A stretch of DNA of 64,000 nucleotides, from contig JAHBBC010000001.1 in assembly GCA_019915015.1 (NCBI GenBank), positions 2,728,001-2,792,000 of the forward strand. The letters are read 5' to 3'. This DNA comes from Auriscalpium vulgare. Taxonomy: Eukaryota; Basidiomycota; Agaricomycetes; Russulales; Auriscalpiaceae. The notes under the pieces were generated by a model. It was not told the origin of the DNA, searched no databases, and saw nothing but the letters and a program-made list of their open reading frames with translations. Shown piece by piece: positions 1-64,000 of this stretch; the stretch's first letter is position 1; each line of letters starts with the position of its first letter. The position numbers and the translations under genes are program-made.

Positions 1-1983
1 AGACAAAATACCTAGCCGAGTCAGGATATTCGGATAATGATGGGAGAACAGCGATTGCGAGAGCCACAGTTTCTTCCCACAAGATGACAACTGCCTCCAA
101 CGTTGCGTTGCCATGCGCCGTCGAGGTGAGCTCAAGCGGCCTTTCGCAATTCCAAGCCCGAGGCTGCGCCCCCTGGAATCAGCCACTAGGTCAGCTGCAC
201 GTCAATCCTCAGATTACTCGCAATGTGCCTGTACTGCGTCAGGAAATTTCGCGATTGCTCCCCTTGACTTTAGGCTGAAACCGGTGTCCCGTGTTCAAGT
301 GGCGCCAAGATGAATAGCATACGTACTTCAATTCTGCTTTCATACTGCCCGTCCCTGTGCAAGGAAGAAAACACTGAATGGGCGAGGCACGCAAGGCCAC
401 CGATGTCGACGGAGTTGCCACCTACGTGATTAACGTGTTCTCACCTCCATAGATAATCACGTATGGAAGGTAATGTGCTTACCACAACTTTCATGATAAT
501 ATGCCAGAAGCTTGATTTATGATGTTCTCGACAACTCAATGGCATCGGCTGCACTTCACTGCGCGGTGGTAATGACAGGCAATTCGGCGAGAAACATCAA
601 TTATCTTACCATTGCGAGGTATTGGTGTCCGCCCGCCCATACTGCCTTGAGCACAGTGTAAAGTGAGCAGCACGATGGTGACCCGCGGTCGGAATGTTGG
701 CATCGCTCGTGCCTTGTTTCGGCATTCGAACAAATGGTTAACTAAAGTTCGACAGACGAGAAGCTCACCTTCATTCATTCACGAGACAACACACGACATG
801 TATAGCTGCAACGCATAGCGCCGCTATTTCTCACGCTGCGCCCTGTGTGGTGGTCCGACCGAGATAAGAATAGGGTCTCATCGGCGTATTGTCGAATGGA
901 AGCTCGAGACGAATAGCGACTGATGACAGAGCTCGAGAGTGTAGAAACGTAGGCGTTATCTTCCAGCCAGCACAATATTGTAATAGACTGGGAAGCTGGG
1001 GTCAGCTATTGTTGCAAATGACTTCTGGCTTATCTCGCGCGGGCGCGGGCGGCGTCGCCGTATACTTGCCAAGTTCGCACTAGAACACAGAAGTGAATAG
1101 TAAAATACAGAAGGAGCCGGGCTCCAGCGTGCACAGCCATCATTTACGGCACAGGAGCGACGAGCTTACCCGGTTGTTGTGGGCAGAACCCCGGAGTAGT
1201 ACCGTGTAAACAGGAATGGCCTACATAGGAAGCGAGTGAAGAGAACGAAGCGTCCGACAGCGGATGATGTTGCAAGAAGACGAGTCGCTCACACGTCGGG
1301 ATTGTAGGATTGGTAGACACGACTGGGTGACAAGGATGCCGTAAGACCAGGTTGGCCGAACAGAGCTCGTGGACAGAAGCTAGCTGTGCCACACGATCTC
1401 ATCTCGATGTGCATATGACATTGGGAAAGAAATCAGAAGATCGCCTGCTCGCCAGCAGCCGAAAGACAAATGGAGTAAAGAACGCGCGATGGGCACTGCG
1501 ACACGGACTTCAAGGCGGCGCGTCAAGGACGGCTGGGGAGGTGTGCACGCAGGGCATGGGAGGGCATGGGAGTGGGAGGTCGAACGTAGGCACCGTAGTC
1601 GCTGACATAAGATGAAGCACGGAACTTGGCACGCGCACCCCGAGAACCATCTCCCGCAATCCTCTTCAACACCGCCCACGCTCTATCCTTGACGCGTACT
1701 CCGACCTGCTCCTGGCTCCCGCAGTCTACAACTCTTTTCTGCACTCGTCCTGCGTCTTTCCTGCCCGTCTGCCGTCGTCTGCTCAGGATTTTGCGCCTAC
1801 GCACTTGGCCGTGATTCTTGACGCTTATCTCCCGAACACCCACGTGGGTGAATTGTCGTTCCACGCGCCATCTGGCTCCCGCTAGCCTCTGCAGACCAGT
1901 GCTTGCCCGCCCCCGCCGCCGTGCTCTCGATCACTGAGTGCACGCGCCGACGCGGTGTGCTCTACGCACCCGAAGGAAATGAA
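1..1983. other. Intergenic stretch, no gene recognised
   Basis: No open frame here shows recognisable protein motifs, and the short frames overlap on both strands without consistent splice structure. The last few hundred bases, which are C/T-rich, probably hold the promoter and 5' leader of the transporter gene starting at 1984. I saw no tRNA- or rRNA-like structure by eye. Confidence 0.4.
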
Positions 1984-4900
1984 ATGTCCTCTACCGTGGA
2001 GGAATCTCGGCGGGACAGCGAAAGTCATCCAGACGATTATAGCCTCCATAGCCTGGGCAAATCGATAGGTACCTCATTTCTGGATTTGCGCAGGGCCGAA
2101 CTGATGTCCAAGCAGATGTGACTGAGCAGCAGGTCCGCTTTTCTTCCTTACGGGCCGCACTCTTCTGAATGTCTTAGCAGTTACCCCCTACACCAGAGCC
2201 AGATTTCTTTGACCCGAATTACGACTCGGACGATGCTGGCCTGGGTAAGTGTACACCACACGATTGATGTCCGACCTGTCGTCCAGGAAAGGAGATAGTT
2301 TCTCCAATCCATTGTCTGCAAGGGATATGGTGCTGATCTTCGTATTCGTAGAGGATGATTCCCCGTACCCCGAAGTGCGTGCGGCCGTCGCGAACTACGA
2401 TGACCCAGAAATGCCCGTGTCGACTCTCCGAGCTTGGGTCCTCGGACTCCTCTGGTCATTTTTGCTGCCCGCGCTCAACCAGTTCTTCTATTTCCGATAC
2501 CCTTCTATAACAGTTAACTCGGTGCGTTGACTTTCCGAGTTGCTGTGACTGTTCACTCATCGATACACCATTGCAGTTGGTCGCCCAACTTGCTGTGTTT
2601 CCCATGGGCCGCCTGTGGGCCCGCATCATACCTCACTTCACCATTTTCGGAGTCTCTTTCAATCCCGGTCCTTTCACCATCAAAGAGCATGTGGGTCGGA
2701 GGGTTGTAGCGGAGGGACAGCAGATGCTAACTCCCAACGTCAGGTTCTTATCACGATAATGGCAGGCGTTGGTGCACAGTCTGCGTATGCGGTATGTCCA
2801 TTATTCCGCTCGGCCTCTGACGGTATTAAACATTTGTAGACGGAGATTGTGGCCGTGCAGAAAGTCTATTTTCAACAGTCATATGATTTCATATGTGAGC
2901 ACCTCGGAGCACCAATTTTCAGTGGTCATGATGTTGACGTTGCAGTCCCATAGACGAATGGATGCTGGTCATGTCCACACAACTAATTGGATTTTCAATG
3001 GGAGGTATTGCTCGCCGCTTCCTCGTCACGCCTCCTTCGATGAGTATGTCGTCTTCTGTTAAGCGAGTCTGATACTTCGCCACTAAGACTATGCAGTTTG
3101 GCCAAACGCGCTGGTCATGTGTGCGCTCTTCAATACGCTCCACTCTCAGAACTACACTGGCGTCGGGACTCGGGAAGGGATGAGCAGGGAGCGGTTCTTT
3201 CTGTACGCCTTTGCAGGCGCAGTTTCATGGTGTCAGTCCGATTCCACACGCTTACGCTCTTGATTGCTGACATATGAGGTCACCGTTGTCAGATTTTCTT
3301 CCCGGGTATCTCTTTCAGGCCCTCAGGTGAGTAATCTGCACCATCCTGATTGGGCATGATACGAGCAGGCAATGGGCAGCATGTTCTCATGGGTTTGTTG
3401 GATCGCCCCGAACAACATTGCAAGTGCTTCTCCGATCGTATTCTGCGGAGAGCTGCTGACTTCATTCACAGGTAGTGAACCAATTATTTGGGTCAGTAGC
3501 ATCTGAGACTGGCAGCTGAGCGGTAAAGGCTGACCCAAATTTTAGCTATCGGAGCGGCATGGGTTTCTCTCTGCTCACGTTTGACTGGAGCGCCATTGCA
3601 TTTACCGGGAGCCCGTGAGTGTTCTCAGCAAAAACATATTGACGGATGTTCATCCGATTTCGATTTCTGCACGCAGGCTTGCGACTCCTTGTACGTGGCA
3701 CGTAACGACAGTGCAAGAAAAGCAATGCTAATTTTGGTGCGATAGGGTGGGCAGAGGCCAACGTGTTTGCGAGCTTTGTGTTCTTTTACTGTGCGCCCTT
3801 CCCTTCTCTCGGGGTCGTCGGTCACTCATTTGTATGGGGCTGTGTAGGGTTCTTGACACCCGTGCTCTATGTGCGTGGCGCTCCCGCTTCCTTCCTTATC
3901 TCGTTCACACCTATCCGCAGTACTCCAACGTTTGGTTCGCACAGTACATGCCGTGAGTGCGAGCCGATGTGTAAAGCTTATACCCGTTGATCGCCGCACA
4001 GGATCTCGTCCAGAATAGCATTCGACAACACAGGACAGCCCTACAATTTGACCCGAATATTGAACCCGGACGCGAGCTTGAACAAGACCGCTTATCACAG
4101 CTACAGTCCCTTGTTTCTGTCGTAAGAGATACATTGCCCCCTCTTCCGGTCTTCCGGTCATGCCTGATTTCTTGGCTTAGAGCGACATTCGCAATCTCCT
4201 ACGGCACATCATTCGCTTCAATCACAGCAACAATCACGCACTCCATACTCTATTTTTGGAAGCCTATCAAGCTGCACTTCAGGCGGTCACTGCGCGAACA
4301 GCCTGACATTCACGCGCGTTTAATGTCTCGGTATCGACAAGTGCCGGACTGGTGGTATGCGTGCCTCTTTGGTGCGCCTTTCCTTCAACTCGCCTGTTGA
4401 CATCACATTGACCTGAAGCTAGTCCTCAATTTTGTGTTCGCATGCTTATGCATCGAACTGTGGCCGACCGGGATGGAAATCTGGGCACTTCTGGTTGCAC
4501 TTGTCGTTTGTACGTCACGTTTGACAAGGATGTGCGGCTTTGCTGATGTGGCTCAGCCATCGTGTACCTTGTACCGATAGGTGTGTAGCCTTTTATTCAA
4601 CGAAGATGGCGGATGCGCTTAATCTCTGTCAAGGGATGATTCAGGCGATAACGAACCGTCAGGTTGGGATAAAGTAAGCCCTCTCTGCTCTGCTCATGAA
4701 CCTTCCTTGATCTGAAATCCAATGCAGTGTCATCAGCGAGCTCATCGTCGGGTTTATGCTTCCCGGCAAGCCTGTGGCAATGATGATGTGCGTGGGTTCT
4801 TATGATGCCTTGGACACCATGCTCACATTGTGGGCGCGCTCTATCAGGTTCAAAGTGAATCAGAACACTGAGCATTTCATAATGCCAGCTCTGATACCTT

Positions 4901-6233
4901 GCCTCTTCAGACATGGGCGTACATTACCATGGCTCAAGCCATGGTTTTCACCGCTGACATGAAGCTGGGTCATTACATGAAAATTCCGTTGCGACCGATG
5001 TACTGGGGACAGGTACGTCATATGTATCCTTTCATCACTAGGTTCGCCGTTTGACTAACGAACAGGTCATCGCTACGGTGATCGCTGGGACCGTTCAACT
5101 CGGGGTACAGAGGTGGATGTTCGAGCACATTGAGTACGTGATCCGCTCAACGCCGCTGCAATTTTACTTAAGCCTCATTTAGTGGGATGTGCACACCCAA
5201 TCAGGCCCAACAGTCGGTCTACCACCTTGTACTGGGGAGTCGTTAATAGCTGAGCCTTCGTTAGCTTTGTATGCGCAAACACACAAGTATTCGGCACTGC
5301 ATCCGTCGTCGTGAGTGACGCCCGTGACCGAACATCGACGCGGGTAATAACCATGCTAATAGTGGGGAGTCATCGGACCGGCCCTACAATTCGCGAAAGG
5401 CCAACTGTACTAGTGAGTCTTATGCAGATCGTTCGCGTAGACTACTGATGCCCTCGTAGCTGTAGGTCTTTCTGATAGTACTGAATACGCAGCCGACAAT
5501 TTGACCCGACCGGCAGCGTTGACTTTCTTCTTTTTGATCGGTGCATTGTGTCCCGTTGTAGCATGGTGGTTTGCTCGGAAACACCCCCATTCTTGGCTCA
5601 ACTACGTGAAGTACGTACTTGGCATATATGGCAGCAGAGACGTTCGCTCATCTGAATGCATCCTCAGCTTCCCGTGAGTTACCTGACTGCTCTGCAGCGC
5701 GGCCTTCCTGACGGTCCTCGAAGCCTCATGTTTGCTGGCTTGCAATATTTACCACCAGCAAACGCGTCGAACTTTGTACCGTGGGCCATCATAGGATTTA
5801 TATTTCAATATGTTGTGCGCCGGCGATATTTCCCCTTCTGGGCGAAATACAACTGTACGTTCTCGCAGCCAGCTCGCTCCCCAGTGATTGACTCTTGGCG
5901 AAGATGTTCTTTCTGCTGCGCTGGATGCTGGCACAGCTTGTGGAACCATTTTGGTTTACTTCTGGTATGTCAATGTATCGATGTACACGGACGTCCTTCT
6001 ACTAGTACTGACGAGTTTCGCAGTTTACAATACCCTTTGAACAACTCTATTGGACAAACAACTGTACAGCAATGGTGGGGAAATACAGTCTTTCAAAAGA
6101 CTGCGGACTGGCAGAGCTTGCCCTTGAAGACGGTCCCCTCTGGGCAGACTTTCGGGTGCGTCCGTTCGCCGCATGATGCCGTGAGTACTACTGCTCACCG
6201 TCCGCTCTGCCCGGTAGGCCAAGATCGTGGTAA
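1984..6233 (+). CDS. OPT-family oligopeptide transporter (many introns)
   Basis: This is a proton-coupled oligopeptide transporter of the fungal OPT family, a multi-pass plasma-membrane protein importing small peptides (family knowledge). The start ATG at 1984 opens an acidic Ser-rich cytosolic N-terminus (MSSTVEESRRDSE). The conserved exons then read EDDSPYPEVRAAV, WSFLLPALNQFFYFRYPS, QLAVFPMGRLWARIIP, FTIKEHV, VLITIMAGVGAQSAYA and QLIGFSIGGI-type membrane segments. The family C-terminal signature is clear: QWWGNTVFQKTADWQ near 6069-6113, then a splice (donor GTGCGT, acceptor near 6217) gives FGPRSW and a TAA at 6231-6233. About twenty short introns are needed, and the order of exons matches the family throughout. 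I saw no frameshift, but I did not resolve each inner exon. Substrate range (tetra/pentapeptides, glutathione or siderophore-like peptides) cannot be read from sequence. Confidence 0.87.
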
Positions 6234-6598
6234 CACTTTATGAGCGCAACGGACACTTGTACTTTTACGACTGTTTTAGATGTGTGTATCACTTGCATTT
6301 TTCGTGCACTGCTATGCTGTGGCGTGCTGCTTGTCGGAGTGGGACATTGATCGATGCTTTAGACGAGGCTGTTTGGGTAGGAGTACTATGTACTTATTTA
6401 CGTGGATTGCAAGGTCGTGCTCAGATTCCTCCATCACTTTAGCCCTGATATATGTTCCGATGGAACGTAACGGCAGGCAGAGGTGCGTGAGCATGTCAGC
6501 CGGCAGTCGCCGATAACTGTACAGTTGCATGTCAGCCACATCGCATGCATCGACACAGAATTCAGGTTTCCCACGTTATCCTCAAGCCCGTCGCCGCC
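6234..6598. other. OPT 3' end / eL38 promoter interval
   Basis: About 365 bases between the transporter stop and the ribosomal protein start. No coding motif is visible. It should contain the transporter 3' end and the eL38 promoter and leader. Confidence 0.4.
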
Positions 6599-7054
6599 AT
6601 GGTGAGTGCAAGCTACTGCCCGTCTACGCAATGCTCACAGAGAGCATGATGCGTGTTCTATAGCCTAAAGAAATCCGTGACATCAAGCAGTTCATCGACA
6701 TTGCGCGGCGAAAGGATGCGCGGTGTGCGTGGTTTCGCGACCTTGCATCATATATCGGAATGCTGACTTTCCTGGGTTCTCTCTCTCTCTGCCCTTCGCC
6801 CATTCATGCCATCGTCTACAGCTGCGCGCATCAAGAAGGTCTCTGTGGCGGGAGCCAAGGACCGGACAAAGTTCAAGCTTCGCTGCTCACGCTACCTGTA
6901 TACGCTCTCGTTAGACGATGCTGAGAAGGCGGAGAAGTTAAAACAGAGCCTCCCTCCTGGTGCGTGCCCTTTTCTGGCGACGGAGTTCATCATGCTGAAC
7001 CAATGTCCAGGTCTTGCTATTGAGGAGATCAAGAAGGTCCCTAAGAAGAAGTAA
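6599..7054 (+). CDS. RPL38: 60S ribosomal protein eL38
   Basis: Small basic protein of the large cytosolic ribosomal subunit. The start codon ATG (6599-6601) is followed at once by an intron (6602-6663), a common layout in fungal ribosomal protein genes. Exon 2 starts [21 protein letters not shown] second intron runs 6725-6821 and exon 3 reads [28 protein letters not shown] and [14 protein letters not shown] third intron starts at 6960 and the last exon ends [10 protein letters not shown] with TAA at 7052-7054. The spliced product is about 84 residues, close to the usual 70-80, with a slightly longer linker after SARIKK and a basic tail. All introns have GT-AG ends and keep the frame. Confidence 0.93.
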
Positions 7055-7220
7055 CCTCATTATCTTCTTCTTATGGTCTGGCTGGGGGCGCTCCACGAGA
7101 GTGTGAGGGGCGGTATGCAATTGTGGTATGCCAGGGGAGGCGTATGATCTCACTCATAAAAGTCATTATGCGCATGAGCACTTTTTCTGCATTTTTTCTG
7201 GCACAGCGAGCTCGGAGGCC

Positions 7221-9135
7221 TCAACTTACATGTTTGAACCAATCTACGACCACAAGAAGTGCACATCCTCCTAGCAATGCGATCGTGACCACCTCTGCGC
7301 CGCGTCTTATTCTTTTCTTCCCTCCGCCCCGCTCCCCTGCCCTTGCGCCGGATAGCCCGCGGCCGTCCCTCATCCCGCCCTCCAGATCGACCTCCACAAC
7401 ACTAGTTGCGCCACTGAGCCACCACTCCAATGTCGCTTCAAGAACTTCCGAACCATCCAAGAATGGGAGTGGAAGGAGATTGAATATGTAGAGAGACAGC
7501 GTCAACATGTTCAAGTACCTGAATTGTGAATCAGTTCCAAATCAACAGGGAGTTAACTGGCTTACTCGAAGAACACGCTTCCGATCTTTGGCAGCCACTG
7601 AGGCATGATACCCCATCTCGAACGCCAGATATCAACCTCAACTGGACATTAAGATCAACGATATGGGCGATTGAGGGGCAAAGTATGCATACCTTGCTCC
7701 CAAATCTCCACTCGTGGTCCCCGCCACAAGACGACTCGATCATCCCCATCGCTGCGCACTAGTATTCGCAAAAGCAGCTCTCCTGCACGTGGGCGAACGC
7801 ACGTCTGTGCTCCTGCGCATTCGTCGCTGCAGCGCGGACCATTCATTTCCTTCGTACCGAGCAGTGTTATCGGGTCAACGCAATGTGTTTCGCCTGCGCC
7901 CGAGAAGCATGCTAATGCGGAAGCCGGTGCCGACCCGTCGCAGCAATCCCCAGACGCATCTTATGGTGAGGTGTGAGCATAGAGGAAGGATCAGTGACCA
8001 GAGAGCTTCGTACTGAGAAACAAGGTCGTATTAATGCACCAACCCTCCCCAGGCGTAGGTGATGGCGGTCCAGCAAGAAACGTCGTCCAGACATCGTCGC
8101 TTCCGCCTAACGACGCATCATCAAGTTTCGTAACGACAGCACCGACAGGTAGATGGTCAGCAAGCGGTGAGTCTGCATCGGTTGCAAGCACGACACGCCC
8201 GATGCCGCTGACATCCTCATACCCAGAGAAACGCAGTGCGTAAGAACCGACATTGATCCACGAAGCTAAAAGCAGAAATATCCACAGTACAAGATTGTGC
8301 AGGGAGCCGGCTGCGGCAATGCGTGCACGGGCTCGGGGGACTAGGGAGCGTATCCCAGACATAGGAAGAGCGACAAAAGCTGCAGGCACGATGAGCGTGA
8401 ATGACGCCCCGATAGATTGGATTGGTGTCGCGTCACTACATATGTATCGGTCAAAGACAGTACGTGTAATGAACAATCGAACATACACTGCGGCACAGAT
8501 TGCGTGGCCGGCTTCGTGAATGACTTGTGATACGAACAACGACAACACCAGCAGGGGGAGGTGGGTCAGAGGAACGGTGATGCCGGGTATCTGCCTCATG
8601 CATTGAACGTGTGTGAAGATGACTGAATTGCTTGGCTTACTAGTAGATGCAGGGGTATATCAGATTGACCAGGGCTACTGGGAAGGGGAGGGATTTCCAT
8701 TCCACGTTTGGCATGCGAGGGCAGTCCACTGGCGTACGGTACGACTGCCAATAAACGAGAGGCAAGGCTCCACAGCGTCCACACGAGTACGACGTTTCCT
8801 GCTAACATTCCCAAACAACCTGCAGCTATTCCTGCATCGTAGAGACCCACAAGAGCGCGTCGGACGCGTGCCGCGCGCGATCTTGCCAGGTAAGAAACTA
8901 GCGCATCGTGCCGCTTGTTCAGGGAGGTGGTCTCGACGCGGACATGCACAATATGCATCGATAGCGTGACCGCGTTGTGCGCGAGAAGGGACGTCGATGT
9001 TCGAACTTGTGGTCGTAGGGAGAGTGGAGCGGGAAGCAGGGTATGGGAGCGACGAGAACGCTGAAGGACATGTGACAGAAGGTGCAGACATGCCCAGATG
9101 ACGCTGACCGACAGAAGAAGGCTGGAAAGGCTCAT
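7221..9135 (-). CDS. Site-2 protease (S2P / M50 intramembrane metalloprotease)
   Basis: Membrane-embedded zinc metalloprotease that cleaves membrane-bound transcription factors (SREBP-type, sterol and hypoxia response) in the Golgi (family knowledge). The first exon starts MSLSSLLLSVSVIW at 9135, with N-terminal membrane segments. The second main exon carries the zinc-binding HEAGH (positions 8504-8518) in a hydrophobic helix. Next come membrane helices and a PDZ-like stretch (VGAVVTKLDDASLGGSDD), followed by a Cys-rich luminal part near 7650-7990. The last exon has the second metal-binding motif NLLPLPFLDG (7452-7481) and a final membrane helix before the stop at 7221. Spacing and order match the MBTPS2-like class. 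The Cys-rich middle exons were not fully resolved. Its natural substrate would be a SREBP homologue outside this window. Confidence 0.85.
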
Positions 9136-9539
9136 CGCATCTGCGATTCAAAATTGAAGATGTGAGGGAAGAGCGCTCCGCTGTAGCAACTGATCTCGTC
9201 AACACGAAGGCGAGGATAGCTGGGAATCGACCCACCGAGCCCTGTTCACCACCTGCACCAGGCTTTGACATGGATCAGGGATGAAATGCGTCCTCACGTA
9301 GCAGATTCGCAGAATGCGCAGCCAGGTAGTTGGGGCAAGAGGGGGCAAGAGGTGAGGCTGGTGAGGCGAGAGTCGCACGCGCGAAATGCTGGCGCTCTCG
9401 ACGCCGCGTGTGGCCGGGGTGGCTGAGGCAGAGTAGATAGATTCTTCGCAAGCTCAGGATCATCTATCTGGTGTGGCTCGATTGCCGCTGCATCCATAAT
9501 ACGAATTAAATTCAACTAACTACACGACCAACAGCACGT
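9136..9539. other. Intergenic, no gene seen
   Basis: About 400 bases between the S2P start and the 3' end of the first MDR oxidoreductase, both on the minus strand. It should contain the S2P promoter. I see no coding or repeat signal. Confidence 0.35.
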
Positions 9540-11061
9540 TCAACTGTCCGCCACAACGATGACAACCTTCCCTTGATTTTTGCCATCCGAAATATCCCTC
9601 AAGCCTTGGCCAACCTGATCCAAACCGCGTTTGAGGTCCTCCTCAAATTGTATCTTACCGTCTTTCACCAACTTTGGCACCTCGCGATAAAAGTCGGCAG
9701 CGTGCTTGTGGAGAAGCTTGGAGACGATGAACCCGTTCATAGACAATGACTTTGTAACGAAGAAGATCGCGTTCTACCATCATACAAAGTCACGGTAAGC
9801 AGGGACGCCAATCGTGATAGCGCGGGCTTACCTTGATGCCATAGCGTTCGGATTCGTTGTACTGAGAGGCCATGCCGCATTCCTGTTATGCTTCAGAACT
9901 GGAACCTTGTGTGGAGAAAGTGCGACTCACAATGAAGCGAGCGTATTCATTCGCAGCCGCCAATGCCAGGTCCAGTGTTTCGCCTCCAACGTTATCCCAG
10001 TAGCTGACATCGCAGTCAATTTGGATAACGACTATATTGCTGAGAAACTCACACGTCAATGGGTCCCTCGCGATCAAGAACCTCCTTTGTGCTCTCTTTC
10101 TTGTAGTTGAAGGAGACGTCTGCACCTGCGGCTTTCGCGAATGCTACCTTATCATCAGAGCCTGAAGAGGCAATGACTTTGAGGCCATTCAACTTCGCAA
10201 GCTGAACGACAAAGCTCCCCACTGCGCCCGCAGCTGTGGTGACGAAGGCAGTCTCTCCCTGGAGGAAGATGTCAGAAACGAGATACGGTAGTATCAGCCC
10301 CGCGATGACAGACCGATTTCGCTTTAGAGAATTCCTTCCAGCCAATATATGCGGTCTGACCTACTCATAATGAGCGCGCCGACCAGTAGTCATATGGGAC
10401 CGCGCTCATAATAGCACGGTACTCACCTGGCATACCAAGGACTCCTACATATAACGACCACGGCAAATTGTACTCATTCTCCAGCGACACATATTGCTTT
10501 GGGTCTTGACGAACGAAGTACTCCTCGTGAGCTGAAGATGGTCTCAGTGGCGATCTTCGCTGTTGGAGGTCACTTACGGATCAGTCCGTAGATGTGGTCA
10601 CCCGGCTTCAACGCAGAGTCTTCGGAGCGCAGAACGCGTCCAATTCCATAACCGTACAACCTACGCCCATGACAAAAGACGGGTGAAGATAGGATCACTG
10701 CTTTATTGAAACTAACGTACGGTTCACCAAGCGCGTAGGCGGGCTAAATCGTAGTCTTCGTTAGGGCACATCATCGTATAGGTATGAGGCGAATAGCTAC
10801 GCTGTAGCTTTTGATGCTGGCGTCTCGCATTTTCATGCGCATGTAAGGGTCTATAGCGAGAATGAGAGTCTTGACAAGGAACCCGCCGTTCAAGGGCTCG
10901 TTCTCAAGGTCAATCGTCCTGGAGGTATCGTGAGCAATGTGTTTTCCTGGCTCTGGTAAACCTGTCGCGAGCTGTCAGCTCTGGATAGTAAATGGCTAAA
11001 GACACGACACACCAGTCGGAATCTCGGTAAAAATGTGACGAGCGTTGGTGACGGGAGCCAT
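9540..11061 (-). CDS. MDR-superfamily NADP-dependent oxidoreductase, copy 1
   Basis: Zinc-independent medium-chain dehydrogenase/reductase of the prostaglandin/leukotriene-reductase (PTGR) type, which usually reduces alkenal or enone double bonds with NADPH. The start at 11061 reads MAPVTNARHIFTEIPTG. The downstream exons give TIDLENEPLNGGFLVKTL and LAIDPYM-type sequence. The Rossmann nucleotide-binding loop TTAAGAVGSFVVQLAK lies near 10195-10245, followed by VIASSGSDDKVAFAKAAGAD and YWDNVGGETLDLAL. The C-terminus ends GKVVIVVADS with TGA at 9540-9542. Exon order and short introns match copy 2 (11808-13308) almost one to one, so the pair is a tandem duplication. No frameshift was seen. The substrate is unknown. 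Confidence 0.85.
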
Positions 11062-11807
11062 GCTGGGTGTGGGAGTGGATAGAAGGGGATGGGGAGCAGC
11101 ATAGAGTTGAAGAGATATCTTTATATCGGCGTGGTCCCGATCATCTGCGGATGGAGAGCCATAGTGATCGGACTGGCCGAGATGATCATAGTAGCATATC
11201 CGCCGGAAGAACATCCCGCCCACGGGCATCGGCTAGCTCTCAGATATCCACATGGAGATCCCTAGACGAGGACAAGAAAATGTGGGTTGTGCGATGCGCA
11301 TGTGGCCCTGTAGGGGTTGGATGATCATAGAACAGGACTGCCATTCACCGAGGTATTGAACAGGATCAGAGAGGAAAAAGTGCCTGAAGGCTGAGAGAAA
11401 GATGGCCATATACGCACTGATTTCTGGAGCCGTGTGTGCTCGAGCACACAAAGCCTTTGCTACCTCGCGAGGGAGTCTGATCTGAATCCGCCCCCCGGGA
11501 CTCGGAAGCGTCCGGTCCGGTGCAAGCGTGACTGTCGCGTTATGTCACGCTTCGGACCAGTAACGTCTTGTCTCGGGCGACCGGCCAGTCCTGAGTATCC
11601 TGTGACCGCGCGCACCTAGAGGGAAGGCCATCGTGCCTGAGGTCGGCGAGAAGAGGTGGGGATGTCTTCCCGACGACTCGGGATAAAGACAGATACACGG
11701 TATCTGGATCATGAAGTGGCTGTCGAGGGCGCGAGTTATGATATCCACTGTGTCGCTGAGACACCGCCAGACAGTCCGATCAATTACTACAGCACAATGA
11801 GTTGCCT
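11062..11807. other. Upstream region of MDR copy 1
   Basis: About 750 bases between the two tandem MDR genes, holding the promoter of copy 1. It shares short blocks with the region upstream of copy 2, for example GGGCATCGGCTA near 11223 and 13447 and a 23-base identical block at 11528, so the duplication included upstream DNA. No coding frame is convincing. Confidence 0.5.
11528..11550. promoter_or_regulatory. Conserved dyad, copy A (GTGAC-N11-GTCAC)
   Basis: A 23-base block is identical to 14168-14190. It contains the inverted half-sites GTGAC (11528-11532) and GTCAC (11544-11548), 11 bases apart. Surrounding sequence has diverged, so conservation of the block suggests a protein-binding site kept after duplication of the MDR genes. 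The half-site TGAC/GTCA resembles bZIP-type sites, but the factor is only a guess. Confidence 0.4.
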
Positions 11808-13308
11808 TCAATCGTCCGCCACAACTATGACAACCTTCCCTTGATTTCTCCCATCCGACGCATCCCTCAAGCCTTCGCCAACCAGATCCAAACCGCGCTT
11901 GAGGTGCTCTTCGTATTTTATCTTACCATCCTTCACCAATTTTGGCACCTCACGATAGAAGTCGCTGGCGTACTTGTGGAAGATCTTGTAAACGATGAAT
12001 CCGTTCAGGGACAGCGACTTCGTGACGAAGAAAAGCGCATTCTGTCATGATGTCAAGATTAACAAGAAGGTTTTGAAAACTCAGGCTTCCCTTGATGCCA
12101 TAGAGTTCGGAGGCGTTGTACTGGGAGGACATGCCGCATTCCTATATCGAAGGTTCAGGACCGGAATTCTCTGCGGATGGAAATGAGACGAACGATGATA
12201 CGAGCGTAGTCCTTTGCAGCTGCCAATGCAAGATCCAGGGTTTCGCCGCCAACATTATCCCAGTAGCTAGCATGAGAGTGAATCTCCCACTCCGACACCA
12301 GTTGTTTTGCCGAGAAACTCACACGTCGATGGGTCCCTCGCGATCCAGAACATCCTTTGTGCTGTCCTTCTTGTAGTTGAAGGAGACGTCTGCGCCAACA
12401 GCTTTCGCGAAAGCCGCCTTCTCATCCGACCCTGAGGAGGCTATAACTTTCAACCCGTCCAATTTCGCGAGCTGGATGACAAAGCTCCCCACTGCGCCTG
12501 CGGCAGTGGTAACGAAGGCCGTCTCTCCCTGGAGGAAGCAGTCATCAGAAGCGGTATGTTGTGGATTTCTGATGACCCACCAGCTTGGCTTTAGAGAATT
12601 CCTTCCAGCCAACGTATGCGGTCTGACCTACTCGCACCCATCAGAAGTTATAGGACACCGCACTTCTAATACCACTGCACTTACCCGGCATACCGAGGAC
12701 TCCGACAAACAACGACAACGGCAAATTGTACTCATTCTTGAGCACCTCGAACTGCTCTGGGTCTTGGCGAACGAAGTACTCCTCGTGGGCTGGACATGGC
12801 CTCAGGTGTAATCTTCGCTGCCGTGGGAGCTCACTTACGAGTCAATGCCCCGTAGATGTGGTCACCCGGCTTCAGCGCAGAGGACTCGGAGCGCAGAACG
12901 CGTCCGATGCCATAACCGTACAGTCTAGGACGGAAGATGCGTAAAAATTGAATGATCAATAAACCAGACATACGGTTCTCCGATCGCGTAGGCGGGCTAA
13001 AACATAGCCTGCGTCAGGCACATCACAGTATAGGTATGAGGCGCATAGCTACACTGTAGCTTTTGATGCTGGCGTCTCGCATTTTCACCCGCATGTAAGG
13101 ATCGATGGAGAGGATGAGAGTCTTGACAAGAAACCCGCCATGCAACGGCTCATTCTCAAGGTCAATCGTCCTGGAGGTATCATGCGCAGTGTGCTTTCCT
13201 GGTTCTGGTAAACCTGTGGCGCTGTTAGCTCTGGATGAATGGCCGAAGACACGACAAACCAGTCGGGATCTCGATGAAAATGTGACGAGCGTTGGTGACG
13301 GGAGCCAT
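11808..13308 (-). CDS. MDR-superfamily NADP-dependent oxidoreductase, copy 2
   Basis: Tandem paralogue of the gene at 9540-11061, same strand and same exon layout. The start at 13308 opens MAPVTNARHIFIEIPTG. Conserved blocks are TIDLENEPLHGGFLVKTL, the Rossmann loop TTAAGAVGSFVIQLAK near 12465-12510, and VIASSGSDEKAAFAKAVGAD. The last exon contains NGFIVYKIFHKYASDFYREV and ends VVIVVADD with TGA at 11808-11810. Differences from copy 1 are mostly conservative, and introns have diverged more than exons, which suggests both copies are under selection. The upstream region differs from copy 1 by an inserted MITE (13493-13761). The enzyme class is as for copy 1; the substrate cannot be inferred. 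Confidence 0.84.
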
Positions 13309-13492
13309 GCTGGGGAGGTGGGAGATACTAGCGATGACATTCCTTCAGGGAATATTATATGTATCGGAAGACGGAACGCGTTCCCCTTGTCGTTCCGCGG
13401 TGGTGTCACTGATATCGGTTATAGCCGACGGAAGTAATCTGAGGCGGGCATCGGCTATGCCTTCACAAGGACAAAAAGACGATGCTTGGAAG

Positions 13493-13761
13493 CACTGCCT
13501 GCACAGTCGAGTGGCACACCAAGAAGTACTGTGGAAATAACTGTAAAAAGACTGTACGTATTTGACGAGAAAAACCTTGGAAATACTGTAAAGTATTCAT
13601 AAAGAAATACTTAACCCCGCGGCTGTGGGCCTTTGTCTGCCTTAGTGTTTCTTATGCAATACTTTAAATACCTCTCACAGTATCTCTGGTAATATACGTA
13701 GAATCCTTTTACCATAATTTCCACGGTATTTCTGATGAAATACCCGGCTGTGCAGGCAGTG
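13493..13761. mobile_element. Non-autonomous CACTA-type MITE (269 bp)
   Basis: The element starts CACTGCCTGCACAG (13493-13506) and ends with the exact inverted complement CTGTGCAGGCAGTG (13748-13761). It is flanked on both sides by AAG (13490-13492 and 13762-13764), a 3-bp target duplication. CACTR ends with a 3-bp duplication are the hallmark of the CACTA/CMC superfamily. The interior is A/T-rich, has no coding frame, and contains repeated AAATACTGTAAAGTATT-like subterminal motifs. It would be mobilised in trans by a CACTA transposase; one such gene lies at 46100-49723, but I did not find the same ends there. Confidence 0.85.
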
Positions 13762-14167
13762 AAGGATGCGGACCCGAACGCGACTCGGCAGACGCAGGGT
13801 CATCGAAGAGAGAAGTCAGAGCCATGACAAGGATTGACAGTTTGTTCATTTGCTCGCAGTCTAATGCCCAGAAGAAAGAGGACGTAAGCCGAGGGAGTAG
13901 TAGAGGCCCAGCTTGATGGACTTGGCGAGCAGCTTCCCCACCGTGAAAATCAAGTAAAGGACGGCATGGCACTGGACACGTGAATTCCAAGACTATTGAT
14001 CACTGGCAGATATAGACAGGATAAGCAGCCGTAAAGCAGGATCACCGAAGGCCGCGTAGCGACATGCATGTGTAGCAGCAGGACTGAGACAGAATAGACG
14101 ACACAGTCCGAGTCACTTCTGGGATCGTCACGCGAACTTGGAGCGCGTCGGCCGTCACGGTGTTACT

Positions 14168-14190
14168 GTGACTGTCGCGTTATGTCACGC
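14168..14190. promoter_or_regulatory. Conserved dyad, copy B (GTGAC-N11-GTCAC)
   Basis: Identical over 23 bases to 11528-11550, with the same inverted half-sites. In this copy it lies 860 bases from the MDR copy 2 start, against 467 bases in copy 1. The 269-bp MITE plus target duplication accounts for much of the difference. It could equally act on the divergent myosin gene. Confidence 0.4.
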
Positions 14191-14463
14191 CCTCGGTTGA
14201 ACTGCTAGGGCGTCTACTAGTGCAACCGTCTTGCAGAGTCCAGACGAACTTGAACCAGGTCTCTCTGGGGCTTCACTGCTTTCCTTCCACCATACCCGTC
14301 GCCCGCCTATCTCATTCCAGTCGCTCCTTATACCCGCCAGCGACCGCCGCGAACGCCATACCGACGAATTACCATACCGAGGCGTCTCCGACTATTGACC
14401 CCGCAGCCTGACTCTCAACGCTCCTTGACGGTTTGACGACATTTACGACTCCATATCAAGGAT

Positions 14464-17400
14464 ATGCCTGTTCCACGAATATCGCACAGCGGTGAAGCCG
14501 CTCGTGCCGCCGCTCTCCAGGCCGAGTTCAACGAGAAGAAGTGGGTTTGGGTGCCCGACGACAAAGACGGATATCTTGCTGGTTGGGTTGTCAAGGAAGA
14601 GGATGACTTTGGGGAGGTGGTAATGGCTGCAGGGGGCGAGGTATGGTGCTCGAAGTCGTCGCTGAACCATACCTGACCGATGCTTCAGATCCGACACTTG
14701 CCCTTGTACGCATTATCCAAGATGAACCCTCCGAAGTTCGACAGAGTAGAGGATATCGCCGATCTTACTTTCCTCAATGAAGCAAGCGTCGTCCATAACC
14801 TCAGATTAAGGTATGGTTCAGGCGCTATATATGTGAGCTGCCCGCCCTCTGCGCGGTATACATATCGTCTCATTGTTCATAGACGTATTCCGGCTTATTC
14901 TTAGTCGCCATCAACCCGTATCAGACTCTCCCCCTGTATTCGGACGCGATCGTCCACCAATACCGGTCCAAGAGACGCGACGAGAATCCGCCGCACATAT
15001 TCGCGATCGCCGAGCGCGCCTGGGTCAATATGGGTGAAGAACGAGAGAACCAAAGCATCTTGATCACTGGAGAATCCGGCGCCGGTAAGACAGAGAGCAC
15101 CAAGAAGGTCATACAATATCTCGCCGCAATTGCGACCGATACCCATGCTCCAACGCCTTCCCATTCTCATTCCCAGTCCTTGTCCTCGTCCTCATTCAAT
15201 GCCATCATGCCATCGTCTGGACTTCCACGGAGTCCATCCGTGCGCCGCCACAAGCCTCACCAATCTATGTCTGTGTCGCACACGGGCTCACACATGACCT
15301 CCAAGGGCCGCCTTGGTCTCCTTGAACGCCAGATTCTCCAGGCAAATCCCATCTTGGAGGCTTTCGGAAATGCGCAAACTCAGCGCAACAACAATTCGAG
15401 TCGCTTTGGAAAGTTCATCAGGATCAGTTTTGCCCCAGACGGTAGTATCGCTGGTGCCAATATCGACTGGTATCTCTTGGAGAAGAGTCGAGTCGTTGTG
15501 CGAGCAGAGGCTGAACGCAGCTTCCATGTCTTTTACCAACTCCTAGAAGGCGGTGGCGATCTCAAGGGTACGTTCTCGTGTACGGCCCTCTATCCGATAG
15601 TCTGACACTGTACCAGATGCACTTCTGCTCGACGGTGGAGTTGAGAATTACGACTATCTCAACAAGAGCCGTAGAGAAGTCGACGGTATCAACGATCACG
15701 AAGAGTGGATAGCCCTCCAGGTAAGCTCCGAAAGCGCCGGCCAATGTATCGTGACCAACGCATTATAGAACGCCTTCGAAGTGATGGGCTTCTCGGCCGC
15801 TGAGCAACTCGATCTCTTCCGCATTGTCGCTGCGGTCCTTCACATCGGAAACATCACGATTGCTCAGACGCGCGGAGACGACGCAGTCCTGCCGGATCCT
15901 TCTCAGGTGGAGCGCGTTTGCCACATTCTTGGACTCCCTGTTGCTGGATTTACTGGAGCCATCTTGCGCCCGCAAGTGCTTGCGGGGCGCGAATGGGTCA
16001 CGCAAGCACGGACTCGCCAGCAAGCCGTCGAAGAGCTAGGAGCGCTGGCCAAGACGCTCTACGAGAAGTCTTTTGGTTCGCTAGTCGACAGGCTCAACCG
16101 CGCACTTGATCGTCCATCCTCGAAGGCCAACTTCATCGGCGTACTCGACATTGCTGGGTTCGAGATCTTCGAGGTCAACGCCTACGAACAGCTTCTCATT
16201 AATTTCACCAATGAGAAGCTGCAACAGTTCTTCAATCACCATATGTTCGTGCTCGAGCAGGAGGAGTATGCTCGCGAGGGCATCGAGTGGGATTATGTGA
16301 ACTTTGGCCTCGATCTACAGCCCACGATAGACCTGATCGAGGGCAGTGGGACTACCATCGGCGTTCTCAGCCTCCTAGACGAAGAGTGCATCATGCCAAA
16401 GGCCACGGACCTGACCTTCACGAACAAACTTCATAATATGTGGCACGGCGAACTTGGATCCGGAGAGGCGCCACATCCAGGGCGCAACAAGTATGAGCCG
16501 CTGCGCTTCCACCAAGGTTTCGTCGTGCACCACTACGCAGGCAAGGTTGAGTACGAAACAGACGGCTGGCTGGAGAAGAACAAGGATCCTCTCAACGACA
16601 ACCTCACGCGTGTCCTTGCGTCTTCCACAGATCGTTATGTCGCATCCCTGTTCGCCGACTTCATCGATACCCCGTCATTTGCGTCGGCGTCGGCGAGCTC
16701 CAACATGTTTGGGAAGAAGCGTACGTTGAAGAAGGGCGCTTTCCGTACTGTCGCCCAACGTCACAAGGAACAACTCACGAGCCTTATGGCACAGCTGTAT
16801 GCAACGCAACCGCACTTCGTTCGATGCATTGTACCGAACCCGAACAAGAAGCCGGGACGGGTGGACGTTCCTCTTGTGCTGGACCAACTGCGCTGTAACG
16901 GTGTCCTGGAAGGAATCCGGATCGCGCGTCTTGGCTATCCCAACCGCCTCCCATTCGTCGAGTTCCGCCAACGATACGAAGTTCTAACCCCTGGAGTCAT
17001 CCCTCGCGGCTACATGGACGGTCGTAAAGCTTGCCTACGGATGGTCGATGCGCTCGAACTTGACAAGTCTTTATATCGCATTGGCACGTCCAAGATCTTC
17101 TTCAAAGCAGGCGTCCTTGCCGAGCTAGAAGAACGCCGCGACGCATTGTTGTTCGATATCTTTTCGAAACTGCAGGCTGTGGCACGCAAGTTCTCAGCGC
17201 GCCGCCACATGAAGAAGATCCTCAATCGAGCTGTGGCCATCCGGACTATACAGAAGAATGCTCGGATGTATACTGAACTACGAGAGTGGCCCTGGTGGCA
17301 ACTATACACCAAGGTTTGTCTTCCCACTTAGCGAGAGGACGACCAAATGCTGAGACATCGCCAGATACGACCACTGCTTGCTGCCACCCGGAATGACGAC

Positions 17401-20400
17401 GAGCTGCGCAGGAAAGAAGCTGAATTAATGTTGGCTAAGGAGCGCGCTGAACGCGATGCCAAGGAGAAGGAGGCGCTGGAGTCTTTGAAGATGCGCCTCG
17501 AGTCCGAGAAACGACGGGTCGAAGATGCGCTGGAAGCGGAGCGTTCGCTCGCCCTCGACAAGGACATGCTCTTGAAACGCAGTAAAGACCGAGAGCGAGA
17601 CCTGGAAGAAGAAGTCGGCCTTTTGAGACTAGACATCGACACTTTGGAATCTCAACTGAATCGCGCACTGCGCATGCAGCACGAGAGCGAGGAGAGCCAT
17701 AAAGCCCTACGCGCGGCGTTTGATCAGGCCGCCGAGCATCTCGTGAACCTCGAGAGCGAACAGCAGGAGCGGGCCAGCCGGGAAACCGAGCTTTCTACCC
17801 AGTTGGGCAAGGCGGAGCAAGAGATCGAAACGCTGCAGAGGGAGCAAGACGAGCTCGTGAAGGAGAAGTTCGACCTGAATGAACTGACCAAACAGCACCG
17901 TGAGGATCTGGATCGTGCGAAGGAGCGGTTGGATGCTGCAATTCGGGATCGCGAGGAGAAGCTCAGCGTGGAGTCGAGGAATCGGTGAGGCACATTCCCC
18001 AGATAGTCCCCTATTGGACTTACCGTTCGTGCAGTGATTTGGCGAAGTCTCGCGCCGATAATCTGGAACACGATGCTCGTCAAGCCAAGGAGCAACTCGC
18101 TGAGCTTACTCGCACAGCGGCCGACTACTCACAGATGATTGAGCGCAAGGAAGCCGACATCCTTCGCGTAAAGGCGGATTTGGACGCATCGAAGGCGGAG
18201 CGCAGTCACTTGAGCAAGGAAGTCATCGACCTCAAAGTGCAGATTGAGACCCTCAGTGCGGAGCTGTCGTCTCGTCGGGAAAGCGAGAGTCGGAATGCCG
18301 CCCTTCATGTAAAACTTCAAGATGAGCTGGACGAACTTCGCGCTCTTATGGAGGCTAAAACAAGCGAGGAGAGTAGGCGGAGCGAGGTGGAGAGGAAGAA
18401 AGACGAGGAGCTGCTCGATCTGCGCAGTCTGGTTCCCCGACTGCGAGAGGAGCTTGCCGCCGCTCAATTGGCCGCTGTCGACGTACAAAGCAAATTGACG
18501 GCGGAGCTCAAATCAACTGCGTCGGAGCACGCATCCCTTCTGAAGAGCCATACCTCTCTGTCCGACCGTATGCTGAAGAACGATAGCAAGCTGAAGGAGA
18601 CGGAAGCTGCACTGTCAGAAGCGCAGAAGACGAAGCGCGCCGCCGAGTCGGAACTGCAGGCCTCGCGGACACGTCAGATCGACGCCGACAGCCAGCTCGC
18701 CGAAGTTCAGAAGGCGAAAGAGGTGAGCACCATCCCCAGTCTATTTGTAGCTTTTCCTGAATTGCTTGGTTACAGGGACTGGAGCGTCAACTCGCTTCTG
18801 TACAGAAGAAGAATCAAGTCTTCGAGGATACCACTCTTGAGCTCGAACGAGAGCGAAACACGCAAGATCGCCTCCTGGACTCCTTGAGAACGCAACTGGC
18901 AACCGAGACCACCAAGTGCGCTCAGTTCGAACAAATTGCCTACCAGCATCGGACCAAAAGCCACAGGCTTGAGGAAGAGATCGCCAAGTTCAAGCTCGAG
19001 CTCAAACAGACTCTGGATGACCTGGCACAGCGCAAATGGGACATCAGGCAACTAGAATCCCGCCAGGACAAGACCATTGTCGAGCATGTCCATGTCCTCG
19101 AGGAGGCCAAGCGTGTAACCGATCGCCAACTTGCCGATGCACAGAAGGAACTGGAGAGTAACGCGGCCTATATTCGATCGCTAGAGAAGGCCAAGGCCAG
19201 GCTAGCTAGTGAAGTCGAAGATCTTACTCGAGCCACGGAGAAGGAGAATGTCGAAATTCGTACGAAGGAGAAGACGGTCAGGTCTCAGGAAGAACGGACG
19301 GCGCGCGCTCTGCGGGAAGTCGAGAAGGAGCGCAAGGGTCGCGAGGCTGCAGAGGCATACGTTCGCAAGCTCCAGAACGAGGTGAAAGCAGCCCACGACC
19401 AAACAGTGGATGTTACTCAGCAGTTGTCGCGGGCGCGAGCGGCCAAGGACCAGCTTGAAACCGATCTGGCTCGACTTGCGGACGAGACAGAAACGCCCAA
19501 TTCCATGGCGAAGGTCACCCGACAGTACGAGACAAAGGTAGCCGACTTGCAGATGCAACTAGAGGATGCGCTGCTGGCCAAAGACACTGCCGCACGTATC
19601 CAGGAGCAAGTCAACCGCCAGCACGCTGAAATACGTCGCCTCGTCATGAGCGCAGGCTCTAGCGACGATGCCTTCCGGCACAACCTCCTCCGCGAATTGC
19701 AACGAGCCGACGAGGAGATAGTGAATTCAGGATCCGCGCGCTCTCGGTCCTCTCTTGGTGGATCGGACGTACGTACACTTGCCAACCTCACACCGACGAA
19801 GCGAACTGGGCCGAATGGGGTGCTGCGTCCTCGCAGCGACTCGCAAGCTCCATCGCCTCGCAAGACAGATAGTCAGGTGGCCGCTCTCAAGCAGCAGGTT
19901 CAGGGCCTCGAACTCAAGATGATGGCCTCGCAGCGCATCCGGCAGCATCTGGAGTCGTCGTTGCACGAACTGAACAAAGAGCTGGAGACGAACCAAGACT
20001 CCAAGCAGTTCTTCCAGCGATTCAAGCAGCGCATCGGCAGTGATAATCACCGCCTTGCTGTGTTGTTGGAGGAGGAGAAGGAGGCTCGGAAACATGCGGA
20101 GGCCGCGCAGTTTGATGGCGTTCAGGCCATGTGGGCTAAGTTCGAGAACACGATCGCCGCCGAGCGGGAGAGCTACCTGCGCCTGGAAGACTCCCGGAAA
20201 GCACTCGTATGTTTATTCACCTGTCGCCCTGGTCATCTTGCTGAACTTATGACTTATGACATAGGTCGTTCAGCAACGCACAGCGCAAGGCGAGATTGAA
20301 GAGAGCCGACGGCAGGTGCAAGAGCTCAATAACTCCAAGAAGCAATTGCAAAGCGAGGTTGCGACCTTGCGAGAGCGACTTGATTCTGAGCTCGTTGCCA

Positions 20401-22253
20401 AGAGCAACGAGACCAGTGAGTTCCAGTCTACTCATCCACATGAATATGCACTGAGAAATGAACCCAGACGCACGACGCAACGCGCAGGCACGTCTGCAAG
20501 AACTGGAGGTGTCGTCGTCGTCTTCTTCTGCCATGGAATCAGAGCTTCGGGTAGCTGTGGAGGAGATCAAGGCCAAGGCCGAGACCTACCGGCGCAGACT
20601 GGAAGCCGCCGAGCTTGAGCGTGTGCAGTCCGAGTCCACCCGTACGTCCTGGTGATCACACTTTCTTCATAGATGGCTGATCTTGAAACTCCAGTGCGTC
20701 GCTCCCATTCCGATGTCAAGAAGCAGCTGGCTGCTTTGGCGCTCGAGCACGATGCCACGGAGGTCAAGCTCAAGAACGCGGAGGCCCAGGTCCGCGAACT
20801 GACATCGAGACTTGAGGAAGGTGACCTAGAATCGTCCGATCTGGCCGTCCTGCGACAAAGACTGGCTGAGGAGATGGACGATGAGCGGAGAAGGTATCAA
20901 AAGGAGCTGGAGGACCGTGATTTTGAAGCTAATCAGACACAAAAGAAGTACCAAGGTATGCTCTACTTTTCCCCATACCAATCAACCCATTGACAATACA
21001 CCTTCACAGCTGAATTGGCCCAACTGACCGAAGGTTTGTCGAAGTTCTGACATATAGACTATCTGTATCTCGCTTACCTCTCTTGCACGCAGAACTTCAC
21101 AGTCAGCGCGAAAACATCACGAAAGCCCGCGACGAGCTTCGCAAAGCCCGATCGGACCATGACGAGCTTCTTCTTCGCTACGATGCGGAAGTGTACAGCA
21201 ATCGCACATGGAAGGGCGACCAGGAGCGTCTCCATACAAAGATTGCTGAGATGACGAAGGCGTACGATGCCTCCATTTCCAGGCAGACCGAGCAGCAGTC
21301 TCAGATCGTCGCGCTGCACTCGCAGGTGCGCGAGCTCCGGAGCGTGCTGAACGACGCAGAGGCGGATCGCACGCTCTTGCAAAACGCGCGGCGCGCGCTG
21401 CAGAAGGAACTCGAGATCATCAAGATCGACACCGTCGGCACAGACAAGATGACCTCCGAGCAGCAGCTGCAGATGATGCAGATGAAGAAGCAGGACCTCG
21501 AGCGCACGCTGGAAGAGCACGCCGATCGTGCCGCGGTCGCGCTTCAGCAAATGGAGAAAGCCGAGGACTATGCGAAAGAGGCGAAGCTCGAGCTGGGCGA
21601 GGCTCGCCAGGAGATATCCAAGCTGGATAAGGAAAATGTGCGTGCCTTGTGCGCAAATGTCTTGAGCGATGCTGACATTGCTCTCTCCTTAGAGCAACCT
21701 AGAGAGGCAGGTGAAAGAGTTGAATCTGCAACTCGTTGATCTCGAGACCAAGTCTTATTCGCGTGTGCCATCGACACCCTCCTCTTCTGCAACGATCCGC
21801 CGCCTCGAGGCACGTATCGAAGAGCTCACTGCACAGGTGAATACGGCCTCGAGAGACAGGAATCGTGCATCACTGTCACGGGATCGCGACGCTCTGCTCC
21901 AGCTGGCGGAGAACGAGCGGCAGCGGGCCAAACTGGAGGAGGAACTGCGGGCCTATGAGCAGAAGGTGGAGACCATGCGGTCGACTATCATCGCTGTGGT
22001 GAGTTTGCGCGATCTCATACGTTTCTGAGGTGCTAGCTAATTCTTGGGTGTCAGCAAACGGCGGAGAGCGAGATGGGGCAAGCAAAGCGCCGCGCGGAGC
22101 GGGAGGTGGGGGAGCTCAAACAAACCACCCTGGAGTGCGTCCTCTGTCTTTTGCCGAATTCAAGTAAACTGACATGTGGTTTGCAGGCTGCAACGCCAGG
22201 TGGAGAGGCTCCGGTCGAGACTCGCCGCCGCCGGGTATACTTCGCAGGCATGA
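14464..22253 (+). CDS. Class II myosin heavy chain
   Basis: Two-headed actin motor for the cytokinetic ring and septation. The N-terminal SH3-like domain starts at 14464 ([16 protein letters not shown], then [19 protein letters not shown]). Introns at 14641-14688 and from 14832 lead into [18 protein letters not shown]. The motor shows the P-loop [10 protein letters not shown] (near 15071), switch [11 protein letters not shown] (15389-15418), switch [22 protein letters not shown] (16147-16206), the actin-binding and SH1 region ([20 protein letters not shown], 16894-16953) and the converter. One IQ-like segment ([12 protein letters not shown]) and the RPLL junction follow. From 17350 to 22253 the protein is heptad-rich coiled coil, in several exons. 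It ends [15 protein letters not shown] with TGA at 22251-22253. The estimated length is about 2,200-2,300 residues, normal for fungal Myo2-type proteins. Loop 1 carries a Ser/His/Arg-rich insert (about 15140-15300). Confidence 0.92.
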
Positions 22254-22611
22254 TTGTGACACTTGACCTTAGACTGATGGACAGCTCACGACCTTCGTGA
22301 TGTATGTATTACCCATGTGCTTTTACTGTTGTGGTCTGTGCATCGTCGTGTAGACTCTTACTGTAACTCTCTGTATTATCTTATGTACCTAACCCATCTC
22401 ACGCACAATGTTTATTTAGCCTCTAAATCCGAACGTTTTTACTCGGAAGCAGCGCACATGAGTTCATCATCTGTCCGTGAACGCAGCTAATGTATTGTCC
22501 AAATGTGTAACAGGCATCGTACAGGACTAAAATTCAACACAAAGGAACATGAGAATGGAGGGACGATGTAGGTATGCGCCTTCACCAAGAAGGTGAGGAT
22601 TAACCAACTGA
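22254..22611. other. Convergent 3' region
   Basis: About 360 bases between the myosin stop and the stop of the minus-strand gene at 22612. A/T-rich, with no coding frame; expected to hold both polyadenylation regions. Confidence 0.4.
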
Positions 22612-23689
22612 TCACATGCGCGAGAAATCCAAGAACGCCTCCTCGAGGTCGAGCTCCCGGACGACCATAGCCTCGACTATGAACCGAGTGAACTCCGGGT
22701 TGTCATCCTTCTTCGCCTCAACCACCGGCTCTGACAGCTTCTCTTTCTCCGGCTCCCCTAGTTCAAGCGCTCCGAGCGCATCCACTAGCGGGGCCTCCGG
22801 GGCCACCAGCGCGGCGTGCCGCTGGGCCCTACGTAGGTCACGGGTGAAACGACGCTTCTCGGACTTTGTGCGCTGTACGGGGATGGGTGCGGACGGCGGC
22901 ACCTGAGGCTCGGTGTCCATGACGAATATAGCGGGCAGCTCGTCGAGGTCCGCGGGCGTCGGGGCTGTGCGGCTCGGCGGGGAAGGGGACGACGAGAACG
23001 AGAGGGCGGGGATGTCAGAGTCGGAGTAGGCTCGGCCAGACGAGGTCGAGCTGAACGAGGAAGCAGCGGCAGAGGAGGCAGACCCGTACGAGGACGCCAC
23101 CACAGAGGCATGCGCGAGGTCAACGGCAGCTAGGTCCTTCGCTTTGGCCTTAGCCACCGCCCTCTCCTTGTCCTTGTCCTTGTCCTTTCTCTTCTTGGAG
23201 AACTCGCGGGCGTCCTCGGCTCGCGCGCCGCGCCCGACGACCTCGATCTGCTTGACAACAACGACATGAGCGCCGATTTCGTCCCCCATGGCGCTTAGCG
23301 TCTCGAGCGTGCGCGCGAGGTCGTCTGCGCTGAGCCCTACGAGGACGCCCGAGTCCGCAACGCCGAGTTCGTAAAAGGCCTCGCCGCCGCCCTCAAGGAG
23401 ACGCCACTTGAGCTGTGTGACGAGACGCGAGAAGCGAGCGGGCGAGGGCTCGATGAGATGAAGTTTGTACTCTATGTTTCCCTGAGAAGGGCGGGTACTG
23501 TAAGTGGTGTGGGGTAAGTATGCGGGGTAGAGAACGAGTGCGCACCTCCTCGACCTCCGCAACAAGTTTAGGCATGAGCTTGACATCTGGGGAGTAGTAG
23601 ACCTTTCCGTGGGGATCGAGCGAGGATGCTAGCACCGGGTCCCAAGGAGAGGGCACACGGGGAGACTCTGAGTCGGACTCTCCAAACAT
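22612..23689 (-). CDS. GTPBP1/2-type N-terminal domain protein without GTPase domain
   Basis: Two exons. Exon 1 starts MFGESDSESPRVPSPWDP at 23689 and runs to LVAEVEE. After an intron (about 23483-23545) exon 2 reads GNIEYKLHLIEPSPARF, LVTQLKWRLLEGGGEAFYEL and GVADSGVLVGLSADDLARTL, then MGDEIGAHVVVVKQIEV. These blocks match the domain in front of the G domain in GTPBP1/2-like proteins. Here, however, the remaining 200 or so residues are Lys/Asp- and Ser-rich linkers that end FIVEAMVVRELDLEEAFLDF before the stop at 22612. No P-loop or EF-Tu-like G domain follows. From memory, stand-alone proteins of this design occur in other basidiomycetes, so it is probably a genuine family and not a truncation. 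Function unknown; a role in translation quality control would be a guess. Confidence 0.72.
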
Positions 23690-24042
23690 GAATCGGTGCT
23701 GGTGCTGGGGGTTTGTTTGATTATCAGAGGATGTATATGAGTATTCAGCGAGGTATTCGAGGGATCATTGTGTGTTGTATGTCGGTGGAGTGGAGAGAGA
23801 GGCGGGAACTCTGAACGCGCTGTGGCTTCAAGTGCTCGAGTCACCGCAGTTCCCACGCCTGCTTTACGAGCGCCGGCGTGCCGAGCACGGCGTCTGCCGG
23901 GGGCTGAGTGGGCGGCACGAGCACCTTCTCCTCCTGCGCTGCTCAGCACATCCCCCGCCGTCCACTCCTCCCACTGGCCCCTCACGCCCGCGTCTACACC
24001 GAATCGCTGCTGCCTCATCCTGAGCTTTTATATCCCGCAAAG
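23690..24042. other. Divergent promoter region
   Basis: About 350 bases between the GTPBP-like gene (minus) and the ubiquitin E2 gene (plus). Overlapping frames on both strands look like chance. It should hold both promoters. Confidence 0.4.
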
Positions 24043-25135
<1,093 letters not shown>

Positions 25136-25700
25136 GCATGGCCATCATCTCTTAGGGTAAGGTTATCATGTCGCATTGTTTTCCAACACCACCACTGTCA
25201 CATTTGCATGTTGTGTAAAGTTATCTATCTTAGGTGAACATGCCTCCTATATGTCTTTGCAGCAGAACCAAACAACAGCACAGGCTACGCGTCACGGTCA
25301 TGTGATCTTTAGTATCTGATCCTTTTCAGAGTTAGGGCGATATCTGTTCACTGACTTCCTCTTGTCCGGCATCCACGTCGTCGGAGGCGAGACGGGGGCG
25401 AGAGAGGAGAGAGTAGCGCCTCTGGCAAGTTCAATACTTGAATGTCCCCGAGCCTCTTCCAGGTTCCTGCGCTGGAGTCTCAGAAATGGATCCTAACATT
25501 CACTCACCATCACACAACAGGTCATGTCATCAGTCTTTTAATTCAGGACACTCTCTGGCGCTCTCTTATCAATCACTCCGAGTTCTCCAGCCCTGCCCGG
25601 GAAATCCATCCATGCTCACTCAGCGACTGGTCATACTCACGCGCCGAGCAAGCTTCCACGGACGTCATTTCTCTCTCTCCGCCCCTCGACTACATCCACC
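25136..25700. other. Intergenic, promoter of MDR copy 3
   Basis: About 565 bases between the E2 stop and the third MDR gene. No coding motif seen. The 23-base dyad found upstream of MDR copies 1 and 2 is not present here. Confidence 0.4.
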
Positions 25701-27191
25701 ATGTCGCCAGTCACGAACGCGCGGACACTTTTCAACGAAGTCCCAACTGGTGCGTGTTTGGGGAACAGGTGCTCACGGGCACGAGCTCACTCTGCGCCCC
25801 TGCAGGGTACCCCGTACCTGGACAGACGACCGTCCATGACACCACGCAGACCATCGACCTCGAAAACGAACCTCTGAATGGTGGGATCCTGGCCAAGACG
25901 CTTGTGCTCTCCGTCGACCCTGTCTTCAGACGGTGGATGTCCATTAATCCGAAGACCGGAAAGGTATTCAACACTCTCTACTAGGAAAGCACCGTCTTAT
26001 CGGTGTCCTGTTAGCCTATAGGCTTTGTGCTCGGGCAGCCGTACGCCAATCCGCCCCCTGCCTGATGTAGTGAGTCTGACGCGCATCCAGCCTTTCCGGA
26101 GACGGCATTGCCAAAGTCGTTCGCTCTGAGAACCCACAATTCAAGCCTGGAGACTACATCAAAGGAAACTTCCGTAAGCAAACAGCAGTGTTGTGGCCGC
26201 TTCACGGTCGTCATTGAGCGATCTGGGCCAGCCTTCCAGGAATACTTCGTGCGCAAAGACGATGCCAAATTAGAGTTGGTGATTGAGAACCACGGTCTTG
26301 ACTGGCGCGCGCATGTCGGGACGCTCGGAATGCCAGGAAGGACGGCCTACTACGGCTGGAGGGAGTATGCCAACCCGACGAAGGCAAGCCTCTCCGTCTG
26401 CATACCATTTGACCCGCACACAAATATGCATACAAAACCACAGGGCGAAACCATCTTTGTTACGACCGGCGCGGGCCCGATCGGCAGCTTCGTCGTACAG
26501 CTGGCGAAGCGTGCGGGGCTCAAGGTCATCGCGTCCGCAAGCACAGACGAGAAGGTCGCGTTTATCCGCTCGCTCGGCGCAGATGTCGTGTTCAACTACA
26601 AGACGGAAAGCACCGAGGAGGTGCTGGAGCGCGAGGGCCCGCTTGATATGTGACTTTTCCATTTCGGCTTATTTGCCGGAAGCAACTCATCGTGCGCCTT
26701 GCGGCAGTTACTGGGACAATGTTGGGGGTGAGATCTTGGACATCGCTCTCTCGAAGGCCAAAGGCGTCGGTGCGCGCTTCATCGTACGGATATCGCTATT
26801 ACCGTCAATGCTCTGTGACATTGCTGATGTCCCTTTCTCAGGAGTGCGGCATGATCTCTCTTTACAACGAGTCTGATCCTTACCGTCTCAAGGTGAGTGT
26901 CCGCTAAGTACTTCATTCTCTCTGAGACTCACGTACCGACGACGCCTACCACTGTAGAACGCCTATCTCATCTTATCTAAAGAGATAACTGTCTACGGCT
27001 TCTGGGTCGGCCGATGGGATGCAAAGTATCGCGAGGAATTCAACCGGGAGGTGCCGGAGCTGATTAAGGCCGGGCAGTTGAAGCATCTGGAGGACGTGTC
27101 TGACGGCCTGGAGCATGCGGGGGCGGGCATCGCAGACGTGATGCAAGGGAGGAATTTTGGCAAGAAGGTCATCGTGGTGGCAAAGGAATGA
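25701..27191 (+). CDS. MDR-superfamily NADP-dependent oxidoreductase, copy 3
   Basis: Dispersed paralogue of the tandem pair at 9540-13308, on the opposite strand. The start at 25701 reads MSPVTNARTLFNEVPTG. An intron (about 25754-25806) leads to YPVPGQTTVHDTTQTIDLEN and EPLNGGILAKTLVLSVDPVF. Later exons give GDGIAKVVRSENPQFKPGDY, LGMPGRTAYYGW, the Rossmann loop TTGAGPIGSFVVQLAK (near 26461-26508), VIASASTDEKVAFIRSLGAD, YWDNVGGEILDIAL and ECGMISLYN-like sequence. The C-terminus is KKVIVVAKE with TGA at 27189-27191. Compared with copies 1 and 2 it is clearly older (many substitutions, different linkers), but motifs and exon layout are kept. Likely an enone or alkenal reductase; substrate unknown. 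Confidence 0.84.
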
Positions 27192-27437
27192 CTGGCTGAC
27201 GCAACTCGGGGCTAGCGTTATTCGGACCTCAATGTGTGTATTTGAATGATCGGTCTATAAGACGAAGTGTACAGTATGTGAACGAATCTGCTGGCTATGC
27301 ATGTCCTCGTCAAATTACCCCAGCTTCAGCTTCAGGCATCAGACTCATGTCGATGCACCCGACGACGGTATTCTGGAGCGCACCTATAATAACAATAGTT
27401 TGGAATCAGGACACATACAAAGCGTACCACGCCACCT

Positions 27438-29432
27438 CTAGCACGTACGGATCATCAAGTGGATAGGCATCGCCGGGAATGGCTCCGGTTGATCGAAATC
27501 GTCCTCATCGTCGGCGATGTCCTCTTCGTCATCACCCTCAAGCTCCTCATCCTCATCATCCTCCTCACTATCATCTTCATCCTCGTCACCAAGAAGTATC
27601 TGTCCGCCGCCGTTCCCGTCCTCCAGAGACATGAGCCCCTCGCCAGCGTTGTACGGGTCCGAACTGGGATCCCCATAGAGAACAATACCCTCGGCGCGCT
27701 CGCGTGCATTCCACGTGAAGAACATCCTGCGGTCAGTTATCTGGAGACAGCTCAGGTCATTTTGGAGGCCGTATGGGTTCATCCCGCTCATCGAGATGCG
27801 GGGAAAGGAGGCATACTCGCGGTCGTCCGCGCTCAACACCTCGCGACGCCCGAAGGAGTCCAGCGTAAAAACGTACAGCCCCTGACGCTGTACACCAATA
27901 AGACATTTTTCCAGGCGGGCGGTGAAAGAGCTACTCACAGTCGCAACTCCGACGCGTCCTTCCTCGAACGCCAGGTACTGGCTGTGGTGTCCCCGAATGC
28001 GCACTTCCAATGCCGAACTCTCAATGTCATCCAGGTGATTCTCGAAGTCTTGCATGAATATGACACATCCGTGCTTGCGCAGCAGGACGAGGTCTCGGCC
28101 GTCTGCGGATACGTGTCCTGGGATTCGCGTTTGCCATCAGCATGCATCCTCACAGTCACATATGTAGTCACGAACCTGCTATGAACTCCCCAGGCAGAGA
28201 CAGATTGCTGTCATAAGGATTCATAGGTACTAGTTCCACAGGCACCAATTCGGTTCGTGCTCGTGGCTCCGCCAAGAGAACCCGTTCAATAGTGAGGAGC
28301 GACGGTATCTGCAGTACCAGAGTGCCGTCGTTGCGCGAGAACACGCGCACTCCGCCTGTCGCCAGGATGAATACGTACCGTTCGCTCAGCTCAACGTAGT
28401 TTATATTGTCGCCGTCGGCGACGACGTTTTCGATCGTCTGCATGAGCGTGCCCGTGCGCACGTCATACAGAAACGCGCGCGACTCGCTCGCGGAGAGCAG
28501 CGTCGGGTAGACGAAGCGATACGCAAGCGTCATCTCCGGGAACACAAGCAGGGCCCATGGGCGGAAGTGGCCTCGCCCCGCGTACCCGTGCCGCTGGGCA
28601 GCCTGCGCCGCAGCACGCAACTGCGTGTAGTCCGGGCGCGCGGCCTCGACAACCGCGTCGTTGCTCGCGAAGTCGCTAGCCAGGCGCCACACCTCCTTCG
28701 AACTGCCGAGGCGGTCAAAGACCAGGAACCCGTTGCCGTACTCGCAGTGAGCGAAGGGCCGGACGTGGGTCTGCGGGAGGCTCCAGAGGAGCACGTCGGG
28801 GAAAAGCAGGCTGACTGTGATGCCTCCCCGCATGTGCGTCGCGATGCATATGCGCTGCTTTTCGTCCACCTTGAAGCGGTGCGTATCGGAGCCGGCGCTC
28901 GAGAGGACTCTGGGCACAGCACGCCCTCCGCCAACCCAGTTCCTCTGGAGCTGAAGAGATATTTTGCCTGAGGACTACAGTAAGTGCCCATTGATGTCAG
29001 GAAAGAAACATGGTCGACGCCCCAAAGCATTGCGCGACTCCTTCCATCCCGGTCATTCCGCACCCGACTCCGAGGGATACAGGTATACTTCGACCACTCA
29101 TCACGGAGCTGCACTCAGACGAGCTCACAGCTATGGAGACCGCACAATCTCCGTATTCCCTCATAGCAAGTATGCGATGACTCACAGAAATCCCGCCAAT
29201 CTACCGCATCCCTCCATGGACTCCCCGGGTGATAGAGGATCGCCTCTTGCAAGGTCTCATTGTCGGGAATGGTGTACTGGTGCAGGTAGGCAGCTTGGCG
29301 GTAGATTGCTTGCTGGTTGAGGGATATAAAAATGTTCCATGGGTGAGAAACGAGGCGAAGGGAGCGCAATGTGAAGACTGAGAGGCGCGAGAGGACGTCG
29401 AGGATGAGTTCGGGAGGCAAGAGGTCGAGCAT
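27438..29432 (-). CDS. F-box protein with acidic C-terminus
   Basis: Probable substrate receptor of an SCF ubiquitin ligase. The N-terminal exon starts MLDLLPPELILDVLSRLSVF at 29432, a clear F-box that would bind Skp1. Two introns (about 28975-29165 and about 28170-28180 outward) join three large exons. The middle part reads THRFKVDEKQRICIATHMRG and FVFILATGGVRVF-type blocks spaced like a beta-propeller, but I cannot name a WD or Kelch class with certainty. The C-terminus has a long run of Asp/Glu (about 27470-27600) after GGGQILLGDEDEDD, and ends PAMPIHLMIRTC at 27438. The target protein is unknown. Confidence 0.78.
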
Positions 29433-30842
29433 GATGGTGGTTCTGTCCAGTGTCCACTCTTCAGATCACGTCGATCAAGCGCGCACGTGCATTGAGCCTA
29501 CTGATCGGGACACTCCGAACTGCGACTCCCTTTCCCCTTCCCCACCAGCGCACGCAATATTGCAGCTGCCCTGGCCTTGTCGGGCTCCAGAACGTGCCGT
29601 CCTCTGGGACAACCGATCGCGGCCGGACGCGTCCGCGACCGCATGCGGTAAACCCCACTGTAGGGGCAGCGCGTCGGTGGTGTCCATTGCCCAATGCCCG
29701 GTCACTCATTCAATGTATTACTCGCTCCTTAGACACCCTCTGTAGGCTGTATGTATCATGCACGTACATTCTCATTATCCTGAACGATGTTCGTGTCACT
29801 CGCTCTTTGCAAACTGCTCCGTCGACGGATGCGTGACCGCGTGACCCGACTGCCGACATGCCGTCTGCCACTCGTCCGCTGTCATCACCAGAGGTGGCCA
29901 CCCCTCCCGCGGCCGAGCACGCTGGTTCGTGTCCGAGGCGATGTGGACTGCATCAAGCTCTCTGCGCGCAAAGAAGGTCAGCGCATCTGGTCGGACGCTG
30001 CAGCGCTATTACTTACTGCGCCCGCGCCAATCGACATCCTAAACGGGCAGGTATTCGGAGACCGGCTCGCGCCTCGCGGCACGGCACGGACAAGCGGCGT
30101 GGGCGGGTTCAGTCTCAAGGGCTTCAGGCCCTCATGAGCTCGCTTACCGGTGTAGACAAGGAAAACATCTGGGGCGACAGAAACTAAAGGAGAGCGCGAC
30201 GCGCTGAGCGACGCGTCAACGCGTGATAACCCAATATATTAATGATAACCACAGACGTGTCAGTGTCACGCGGTCGAGCGGCCGGAGGTATTAAGAGTGT
30301 ATTGGGAGTGCAGCGCTCAAGGAGACTCAGGCTGTGGCAGATGAGCACGATAGATAGCATTACTCAGATCGAGTGCATTGGCGTTGTTGCCAATGCAAGG
30401 GGTACAGAGACTGGCGGTACGGTGGGAACTAATGCTCTCGTTCTCACGACACAACCCCACAGTTGGGTTTCACCCAATGCGGCCGCGGTCGCGACCCGCC
30501 GCGATCGATCGTCCCAGAGGACGGCACGCTCTCTCGGGCTCTGCTTTCAGGTGGCAGCTCGACTTGATCATCTTCTTTGTCACCCAACGATGATAAAGGC
30601 TTGGTTTACCAACTCCCCGACTCGGACCCACTAATAGTACTGGTCCCGACGACCACAGACCACACTCGAAATCCTCATTATGCCCGAGCGGACACCCGAC
30701 ACGCTACCTTTGACTGTGACTTGGATGACTGAGCTTCGCGCTCTTAGGCTGGGCTGACGGATACAGGCTCCGAAGCGGGTACAAAAATTGCTCGTAAGAG
30801 ACACCGCTGCTGTACCGTTCTCTAGCACTCCAACACTATCTC
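29433..30842. other. 1.4-kb intergenic region with a pair of inverted repeats
   Basis: No gene recognised. The segment 29565-29655, read on the minus strand, resembles 30455-30545 on the plus strand. Both contain CCCAGAGGACGGCACG and a CG-rich palindromic core (GCGGYCGCGG). The rest is unremarkable and should include the promoters of the divergent F-box and SDR genes. Confidence 0.5.
29565..30545. repeat. Diverged inverted repeat pair (arms about 90 bp)
   Basis: Left arm 29565-29655, right arm 30455-30545, in opposite orientation about 800 bases apart. Best conserved is a 16-base core, CCCAGAGGACGGCACG, and next to it a CG-rich stretch. No target duplication or terminal motif was seen, so it could be two copies of a short dispersed repeat and not the ends of one element. 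Confidence 0.5.
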
Positions 30843-32222
30843 ATGTCTCCCGTCTCTGCACCTGCCAAGGCCCTCGTCACAGGCGCGAACGGCTACCTCG
30901 CCGTGTGGAGTGTGCGCCGCCTCCTTGAGGCAGGTTACTCCGTGCGCGGCGCGGTGCGCTCCGAAAGCAAGGGCGCGCATTTGAAGAAGATATTCGCCGA
31001 GTACGGCGACAAACTAGAGCTTGCGATTGTCGAGGATATGAGCAAGGTGGGCAGGGCCAGTCCGGATCAATGCATCGTGTGCTTATAAGTCTTTCAGGAT
31101 GGTGCCTTCGACGAGGCCGTTCAAGGCGTTGAACTCGTTGAGCACACCGCGTCGCCTTTCCACTTTGCTGCCAAAGATCCGGATGGTGTGTCTATGCGTC
31201 CGAGCTCACACACCTCACGTACTGACAGACAAAATCGATCAGAAATTATCATCCCTGCCGTGCGTGGGACCACATCGGTACTCGAGTCAGTCAAGAAATA
31301 CGGGTGAGTGCTTCCTCGCAGGTTAATGAGTACAACTCTTTGGGCTGACGGCTGGCGTTTCAGGTCATCGGTGAAGCGCGTTGTGATCACGTCCTCCGTT
31401 GTCGCTGTTCTCGGGCCCTATACCGGCTCTGTCGTGTTCGACGAGAGTAACTGGAACAATAACTCTGTTAGCGAAGTTACGGAGAAGGGCGCCGCCGCGG
31501 GGGCTTCACTATATACCAGGCTTCGAAGACGCAGGCCGAGAAAGGTATGCACGGGTGCCCTTCGGCAGAGCTGTCCAACAACTCATACTTTTTGACCTCC
31601 AGCGGCTTGGGCATTTATCGACCAGAACAAGGGTAGCATTTCGTTTGACCTTGTCACCATCATCCCGCCGTGGATTCTCGGTGTACGCACTCTTCCCTGT
31701 CCGCTGCATCTTACGAGACTGATTTGGTCATGATAGCCTCCCATCCACGAGCTGAACAGCCTTGATGAGCTGAATACCTCGCAATCTGCGGTCCTGGATA
31801 CGATCTCCGGGAAGAAAGCCACGAAAGCTGAGCTGGAGCGGGAGGGCAATTGGGTCGATGTGCGCACCGTAGCAGCTGCCCACGTTGCTGCTGCGCAGAA
31901 GGCTGAAGCTGGCGGTCAGCGCATCATTACGTCGACTGGTGCGTGCCGTGCTACTGCCCCGTATTGAGGAGTGACTGACTAAAGAGTCGGCGCTTCAGGC
32001 ACCTTCATCTGGCAGGACGTCCTTGATGTGGCCAACTCGATCTCGCCTGCGCCATTCAAAACCATCCCTAAGGGCAATTCGGGCGCGGGAAAGACGTTCC
32101 CCTACACAGTACTCTATGACACGTCGAAGGAGGCGCGGATCCTCGGCGTTACGCACGTACCATTTGAGCAGATGGTTGTGGACTCGGTCGCCGACTTTGT
32201 GGCGCGTGGATACTCGCAGTAG
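30843..32222 (+). CDS. Extended SDR: NAD(P)-dependent epimerase/ketoreductase, apparent frameshift
   Basis: Extended short-chain dehydrogenase of the dihydroflavonol-reductase/Gre2-like type, reducing aldehydes or ketones with NADPH. ATG at 30843, then the Rossmann motif VTGANGYLAVWSVRRLLEAG. Later exons carry DGAFDEAVQGVELVEHTASP, KRVVITSSVVAVLGPYTG and DESNWNNNS. The catalytic YQASK lies at 31513-31527, then KAAWAFIDQ, TIIPPWILG, VDVRTVAAAHVAAAQKAE and a C-terminus VVDSVADFVARGYSQ with TAG ending at 32222. Between VTEKGAAAG and the YQASK motif the frame changes by one base at a run of five G (31499-31503), and no intron of normal size can bridge it. Everything before and after is well conserved. 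The gene is either recently inactivated or carries a base error in the G run. Confidence 0.8.
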
Positions 32223-32832
32223 GGTGGACCATTGCCTGGAACAGTACACGAAGAGAGTACATCAATGCAGTACGGATCGGGCCTCCGTATCAAAGTTACC
32301 TTGCTCGCCAAGGTCTCTCCCACCCCAAAGTGTGTCACAATGCATAGTTGCCTGTGTCTGCCTTTTCCCCACGCTTGCTATCCTTTCGCCACTCCCTCTT
32401 TGCGACCACCGAGAGTGCAGCAGTGCTTTGATGTTTGTGGTGAACTGTTGAGTCCCAGGGAACACAGGGATATATCCCAGGTTTTCAAAGAAGGATATTG
32501 TCGCCAAGCTCCGAGGGCGACTGTTGGCTCAAGCTCCCAGGCCTTCCAACTTCCGACTACAGCTCGGCGGTGTGGCACATTTAACACCTTCTGATGGCCC
32601 ACCCTCCGTTGCTAGACCGTGTCGACATATCCACCTGTGAGCGCGTGCGCGCATTGAAGCATGTCTTCAATTGAGTTTTCTGTTTGATCGATCGTCGATA
32701 ATACTGTTTTTGCACCTGTGCAAGGTTGCACGCCCTTGAGGCGCGTTTAGAGTGATCCCATTCTCCCGCTCATAGAAAAAATTGGAGGTAGATAATACCA
32801 GCGACCCTCTATATCACTCAACTCACTTCCAA
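32223..32832. other. Convergent intergenic region
   Basis: About 600 bases between the SDR stop and the stop of the minus-strand LCCL gene. No coding motif; should hold the 3' ends of both genes. Confidence 0.4.
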
Positions 32833-34922
32833 CTACGATGGCCCTGGTGGTGAATCTACCCATGTTCCATTTGGCCAGAGCGTAGCGGCCTTGGTGAAGT
32901 CGCCCGTTCTACCCGCCTTAGTCGCCTGCGCCCACGAGCAAAATGAGCGACGTGAGGGGCCTGAGAGTAAAGCACTTACCGCAAGACGGAAATAGTGGGG
33001 AAGGCCCACTTCCAGAGCACTCAGGCTGTAGCTAAATGCCCCGCCGACATATCGTTCCACGTCATCAATCAGCAGCGCGAAACCGTCCCATCCTCCGTCG
33101 CCTTCGGGCGCGGCCCAGGTGATCGCCTGTTCATGAAGCGGGATCGAGGCGTTGAAGGTGTTCGAATTCGTCAGGAAGGCCGGCAGCTCGCTTCCGAGAG
33201 GCGCGTCTCGTCGAAGCTAGAAAACAGTAAGTAGGCTTCAACGACAAAAGTCGATGTGCACACCTGCTCGGCAGTCTGCAATATAGAATCAAATCCCCAC
33301 GCCGCCGCCCCATTGAGAAACATACCAAGAAGAAGTCCTTGGTAAACGGCAGAAAAACGGGTCGGGAACGCAGTTCCCGGGACCAGCATCATGGCAATGA
33401 TGTAATGGTGTATGCGCAGGGTCAAACCCGGCACGAGAGCTAGCCCCACTGTTACTAGCAACCCCGCGGCGTGCCATGCCAGATAGTATGGCAGCCATCC
33501 CGTCCTGCGAATCACGCGCATCTGGTTGCCGATGATTCCCACCAGCAAGACCGAGATGACGAGGAGTGCTGCCATGCCGCCTGGGCGTGCTGTAATGTCA
33601 GAAACGAGAAGTCGGTCGATGGGCAGCCGGTCGAACGTGGAGTTGTACAAGACCGTAATCCAGTATGGCCCTAAGTACCACAACGCGCCTTCCACGGGCA
33701 GCTTGACGGCAAAGACTGGCAACACAAAACGGAATGCAAGGCGCCAGAACGCGTAGCATATGAAGAGTGCCGGAAGGAAAGTTCCGAAGGCCCCTGCGAG
33801 ATCTGGAGGTTGCGAGCGAGGTTGGGAGAACAGCGTAACGTGCCAATACCCGATGCACACCAGACACCAGAAGAGGACGACTGGGTCGGGGCGTAGGACG
33901 ATGAACAGGAGTGCGGTGACTATGGCATTGAGGATAAGGACTTCTGTGCCGATATCGGAACATTGCTGGAATGGTGCTGACTCCTCGAATCGGAACGAGA
34001 GCGGGAAAGTTGTCGGAAACCCGATGGACTCGAGACCATGTGCGACGTGGGGCAAGAAGTTGGCGAAAGTCCCAACGAGGCGCGCAGTGCCGCACCCGCC
34101 CCTCTTGTCACCAATCAATCCGCTGTCAGAATCAAGTATGCAGGTAAGAAGAGTGTTGCTGAGAAGGCAGAAAGGCTTACGCTTGGATAGCAGCAGCACA
34201 GATGAAGCTATCACCGCGGTATGTGTGTTCTTCGTCCCCTCCACCTACAATCAGCGGCTTGTACACCAGTTGTTGCCCGCCCACAGTCCTCGGATTATGG
34301 AGGAAAACCCTGCCGCAGTCCGCCGGACAGCGGAAGTCGAAAGTCGTGGCGTCAAAAGGCTGGCAGTCCTGTCCATCTAGCCCGCAGCCGTTGTTGGCAT
34401 ACCAAAAGGTGGAGGTACAGCTGATAAATGCTTCGGGCGGTACTTGATATGACTGCGCGCGGGACAGCAGGGTAATTCCCAGGATGTATATTGCAACCAG
34501 CGCCGCGAAAAGCCAAGTTGAGGTGAGGAAGCGCGTGCGATGAATCACGTAGGAATCCAAGGAGAAATGGTGTGTACTTCTGCCAGTTGTCCGCGTGAGC
34601 TGGAGGAATGAGGTGGGTTCTTCTGCTCTCAGTTTTTGCGGATACACGTATGTGGCAGGCACCTACCAGTTAACCCTGGACTAGGTATCGGTCCTCGCAA
34701 GTAGTCGAGTACGCGACGGCACCGCGAAGCCAAAGCAGGATATCGAGATGCTATCCAAACATCAAGCGCGAAGGGCTCTGAGGTCTGGGCACGAGTACCA
34801 TTCGGGTGCTCCGAATACCCTAACTCGAAGAGTTCGTCGGACTCGGTCCCAGAGTCATCGAAAGGGCTGCGCTCCCTATCGCCGAGTAAGGGTGCAGCAC
34901 TCGATGGCTCGTCGTATTCCAT
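32833..34922 (-). CDS. LCCL-domain multi-pass membrane protein
   Basis: Fungal membrane protein with a lumenal or extracellular LCCL domain; its function is not established. The start at 34922 reads MEYDEPSSAAPLLGDRERSP, an acidic cytosolic N-terminus. After an intron, LFAALVAIYILGITLLSRAQ forms the first membrane segment. The LCCL domain follows, with STFWYANNGCGLDG, DFRCPADCGRVFL and TYRGDSFICAAAIQA, and after an intron GGCGTARL. At least six membrane helices follow (for example TALLFIVLRPDPVVLFWCL and ALLVISVLLVGIIGNQM). After the intron at about 32945-32985 the last exon reads ATKAGRTGDFTKAATLWPNG and ends VDSPPGPS at 32833. Order and length (about 680 residues) match the family; no break seen. 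Confidence 0.84.
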
Positions 34923-35745
34923 AACCGCGAAGTTTGCCCCCGCGTTTGTGCTGAAGTCCTTAACTCGCGGTCGATGGTGAAGGTTGGAAGCAAGAGGCGA
35001 CCGCGTCGCGACCTACATAGGCGCTGTCATCTCACGTTCACCGCGACAACCGCACCCATAATCTACGCGTATATGCGATGTAAAAAACATAGAGATGCAT
35101 TGAATCTGCCAGAGAGGCCAGCAGACGAAGAAACCGCCATAGAAAGAATACAGACTGCTCCATTAAATAAGTACGGCACCGACAGAGTAGGCATGACGAG
35201 GCAAGGACACCCGGTGGAATCTTCTGGCGCGACCGTCAACTGTTGGTGAAATGTTAAGATAATTAAGGAATGTGAGTGACGGATGTCGGGCACATGGAAG
35301 CAGGGGCGAACGGGGCTCTGTGCAGCGCAAATAAGGTTCGGTAATATCGATAGAGGTACGCACAGAGAACAGACAGAGTATATAGTGGTGCAGGACGTGA
35401 CAGAAAAGCAATGGGACGGTGATATGCAGCAACAGCGAAGACGACGCAGACAAGGAGGTATGTGGGTAGACAACGAGAATGCAAAGAGGGGAACGCACGG
35501 GTAAACAGGCAGCGAGGGTATGTGAGGGCGGGGTAGGTGAAGAGGTGGCTGCAAGTTCTGGAGTCCTTGTGGTGATCCTCGAAACATATTTTACATTGGC
35601 GGAAGATGCTCCGTGACGTCGAGCACTTCGTGCCGTTCTGTGTTTCACTGTCAGAACGAGAAAGGGGCTGCAGACCACCACTCACCCACCTCCCTATGCG
35701 AGCCACCCCTCCCACCGCCATCTAAATGGGCCATTCACGGCACCA
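34923..35745. other. Intergenic, no gene seen
   Basis: About 820 bases between the LCCL gene start and the Spg1 gene stop, both on the minus strand. Long overlapping frames between 35060 and 35720 have no conserved motif and a biased composition (Ser/Leu/Pro/Cys), so I do not call them. The LCCL promoter must lie here. Confidence 0.4.
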
Positions 35746-36531
35746 TCAAACATCCACGTACAATAGCACGGGTTCCCCGACACCCTCGATCTCCGGGATG
35801 ACGCACTTCAGGTCGAATGCTTTCGCGAGCACGATCTTGAAGATCTTCTGCACATTTATGCTCGCAGAGGTCGAGCAGAAGATCAGCGACGCGTGCATCG
35901 CTTTCGCGAAACGTTTTGCCTGCTTTGTTATCTCCTCCTGCTCATCTCGGGGGAATGTCGCGAACGTGTCGAACTTGGTGCCGATGAGGAATGGGATAGC
36001 GGTCTTGTTGAAGCCGCGCGCCTGGCGATACCATTCCTTGACGGAATTGAGCGTCGATTTGCGCGAGAGGTCGAACATGAAGAGGATGGCAACGGCGTCG
36101 TTGCACACTAGCGGCAACATGTTCACGAATTCACGTTGACCACCGAGATCCCAGATGGAGAACGTGATCGTGGTCCTCCGCACTGATATTGTCTTCTCCA
36201 TGAAGTTGACGCCTGCATAGAGTGTTAGAACGCGTCGTGGCGAGGGGAGGGACGACACGCACCCAGCGTCTGAATGTAATCCTCATCGAAGCTGCCCTCC
36301 ACGTACTTCACCATCAGACTCGTCTTTCCTATCTGCGAGTCCCCCACCATCCCAACCTTGATCACCACGCTGCTCATCAAACAAATGGATCAGACATACG
36401 CGATATGCAACGGTGAAGACCTCGTACCTGTTCTTCTCATCATTGTTCGCTAGCAGCGGGTGTGCGCCATTGGGTATGCCGTTCGAGGACGAAGGGGTCG
36501 GCGTGGACGACGAAGACGCGTTCATTGACAT
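35746..36531 (-). CDS. Septum-promoting GTPase Spg1/Tem1
   Basis: Ras-superfamily small GTPase at the top of the septation initiation / mitotic exit network, acting at the spindle pole body. The start at 36531 gives a Ser/Thr/Pro-rich leader [18 protein letters not shown]. Introns separate it from [20 protein letters not shown] (P-loop GDSQIGKT at about 36318-36345) and [15 protein letters not shown]. After another intron comes [20 protein letters not shown] with switch [10 protein letters not shown]. The base-specificity motif is GTKFD (usual NKxD or TKxD in this family). The C-terminus ends [12 protein letters not shown] at 35746 and has no CAAX box, as expected for Spg1/Tem1. Signature blocks [20 protein letters not shown] and [20 protein letters not shown] are typical. 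The gene lies in a run of minus-strand genes and shows no break. Confidence 0.92.
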
Positions 36532-37519
36532 CTACGTCTAGGGTTGCCAAGAGTCGGTGGTGCTGCGTTGGAGGATGAATCCTGCGATGGCGGAGGATAC
36601 GTTACGACGGCGGGGACGCGCGAGTGGAATAAAGGAGAAAAAATAAGAAAAAATGGGAAGGAAAGAAAGCGATCGGAAGCACTAGTGATGATGGAGACGA
36701 GCCGGCCAGAGCGATGAGGACTTGAACCGACTCTTTCCAAAATGCACAAGCCGAGTTGGAGGAAGGAAACAGCCTACGGACCTGACCAATGCCGGCTGCG
36801 TAAGTTGCACGCCACAGCTCAGTCAACAAAACAAGAACATCAGAACAGCGCCTATACTTTTATTCAGGGCCGGGTGTACGGCACTCTACACTGACAGCTA
36901 TGACATTATTGATAGGATACAACAACACTCGATGTCTGCCCTCTAAAATATGCAGACGAGTCAAGGATAAAAAATGCACGGCTCTGGGGCCAACATATGT
37001 AAGCAGCATGCATAGCATGTGAGATCCGACACCAACACGAACACCAACGGGTATATCCAAGCTGCAGGCAGGAGTCCGAGGAAGGTGTGCTAGAGACGCG
37101 GTGCTGGCGCAGACGCATACACAGCCTGGTATCAGGGGATTTCACAGCGGCACCACACACAGACACCACCGACGGTGCGAGGGCGTAGACCCTAGGATGA
37201 CCTCAAGCTGCGAGCACCTATCCTAATCGCAGTTGTACACATGCAAGCTGCAGCCAAAATAGCCCAGGTGCAAGTAGGTATTGGTTGGCCGAGGTGACTG
37301 AACGGGACTGTGAGCGCAGGGCGGCCTGAGGAGAAAGGATTCTGGGCAGGATGTAAGTATGGAACTGAAGTGCCCTTAGCGCTTGAGAAGAAATAGGCGC
37401 GCAGGCTCGGCAAGCTCCGCAGAAACTGTACAGTCCGTTCCCACACTCCACGTGGTCGGAAACCTTGGTGCCATCCACCGTCGACGCAGCAGCAGCCATC
37501 TTCAAGACCCTCTACCAAA
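36532..37519. other. Divergent intergenic region
   Basis: About 990 bases between Spg1 (minus) and uL14 (plus). No coding motif in any frame. The last part before 37520 is pyrimidine-rich (for example CCTCTACC), as often seen ahead of ribosomal protein genes. Confidence 0.4.
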
Positions 37520-38161
<642 letters not shown>

Positions 38162-38269
38162 TTGCTTTCCTTCCCATTCATCTTTTCCTATGAGCTATGA
38201 TGCCATGTAACCCCCACATCGCTTTGCAATGATCAATGTATGCATCATAACTCGGGCACTCCCAGTACT

Positions 38270-38356
38270 TAAGGCTTGTCGAAGTCTTCGCTTGATGACT
38301 AGCGTTGTGTGCAGTAAGGCTTGTCGAAGTCTTCGCTTGATGACTAGCGTTGTGTG
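38270..38356. repeat. Two-copy tandem repeat, period 45
   Basis: A 42-base block starting TAAGGCTTGTCGAAGTCTTC at 38270-38311 is repeated exactly at 38315-38356, with a 3-base spacer. It lies between the stop codons of uL14 and of the A-half-only oxoprolinase gene, exactly where the missing B half of oxoprolinase would be expected. Confidence 0.85.
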
Positions 38357-38420
38357 AATACAAATTGCTGATACATGACTTTTTTCTACATTTCCATTCC
38401 TGCTCACCTCTGAGCTCCCC

Positions 38421-41229
38421 TTAATCCTTCTCCCCTAGCGTCACCACCAAATGCTTGCGCGCAACCACCACTCGCGCTCCCGGCACTACCACGATCGTCT
38501 GCGTATCATCGATGATCATTGCCGGCCCCTCGATCGCGTCGCCCACGTCCAGTATCGGCAGCTCAAACACTGGCGTCTCGTCCACGCGGCCCACACGGTC
38601 GAAGTACACCGAATGCACCGACGAAGCCCGCGTCTTCTCCACCGCACGCGTCTGAAGTGTCCGCAACTCCTCGAATACCGACGGCCCGAGTGAGTCGAAT
38701 GTCTTCCCGATGCCGCGCACCTTTACGTCGTCCACGACGATGCTCTTCTCGTCAAGTAGGAACCCGAACTCGGCCTTGTAAGCCCGCTTAAACGCCTGTT
38801 CAAAGTCCTCGTCTGCGTCCTCACCGCGTTTCTCGCCGAGTGCCGCGGATGGGAGGACCATCAGCGCGGTGTCAGTGCCGTCAAAGCGCATATTCAGCAT
38901 GCGCTCGATGTTGATGCGCTCTGGAGCGAAGCCTTGCTTCTTAAGCTCGCTGCGCACGGATGCCGTCAGCGCGTCGAGGCGCGATATGAGGGTGGGTACG
39001 TTGCTCGGTGTGTAGAACGTCGATGAGGGCTCTTGGACTTCGTGAGCGCTGGAACGGGGAGGTTATTCAGCGGCACATTAAACAGCTTACAGCCTGGAAC
39101 GTCGTACCGATCTGCGAGCGCCAGTCCGTAGGCTGACAGAATGGAGCTGTATCTGTGGACGAGGATAGTCTTGATGCCGAGGAGGCTAGCAATCTCGCAG
39201 GCATGCTGTCCGCCTGCTCCACCAAAGCTGGCCAAGCTACGGAATCACTCTCAGAATAGGAGCCATGTATGCATCCCAGCGAAGCGTACATGTGCTTTGA
39301 TGTTGCATATCCTCTCGCCTCCGTTAGGGCACGAATAGGCCGGGCCATCGTCTCATTGGCGACCTTGATGAAGCTGTGCTATGTCAATGAGTCTGCGATT
39401 TGAACTGCGAACGACTGCACATACCCGTAGACGATCTCATCGAGACTCAGATCCTTGTCCTGCGCCGAGCTTGAATTAATGTCTTCGGCGACCTTCTCGA
39501 ACGCCACGCGAGATGCGTCCACATCGAGCGGCTCCTTCTCCGACTTGCCAAAGATCTTCGGAAAATAGTCCGGTATGAGGCGGCCGAGCAACAAATTAGC
39601 GTCTGTGACGGCCAGAGGCCCGCCTTTGCTGTAGATGGCAGAGCATGTAGAGATATTTTTGATACTCAAGAGTAAGGACATACCGATAGCACGCCGGTCC
39701 AGGCTCTGCGCCTGCACTTTCTGGCCCTGCAAGGAACAGGCCGTTGCGGAAAGAGAGACAGGAACCGCCGCCGGCTGCCACCGTATTGATGTCGAGCTGT
39801 GGAGACTGGATGGTGACACCCGCGGTCGTGGTCTCGTAGACAATCTCATAGCGGCCGTCATATCGCGATACGTCGGTCGACGTGCCTCCCACATCCAACC
39901 TGTCAAAGGCGCTTTCAGCCCGGTAGCTACATACTTTGCCGTCGCGGCTTACCCGATGATCGGCGTCTTCGACTCGTCGTCCCAACTTGTCAGCGCGTAT
40001 CCCACAACGCCTCCGGCGGGCCCACTCAGAATACTCTTCAGCCCTGAGAAATTCTCCGCGTCCACAAGCCCGCCGTCCGAGCCCATGAATTCGACGCGCG
40101 GGCTGCGCAGCCGGCCGTCCCGCAGCTTCTCGTCGAAGCCCTTAAAGAAGCCATCTAGGTAGTCCCGTAGGATCGGCGTCAAATACGCGTCTGCAGTAGA
40201 CGACACGCCTCGCGGCACCATCTTGATCATAGGAAGCAGCTGCGATGAGAGCGAGATCTGTGTGAAGCCAATTGATGCGGCAATTTGGCCGACAAAAAGC
40301 TCGTGGCTGGGGAATGTGTATGAGTGAGCAAGTACGACGGCTAGAGAGCGGTAGCCCGAGTCGTAGAGCTTCTGTAGGTCGTCTCTCACAGACTCTTCGT
40401 CTGAGGGATAATTCAGCGCCTTCCTATTGTATAGATGAGGAGGAAATGCGCACCTGGTTTCTTGAGTATCCTCACTGCTTCCCCTGAGATGCCTCGTACA
40501 ATCTCTCCCGGCCCTTCAGCGTCGCCTTCCCCATCCCAACCTTTCCCTCTGTACCCACGCTCTACCTTCCCGTCGCCATCAAATATCACCTTGTGCTCCT
40601 CCGACTTGGGATCGCTAGTGTAGCCGACGAGCGTGACACGTTCGTCCACTTCGACAACGGTGGAGTACAGAGGCGGCGGGCGGCGGATATTGAGGTCGAA
40701 GATCTTGGGGCGAGACTGATTTCCTATGAGCAGTAGATCTCGGAATCCCTTTGTGATCAACAGCGCGTGCTTTTGGCCCTTGCGTTCCAAGAGTGCATTG
40801 GTCGCGACTGTCGTGGACAGCCGGATGTAGTCTGCTGGGGTCAGGAGGTGGATGTGCCTATACACACACGCAGTAGCGCACCGATCTTGGATGTATCGAG
40901 GGTAGCGCCTCTGGGGATCGACTGCTCAGTCACGATCTCGAGTACCCTGCGGATGCCTTCCGTTGGGGCGTCCTTGTAATTAGCGGGATCCTGAGACACT
41001 GTGATATGTGAGTGTCAGGTAGAGACATCCTGTACAAGTCCTTAACGCACAGAGCTTCACAACGATGTCCTTCCTCTCAGATGGATCCGCAGGGTCCGGA
41101 TAAGATCTTATAGTCACGGTCATTTGGCAGGCAAGACGAAGAGGCAGAGAACACGCACGCATGGACGTCGCAGAAGGTGCCACCGCGGTCGGCACATATC
41201 CTTATTGAACGGTCTGGGATGTCTGGCAT
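38421..41229 (-). CDS. 5-oxoprolinase / hydantoinase, A half only
   Basis: Member of the ATP-dependent 5-oxoprolinase/hydantoinase A family, which opens 5-oxoproline to glutamate in glutathione turnover. The start at 41229 gives [20 protein letters not shown], the N-terminal ATPase-fold signature. Later exons read [171 protein letters not shown] and [19 protein letters not shown]. The protein ends [16 protein letters not shown] with TAA at 38421-38423. Fungal oxoprolinases are normally single chains of about 1,250-1,300 residues in which the hydantoinase B half follows at this point. Here only about 740 residues exist, and no B half is found in the window. Whether it is active alone is unknown. 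Confidence 0.85.
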
Positions 41230-41356
41230 CGCGAGCTCTCCGATCTGGTGGTGCTGAGCGCGTGCAAGTCGTGTGCGGGCGAATAACGCGCTGCGTCGCA
41301 CCCGTGAGACAAGCGCCCGTGATCGCGACAACTTTCTCCTCTCTGCCATATCAGAT
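41230..41356. promoter_or_regulatory. Short divergent promoter (oxoprolinase / TRM10)
   Basis: Only 127 bases separate the two start codons, so both promoters must share or overlap this segment. It contains a palindromic GCCATATCAGATATGGC near 41345-41361 that overlaps the TRM10 start. No TATA-like box is obvious. Confidence 0.45.
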
Positions 41357-42473
41357 ATGGCAGACCTACCCTCCCCCACTTCCACAACCACATCAATACG
41401 CCCCGAGCCTTTGGCTTCCGTGCAAGACGTTTCCGACCGCCCGCCCTCGCCCCCCGCCCTCTCCAAAAACGCCCAGAAGAAAGCCCGCAAGGCCGCCCTT
41501 TTCGCCGAGCGCAAGCTTGAGCGTCGCGCGCGCGAGAAGGAGGCCAAGAAGGAGAAGAAGCGCCAGCGCGCTGCACGCGCCGCTGCGGGCGAGGCTGGCG
41601 ACGAGGACGAGGGACGGCCGAGCAAACGCGCGCGCGGCGCTCCGCGGCGCCCGTTCGACGCGCGGGTGGTGGTGGACCTGGGGTTCGACGACAAGATGAG
41701 TGAGAAGGCACGTCGTGCGCTGCGCGTTGCTCTTGGTGCGTAGGCCTCACGGCTGTGTGCAGGAGATCTCGTCGCTGTGCTCGCAGCTCGCGTACACGTA
41801 CAGCGCGAACCGGCGCGCAGTTGCGCCATTTACAAGTGTGCTGTTCTCGTCGCTGGATGGGCGTACGTTTGCGCGCATGGAGAGTCTAAATGACGCCGGA
41901 TACAAGCGGTGGGTGGGAACGGAGTGGTGGACAGAAAGCTACGAGGAGCTATGGTCAGGCGCGGAAGCTGCAGCAGAGCACGCGGAACACGTCGAGGCAG
42001 CTGGCGACGAGGCGAAACGCGCGTCGGCGCCGAAAGAGAGTGTCGTATACTTGACCGCCGACTCCCCCGACGAGCTGACGGAGCTCAAGGAAGGCGAGAC
42101 ATACATCATTGGCGGTATATGCGACCACAACCGGTACAAGGTCCTGTCTATATCACAGTCCTAGGTACCCTTGCTCACAAGCACACAGAACCTCTGTCTC
42201 GACAAAGCACAAGCGTCCGGCATTCGCGCTGCACAACTCCCCATCGGGCGCTACCTCGCACACCTCCCCACGCGCAAGGTGCTAACGGTCAACCAGGTCT
42301 TTGAGATCCTCGTCCATTGGACGGAGACGCGCGACTGGGAGCAGGCGTTGTACACGGTCATCCCGAAGCGGAAGTTCCAGGGTGCAGTGGGAGCAACGGA
42401 GGGTAACGATGTAGAAGAGGACGATGGAGATGATGGAGTGGATCACGCAGACGCCGCCGAGGCGGATGTGTAG
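41357..42473 (+). CDS. TRM10: tRNA (guanine-N1-)-methyltransferase Trm10
   Basis: SPOUT-fold enzyme that methylates N1 of guanosine 9 in tRNAs using S-adenosylmethionine. ATG at 41357 encodes MADLPSPTSTTTS and a Lys/Arg-rich region (LSKNAQKKARKAALFAERKL) typical of the Trm10 N-terminus. The catalytic domain shows ARVVVDLGFDDKMSEKE, splicing to ISSLCSQLAYTYSANRRAV, then VVYLTADSPDELTEL and YIIGGICDHNRYK, and after an intron NLCLDKAQASGIRAAQLPIG and LTVNQVFEILVHW. These are the family's SAM-knot blocks. The C-terminus is an acidic tail with TAG at 42471-42473. It overlaps tightly with the convergent methyltransferase gene, whose stop is only two bases away. Confidence 0.9.
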
Positions 42474-42475
42474 TT

Positions 42476-43848
42476 TTATAAGACGGTTTTGAGATTGGTG
42501 TCGCCTGAACCGCGCTCGAGAGGTCGTGGTTGGTTCGGGGCTGGCTTCCATCCAATCTGTACGAGCATCAATACTGCGCTTCTCTGCTCGAGGAAGTGCA
42601 CACACCATATAAATGACTTGGAATGTAGCGGGAACGCCGGCATCCTCGCCATGAAGCTCTGAAAATCCATTGAGCATCGCGCCAGCACATAGCGCAAATG
42701 ACAAGGCACATACGTTGGTAGATCGCCGACGCGGCCGCGAGCGTGTCTCGAGGAACGAAGTGCCGTCTGACATCGTTGTGAGACGAGCCTGCAGGAAGCC
42801 GAAAGCCAAACTTACCGCCCAATGATTGCATTGCTCTCGCCCATATCCCGAAGGTCATCGAGCAGCTCCCACATGCTCGGATACCCAATACGCACCTCGT
42901 CCACGTCCACAGTGAGCAGCGTGAACCCAGCGCGGCTCATGAGGTTAGACATGTCCCGCGGATCTGTTGGCCATGCGAATTATCGCCACGAGAACACCAG
43001 ATGTGCCAAACAAACTGTGCGTACTGGCCATCGGCGAGACGTGCGGCGAGATCCCACCCTCGCGCTCGACCTCCGCCAGCTGGAGCGCGGTACGGAGCTC
43101 GAAGAGCGTGTCGCCGCCAAACAGCGCGCCGATGAAGACGCCGTCGGGCTTGAGGGCCTCCCGAATTTGCACGAGCACGCCGGGAAGGTCGTTTACCCAG
43201 TGCAAGCTGAGGCATGAGACGATGGCCTCTTGCGAGTTGGGTGGGATGGATTGGAGCAGGTGTTCTTCGTCGAGGACACCGCGATCCACGGCGACTGGCG
43301 CAGTGACCAACGTTGGTGGCACGAAAGGGATAGTGTGGACGCAGGCGCACCTTCAAATTCAGAGTCTGGGTCGCGCTCGACCATCTTTCCTGGGGTTTAT
43401 GTCACGAGGGAAACGAATGGCATATATGCGTATTATGCTTACCGCTCAAGTCCAGCATCGTGACCTTCCCTGCTTTGTCCTCCTCCAACAGCTTCGAAAA
43501 GTGCCCCGCACCTGACCCCAAATCCAGCACAGTTTCGAACTTGCGCTTGATGTCCTACACACCAGCTCCGTCAATTCTGTGCGCTGTACACGAGAGGCAA
43601 CGGCCACGCACCATAAAGCGCTCCATCAGCCTGTCTGCGACTTCGTTGCGCACGTAGTCAACGGTGCGGCTCCGCTCGCCGCCGTCGCGCGCGACGGCGC
43701 GGTCCTTCTGCAGGCGCTTCGCATTGCGGTCGAATACCTGGAAGGGCCCGACGCCGCTGGCATTGATTGACGAGGAGACAGCTGCGAAGGTGCGGGCGTG
43801 AGTATGAGACCCCGCACGTCGTGCATGCCGTAGTGCGAGCATGGCCAC
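42476..43848 (-). CDS. NDUFAF5-like mitochondrial methyltransferase/hydroxylase
   Basis: Class I SAM-fold protein of the BioC/NDUFAF5 group. The animal homologue hydroxylates an arginine of a complex I subunit during assembly; the same role is likely here if the fungus has complex I. The start at 43848 gives [19 protein letters not shown], an Arg-rich, acid-free leader fitting a mitochondrial targeting signal. Family blocks are [51 protein letters not shown] (SAM-binding loop), [43 protein letters not shown] and [19 protein letters not shown]. The last exon ends [10 protein letters not shown] with TAA at 42476-42478. Introns of 50-70 bases join five or so exons. No break seen. Confidence 0.85.
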
Positions 43849-45081
43849 ACTCTGAGACCACTCTGAGTCGATGCTGGTGCTGGCAGAGCCTCCGAGTCAG
43901 CGTGAAGGCGCGCGAACTTTGGCGCTGGTAGTACGCGGTGGCTCAGTCGGGTGGCGAGCGCATCGGCATCCACAAGGCAAGACCTATCCGTGTACTGTAC
44001 ATGTATATAGTGAATGTAATGAATCCAAAATGTAGCATACTGGTACTCCCGGTCCGCAGGCGACCTTCGCGCAAATCTGATAACTGCAGCCGTATGAAGC
44101 ACAATAAATACCGTATGTACCGTGAATCCATTGCACTCTCAGTCCGCAGGCGACCTTCGGGCCATGCTGATAACTGTAGCTGTATGGTGAAAGATGAAGC
44201 AAAATAGATACCGTGACGTAGATCCATTGCACTCCCAGTCCACAGGCGACCTTCGGGCCATTCTGATAGCTGTAGCCGTATGGTGAAAAAATGGAGCAGA
44301 ATAAAGACCGTATCCATTGCACTCCCAGTCCACAGGCGACCTTCGGGCCATTCTGATTCTGCAAACCGAGAAACGAAACCTGGATGTCTGTACGATCAGG
44401 CTGTCTTGTCGCTTGCAAAGACAGGGCTGAAAACACATAGATAGTGCTGGTCCGCACTGGCACCTCGAGCTCGCGCGAAGATACCGGCGGCCTTGGTGAA
44501 AAGAAAGTTCGACGGGATCTGCCTCTTGTGTGACGGCGCGCACGCGCGTTCAGGAACCAGGCGGGAACTTCGACTGTGCGAGCCTCTCTCTGATGCACGA
44601 GCGACGCGACTCCTACAGAACATGTAAGTGGATGTCTCATACGATCGGTCCAAAGTCGCGCGCACCTGATCATTGCACGATCATAAAGGCGCAGCTCTGT
44701 GCGGGTGGGTACACGCGGAGGCCGTGCAGTGGCAGCCGTGCGTCCAAGCCTTGAGAGCGTTGCATAGGGACAGGAGACAGCGGGGTGAGATGCACTGGTG
44801 GTGCCCGGATATGGGATTGAAGGCACTGTTGGGAGGTTCGAGGAGGGGCAAGAGACAACCACAACAGGCAGAGAAGGCGAGTCACCAGGCGTTGTGCGAG
44901 ACATTCGGGGAGGAGATCCGTCGACGAGGAGAAGTATGCACGCGATGTTTACGAAGGCTTAGCTTGACGACGGTTGGTACGGGAAGTCCACTGGTCGAAT
45001 TTGACGCAGCAACTATCAGCAGAATCAAGTAAGTCACTATCAGGTATAGACCGGAAAACATACCCGTATCGCACGCGTGCT
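43849..45081. other. Repeat-bearing intergenic region
   Basis: About 1.2 kb upstream of the NDUFAF5-like gene. It contains the four-copy minisatellite at 44030-44357. Long minus-strand frames run through the minisatellite but consist of its repeated translation, and no motif is recognised. The part 44360-45080 shows nothing I can name. Confidence 0.45.
44030..44357. repeat. Minisatellite, four copies, period 90-96
   Basis: The core GTCC(A/G)CAGGCGACCTTCG recurs at 44052, 44142, 44238 and 44328, giving spacings of 90, 96 and 90. Between cores are CTGATAACTGTAGCCGTATG and an A-rich part (GAAGCA-AATA-ATACCGT). The third and fourth copies are most alike, so the array grew from right to left or was homogenised there. 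The last copy is cut after its core. Confidence 0.85.
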
Positions 45082-45732
45082 TTATTGCACATATCCGCGC
45101 CCCTTCAGTGCCTGCATGAGAGCCTTCGCAACCCCCTGCGTCTCCTCCATTGCCGCCTGCACATGTTGCAATCTGACCTCGAGATTCCCGATGTATGCAG
45201 CATCCTCAGCGCGGTCATACTCGAGGTCGGCAACCTGTTCGCGAAGCTCGTCCACGAGTGCGATCTGCGCCGCTTGTAAGTTGACGGGCGATTCGCGAGT
45301 GCCGGAAACAGCCTTGCAGCCAGGCATGACCCACTTGAAATTGGCTGGCGCTGACGGGCCGAAGAGATCGTCGCTGTCGGTGGAAGGCGACTGATGGAAC
45401 GAGGGGTCGTAGTCGTCAAGCTCGGGGAACAGAGCGGTCATGTGGGTTGGGCGCCGGCTCGGCCCGGCGCTGTGGCTCGATGGACTCGAGCAGCTGGAGG
45501 GCTGAGTGTAATGAGCGATCCGACGCTCCACCGGCGGCGTGGAAGGGCACTCCGGCAGACCATCGCGGACTTCGGTTGGACCCAGCTCCTTTGGCATCAT
45601 GTCGGGCACCTGAGCCCCAGTGAAAACCCGGTCTGGATCCCTATGCCCCGGTATGCGCAGGTCGGGACAAATGTGCATCCATCTGCGCAATGCGACCCCG
45701 TGACGTAGACACAGCGCGCGTCGTCGCCGCAA
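45082..45732 (-). CDS. Unrecognised protein with C-terminal coiled coil
   Basis: Open minus-strand frame of up to 216 residues. The N-terminal part is Arg/Pro-rich and its start is uncertain: an internal Met in PDMMPKELGPTEVRDGLPEC may be the true start. It continues TQPSSCSSPSSHSAGPSRRP, MTALFPELDDYDPSFHQSPS and PANFKWVMPGCKAV. The end is a clear heptad-type helix: QIALVDELREQVADLEYD, AYIGNLEVRLQHVQAAMEE and stop at 45082. It lies just left of the transposase gene in opposite orientation and could belong to the same element or be an unrelated accessory gene. I do not recognise a family. Confidence 0.5.
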   Translation of the reverse strand: MRRRRALCLRHGVALRRWMHICPDLRIPGHRDPDRVFTGAQVPDMMPKELGPTEVRDGLPECPSTPPVERRIAHYTQPSSCSSPSSHSAGPSRRPTHMTALFPELDDYDPSFHQSPSTDSDDLFGPSAPANFKWVMPGCKAVSGTRESPVNLQAAQIALVDELREQVADLEYDRAEDAAYIGNLEVRLQHVQAAMEETQGVAKALMQALKGRGYVQ

Positions 45733-45779
45733 ATGTACTGTAGACTAGCACAATCCCAGCGCCAGCGCCGCTGCCTCGC

Positions 45780-46015
45780 TGCAACGGCGCTGCTTTGCCG
45801 CTTCGACACCTCGCGCGCATCGTGCTGCCCAAAGCCACGCCGCCTGCGCTGCCAAAGTCGCGCCGCGTCGCCTGCGCCGCCAAATCCGCTCCGCGTCTCC
45901 TGTGCTGCCCTGCGCCGCTCCGTGTAGACTGCGCCGCCAAATCCGCTCCGTGTCGCCTGCGCTGCTGCCTGCGCTGCCCTGCGCCGCTCCGTGTCGCCTG
46001 CGCATAGCCGCTTCT
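45780..46015. repeat. GC-rich direct repeat array upstream of transposase
   Basis: Units such as CTGCGCCGCCAAATCCGCTC, CTGCCCTGCGCCGCTCCGTG and GTCGCCTGCGC recur with partial order changes over about 230 bases, ending 85 bases before the transposase ATG. CACTA elements often carry subterminal arrays of short repeats that bind their own proteins; the position fits that idea, but no end of the element was found. Confidence 0.6.
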
Positions 46016-46099
46016 GCCCCCGTCGTGCGCCTCCATCTGACGCTCGTCCTGGCGGCCTCTCCGCACTGCGTGTTTGCATAGCTCTCTGCGGGACGTACC

Positions 46100-49000
46100 A
46101 TGGCCGAAACCTCTACTGGGAGCTCGGGCCAACGAGCTGCGGCTGTGTACTACTGTGGCTGTCTGCGGTACTGTCGTGGCGATCACTACAAGGCGGTCTC
46201 CAAGTCGACCTACCATGCACATAGCAAATACCGAGACCTGGAGACCCAAGTAGGGCAGCCTGCACCTCGGAAGCGAAGGAGAACCGATGTCTTTGGGGAA
46301 GGGTCCACTTCCCAGGTGAGTGGGCCTGCTAGCGGCTCACGACAGAGTCCTCATCAAAACACACAGCATTCCGCACACGAATCACACGAAGACATACCAG
46401 CTGAGGATACGAGCATATATTCGGGACTGGTGCGTGGCAGTTATGCATTATGAAGCCCGTCGAGCCTGACATGCTATGAACTTGCATAGACACCGCCCAT
46501 GCGTGAACAAAGCCCGCACAGTGACCCTCTATGGACAGAGCCTCAGGACGAGATAGTGCAAGACTTTGAAGGTGCGCTTGGGTCTGATGCCCTATAAACG
46601 TTCGGGAACTGACAGTTTTGCAGGTGAACGCATATCCGAAGATGCCAACAGCCATGCAGGAGGGCACTTGACCGAAGCCTCAGTCGAGGCAACCGCACGG
46701 GTCGATGATTTCGAACTTGAAGGTATGCTACAATGTATAACATACATCCGTATCGATGCTGACTTTCCGAGCAGCCCAGCAGTCCTGGGCACGCCTAGAT
46801 GATCAGGGCAATGCGGATGATGCAACACCTCCGGTGGAAGAAATTGTTGTAAGTCTTTTTTCGTGCTGTGCATCCCAGGATGATCTAATCCTTCCGGCAG
46901 GGCAATATTGAACCAGATTCAGGCAGCCTCACCAGACCGCAAGAGGATGAAGATGACGAAGACGACCTTTACCTCACGCCACCCATTCCTGTCCCTATCC
47001 CCCCACCGCATCCCGAGCACGTCTATGAAGCATTGCCTGATGAATTTGAAGATGAAGAGCTTCCCATCGAGGAGGACGTCCCTCCCGATGACGATGATCT
47101 ACCACAGACAAGTGCTATACCGGAGATCGACATGGTGTTGCGCTTTGTCCATGGCATCAAGAACGCCACTCTCGAGAATGACGGACTCGAGCAGGACATA
47201 GTTCATCGAATACGGCATCCAGTGCAGACCCCAGCCTCTGTTGACGAGCCCGGACACCGCTTGTCGATCCAGATATTCGCCGCCCTCACGCATGCCTCCG
47301 AACAGGCATACCATGACGTCTGCGCCGCTATCCGTCTGGCCCATCCTGAGGACGACCTACTCTCATATTACAGAGTCAAGGCTCTCGTGCGCGATCTAAG
47401 CGGCGTCGAGGCCATTGTCCGGGACTCGTGCGTCGGCTCCTGCATGGCATATACTGGTCCATGGGCGCACCTGGAAGCCTGCATCATCTGCGGACAGCCG
47501 CGCTACGATCCCCGCAAGCTTGCGAAAAGCGGAGGCAAGAAGAAAGAGCCGCGCCAGCAGTTTTACACATTTCCCCTCGGCCTTTCACTCCAAGCCCTAT
47601 TCCGCAGCCCTGAAAGCGCTGACAACATGCATTATCTCGACAGACGCACGGCTGAGGTGTTGGCGGAGATTGCGGAGAACGAAGGCAACATTCCTTCCTA
47701 TGAAGATATCGTCCACGGATCTGACTACATCAAGGCGGTTCAGCGTGGCGACATCGGTCCCGACGACTGTGTGGTCATGTTCTCAATAGACGGCGCACAG
47801 CTGTATCGCAGCAAGAAGTCAGACTGCTGGATCGCTATCTGGGTCCTCTTTGACCTGTCTCCTGGTCTTCGTTACAAGAGGAGACACATTATCCCCGGTG
47901 CTGTCTTTCCTGGTCCGAACCCCCCTCAAAACATGGAATCATTCAACTACCCCGGCCTCCACCATCTATCTGCGATTCAGCGAGAAGGCATCGGAATCTG
48001 GGATGCCTCATCAAATCGTGTCTACAATTCTAAACCATTCTGTTTCTTCATTACTGCGGACCGTCCGGGACTGTCCAAGCTGGATGGAAGGGTTCCGCAC
48101 AACGGCGCACGAGGCTGTCGGATCTACTGTCCTGTCAAAGGACGACATAGGTTTCAGCAGTCGACATACTACCCTGCACTCCTCAAGCCGACGAATTATC
48201 AGGTTGCTGGCTCTGACCATCCAGACATCGATGTCGCCGCCCTCATCGACCACCCGCCTGACCCCAAAGAATATCGCACAAATCTGCAAATAGTCATCAA
48301 GTCTCCGAACGTGACCCAGTATCATCGCCGTCGCCTCTTGACCGGTATATCCAAGCCGAGCCTGTTTCATGGCCTTCCATCCCATGCACGTCTTCCTCTC
48401 CCTCTGGGCTATCCCTTTGACATTATGCATCTGGGTGCTATCAACATCCCAGAACTCTTGGTGAAACTCTGGCGGGCCTTGCTGGAGTGCGAGGGCGGGG
48501 ACAACAAAGCCACCTGGGACTGGGCCGTTCTCCAAGGCGACGTCTGGATAGAGCATGGCAAGGCCGTCGCAGATGCCACGCCCTATCTCCCTGGATCTTT
48601 CGACCGACCGCCGCGCAACCCTGCAGAGAAGATCTCCAGTGGCTACAAGGCCTGGGAATATCTCTTGTATATCTTTGGTCTGGGGCCAGGGCTGCTGTAT
48701 GGTATTCTCCCCGACAAATACTGGAAACACTACTGCAAGCTCGTCTCCGGTATGCGCATCATCCACCAATACAAGATCCCTCGAGACCAGCTGGTCCGAG
48801 CGCACATTCTCTTCGTCGAGTTCTCTCGAGAATACGAAGAGCTGTACTATCAACGGATGCCGGAACGCCTTCATTTCTGCCGGCAGAGCATTCATTCCCT
48901 GGCGCATTTAGTGCCCGAAGCATTTCGAGTCGGGCCACTGGTTGACTACACGCAATGGCCGCTGGAGCGAATCATTGGGCTTCTTGGTGCAGAGATCAAG

Positions 49001-49723
49001 CAGCCCTCCCAGCCTTACGCCAATCTGGCTCAGCGAGCGCTCCGATTCGCCCAAGTCAATGCCCTCTATGCTATCATTCCTGAACTTGCCCCACAGCGCA
49101 CTTCAATACCCCATGGTGCAATTGATCTAGGCAGCGGATATGTCCTGCTTCGCGCTCGGGACTCTTGCTTCCGAGTAGTCAGCCCAGTGGAAAGTCGACT
49201 CATCCTGCAGCGCTATCGCCCGGATGCACAGGGCCCGGATATTGTTCGAGTTATCAAGTGGGCTAGGCTGCGTCTTCCGAATGGGCAAGTTGCGCGGTCT
49301 TGGTGGAAGGAGTCCCTCAAAGAGCTGGAGCACCTTAGGATGGCGAGAATGGTCCAAGTAAGCTGTTCACATTGATCCTGCTCTGGGATTATGCTGACAA
49401 GACTACAGGTGACATTCAACGGCCAGACTAGAATTGCCGAGGTCCGGTACTATTTCCCCGGAATCAACGATGAGCACCTTGCAATGGTCTCGCTATTCTC
49501 GCTGCCCGATGATTTTCTCTTGGCCGAGTCCAGCGGTGCCCTTGCAGTTAGCACCTACCATGGGCTCAACGCTCTTGCAGTTATTCCTGTCCAAGACATC
49601 ATCACAGTGGTAGCTATGGTGCCTTTTCAGGACAGCGAGGATAGGTTTCATCTTGTGGAGAAGCCTGGTGCACAGATGGCTTTCTACAATGGCATTGTGG
49701 AGGAGGTTGTGGATGATGACTAG
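46100..49723 (+). CDS. tnp2/CACTA-type (CMC superfamily) transposase
   Basis: Cut-and-paste DNA transposase of the plant En/Spm tnp2-like group as found in Agaricomycetes. ATG at 46100 opens MAETSTGSSGQRAAAVYYCG; CGCLRYCRGDHYKAVSKSTYHAH looks like a Cys/His zinc-binding motif (only part given as CGCLRYC and YHAH). Four short acidic exons (46480-47030) lead into a long exon with PWAHLEACIICGQPRYDP, the tnp2 block MFSIDGAQLYRSKKSDCWIA then IWVLFDLSPGLRYKRRHI, PGAVFPGPNPPQNMESFNYP, GCRIYCPVKGRH, GYPFDIMHLGAINIPELLVK, YKAWEYLLYIFGLGPG and DYTQWPLERIIGLLGAEIKQ. A last intron (about 49361-49408) joins VTFNGQTRIAEVRYYFPG and the end EEVVDDD, TAG at 49721-49723. About 1,040 residues, no stop or frameshift seen, normal CpG content: it may still be functional. 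Confidence 0.85.
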
Positions 49724-49860
49724 CTGTACAGTTTGTTGAGGCTTGTTTCATTGAGTCTACTATTCAGTCTGCACTATGTCAACAACCCTTTCATTCCTAT
49801 CTGATTGTTCTCTGGTCCCCCCTCCGCCTTACTCAAGTGTGGCATGCTTAAAGGGGTCGC

Positions 49861-51833
49861 CTTTGTATTTAAGCTACAGGAAAAACTTTGCCTGCTTTGC
49901 AAATGCCTGCTTTGCTGTCTCTTGAGCATCTGCCTTTCCAGAGTGCCCTGCTGCTTTAGCCTCTTTCAGTGTAGAGAAACCAGTCTCTGATGCCTGGAAC
50001 ATGCTGGACATGTTGAACCAGACCAAACTGCCTCTGCCTTCTTCATCACCATCCTCTATGGGCCTGCTATTGTCCAGAGTAGGCTGCTCTCCATTCTCAG
50101 TTGTGACAAATTTGATGTCTGTATTATGCAAATCAGTATGAAAATCATACAAGTTGAGACTCTATTACCTGAGATATCAACATTGAAGTGATAAAATAGA
50201 GAGGAGGGATATATAAGCAGCACCCATGGGGGCAGCTCAATAATGATTCCAGCCTCCCAGATTACCAGCCAAGATCTTTTGGTGTGGTTGAATTTAGCTA
50301 GCAATTGTGAGAACTAATGACAAAACAGTAGGTGTCAAGACTTACAGCCTGGCTTCAGGTATACCATTAGAGCACAGACACTGACTGGGTTCTTGGCATC
50401 TGCATGAGGCAGGCAATGAATCCTGGGCATGCCAGAAAAGCAACCATTGATGCATAGGTTCCAGAACAGCCCAAAGTGAGGCTCAATGTCATAGGTAGCT
50501 TTGAACCATGCTGAGGATTTTTCTGATCTCTCCTTGACACCTGGGAAGGCCAGCCCCACAACATGTGAGACAAATGCACTAGGCTTTTATTAACCTCTGA
50601 AAGTATGCAGATTAATTTGCTTACTTCATTCTTTCTATCAAAGGGCTCTCCACAAAGGAATTCACTCTGTCCTGATTTTTCCTATGCCACTGAGTTACTT
50701 GAGGGTGCTATGAGGTGTAAGTGAATTACTTGATACCTCGATTTTGATCAGCTCACCTTTGCAGACTGCCTATAATAGCCAATGATGCAGGCAAAATGTG
50801 GGCCCCTAGATCCCTTCCTGTGTTTTTTCTCAGTCCTGGGATTCTCCAGCTCATGCGCTAAGAGCTTGAGAAACTCTGCCCAGAGCAAGTCATTGTGCTC
50901 CATTAACCAGTCGGCCTGAAATGCTCTGTATAGAAACAGATGCTGGTTCTTGTCTGTGACCCAAAGAGACATTGTTTTACTAGATAATGCTATCAGTTCC
51001 AAAGGCAAGGACTTTGACAAAAGTACAGTACCTGGGCTCTGGGTGATAGGGAAGAGGAAGAAAGTTTCCTAGGAGGGAGAAGATTTCCCCACTCTGATAT
51101 AGAGAAACTATCTTTTTCCTGACCAAGGGTGGGGGAGGGGTCCCTTGCCAGCCAGTTTTAGAGAAGCATCCCTCTGTCAGAATATTGAAAGACTGGATCT
51201 GGATAGCAGGACCCTTTAGGCTGCGATCCCACAGCCTTTTCTGCCTCAGGGGATTAGACCCTTTGTTGATGTTTTCCAGAGCCTTATTATCCCAGAATCT
51301 TTTGCTGGAAGCTGTACCTCTGGTCCTCTTCCTTTTGAAGCCCACAGATGTAGATCCAGGCTGCAAAGGAGCACTGCACTTGGTGGAAACAGCCAATCTA
51401 AGGAATTAAAATGTAAATTTGACAGGAAGTTAATAGGTTCTAAGATCTCACTGAGTTTGGGCATTTTTCCAAGAGACTTTGGGCAAGGGAACAATGAGGC
51501 GGCCCTTAGATTGTGTATATGTAAAGCCTTTAGGGTTCTGTGGGAGAGCATGTGAGCAGAAAAATATTTGAGGCAACCAAGAAATTACCTGAACCATCTC
51601 TTCATCTGAGTCACTTGCCTCATCTGTGACAGGGTCACCAGCCTCACTTGCTGGGGGTTCACTGGCCTCCTCAGATATTTCGCCAGGCTCCAGGTCCTCA
51701 TCCCAAAAGGGAATGGCCACCTCTGAAGCATCCAGCTCTCCGTCTTCCTGGTAAGCCACCCAGCTTTGGACTTCTAGGTCATTTTCTGAAGGCAAGTAAA
51801 AAATGAAAGGCTCAATGTTATGAAAGTTCACAG
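49861..51833. other. CpG-depleted block (about 2 kb)
   Basis: By hand count the 60-base lines from 49861 to 51833 contain about nine CpG in 1,973 bases, at roughly 46 percent G+C, where about one hundred would be expected. TpG and CpA are abundant. Directly to the right, 51840-51900 alone has six or more CpG, and the transposase exons to the left are CpG-rich. The block coincides with all but the first two exons of the dioxygenase gene. Confidence 0.9.
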
Positions 51834-52215
51834 CGCACCTAACAGTTCGCCCTCGTCATCGTATCCCTCCGACTCCGACTCCACCCAGTCGATTTCCCCA
51901 TCGTCACTTCCCGTGAGCATATCTTCAACCTTCTGCTCCTCCTCCGCATCCTCATGTAGCCCATGGACGTGGAAAGTAAGCAGATCCCGCCGAAGCCCGG
52001 CCTGATCGGAGACATAAGCCATGTCTTCGTCGTCTCGATACTCCTCCATGTAGAGATCTAGCAATGCGTCCATGTCACAAGGCGTTGTGACTGACAGGGA
52101 CAAGGCTCCCTAGGCGATCCAGCTGCGTCAGCAAATTTTAGCGTCGCAAAGCAGGAAGACTCACCGCAGGAGGCACTGTGTCTTTGGCAGCCTGGTCTAG
52201 CCCCATGTGGCTCAT
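49874..52215 (-). CDS. TET/JBP-type 2-oxoglutarate/Fe(II) dioxygenase
   Basis: Probable nucleic-acid base dioxygenase; TET/JBP enzymes oxidise 5-methylcytosine or thymine using Fe(II) and 2-oxoglutarate. ATG at 52213-52215 gives MSHMGLDQAAKDTVPPAG; a second exon (ending 51834) continues ALSLSVTTPCDMDALLDLYM with an acidic tail. After a 45-base intron come ENDLEVQSWVAYQEDGEL, a basic exon with KRKRTRGTASSKRFWDNKAL, and FNILTEGCFSKTGWQG, then KNQHLFLYRAFQADWLMEHN, GPHFACIIGYYRQSA, VVGLAFPGVKERSEKSSAWF and INGCFSGMPRIHCLPHADAK. The metal site is HAD (50398-50406). Splicing gives RSWLVIWEAGIIIELPPWV and YPSSLFYHFNVDIS with the distal His at 50188-50190; RGSLVWF carries the likely 2-oxoglutarate Arg (50033-50035). 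It ends QAFAKQAKFFL at 49874. All junctions checked are GT-AG and in frame. Identification rests on motif order from memory, so a related 2OG-oxygenase remains possible. Confidence 0.72.
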
Positions 52216-52654
52216 CTTCCTGTTGCCGATTGCGTCGTAGTCAGCTCAGCAACTCCTCGTACTAACGCACGCCCTTACCTGTAGATCTCGGACGAGGTTT
52301 GGAACAGACGATGTCGAGCACCCGCAGCTGATCGTTATCACAGATCTCGGGCTCCGTAGGTGAGATCTTGGCTTCGCCGCTTCGGCACCGCCTTTTGCAT
52401 CTGCCTCTCACCCGCACTCGCACTCAGTGCTCACACCGCGACACCTCTGCATCACACGGATGTCGGTAATCAAACCTTCGCTCGTCGTCGGTGAAGCAGC
52501 AGCAACGCCGCCCGCTCGCGTATGTTTGTCAGAAAGCATTCCAATGTACAGGTACGCATTGTGGTTCTCTATTTTGAGTTCCAATGAGGAATACTGACTT
52601 GGGGGTTCACAGTGGCTGGACAGGGTGGATTGGATGCGGTTTCATGTGCGAACA
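52216..52654. promoter_or_regulatory. CpG-rich upstream region of the TET/JBP-like gene
   Basis: Region with normal, fairly high CpG density (for example TTCGCCGCTTCGGCACCGC near 52373) directly ahead of the dioxygenase start. It contains a possible 5' leader intron donor (CAG/GTAAGG read on the minus strand near 52278). The right limit of the presumed transposon should lie here, since pseudogene sequence begins near 52655. No terminal motif was found. Confidence 0.4.
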
Positions 52655-53592
52655 GGACCGAGCCTGTTAAAACCACCTACCCCGACCGACGTACAGTCAT
52701 CACACCCGACCTCTCCTCGTGGCCGACCCCCGCGCACACGTCCTGGTCCTACGTCAAATCATGTACCTCACGCTGTCCACGCCCGACGTGCAGAAACTCC
52801 TCGGCAAGATGTCGTTGCCCAGCCGCGCGTCGTCGACGGACCCGGACGAGATCACGGTCGATATCCCGCCGACGCGGCCGACCCTGCACGAGTGCGACGT
52901 CAAGGAGGATGCAGTGACCGTGTATGGCTTCAACAACCTCCCGGACACGTTCCCGACGACGAGCACGGCCGCGCAGCCGCTCGCGGTGAGCAAGCTGATC
53001 GACATCACCCGTCACCAGTGGGCGAGCGCGGGCAGGGTCGAGGTCCTCCCGCTGATCCTGGCGCGTCGTCTCCCTACCACATAATCGCCGGCTTGATTCC
53101 CCGCTTTGTGCAGTGCTAACACGAGGGAAACTTCGCCTGGCAACGTCGAAGACCAACAACACTGCCGTCAAGATCGCGAACCCGAAGACGCTCGAGTTCC
53201 AGGTCGTGCGCACGTCGCTGCTCCCGGGGCTGCTCAAAACCATGCGCGAGAACCGCTGGCCTGCGCTCCCAATCCGCATCTTCGAGGCTGCAGACGTCGT
53301 GTTCACGCGGGCTTCGAGACCGTGCACGGGCTGCTCGACCGCGCGACGGCGATGCTCGAGGTGCCGCGCATCGCGAGCACGGACGCAAAGGCGAAGACGG
53401 GCTACTGCCTTAAGAAGCGGCCCGGTCAATCTCTCCTCCTTCATTTCCCTCCGTCGCGGCACGATCACTGATCGCTGACTCGCCACGCCAGACCCCACCT
53501 TCTTCCACGGCCGCGCAGCGACGATTTGCTACCGCCCGAAGCCTATAGGGCTGCCCGCGGGCGTGCTGCAGACGAGCAAGACTCTCGATAAA
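52655..53592 (+). pseudogene. Phenylalanyl-tRNA synthetase beta subunit, fragment
   Basis: Broken internal part of the cytosolic PheRS beta chain. EPVKTTYPDRRTVITPDLSS (from about 52655) is followed, in another frame, by DVQKLLGKMSLPSRASSTDP, DEITVDIPPTRPTLHECDVK, VYGFNNLPDTFP and [16 protein letters not shown]. The next donor is GC where GT is expected, then an in-frame TAA (53117-53119) and a frameshift stand before [34 protein letters not shown]. Next, a deletion joins [13 protein letters not shown] directly to [20 protein letters not shown], missing about 30-40 codons. DPTFFHGRAATICYRPKP (from about 53510) is the last recognisable block. Start, N-terminal B1-B3 domains and C-terminus are absent. 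It cannot encode an enzyme; a functional copy must be elsewhere. Confidence 0.85.
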
Positions 53593-54445
53593 TGACCGCA
53601 TCCCGCTGTCTCCGTGCGTCCCGCTCTGTCCTCTAGCCGGTGTGTGGGCCTGATTGACGTGCGATGTGCGCTGCAGCGAGGGCATCTCCCGCCTCCACTC
53701 TGCCTCGGTCCCGCACATCAGGGTCCTCGAGTACCTCCGCCGCATCGTGCGCTTCACCAACGTCGAGGTGCGCCCGCCCGGCCAGCCCTCACCCGCCCGC
53801 TGACCGCCCCCGCGCAGAAAACCTGCTTGCTCACCGCGATGCACTACATCGACCAGATCTGCGCGCGCGTGCCGACGTTCGTCGTGTCCTCGCTCACCGT
53901 GCACCGCTTCACGATCACCGCCGTCGCGCTCGCGAGCAAGACGCTCTGCGACTCCTTCTGCGCCAACGCGCACTACGCCCGCATCGGCGGCATCACCACG
54001 CACGAGCTCGCGCGCCTCGAGCGCGAGTTCCTCTTCGCGATCGACTGGCGGCTTACGGCCAGCACCCCCTCTCCTCCCGCGCCCGCGCCTGCTCACACCT
54101 CCCCCGCGCCCCCAGTGCACGCGCGAGGTCCTCCAGCTGTACTACGAGAACCTCGTCGCGCACTCGGGCGGGCGCTTCTTCCTCCTCGGCACGCAGTCCG
54201 CCTCCAGCGCCGTCTCGTCCGACTCGGACGTCGAGATGGCCGACTTTGCGACCTCGCGCTCCGCGTCGCCGAGCAGCACGCAGGTGTCCACCAGCGCCGG
54301 GGACGATGACGCGCCCGTCGCGGTCGCAGGCCCCCCGCCGAGCGCCGTGCCCGAGCCGTTGAACGGGCCGACGCTCGAGCAGAACATGGGCTCGAGCAGA
54401 ACATGGCGTTCAGTTCCAGCGGTCGCGCGGGCTGCCATAGGGTAG
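53575..54445 (+). pseudogene. PHO80-like cyclin, N-terminally truncated
   Basis: Cyclin of the PHO80/PCL type (partner of a Pho85-type kinase in nutrient signalling). Readable exons: NDRIPLSP ending at 53613; EGISRLHSASVPHIRVLEYL and RRIVRFTNVE (53677-53767); KTCLLTAMHYIDQICARVPT, FVVSSLTVHRFTITAVALAS, KTLCDSFCANAHYARIGGIT and LEREFLFAIDWRLT (from 53818); and CTREVLQLYYENLVAHSGGR, then a Ser/Asp-rich tail ending at 54445. The cyclin box is well conserved. But the frame before NDRIPLSP runs straight into PheRS pseudogene sequence, no start codon or N-terminal helix is seen, and the donor after DWRLT is GC, not GT. I call it a truncated copy, though a distant 5' exon cannot be excluded. Confidence 0.65.
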
Positions 54446-54559
54446 CCGCAGAGATCTTGCAGCACTTTACATCTCATGACACTGATTGTATTCATAACTA
54501 AAAGCAGCACACTGGACACCTCGGTAACAGACAGAAAGCGGATGGTGTGATATAAGTAC

Positions 54560-55165
54560 GGTACATGCACAGTGGTACGTGACGCCCTCGTTGTTGACGT
54601 TCTTGTCGTAGATGCCGTTCAGCCACTTGGTGGCGGGGTGCGAGGGGCAGGGGGCGGTGTGCGAGGGGCAGGAGGCGGTGTGCGAGGGGCAGGAGGCACG
54701 GTGCGAGGGGCAGGGGGCGCGGTGCGTGCGGAGGAGGTAGTGCGCGCGGGTGGCGCGGTGCGTGCGGGGACAGTAGGGGCGGAAGCGCAAGTCAGCATCT
54801 ACCGACCTACCCTGCACAGCTGCGCTGCCTCTCCTGCTCGCGGTGGAGCCGGAGCGCGTGCTCGCGCTGCGCCTGCTCCGCGTGGGCCTGGACGGCAAGC
54901 TGCTCGAGCTGCCGGTCGAACGCCGCGGCCTCGCGCTGGTGGAGCCGCGCGGCCGCCTCGCGCGCTCTCTCGGCGGCGTGCAGCTCTGCTAGGGCGCGGC
55001 GGTAGCGCGCCTCGGAGGCCTGGAGGTCGGTGGGGGCGAACAGGGCGGCGTAGTCGTCGGTGGGGCTGAGGTACGGTCGCGAGTACGGGGCATGCGGCGC
55101 GGGGAAGTACGCGGGGTACGCGCTAGGGCTGGGAGAATGGATGTGGCGGGCTGGGTGCTATGCGC
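54560..55165 (-). CDS. Unrecognised coiled-coil protein with Pro-rich C-terminal repeats (partial model)
   Basis: On the minus strand, an exon from about 55162 (after an AG acceptor) reads PSPSAYPAYFPAPHAPYSRP, YLSPTDDYAALFAPTDLQAS and then an Ala/Glu/Arg-rich helix: EARYRRALAELHAAERAREA, RQLEQLAVQAHAEQAQREHA. A donor near 54822 is followed by a region with four 21-base repeats that reads as Pro-rich heptads, then possibly KWLNGIYDKNVNNEGVTYHC. The 5' exon and the true end are not established. The composition is typical of disordered, low-conservation fungal proteins. No family recognised. Confidence 0.4.
54641..54724. repeat. Four-copy 21-bp G-rich tandem repeat
   Basis: GCGAGGGGCAGG(G/A)GGC starts units at 54641, 54662, 54683 and 54704, period exactly 21. 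As a multiple of three it keeps any coding frame and gives a Pro-rich heptad on the minus strand. Runs of four or five G make it a candidate G-quadruplex former on the plus strand. Confidence 0.85.
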
Positions 55166-56028
55166 GGAGCAGTCAGTAAGGCAGGGTTGTGTCGCGAACG
55201 AAGAGGCTGCGCGCCTGTGTGCTGCCAGCTGGCAACGCGTCGCAGAGGTGGAACCGCGCCGAGGCGCGTAGTCCTGCGGCGCGCGGCCTGCTGCCGTGCG
55301 CGGAGAGGCGGAGAAAGCGCCCGTGCGAGGTGGAATCGGGCCCCGCACGGCGCGAAGAAAAAATGCGCCGGCAGCTCCGGGCAGTGGGAGAAGCCCGGAG
55401 CTGCTGCTGCTGCTTGACTCACCGGAGTGCTAACCAAGTAGGCGGGTGAGGTAGAGGAGGGCGTATAAGAGAGACGAGTGGTGCACGGCGCCCCGCTCAA
55501 GCTGAGCGCGCTTCTGGCGAGGCAACCGTGCTGGCAGGAAGAGGAGGGTGGAGGCGCGGTTTTGAACAGTGACGAGGTCACACGAAAGGTGTGACAATCA
55601 ACAAACAATCAACAAAGACGTGGCCGCCGGCACGTGCCCAACGCGTCGCGCGCCTTCTCTGCACGGTGCGTTTCACTCGACGACATGGCCCGCCTATCTG
55701 TTCATCTGGACTGGTCCGTCGCTGCCTCGCAGTGCGTGTTTGCGCGCGCGCGCGCGCGGGTCGCCTGGTCGCAGGCATAGTGCGCGCGCTGACGCATAAG
55801 CGGCTGCTAGCTGCTGCTATCGTGCCCTCTAAACTAAGTATGACATCGCGCAGGTCTAAGGCGATTGCTGGATGAGATTTCAATGCGCTTTCACCTGCAA
55901 TCTACATGGTTATAGCTTTTTGATAAGCAGAAATCCAGACCAGTCTTCAGGAAGGCATGTCTTTGTTCATGGAGATGCATATCATGTAGTTTACATGATG
56001 TTTGTTGTACAAGAATTTTTACCCTTCT
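55166..56028. other. Intergenic, mixed composition
   Basis: GC-rich up to about 55860, including an alternating GCGCGCGCGCGCGCGC run near 55742-55757. Then comes an A/T-rich, CpG-poor piece of about 160 bases (55880-56040) that contrasts sharply with both sides. No coding motif was recognised. Confidence 0.5.
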
Positions 56029-56819
56029 TCATGCCCTTTTCTTCGAGTCCACACGAGCCCGCTTGGCCAGAGGTGAAGGCGACTCGGCGTCTGAGCGCGA
56101 AGGCCCAGGCTCAGTGTCCCTATGACACCGTGTCAGGAAAACGAGCGAACGGTCTATGCTAATAGCACACTCACCTGCGTCTGGATGGGCCCGCACGCGT
56201 CCTCGGCGTGTGGAGCTGCAGGCGCGGAAGAGGGGACTTCCTGCGCCAGTCCAACGCAGCGTCCGGCTCCTCAATGAGCCTGCGCACGCTGGAGGGCATG
56301 TGAGTGACGTCGGGGAGGCTGAAGTTACCCTCCAGGAACTGGGTCACCCCAACGTCGAAGGGGCTGGAAAGACGCGTCGAGTGCGCGCGTACAGGCGGCT
56401 GGGCGATGTTGGATTGAGTGGGGCTGATGTTGGTGGAGTGAACGGGTGTAGACTCCTCGGTGTGGCTGCTCGGGGGAGGACTAACGGTGTTAGTCGGCAG
56501 GACGGGGTTCCGGGATGGGGCTCGGCTGCCTGCTGGTGAAGCCGGCGCGAGACCGGGCGATGGAGCCGCGTTTGCAGCGGTGGCAGGGAGTTCGGAAGCT
56601 TCGCGGATGGGGGTGGTCGGGATGGAGTGGACAGACTGGACGGGTGAAGAGCCTGCTTGCGCAGACTCCGACGAGCTGTATGCTGTCGCGATGGACTGGA
56701 AGCGTATATGCTAAAAAACATGAGAACGATAGCTAATAACAAGATGAAAGAGAGCTCACCGCACCAATGCCCACCGATGCTGGCCTGTAAATGACATCCA
56801 CGCTGCCATGCCCTTGCAT
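56029..56819 (-). CDS. Unrecognised Ser/Pro-rich protein
   Basis: Minus-strand gene of at least three exons. A Met at 56819 opens MQGHGSVDVIYRPASVGIGA; the true start may be in an upstream exon. After an intron (about 56714-56759), HIRFQSIATAYSSSESAQAG begins a long Ser/Pro/Thr-rich exon with SSPFDVGVTQFLEGNFSLPD and IEEPDAALDWRRKSPLPR. A last intron (about 56125-56176) leads to DTEPGPSRSDAESPSPLAKR and a Lys/Arg-rich end at 56029 that could be a nuclear signal. Exons join in frame with GT-AG ends, so I believe it is a real or recently real gene. No family recognised. Confidence 0.5.
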
Positions 56820-57146
56820 GACCACTTCGACAGACTCCAAGGCGTCCTATGCCAGGAAATCAGCAGCATGTCATGAAAAAGCAACCGGAATGACTGACTC
56901 TAGAGGACATCCTTGTAGCCGAGTATCAGAGAAGGAAGCGCAGGAGGTGGTGTGAGCAGAGGAAGAAGTGCGGAGATGGCAAGAAGCGCAAGACGCGCAC
57001 GACAAGTGCAGAGGGCACACGCGATCACATGATTGGGGACACTCGCATCGGCGAGGTAGCGATCGGCTACGTCACTTGCCTCTTGTCGTCCCCAACCACT
57101 TGACGGCCTCTCTCTTTGCCATCGTCGACCTGCTGGCAACATAGCT

Positions 57147-59711
57147 ATGGACCAACCTCTGGACTTGGGGGATTCCTTTCCTTCTTCACGCGAATCCAAC
57201 TCTCCAGAGCTCTCTCTTGACTTAGGCGACAGTTTCAGAGCTCCTGTCCGATACTTGTCATCTAGCCCTGCCGTCGACACCCTGTCACAAGCATATCATG
57301 AGCGAGAATACTACAGTGGCTCAACGACACCCATTCTGGAGCTTCCATTTGAGTTCAATGCTGTGCGTAATTGCTACTCTATGGCCTTTCGTATTACTAA
57401 CTTCTATACCCTGGCTGTGACGCAGCGAAACGAGCGGGTCGAGAGACGTTCCTTCACCGCGTCTGGCCCTGCGCTCCAGGGCACCCAAGTCATGCCGATC
57501 GACAAATACCACACCCTCGCCAAAGCGTACAATGACTTACAAGCATCTCATGCAAGACTTGAAGAGAAGGTAGCAGAAATGCGCGCGGACATTGTGATGC
57601 TCAAGTATGTGATCTTGCCGTTCATTTATCCCATCCTCTCTGATACGCGGCCGTACTATGTGTGCAGGATGACTCTTTCTCAGGATCTGACTACATCGAT
57701 GGTGCCGAAATACTCTCGATCCTCGTCGACTGCTACGCCTGGGGCCAGTCTTGTTCTGCCTGGCAGCTCAACGGCGCCGCCGACGTCTTATGAGGACATG
57801 ATTAATTCCTACTCGACTGCCCCGCTTCCTGAACAGCTCAAGAGGGATGCCTATCCCAGCGTCCGCTTCTGGCGGAGGAAGGAATACGAGGCTGTCGTGG
57901 CTGCCAAGAAGAACAGCGCAAATCTAACGGGCAAGAAAGCTAGCGACATTGCTTATCCCTGGCTCGAGCGAGAAGATGGTAGCATTATCAACGACGAGGA
58001 TGTCATCGACCTCAGGCACTCGATGAAGACGGTCTTCCAGATACTCGCTGCTCGCAATATCGCGCCTGATACCTGGGGTTCCGCATCTCCGGAAGCTCAG
58101 AACATAGCCAGGCACTGGCTGTACAAAGACGCTCCGTACCTGAGGCTCTGCCGGGGCCACTGGAAGCTCGATAAGATGGTGACAGAGCAGTACCCCCAGT
58201 ATAAGAAGACGAGGCGCAATAAATCGAAGCCAAGCACTTCCGCAGAGGACGCTGCGCCAGCCTCACAGCAAGTCGCTACAAGCAGCAAGCGGCCTGCCCC
58301 TGCTACCGGCGCTGGCTCAAGCAAGCGTCATAAACGCGACGCTCCAGCAGGTACGTCGCAACCAACTGTCGCTTGGCTGAGCTTTTGACATGCATCTTTC
58401 GTAGCGTCTGTGGAATTCAGCGAAGTGCCAGCGCCGCCCGCCGCACCGGCTGGCCCTGCGGAGGCTATTGATCCATCGTCTGCAGCATTGAAGGATGCTA
58501 CGGATTCTTTTGCGTGAGTATCTACCTGTCTCTGCTTGTTATAGCTCACTCTTGGCCGCAAGCAGATCCGCACCTTTGTCCTCAACCAGTGGAAATGATA
58601 ACCCGGCGACACCGGCCTCGTCCAGCACCTCCGAGCTGCCCTCCTCAGCCAACGGATCTGAAGCTACCCCCATCACATCTAGCAACATCACCGCAGCGGC
58701 AGCGCTCGACGCAACATGCGCGAGCAACATGGTCAATGATGGTTTCGCCAGCACAGCGACAAAAAATGCTGAGCCTGCGGAGACTGCCTTGACGAGCGGC
58801 CTCGGCAACACGACAACTATCAAGCCCTCCACCCCTGCTGGCAGCATCAACGTCGTGCTAACGGGTGGCAGCCCTGTCGCTCCTCTCATCAATAGCAACG
58901 TTTCGGCCAGGGAAGCCGGGATGACGGCCGTTTCTACTGACAGCGTTGCAAAGCGGGCTGCACCTATCGAAGTAAGTCCATCGCCGACTTGACATTCTTT
59001 TCTTTGCTGACCGCAGCACGACATGCACGTGCTTACTCGGGCAGGTTGTGAACGTTCTGTCAGTGTCATATTGCCACAATTTCCGCTTCCTTGCTAATAC
59101 CGCTTTCCAAGAAGCAAGGACCTCTTTCCGGGACGCGCAACGGACTCGGTCTCTAGATGGGCCCCTCCAGCAGAATCCGGTGCGTCTACGAGTGCTCTCT
59201 GTCTTCCTGCTCACAGTTCGATCAATGCAGGTTCTTCAAAACGGTCAGGTAAACCTCAAAACGCTACAAACGGTGCGTCTACGGGCACTTTCTGCATCTA
59301 CCTGCTCACATTCGCATCAATCAGGCTCCTCCAAGGCGTCTGGCAGTGCGCCGTCCACCGCTCCCGGTGCGTCTATCAGCACAGCGGGCCAAGCGAAGGC
59401 AACAGGCGACAAGTCTATCAAACCCAGCAAGACATCCAACACCGTCCGGTGAGTTCTGTGCTGTGCTCGATGTATCGCAGCTGAGAGCATCAACGACAAG
59501 AAATTTATACATGCAAGAGTGCAAGATACGCGATCCGAAAATGACGAACGACGAGTTTCAGAAGGCATTTGATGGCATAGATGGAGAAACTCGCTTGGTG
59601 CGTACTACTTGCTCAGTCTGCGGTCCTCTACTGATGCATCTGTCTCAGCGACTCGAACAGGAGAGCCAGGCAGCTAAAGCCTTGGAGAAGGAGAAGAAGA
59701 ACAACACGTAG
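57147..59711 (+). CDS. Unrecognised nuclear-type protein of an accessory fungal family
   Basis: Plus-strand gene of several exons. ATG at 57147: MDQPLDLGDSFPSSRESNSP. A helix IDKYHTLAKAYNDLQASHAR, LEEKVAEMRADIVMLK follows. The best conserved-looking part is YPSVRFWRRKEYEAVVAAKK, DVIDLRHSMKTVFQILAARN and KDAPYLRLCRGHWKLDKMVT, ahead of a basic segment with KKTRRNKSKP. From memory, similar proteins are amplified in Agaricomycete genomes near transposons, without known function. From 58400 on, Ser/Thr/Ala-rich low-complexity exons (for example SSTSELPSSANGSEATP) follow, then a short helix NLYMQECKIRDPKMTNDEFQ and an end KALEKEKKNN at 59711. The 3' exon joins are less certain than the 5' part. Confidence 0.5.
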
Positions 59712-60161
59712 GCTCACCGGCTGCGGGAGAATGGTACGCTGTCTGCCTACAATGCCTGACTTTCGACTTATCGAACGACTTAGCGATCGGGCGGGCTGTG
59801 GGCGCGGGACGCAGACGCAGGGCAGGTGAGTGGGATGGCTCCATATGCGCCCATCTGGCGTGGTATGCAGATTGCGGCGGATGCGGGGCAGGTGGCTGGG
59901 AATGGCGCAGATGGCTCTGTATGCGCCCATATGGCATGGTATGCAAAATTCGGACGGTATTGGAATGGCATCTGGAGGCATATGTATTCATAAGGAGTCA
60001 GAAATTGGCATAATGGTGCATATTATCGCATGACAACGAAGCAGAAAATGGCAGATTCTGTCATACAAAAGTCCAGATTTTGTGCCTTTATCTGACCTGG
60101 TCTGACGGCCCCACACGTGCAGAAATCAGCATACTGGGGCATATGGGGCCAGACCGGTTTC
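59712..60161. repeat. Intergenic with imperfect direct repeat
   Basis: A segment near 59836-59880 (GGCTCCATATGCGCCCATCT, then GGCGTGGTATGCA) recurs near 59913-59955 (GGCTCTGTATGCGCCCATAT, then GGCATGGTATGCA), period about 78, with several mismatches. No gene is seen here. Confidence 0.6.
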
Positions 60162-61590
60162 TCACTGGGCCTGAGCGTCCACCGTGAACGCAAGATCCTC
60201 CACGAAGGCGTTGTCCGCCCCGCCGATCGTAGCGAGCGCCGTGTTGCTCCGCGCATCCTCCGGGACGAGTAGCGCCTCGAGCGCCTCTACCTCCTCAGCG
60301 GCTTGCCGTTTGGTCTCAGCGAGTTCCTTCTGCACAATGAGGAGCTGTGCGTTGACCATGCTGAGACTGGCGTCTTGTTCAGCGGCTGAAACCCTGGCGT
60401 CGTAGAGGGCCTCGCCCCGAAGCTTGTCATTCTCATGACTGAGTGCAGCGGCCCCGCCCTGTGCTTCGGCCAGTTCTCCCTGGAGACGTGCGACATCTGC
60501 TTGAAGAGCACCAGATGCTGATCGCAGGCCAGAGATGGTCGTGTCCGCAGACTGTTGTTGACGATCGGCGTCAGCCGCAGCAGTAGCGAGAGCGGCGAGG
60601 AGTTGAGCAGCCCGATGCTTGCTGTCTGCATCCTTCCTCTCTGCGACCCGGAGTTGCTTGTCGCGAGATTGGATGGTGGCGCGGAGGGCGTCCTCTTGTC
60701 TGCGAGCGTCCTCATTCTCAGCCTGGACGGCAACCTGCTGCGACTCCAGACGTGCGATAGTCGCGTTCAGCAGCTCGAAATGGGATGACTGGCGAGTGGC
60801 TTCTTCACGAGCGGCGCGCAGGAGTCCGCTTTGAGCCTCGAAGTCGAGGGCGAGTTCAAGTCGGTTGGTCTCCGCGGCCTCGGCGTATGCAGTCATCTGC
60901 TGGATGAGCGACTCTTGCTCGAGCGTCTTCTGGAGGAACGCGTGCTTGCCCTTGCGCAGGCTTTGAGTCGCGCTGACAGACAGCTGAGAGTCGGCTTTGC
61001 GGGCGTCCTGGAGTCGCTTGAGCTCGGCAGCCCTCGCGAGTTCGCGCTTCTGGAGTTCCTGAAGCTGGGCCTTGATCTGCGTGTAGTGCGGTCAGTGATT
61101 CAGCCTAGTAAAAAGAAAAGAAATACGCACCAAGGCATTCCCGCGTGCGTATGCCGCGGCAGCTCGAACAAGCAGGACCACCCCGAGGACGACAAGGGCA
61201 CATCCAGACTGTCGGTGATATGTAGATAAGGGCTAAGCACACAGTGACAGATGGAAAACCTACCAGGGCGGTGGCATGCGACCAGACGTGGCTGGGCTGT
61301 GGCTGGCGACCTTGCTCCAGGGCGATGAGGGCGTCCACCGATACAGTGTGCCCGACAGACGGCTGCGGGGCGTTCACGACCTCGAGTACTTGGCACGAGG
61401 AACTTGGAAGCGGGGAAACGAGGAGAACCGGGAGGGGGTCGACGGGGAGCGGGGCAGGAGCGGCTGGCATAAGACCGATGTCAGTCTCGCGCCCACCGAG
61501 GGTCAAGACGTTGGAGCTAAAGTAGTTGAAGGGGTCGCTCAGCTTCAGAAGCTGAACAGCAGCGAAGATGAAGAAGAGTGCGAAGATCAT
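60162..61590 (-). CDS. Unrecognised membrane-anchored coiled-coil protein
   Basis: The start at about 61590 gives MIFALFFIFAAVQLLKLSDP, a hydrophobic N-terminus (signal or anchor). Then LPVDPLPVLLVSPLPSSSCQ and VDALIALEQGRQPQPSHVWS follow. After an intron a second hydrophobic helix, SGCALVVLGVVLLVRAAAAY, is seen. A second intron (about 61084-61131) leads to one long heptad-rich exon: QELQKRELARAAELKRLQDA, ALRATIQSRDKQLRVAERKD, LQADVARLQGELAEAQGG and AEEVEALEALLVPED, ending at 60162. About 420 residues. The layout suggests a membrane-tethered filament or scaffold protein; I recognise no family. Confidence 0.55.
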
Positions 61591-62312
61591 TGTGGAAGTT
61601 GTGTGGGTGTATGAGAGAGAGAGTAGACAAAGTGCGGCTGGCGATATGTGCACCGGGCTGACGTACGACCGCGCCAGATTCGTCGATGTATTCCAATGCC
61701 TAGTTTGTCCTCAGCAGGGCTGCCCGTGGTCTGCGTGGGGTATCGTCACAGTTAGCATACTACAGCGCCTCCAGGAGGGAAAATACATACCCACTAGACG
61801 AGTACGCGACCGCGCCCACTACTAGGGTTTAAGGTGGCAAGAATGTCTGTGGACAGACTTGCCAACAACATCGAGACTTGTCAACAAAGGTGCAGAAATT
61901 GGCTCTGTCGACAAGGTTATGCGCCGCAGCAGAGTTTGATCGTGTGCCAGCGCTGTGTTTGCACGCTGATGCGGTCTCTAGCTGGAAAGAAGAGGAGGTT
62001 CGGGTCACGGTGGGCGCCGTGAAGTGAACGATCTCGCCGAAGCTGGGCGCCTGTGGTCGCAGAAGCATAAGAGAGGGAGTTCCATAGTTTCATTTGAGTG
62101 CTCCAGTACTGGTTGTCTCTCGAGTCTAGGTAGAACGTTGTCGGCCGTCGACTTGAAGTTGCACGTTGGTCGGAACACCGAACAGATCAGCGACGGACTG
62201 GACTCGCGTCCCGGCCCGCGTCCCGGCCTTCTGCGCCGACTGACTAACTCAACCTCCTCCTCAGGCTACCACCACCTCGGAAACCCACACAACAACCTCT
62301 AATCAGATCCTA
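61591..62312. other. Divergent intergenic region
   Basis: About 720 bases between the membrane coiled-coil gene (minus) and the dioxygenase gene (plus). No coding motif recognised. Both promoters should lie here. Confidence 0.4.
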
Positions 62313-63040
62313 ATGCCGCTCGCACCTCCGCTCGACCTCCCGCGCTGGCTCTCCGAAAACGCGCACCTCCTGCGCCCGCCCGTGAACAACTTCTGCCTGT
62401 ACTCCGGCAAGGACTACGTCGTCATGGCCGTCGGCGGGCCGAACGAGCGCAACGACTACCACGTCAACGAGACCGAGGTGCGCGCCCCCATCCGCCGCGT
62501 GGGATCCCAGACCGACGTTGTGTAGGAGTGGTTCTACCAGTACAAGGGCGCGATGCTGCTGCGCGTCGTGGACGACGGCGAGTTCAGGGACATCGAGATC
62601 AAGGAGGGCGAGATGTTCTTGCTCCCAGGTGTGTCCGCGCTTCGCAGTCTCGGCGTGCCCTGCACGCATCTGGGAGGCCCATGTTTTGTGTCCTGACATG
62701 CCATCCTTCGGCGCAGGCAATACACCTCACAACCCCGTGCGCTTTGCAAACACGGTCGGCATCGTCGTCGAACGCGTGCGCCCCGACGCGGCTACTGGTA
62801 CGCCCCTCCATCGCGCATCGCGGTAGATGGAGCTGATGATTCCATCGCGTGTGTGCCGCCTCAGACCGTCTGCGCTGGTACTGCCGCTCGGGCGCGCACA
62901 CCGCGCCTACAATCATCCGCGAGGAGGCGTTCCATGTCACAGACCTCGGCACGCAGCTCAAGCCGCTCATACAGAAATGGCAGACCGACGCGGACTCGCG
63001 ACGGTGCGGTCAGTGCGGTACCGTCGCGGAGGCGAAGTGA
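62313..63040 (+). CDS. BNA1: 3-hydroxyanthranilate 3,4-dioxygenase
   Basis: Kynurenine-pathway enzyme that opens the ring of 3-hydroxyanthranilate, leading to quinolinate and NAD. ATG at 62313: [20 protein letters not shown], then [20 protein letters not shown]. The iron site is in [11 protein letters not shown], which is formed across an intron (62478-62525), with a second His in [10 protein letters not shown] after another intron. The third intron starts near 62799 and the last exon reads [40 protein letters not shown] and RRCGQCG, keeping the C-terminal cysteine pairs that bind a second metal in many homologues. TGA at 63038-63040. About 175 residues, the usual size for fungal and bacterial enzymes. 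All splice joins are in frame. Confidence 0.92.
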
Positions 63041-63404
63041 GCGCTAGGTGGGCAATGTAGATCGAAGCAAGGAAGAGCGTATGTTGTATTTGTTGTGTGC
63101 GCCTAATGGATGGACAATTTGCTGACCAGCGAGCGTTTGATGAGCGCACCGAAGGCGCTGTGCAGATGTGACCGCGTGCGTCTGTCTGCCCGGCCATGTA
63201 TGTCCCCGACGTCCCTTCAATGGAATAATCACAAGTAAGAAACCCGACAGTTCCATTTATTCTTCACGCCGGCATTCGCACTAAACCACATCGAACCAAG
63301 TAATCGTTGCAACTTCCTGGCCCATGACAAATTCGTACAAGCCCAAATCTTCCCTTTGCCCATGTCAAACCCTTCTGATTCCCTACGCCGCTGTTCTAAC
63401 CTGA
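63041..63404. other. Convergent 3' region
   Basis: About 360 bases between the dioxygenase stop and the stop of the minus-strand repeat protein. No coding motif. Confidence 0.4.
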
Positions 63405-64000
63405 TTAGAGGCCGCCGCCTGTCAAGACCTTGCAAGTTAGCACGAACTGACAAGGGAAGCGAAGAATGAACGTGCCGCCGAACTTGGAGAGACCCTCGCG
63501 CAGGCCCTGCGCGATCTTGCTCTCGGTGCCCTGATCCTGCAGTGATGGAAGCGTCAGCGCTTGATCCCGTGCGACGAGCAAGTGGGAAAGATACGCGTAG
63601 CATCCCACGCAGGTCGAGGTGGAGTGGTGAGCGCGAAGACGTACCAGGTTATACCCCGTCTTTTCTGTGGCGAACTTGATCCCCTTGTCCACCCAGTCGC
63701 CACCTTGCTGGCCCTGCTGCCCTCCCTGTTGCTGCCCCTGTTGCTGGCCCTGCTGCCCATCGGAGCCAGAGTTGCCACCCGACGACTTGTTGCCCGACCC
63801 GTACGAGTCGTCGTTGGATGAGCCGTAGTTGCCGCCCGACTGATTGTTGCTGGAGCCGTATGAGTCGTCTTTGTTGGATGAGCCATAGGTGTTGCCGGAC
63901 GACTTGTTGCCGGATCCGTACGAGTCGTCGTTGGACGAGCCGTAGGTGTTACCGGTGGACTTGTTGGAGCCGTACGAGTCGTCGTTGGACGAGCCGTAGT
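63405..64000 (-). CDS. Gly/Ser/Asn/Tyr repeat protein (5' part outside window)
   Basis: Minus-strand gene cut by the window edge at 64000. The visible part begins with degenerate repeats of about 19-20 residues: YGSSNDDSYGSGNKSSGNT and variants (YGSSNKDDSYGSSNNQSGGN), then a Gln/Gly run (GQQQGQQQGGQQGQQGG) and the conserved block DWVDKGIKFATEKTGYNL. An intron (about 63537-63645) leads to DQGTESKIAQGLREGLSKFG and a stop at 63405; a GC-AG intron may shorten the last exon. From memory, disordered proteins ending in a similar D-W-x-D-K-G-I block occur in basidiomycetes, several linked to stress, but no biochemical role is known. Repeat units at DNA level are 57-63 bases. Confidence 0.65.
   Translation of the reverse strand, partial: YGSSNDDSYGSNKSTGNTYGSSNDDSYGSGNKSSGNTYGSSNKDDSYGSSNNQSGGNYGSSNDDSYGSGNKSSGGNSGSDGQQGQQQGQQQGGQQGQQGGDWVDKGIKFATEKTGYNLVRLRAHHSTSTCVGCYAYLSHLLVARDQALTLPSLQDQGTESKIAQGLREGLSKFGGTFILRFPCQFVLTCKVLTGGGL

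Follow-up and report, generated by a model that had tools for sequence, protein, structure and literature searches.

Genes for TET enzymes reside in many fungal DNA transposons and have moved between transposon superfamilies (Kojima 2025, PMC12730594), according to the main text of that study, from which the words CpG and integrase are absent. Transposable elements of basidiomycetes carry methylation in the CG context, as stated in passages of two other reports (PMC7862722, PMC5974365). The locus described here, within a window of 64 kb (the whole stretch of DNA that was analysed), holds a TET/JBP-like dioxygenase gene that has lost nearly all of its CpG dinucleotides while retaining an intact reading frame, and that resides in a Tnp2-type DNA transposon. 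No CpG-depleted TET gene was found in the open-licence literature when searched by title or abstract opening. We consider it likely, with some reservations that are presented below, that the loss is a scar of old, dense CpG methylation on the gene and its 3′ neighbourhood, which would later have been captured by the transposon.

The TET-like gene occupies positions 49874..52073 on the minus strand and comprises nine exons (1 to 5 at 52073-51839, 51785-51589, 51537-51452, 51397-51032 and 50979-50757; 6 to 9 at 50707-50625, 50578-50346, 50297-50169 and 50118-49874) encoding 598 amino acids, an assignment that draws on splicing, on homologs and on the fold of a homolog. Splicing was carried out by hand, guided by related proteins, and the homolog alignment agrees with the outcome. 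The first-pass annotation of this DNA had reported an intact spliced frame with GT-AG sites, as is evident once the eight introns of 46-54 bp are removed, all eight of which have GT-AG boundaries. The corresponding genes on contigs C26 and C11 end two codons beyond the end of the copy in the window (C1).

When the protein and 11 homologs were scanned against Pfam, including Tet_JBP, no match exceeded the cut-off, and a distant paralog in the genome gave an E value of 0.017 with Tet_JBP, which is also below the cut-off. Searches of PDB sequences with the protein yielded no match, nor did those with the distant paralog. For PF20515, there was no match in this genome or in any of 14 control genomes, and therefore this family is uninformative on absence. 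The best structural matches to a model of homolog P0001 are CcTET, TET2, NgTET and CMD1, and the gene product is predicted to be TET/JBP-like, with a double-stranded beta-helix fold nearest to those of known TET enzymes. The TET fold of this homolog argues for an enzyme that acts on methylated bases, as the first-pass annotation had supposed. Identity to CcTET of Coprinopsis cinerea (PDB 7vpn, 8jkk, 7w5p) is only 10-14% in the structural alignments. The putative iron triad (HxD...H) formed by H455-x-D457 and H511 is invariant in 17 of 17 aligned sequences, as is R546, a candidate 2-oxoglutarate-binding arginine. According to the main text of PMC12730594, PE-type TET/JBP proteins carry HxE, whereas the HxD present in all 17 sequences sets this gene apart from that type. 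AG-type proteins carry Gly or Ser at H+5 and Asp at H+11, positions that by ungapped counting are filled here by N460 and A466. The enzyme probably oxidises 5-methylcytosine and probably assists its carrier in escaping silencing. The best named homologs of both the gene product and the transposase of its carrier come from Hericium, Dentipellis, Artomyces and Auriscalpium, which belong to the Russulales, and the named homologs are all from mushroom-type fungi.

Positions 49861-51833 contain seven CpG dinucleotides, corresponding to an observed/expected ratio (o/e) of 0.07, versus 1.03 for the window as a whole. The first-pass annotation had counted about nine CpG against roughly 100 expected. 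Its count is too high, but the depletion is real and the expectation is sound (~101, counted on 49874-51833). Steps of 200 bp through the tract, an examination that had also been proposed, give o/e values of 0 to 0.2, and a scan of the 64-kb window for low-CpG tracts revealed none besides this one. Its longest CpG-free run is 881 bp, whereas the longest runs elsewhere (tract and left edge excluded) are 158 bp at 55886-56044 and then 116 bp. The flanks had been described as CpG-rich, which is correct for the right flank, where the edge is sharp and located at exon 1. This description fails on the left, where depletion extends for ~225 bp before 49861 (two CpG in 49637-49863 versus 12.5 expected), such that the entire tract, which has no strand, spans 49637..51833.

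Both TpG and CpA are elevated in the tract (1.32 and 1.23, versus 1.15 and 1.09 in the window) and TpA shows no rise (0.63 versus 0.68), in accord with what had been noted by inspection. The loss is strand-symmetric, with 147 TG versus 119 expected and 164 CA versus 124 expected. Judging from sequence, methylation would be the simplest cause of this loss. However, the CpG deficit of 94 is larger than the combined gain of 68 in TpG and CpA, which counts against the methylation-scar reading.

Codon choice does not account for this deficit. Exons 2-9 carry six CpG versus 90 expected, and reassignment of the gene's own synonymous codons in 2000 shuffles gives a mean of 38 and a minimum of 25; with the codon usage of the neighbouring transposase, the mean is 94 and the minimum is 73. 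The third codon position is C in three of 157 cases before G versus 127 of 363 cases before other bases. Arginine is encoded by two CGN and 20 AGR codons, versus 51 and 10 in the transposase. The introns are CpG-depleted as well. Comparison of the C1 and C11 copies yields a dN/dS of 0.17, which supports the conclusion, anticipated by the first-pass annotation, that the protein was maintained by selection during CpG loss.

Exon 1 (51839..52073, minus strand) is CpG-normal, with 18 CpG and an o/e of 1.13, and the 5′ flank of the C1 gene has an o/e of 0.83. These regions are relevant to the proposal that selection has favoured a methylation-proof gene, wherein a CpG-free demethylase gene escapes silencing by CpG methylation. 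Such selection could explain why five subfamily copies are depleted while ten of ten other TET-like frames and six of six unlinked integrase cores are not. However, CpG is retained where silencing should act, at exon 1 of C1, C26, C95 and C11 and at the C1 5′ flank; the introns and the neighbouring integrase have also been depleted, and the same loss is seen in a WD40 frame elsewhere in the genome. Selection of this kind is very unlikely to be the explanation.

The carrier of the gene is a 14.55-kb DNA transposon (45616..60169, plus strand), as established by inverted repeats, a target duplication, a second copy and an empty site. Its terminal inverted repeats are imperfect and ~41 bp in length, and are located at 45616..45656 (plus strand; terminus CCCAGTGA) and at 60129..60169 (minus strand). 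The target-site duplication CCTGAGC is present at 45609..45615 and at 60170..60176. Removal of the element together with one duplication leaves, in the examined stretch, a 482-aa host frame that reads through the site. The two portions of the host gene split by the element are 60177-61091 and 45001-45615. The second copy, on contig C26, is bounded by another 7-bp duplication (GGTCAGC) and shows 99.85% identity across 10 kb. Genome-wide, the left end of the element was located 14 times, with five of these matching at 96-100%. A Tnp2-type transposase open frame (46889..49375, plus strand; o/e 0.89) matches PF02992 with an E value of 3.8e-8 and a score of 33.2 bits (cut-off 28.6), and its last exon probably lies within 49376-49723.

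Several other features of the window were recorded. Positions 57060-58388 of the element hold a 442-aa open frame that has no Pfam match and is perhaps a second element protein. Further sequences lie at 52632-53582, which is a captured fragment 88-89% like C21:64316-65333 that belongs to the inverted block described below and has no match in the C95 copy, and at 53582-54575, which is a shared fragment resembling C28:398912-399985 at 94-96% and C95:1368-2355 at 95%. In the captured fragment, part of the frame (52671-53084) may correspond to a phenylalanyl-tRNA synthetase beta chain. Outside the element, a 1.5-kb direct repeat spans 9539-13324, with its two units (9539-11075 and 11807-13324) being 79% identical.

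Only part of the transposon bears the depletion. Flanking an inverted block that includes the gene, the o/e is 0.93 on one side and 0.92 on the other, and within the block it is 1.19 over 52320-55891. The block extends from 49864 to 55891, the right edge being approximate, and is inverted relative to C11, C95 and three short derivatives (C57, C7 and C20). This inversion is evident from the derivatives, wherein 49865 is joined to 55893 with the order reversed, and from C11 and C95, where the sequence found at window position 55892 comes directly after the gene end. A relative of the element on contig C4 (1682503 on) matches up to window position 49827 and again from 55970 with no gene match, and thus it is without the TET-like block. 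At 49669-49717, four CpG of this TET-less relative are TpG in the window and a fifth is GpG; at 49825 the difference runs in the opposite direction, with CpG in the window and TpG in the relative. The CpG-poor segment 49637-49863 is also present in the C57 and C20 derivatives, which are without the gene, a fact that bears on whether methylation might have spread from the gene.

The sequence beginning at 55892 (55892..55963, minus strand) is a CpG-free remnant, 72 bp long, from the 3′ end of an integrase-core gene, and the 158-bp CpG-free run that surrounds it is part of the same story as the tract. On C11, C95 and C4, the TET-like gene lies tail-to-tail with integrase-core transposase sequence (PF24764). 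This sequence is most complete on C11, whereas C95 carries a truncated piece followed by another copy, and on C4 only the first part is seen. Its o/e is 0.18 on C11, 0.09 and 0.13 on C95, and 0.23 on C4. Neither ends nor a long inverted repeat of a gene-plus-integrase transposon were found in the stretches scanned around C11, C95 and C4, and therefore the pair is best described as a neighbourhood common to these loci, which may perhaps also be a mobile unit. The integrase-type neighbour may be related to the IS3EU group of PMC12730594. IS3EU elements have TAYGG..CCRTA ends and a 6-bp duplication, and no fitting pair was found in the stretches scanned near these three copies.

The subfamily includes at least five copies (C1, C26, C11, C95 and C4). 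The first-pass annotation had suggested comparing related copies, and all five of these prove to be CpG-depleted. C1, C26 and C11 are free of internal stops, whereas C95 is frame-shifted. Because the depleted state is common to C1 and C11, most of the CpG loss occurred before these two copies split. Exon 1 has an o/e of 0.85-1.13 in C1, C26, C95 and C11, whereas the homologous N-terminal frame of C4 (L034 6331-5927) is CpG-free, demonstrating that the boundary at exon 1 is not fixed and that the extent of depletion varies by locus.

At non-CpG sites, C1 and C11 have diverged by 8.3% (5′ flank), 7.8% (exon 1) and 8.0% (intron 1 to exon 3). Because the divergence is ~8% on both sides, the CpG boundary is not a junction that arose after C1 and C11 split. 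Over 51400-49864, however, the divergence is only 1.5%, which counts against the scar reading and perhaps hints at a mosaic history or gene conversion. Across exon 1 and the 5′ flank, 36% of CpG sites differ between these copies, versus 12% for GpC and 13-23% for six other dinucleotides, with all of these rates inflated by counting a site if it is present in either copy.

An older junction would be expected if, ahead of the C1-C11 split, a CpG-normal 5′ end had been joined to a CpG-poor body of greater age. The sharp transition between exon 1 and intron 1 in C1, C26, C11 and C95, the CpG-free matching part of C4 and the mosaic divergence would each suit such a joining of two sources. Nevertheless, we find this origin unlikely, given that the boundary coincides with the edge of an exon and that the exon-1 protein is, by eye, like the matching parts of C4 and P0001. 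Another possible source of a depleted two-gene block at several loci, with the relatives examined elsewhere in the genome unaffected, is horizontal acquisition of this unit from a genome poor in CpG. We give this possibility very little weight, since the introns are short (46-54 bp), the named homologs come only from mushroom-type fungi, and the CpG-normal exon 1 and 5′ flank have diverged as much as the adjoining depleted part.

Evidence for more recent change comes from the elements on C1 and C26, which differ by 12 substitutions in a comparison that covered 11.25 kb, with 56578-59877 left out. Six are CpG/TpG or CpG/CpA differences, and a further two are CpG transversions. Given that CpG accounts for ~15% of sites, six or more of 12 would be expected by chance with P ~0.005, a rough value for changes whose direction is unpolarised, and from these differences it looks as if CpG decay is also recent. 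Repeat-induced point mutation of the TCG type, as in basidiomycetes, would act on repeated sequence such as this, and could produce a pattern in which half of the differences between two young copies are at CpG. However, the seven residual CpG show no preference of context (TCG 3, GCG 3 and CCG 1), TpA is not raised, internal stops are missing from C1, C26 and C11, and the other repeats examined (six of six integrase cores) are CpG-normal. This mechanism is distinctly unlikely to account for the tract.

The depletion had initially been described as extreme, which is true of its degree but not of its uniqueness. Six 5-kb stretches were chosen, with their sequence unseen, from a random list of 60, and one of the six contains an unrelated open frame of 725 aa with WD40 repeats and a CpG-poor tract of 1.7 kb (o/e 0.13). 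The first-pass annotation had named low values in many unrelated genes as grounds for refutation, and this outcome is thus partly realised. This frame (L054:2519-4693) has 13 WD40 stretches and joins a CpG-poor part and a CpG-normal end in one frame. CpG depletion is therefore not unique to the TET-like gene. Likewise, a stretch that was not randomly chosen contains a 703-aa open frame (L043:3-2111), also unrelated, that has an o/e of 0.30 and no Pfam match. In a background of 206 kb, low-CpG tracts make up 5.4%, and four tracts including that of the window reach at least 1 kb. This background (the 64-kb window, 112 kb around distant TET-like matches and 30 kb from the six stretches) is not a random sample, because the 112 kb were chosen for those matches. 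Of at least 39 distant TET-like matches, ten open frames were examined and all ten have an o/e of 0.86-1.03, and of some ten other places with integrase cores, six were examined and all six have 0.91-1.19; both findings count against the scar reading. These CpG-normal frames and cores, along with the carrier outside the block, argue against a general depletion of repeats. DNA methyltransferase matches (PF00145) are present at three loci, and KDZ transposase matches number at least 168 genome-wide.

According to the methylation-scar reading, which we favour, the gene body and its 3′ neighbourhood would have been densely CpG-methylated for a long time. Deamination would have converted methylated CpG to TpG and CpA on both strands, while selection preserved the protein and its splice sites. 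Most of the loss would have taken place while the gene was tail-to-tail with an integrase-type transposase gene, as it still is on C11, C95 and C4. The gene and an integrase stub would then have been captured by a Tnp2-type DNA transposon, a direction of capture that we infer, with the block becoming inverted there, and the element would subsequently have moved to C1 and C26. In favour of this reading are the strand symmetry and the lack of context preference among residual CpG, the codon usage at third positions and for arginine, the low dN/dS, the depletion common to all five copies and to the adjoining integrase sequence, the equal divergence across the CpG boundary, the CpG differences between the young elements on C1 and C26, the TpG found in place of CpG of the TET-less relative, and the DNA methyltransferase matches. 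Besides the points already named against it, the CpG-free N-terminal frame of C4 and the opposite difference at 49825 do not fit it. Given that the loss is common to the copies and that the carrier is otherwise CpG-normal, it predates arrival at the C1 site, and the tract therefore says little about present methylation at this site. Another reading holds that the TET-like product acts in cis on its own methylated gene and neighbour, and that the oxidised cytosines mutate to T, with the locus eventually so short of CpG that CpG methylation could not silence it any more. We judge this to be highly improbable, but if true, the gene would become methylation-proof by its own activity wherever it is resident long enough.

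The findings provide a stepwise case, from a mushroom-type fungus, of a TET-like gene entering a new kind of transposon. They also make its methylation history testable, by using gene copies with and without a CpG-normal exon 1 and by comparing depleted integrase sequences with CpG-normal unlinked relatives. Moreover, they serve as a warning that CpG loss in a fungal gene may be inherited from an earlier location and need not indicate local methylation.

The element shares features with two known transposon groups. Like EnSpm/CACTA elements it has a Tnp2-type transposase, but those elements have 3-bp duplications and CAC..GTG ends, whereas the duplications here are 7 bp (CCTGAGC and GGTCAGC) and the ends are CCCAGTG..CACTGGG. 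Kyakuja (KDZ) elements also generate 7-bp target duplications, but they have CA..TG ends without inverted repeats, unlike the ~41-bp imperfect repeats, CCC..GGG ends and Tnp2 transposase observed here. In comparison with basidiomycete elements described in the passages noted above as CG-methylated, depletion is found here only in the TET-like cargo and its neighbourhood, with the young carrier spared. The TET-bearing transposons described in the main text of PMC12730594 are alike in their TET/JBP-like cargo, superfamily switching and maintained reading frame, and are unlike this carrier in its Tnp2 transposase, 7-bp duplications and CCCAGTG..CACTGGG ends. That text gives one case of >70% identity, whereas the copies in two settings here are 94% identical in DNA. 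Relative to that account, the Tnp2-type carrier with 7-bp duplications, the earlier integrase-type neighbour, the recent transfer and the CpG record are new.
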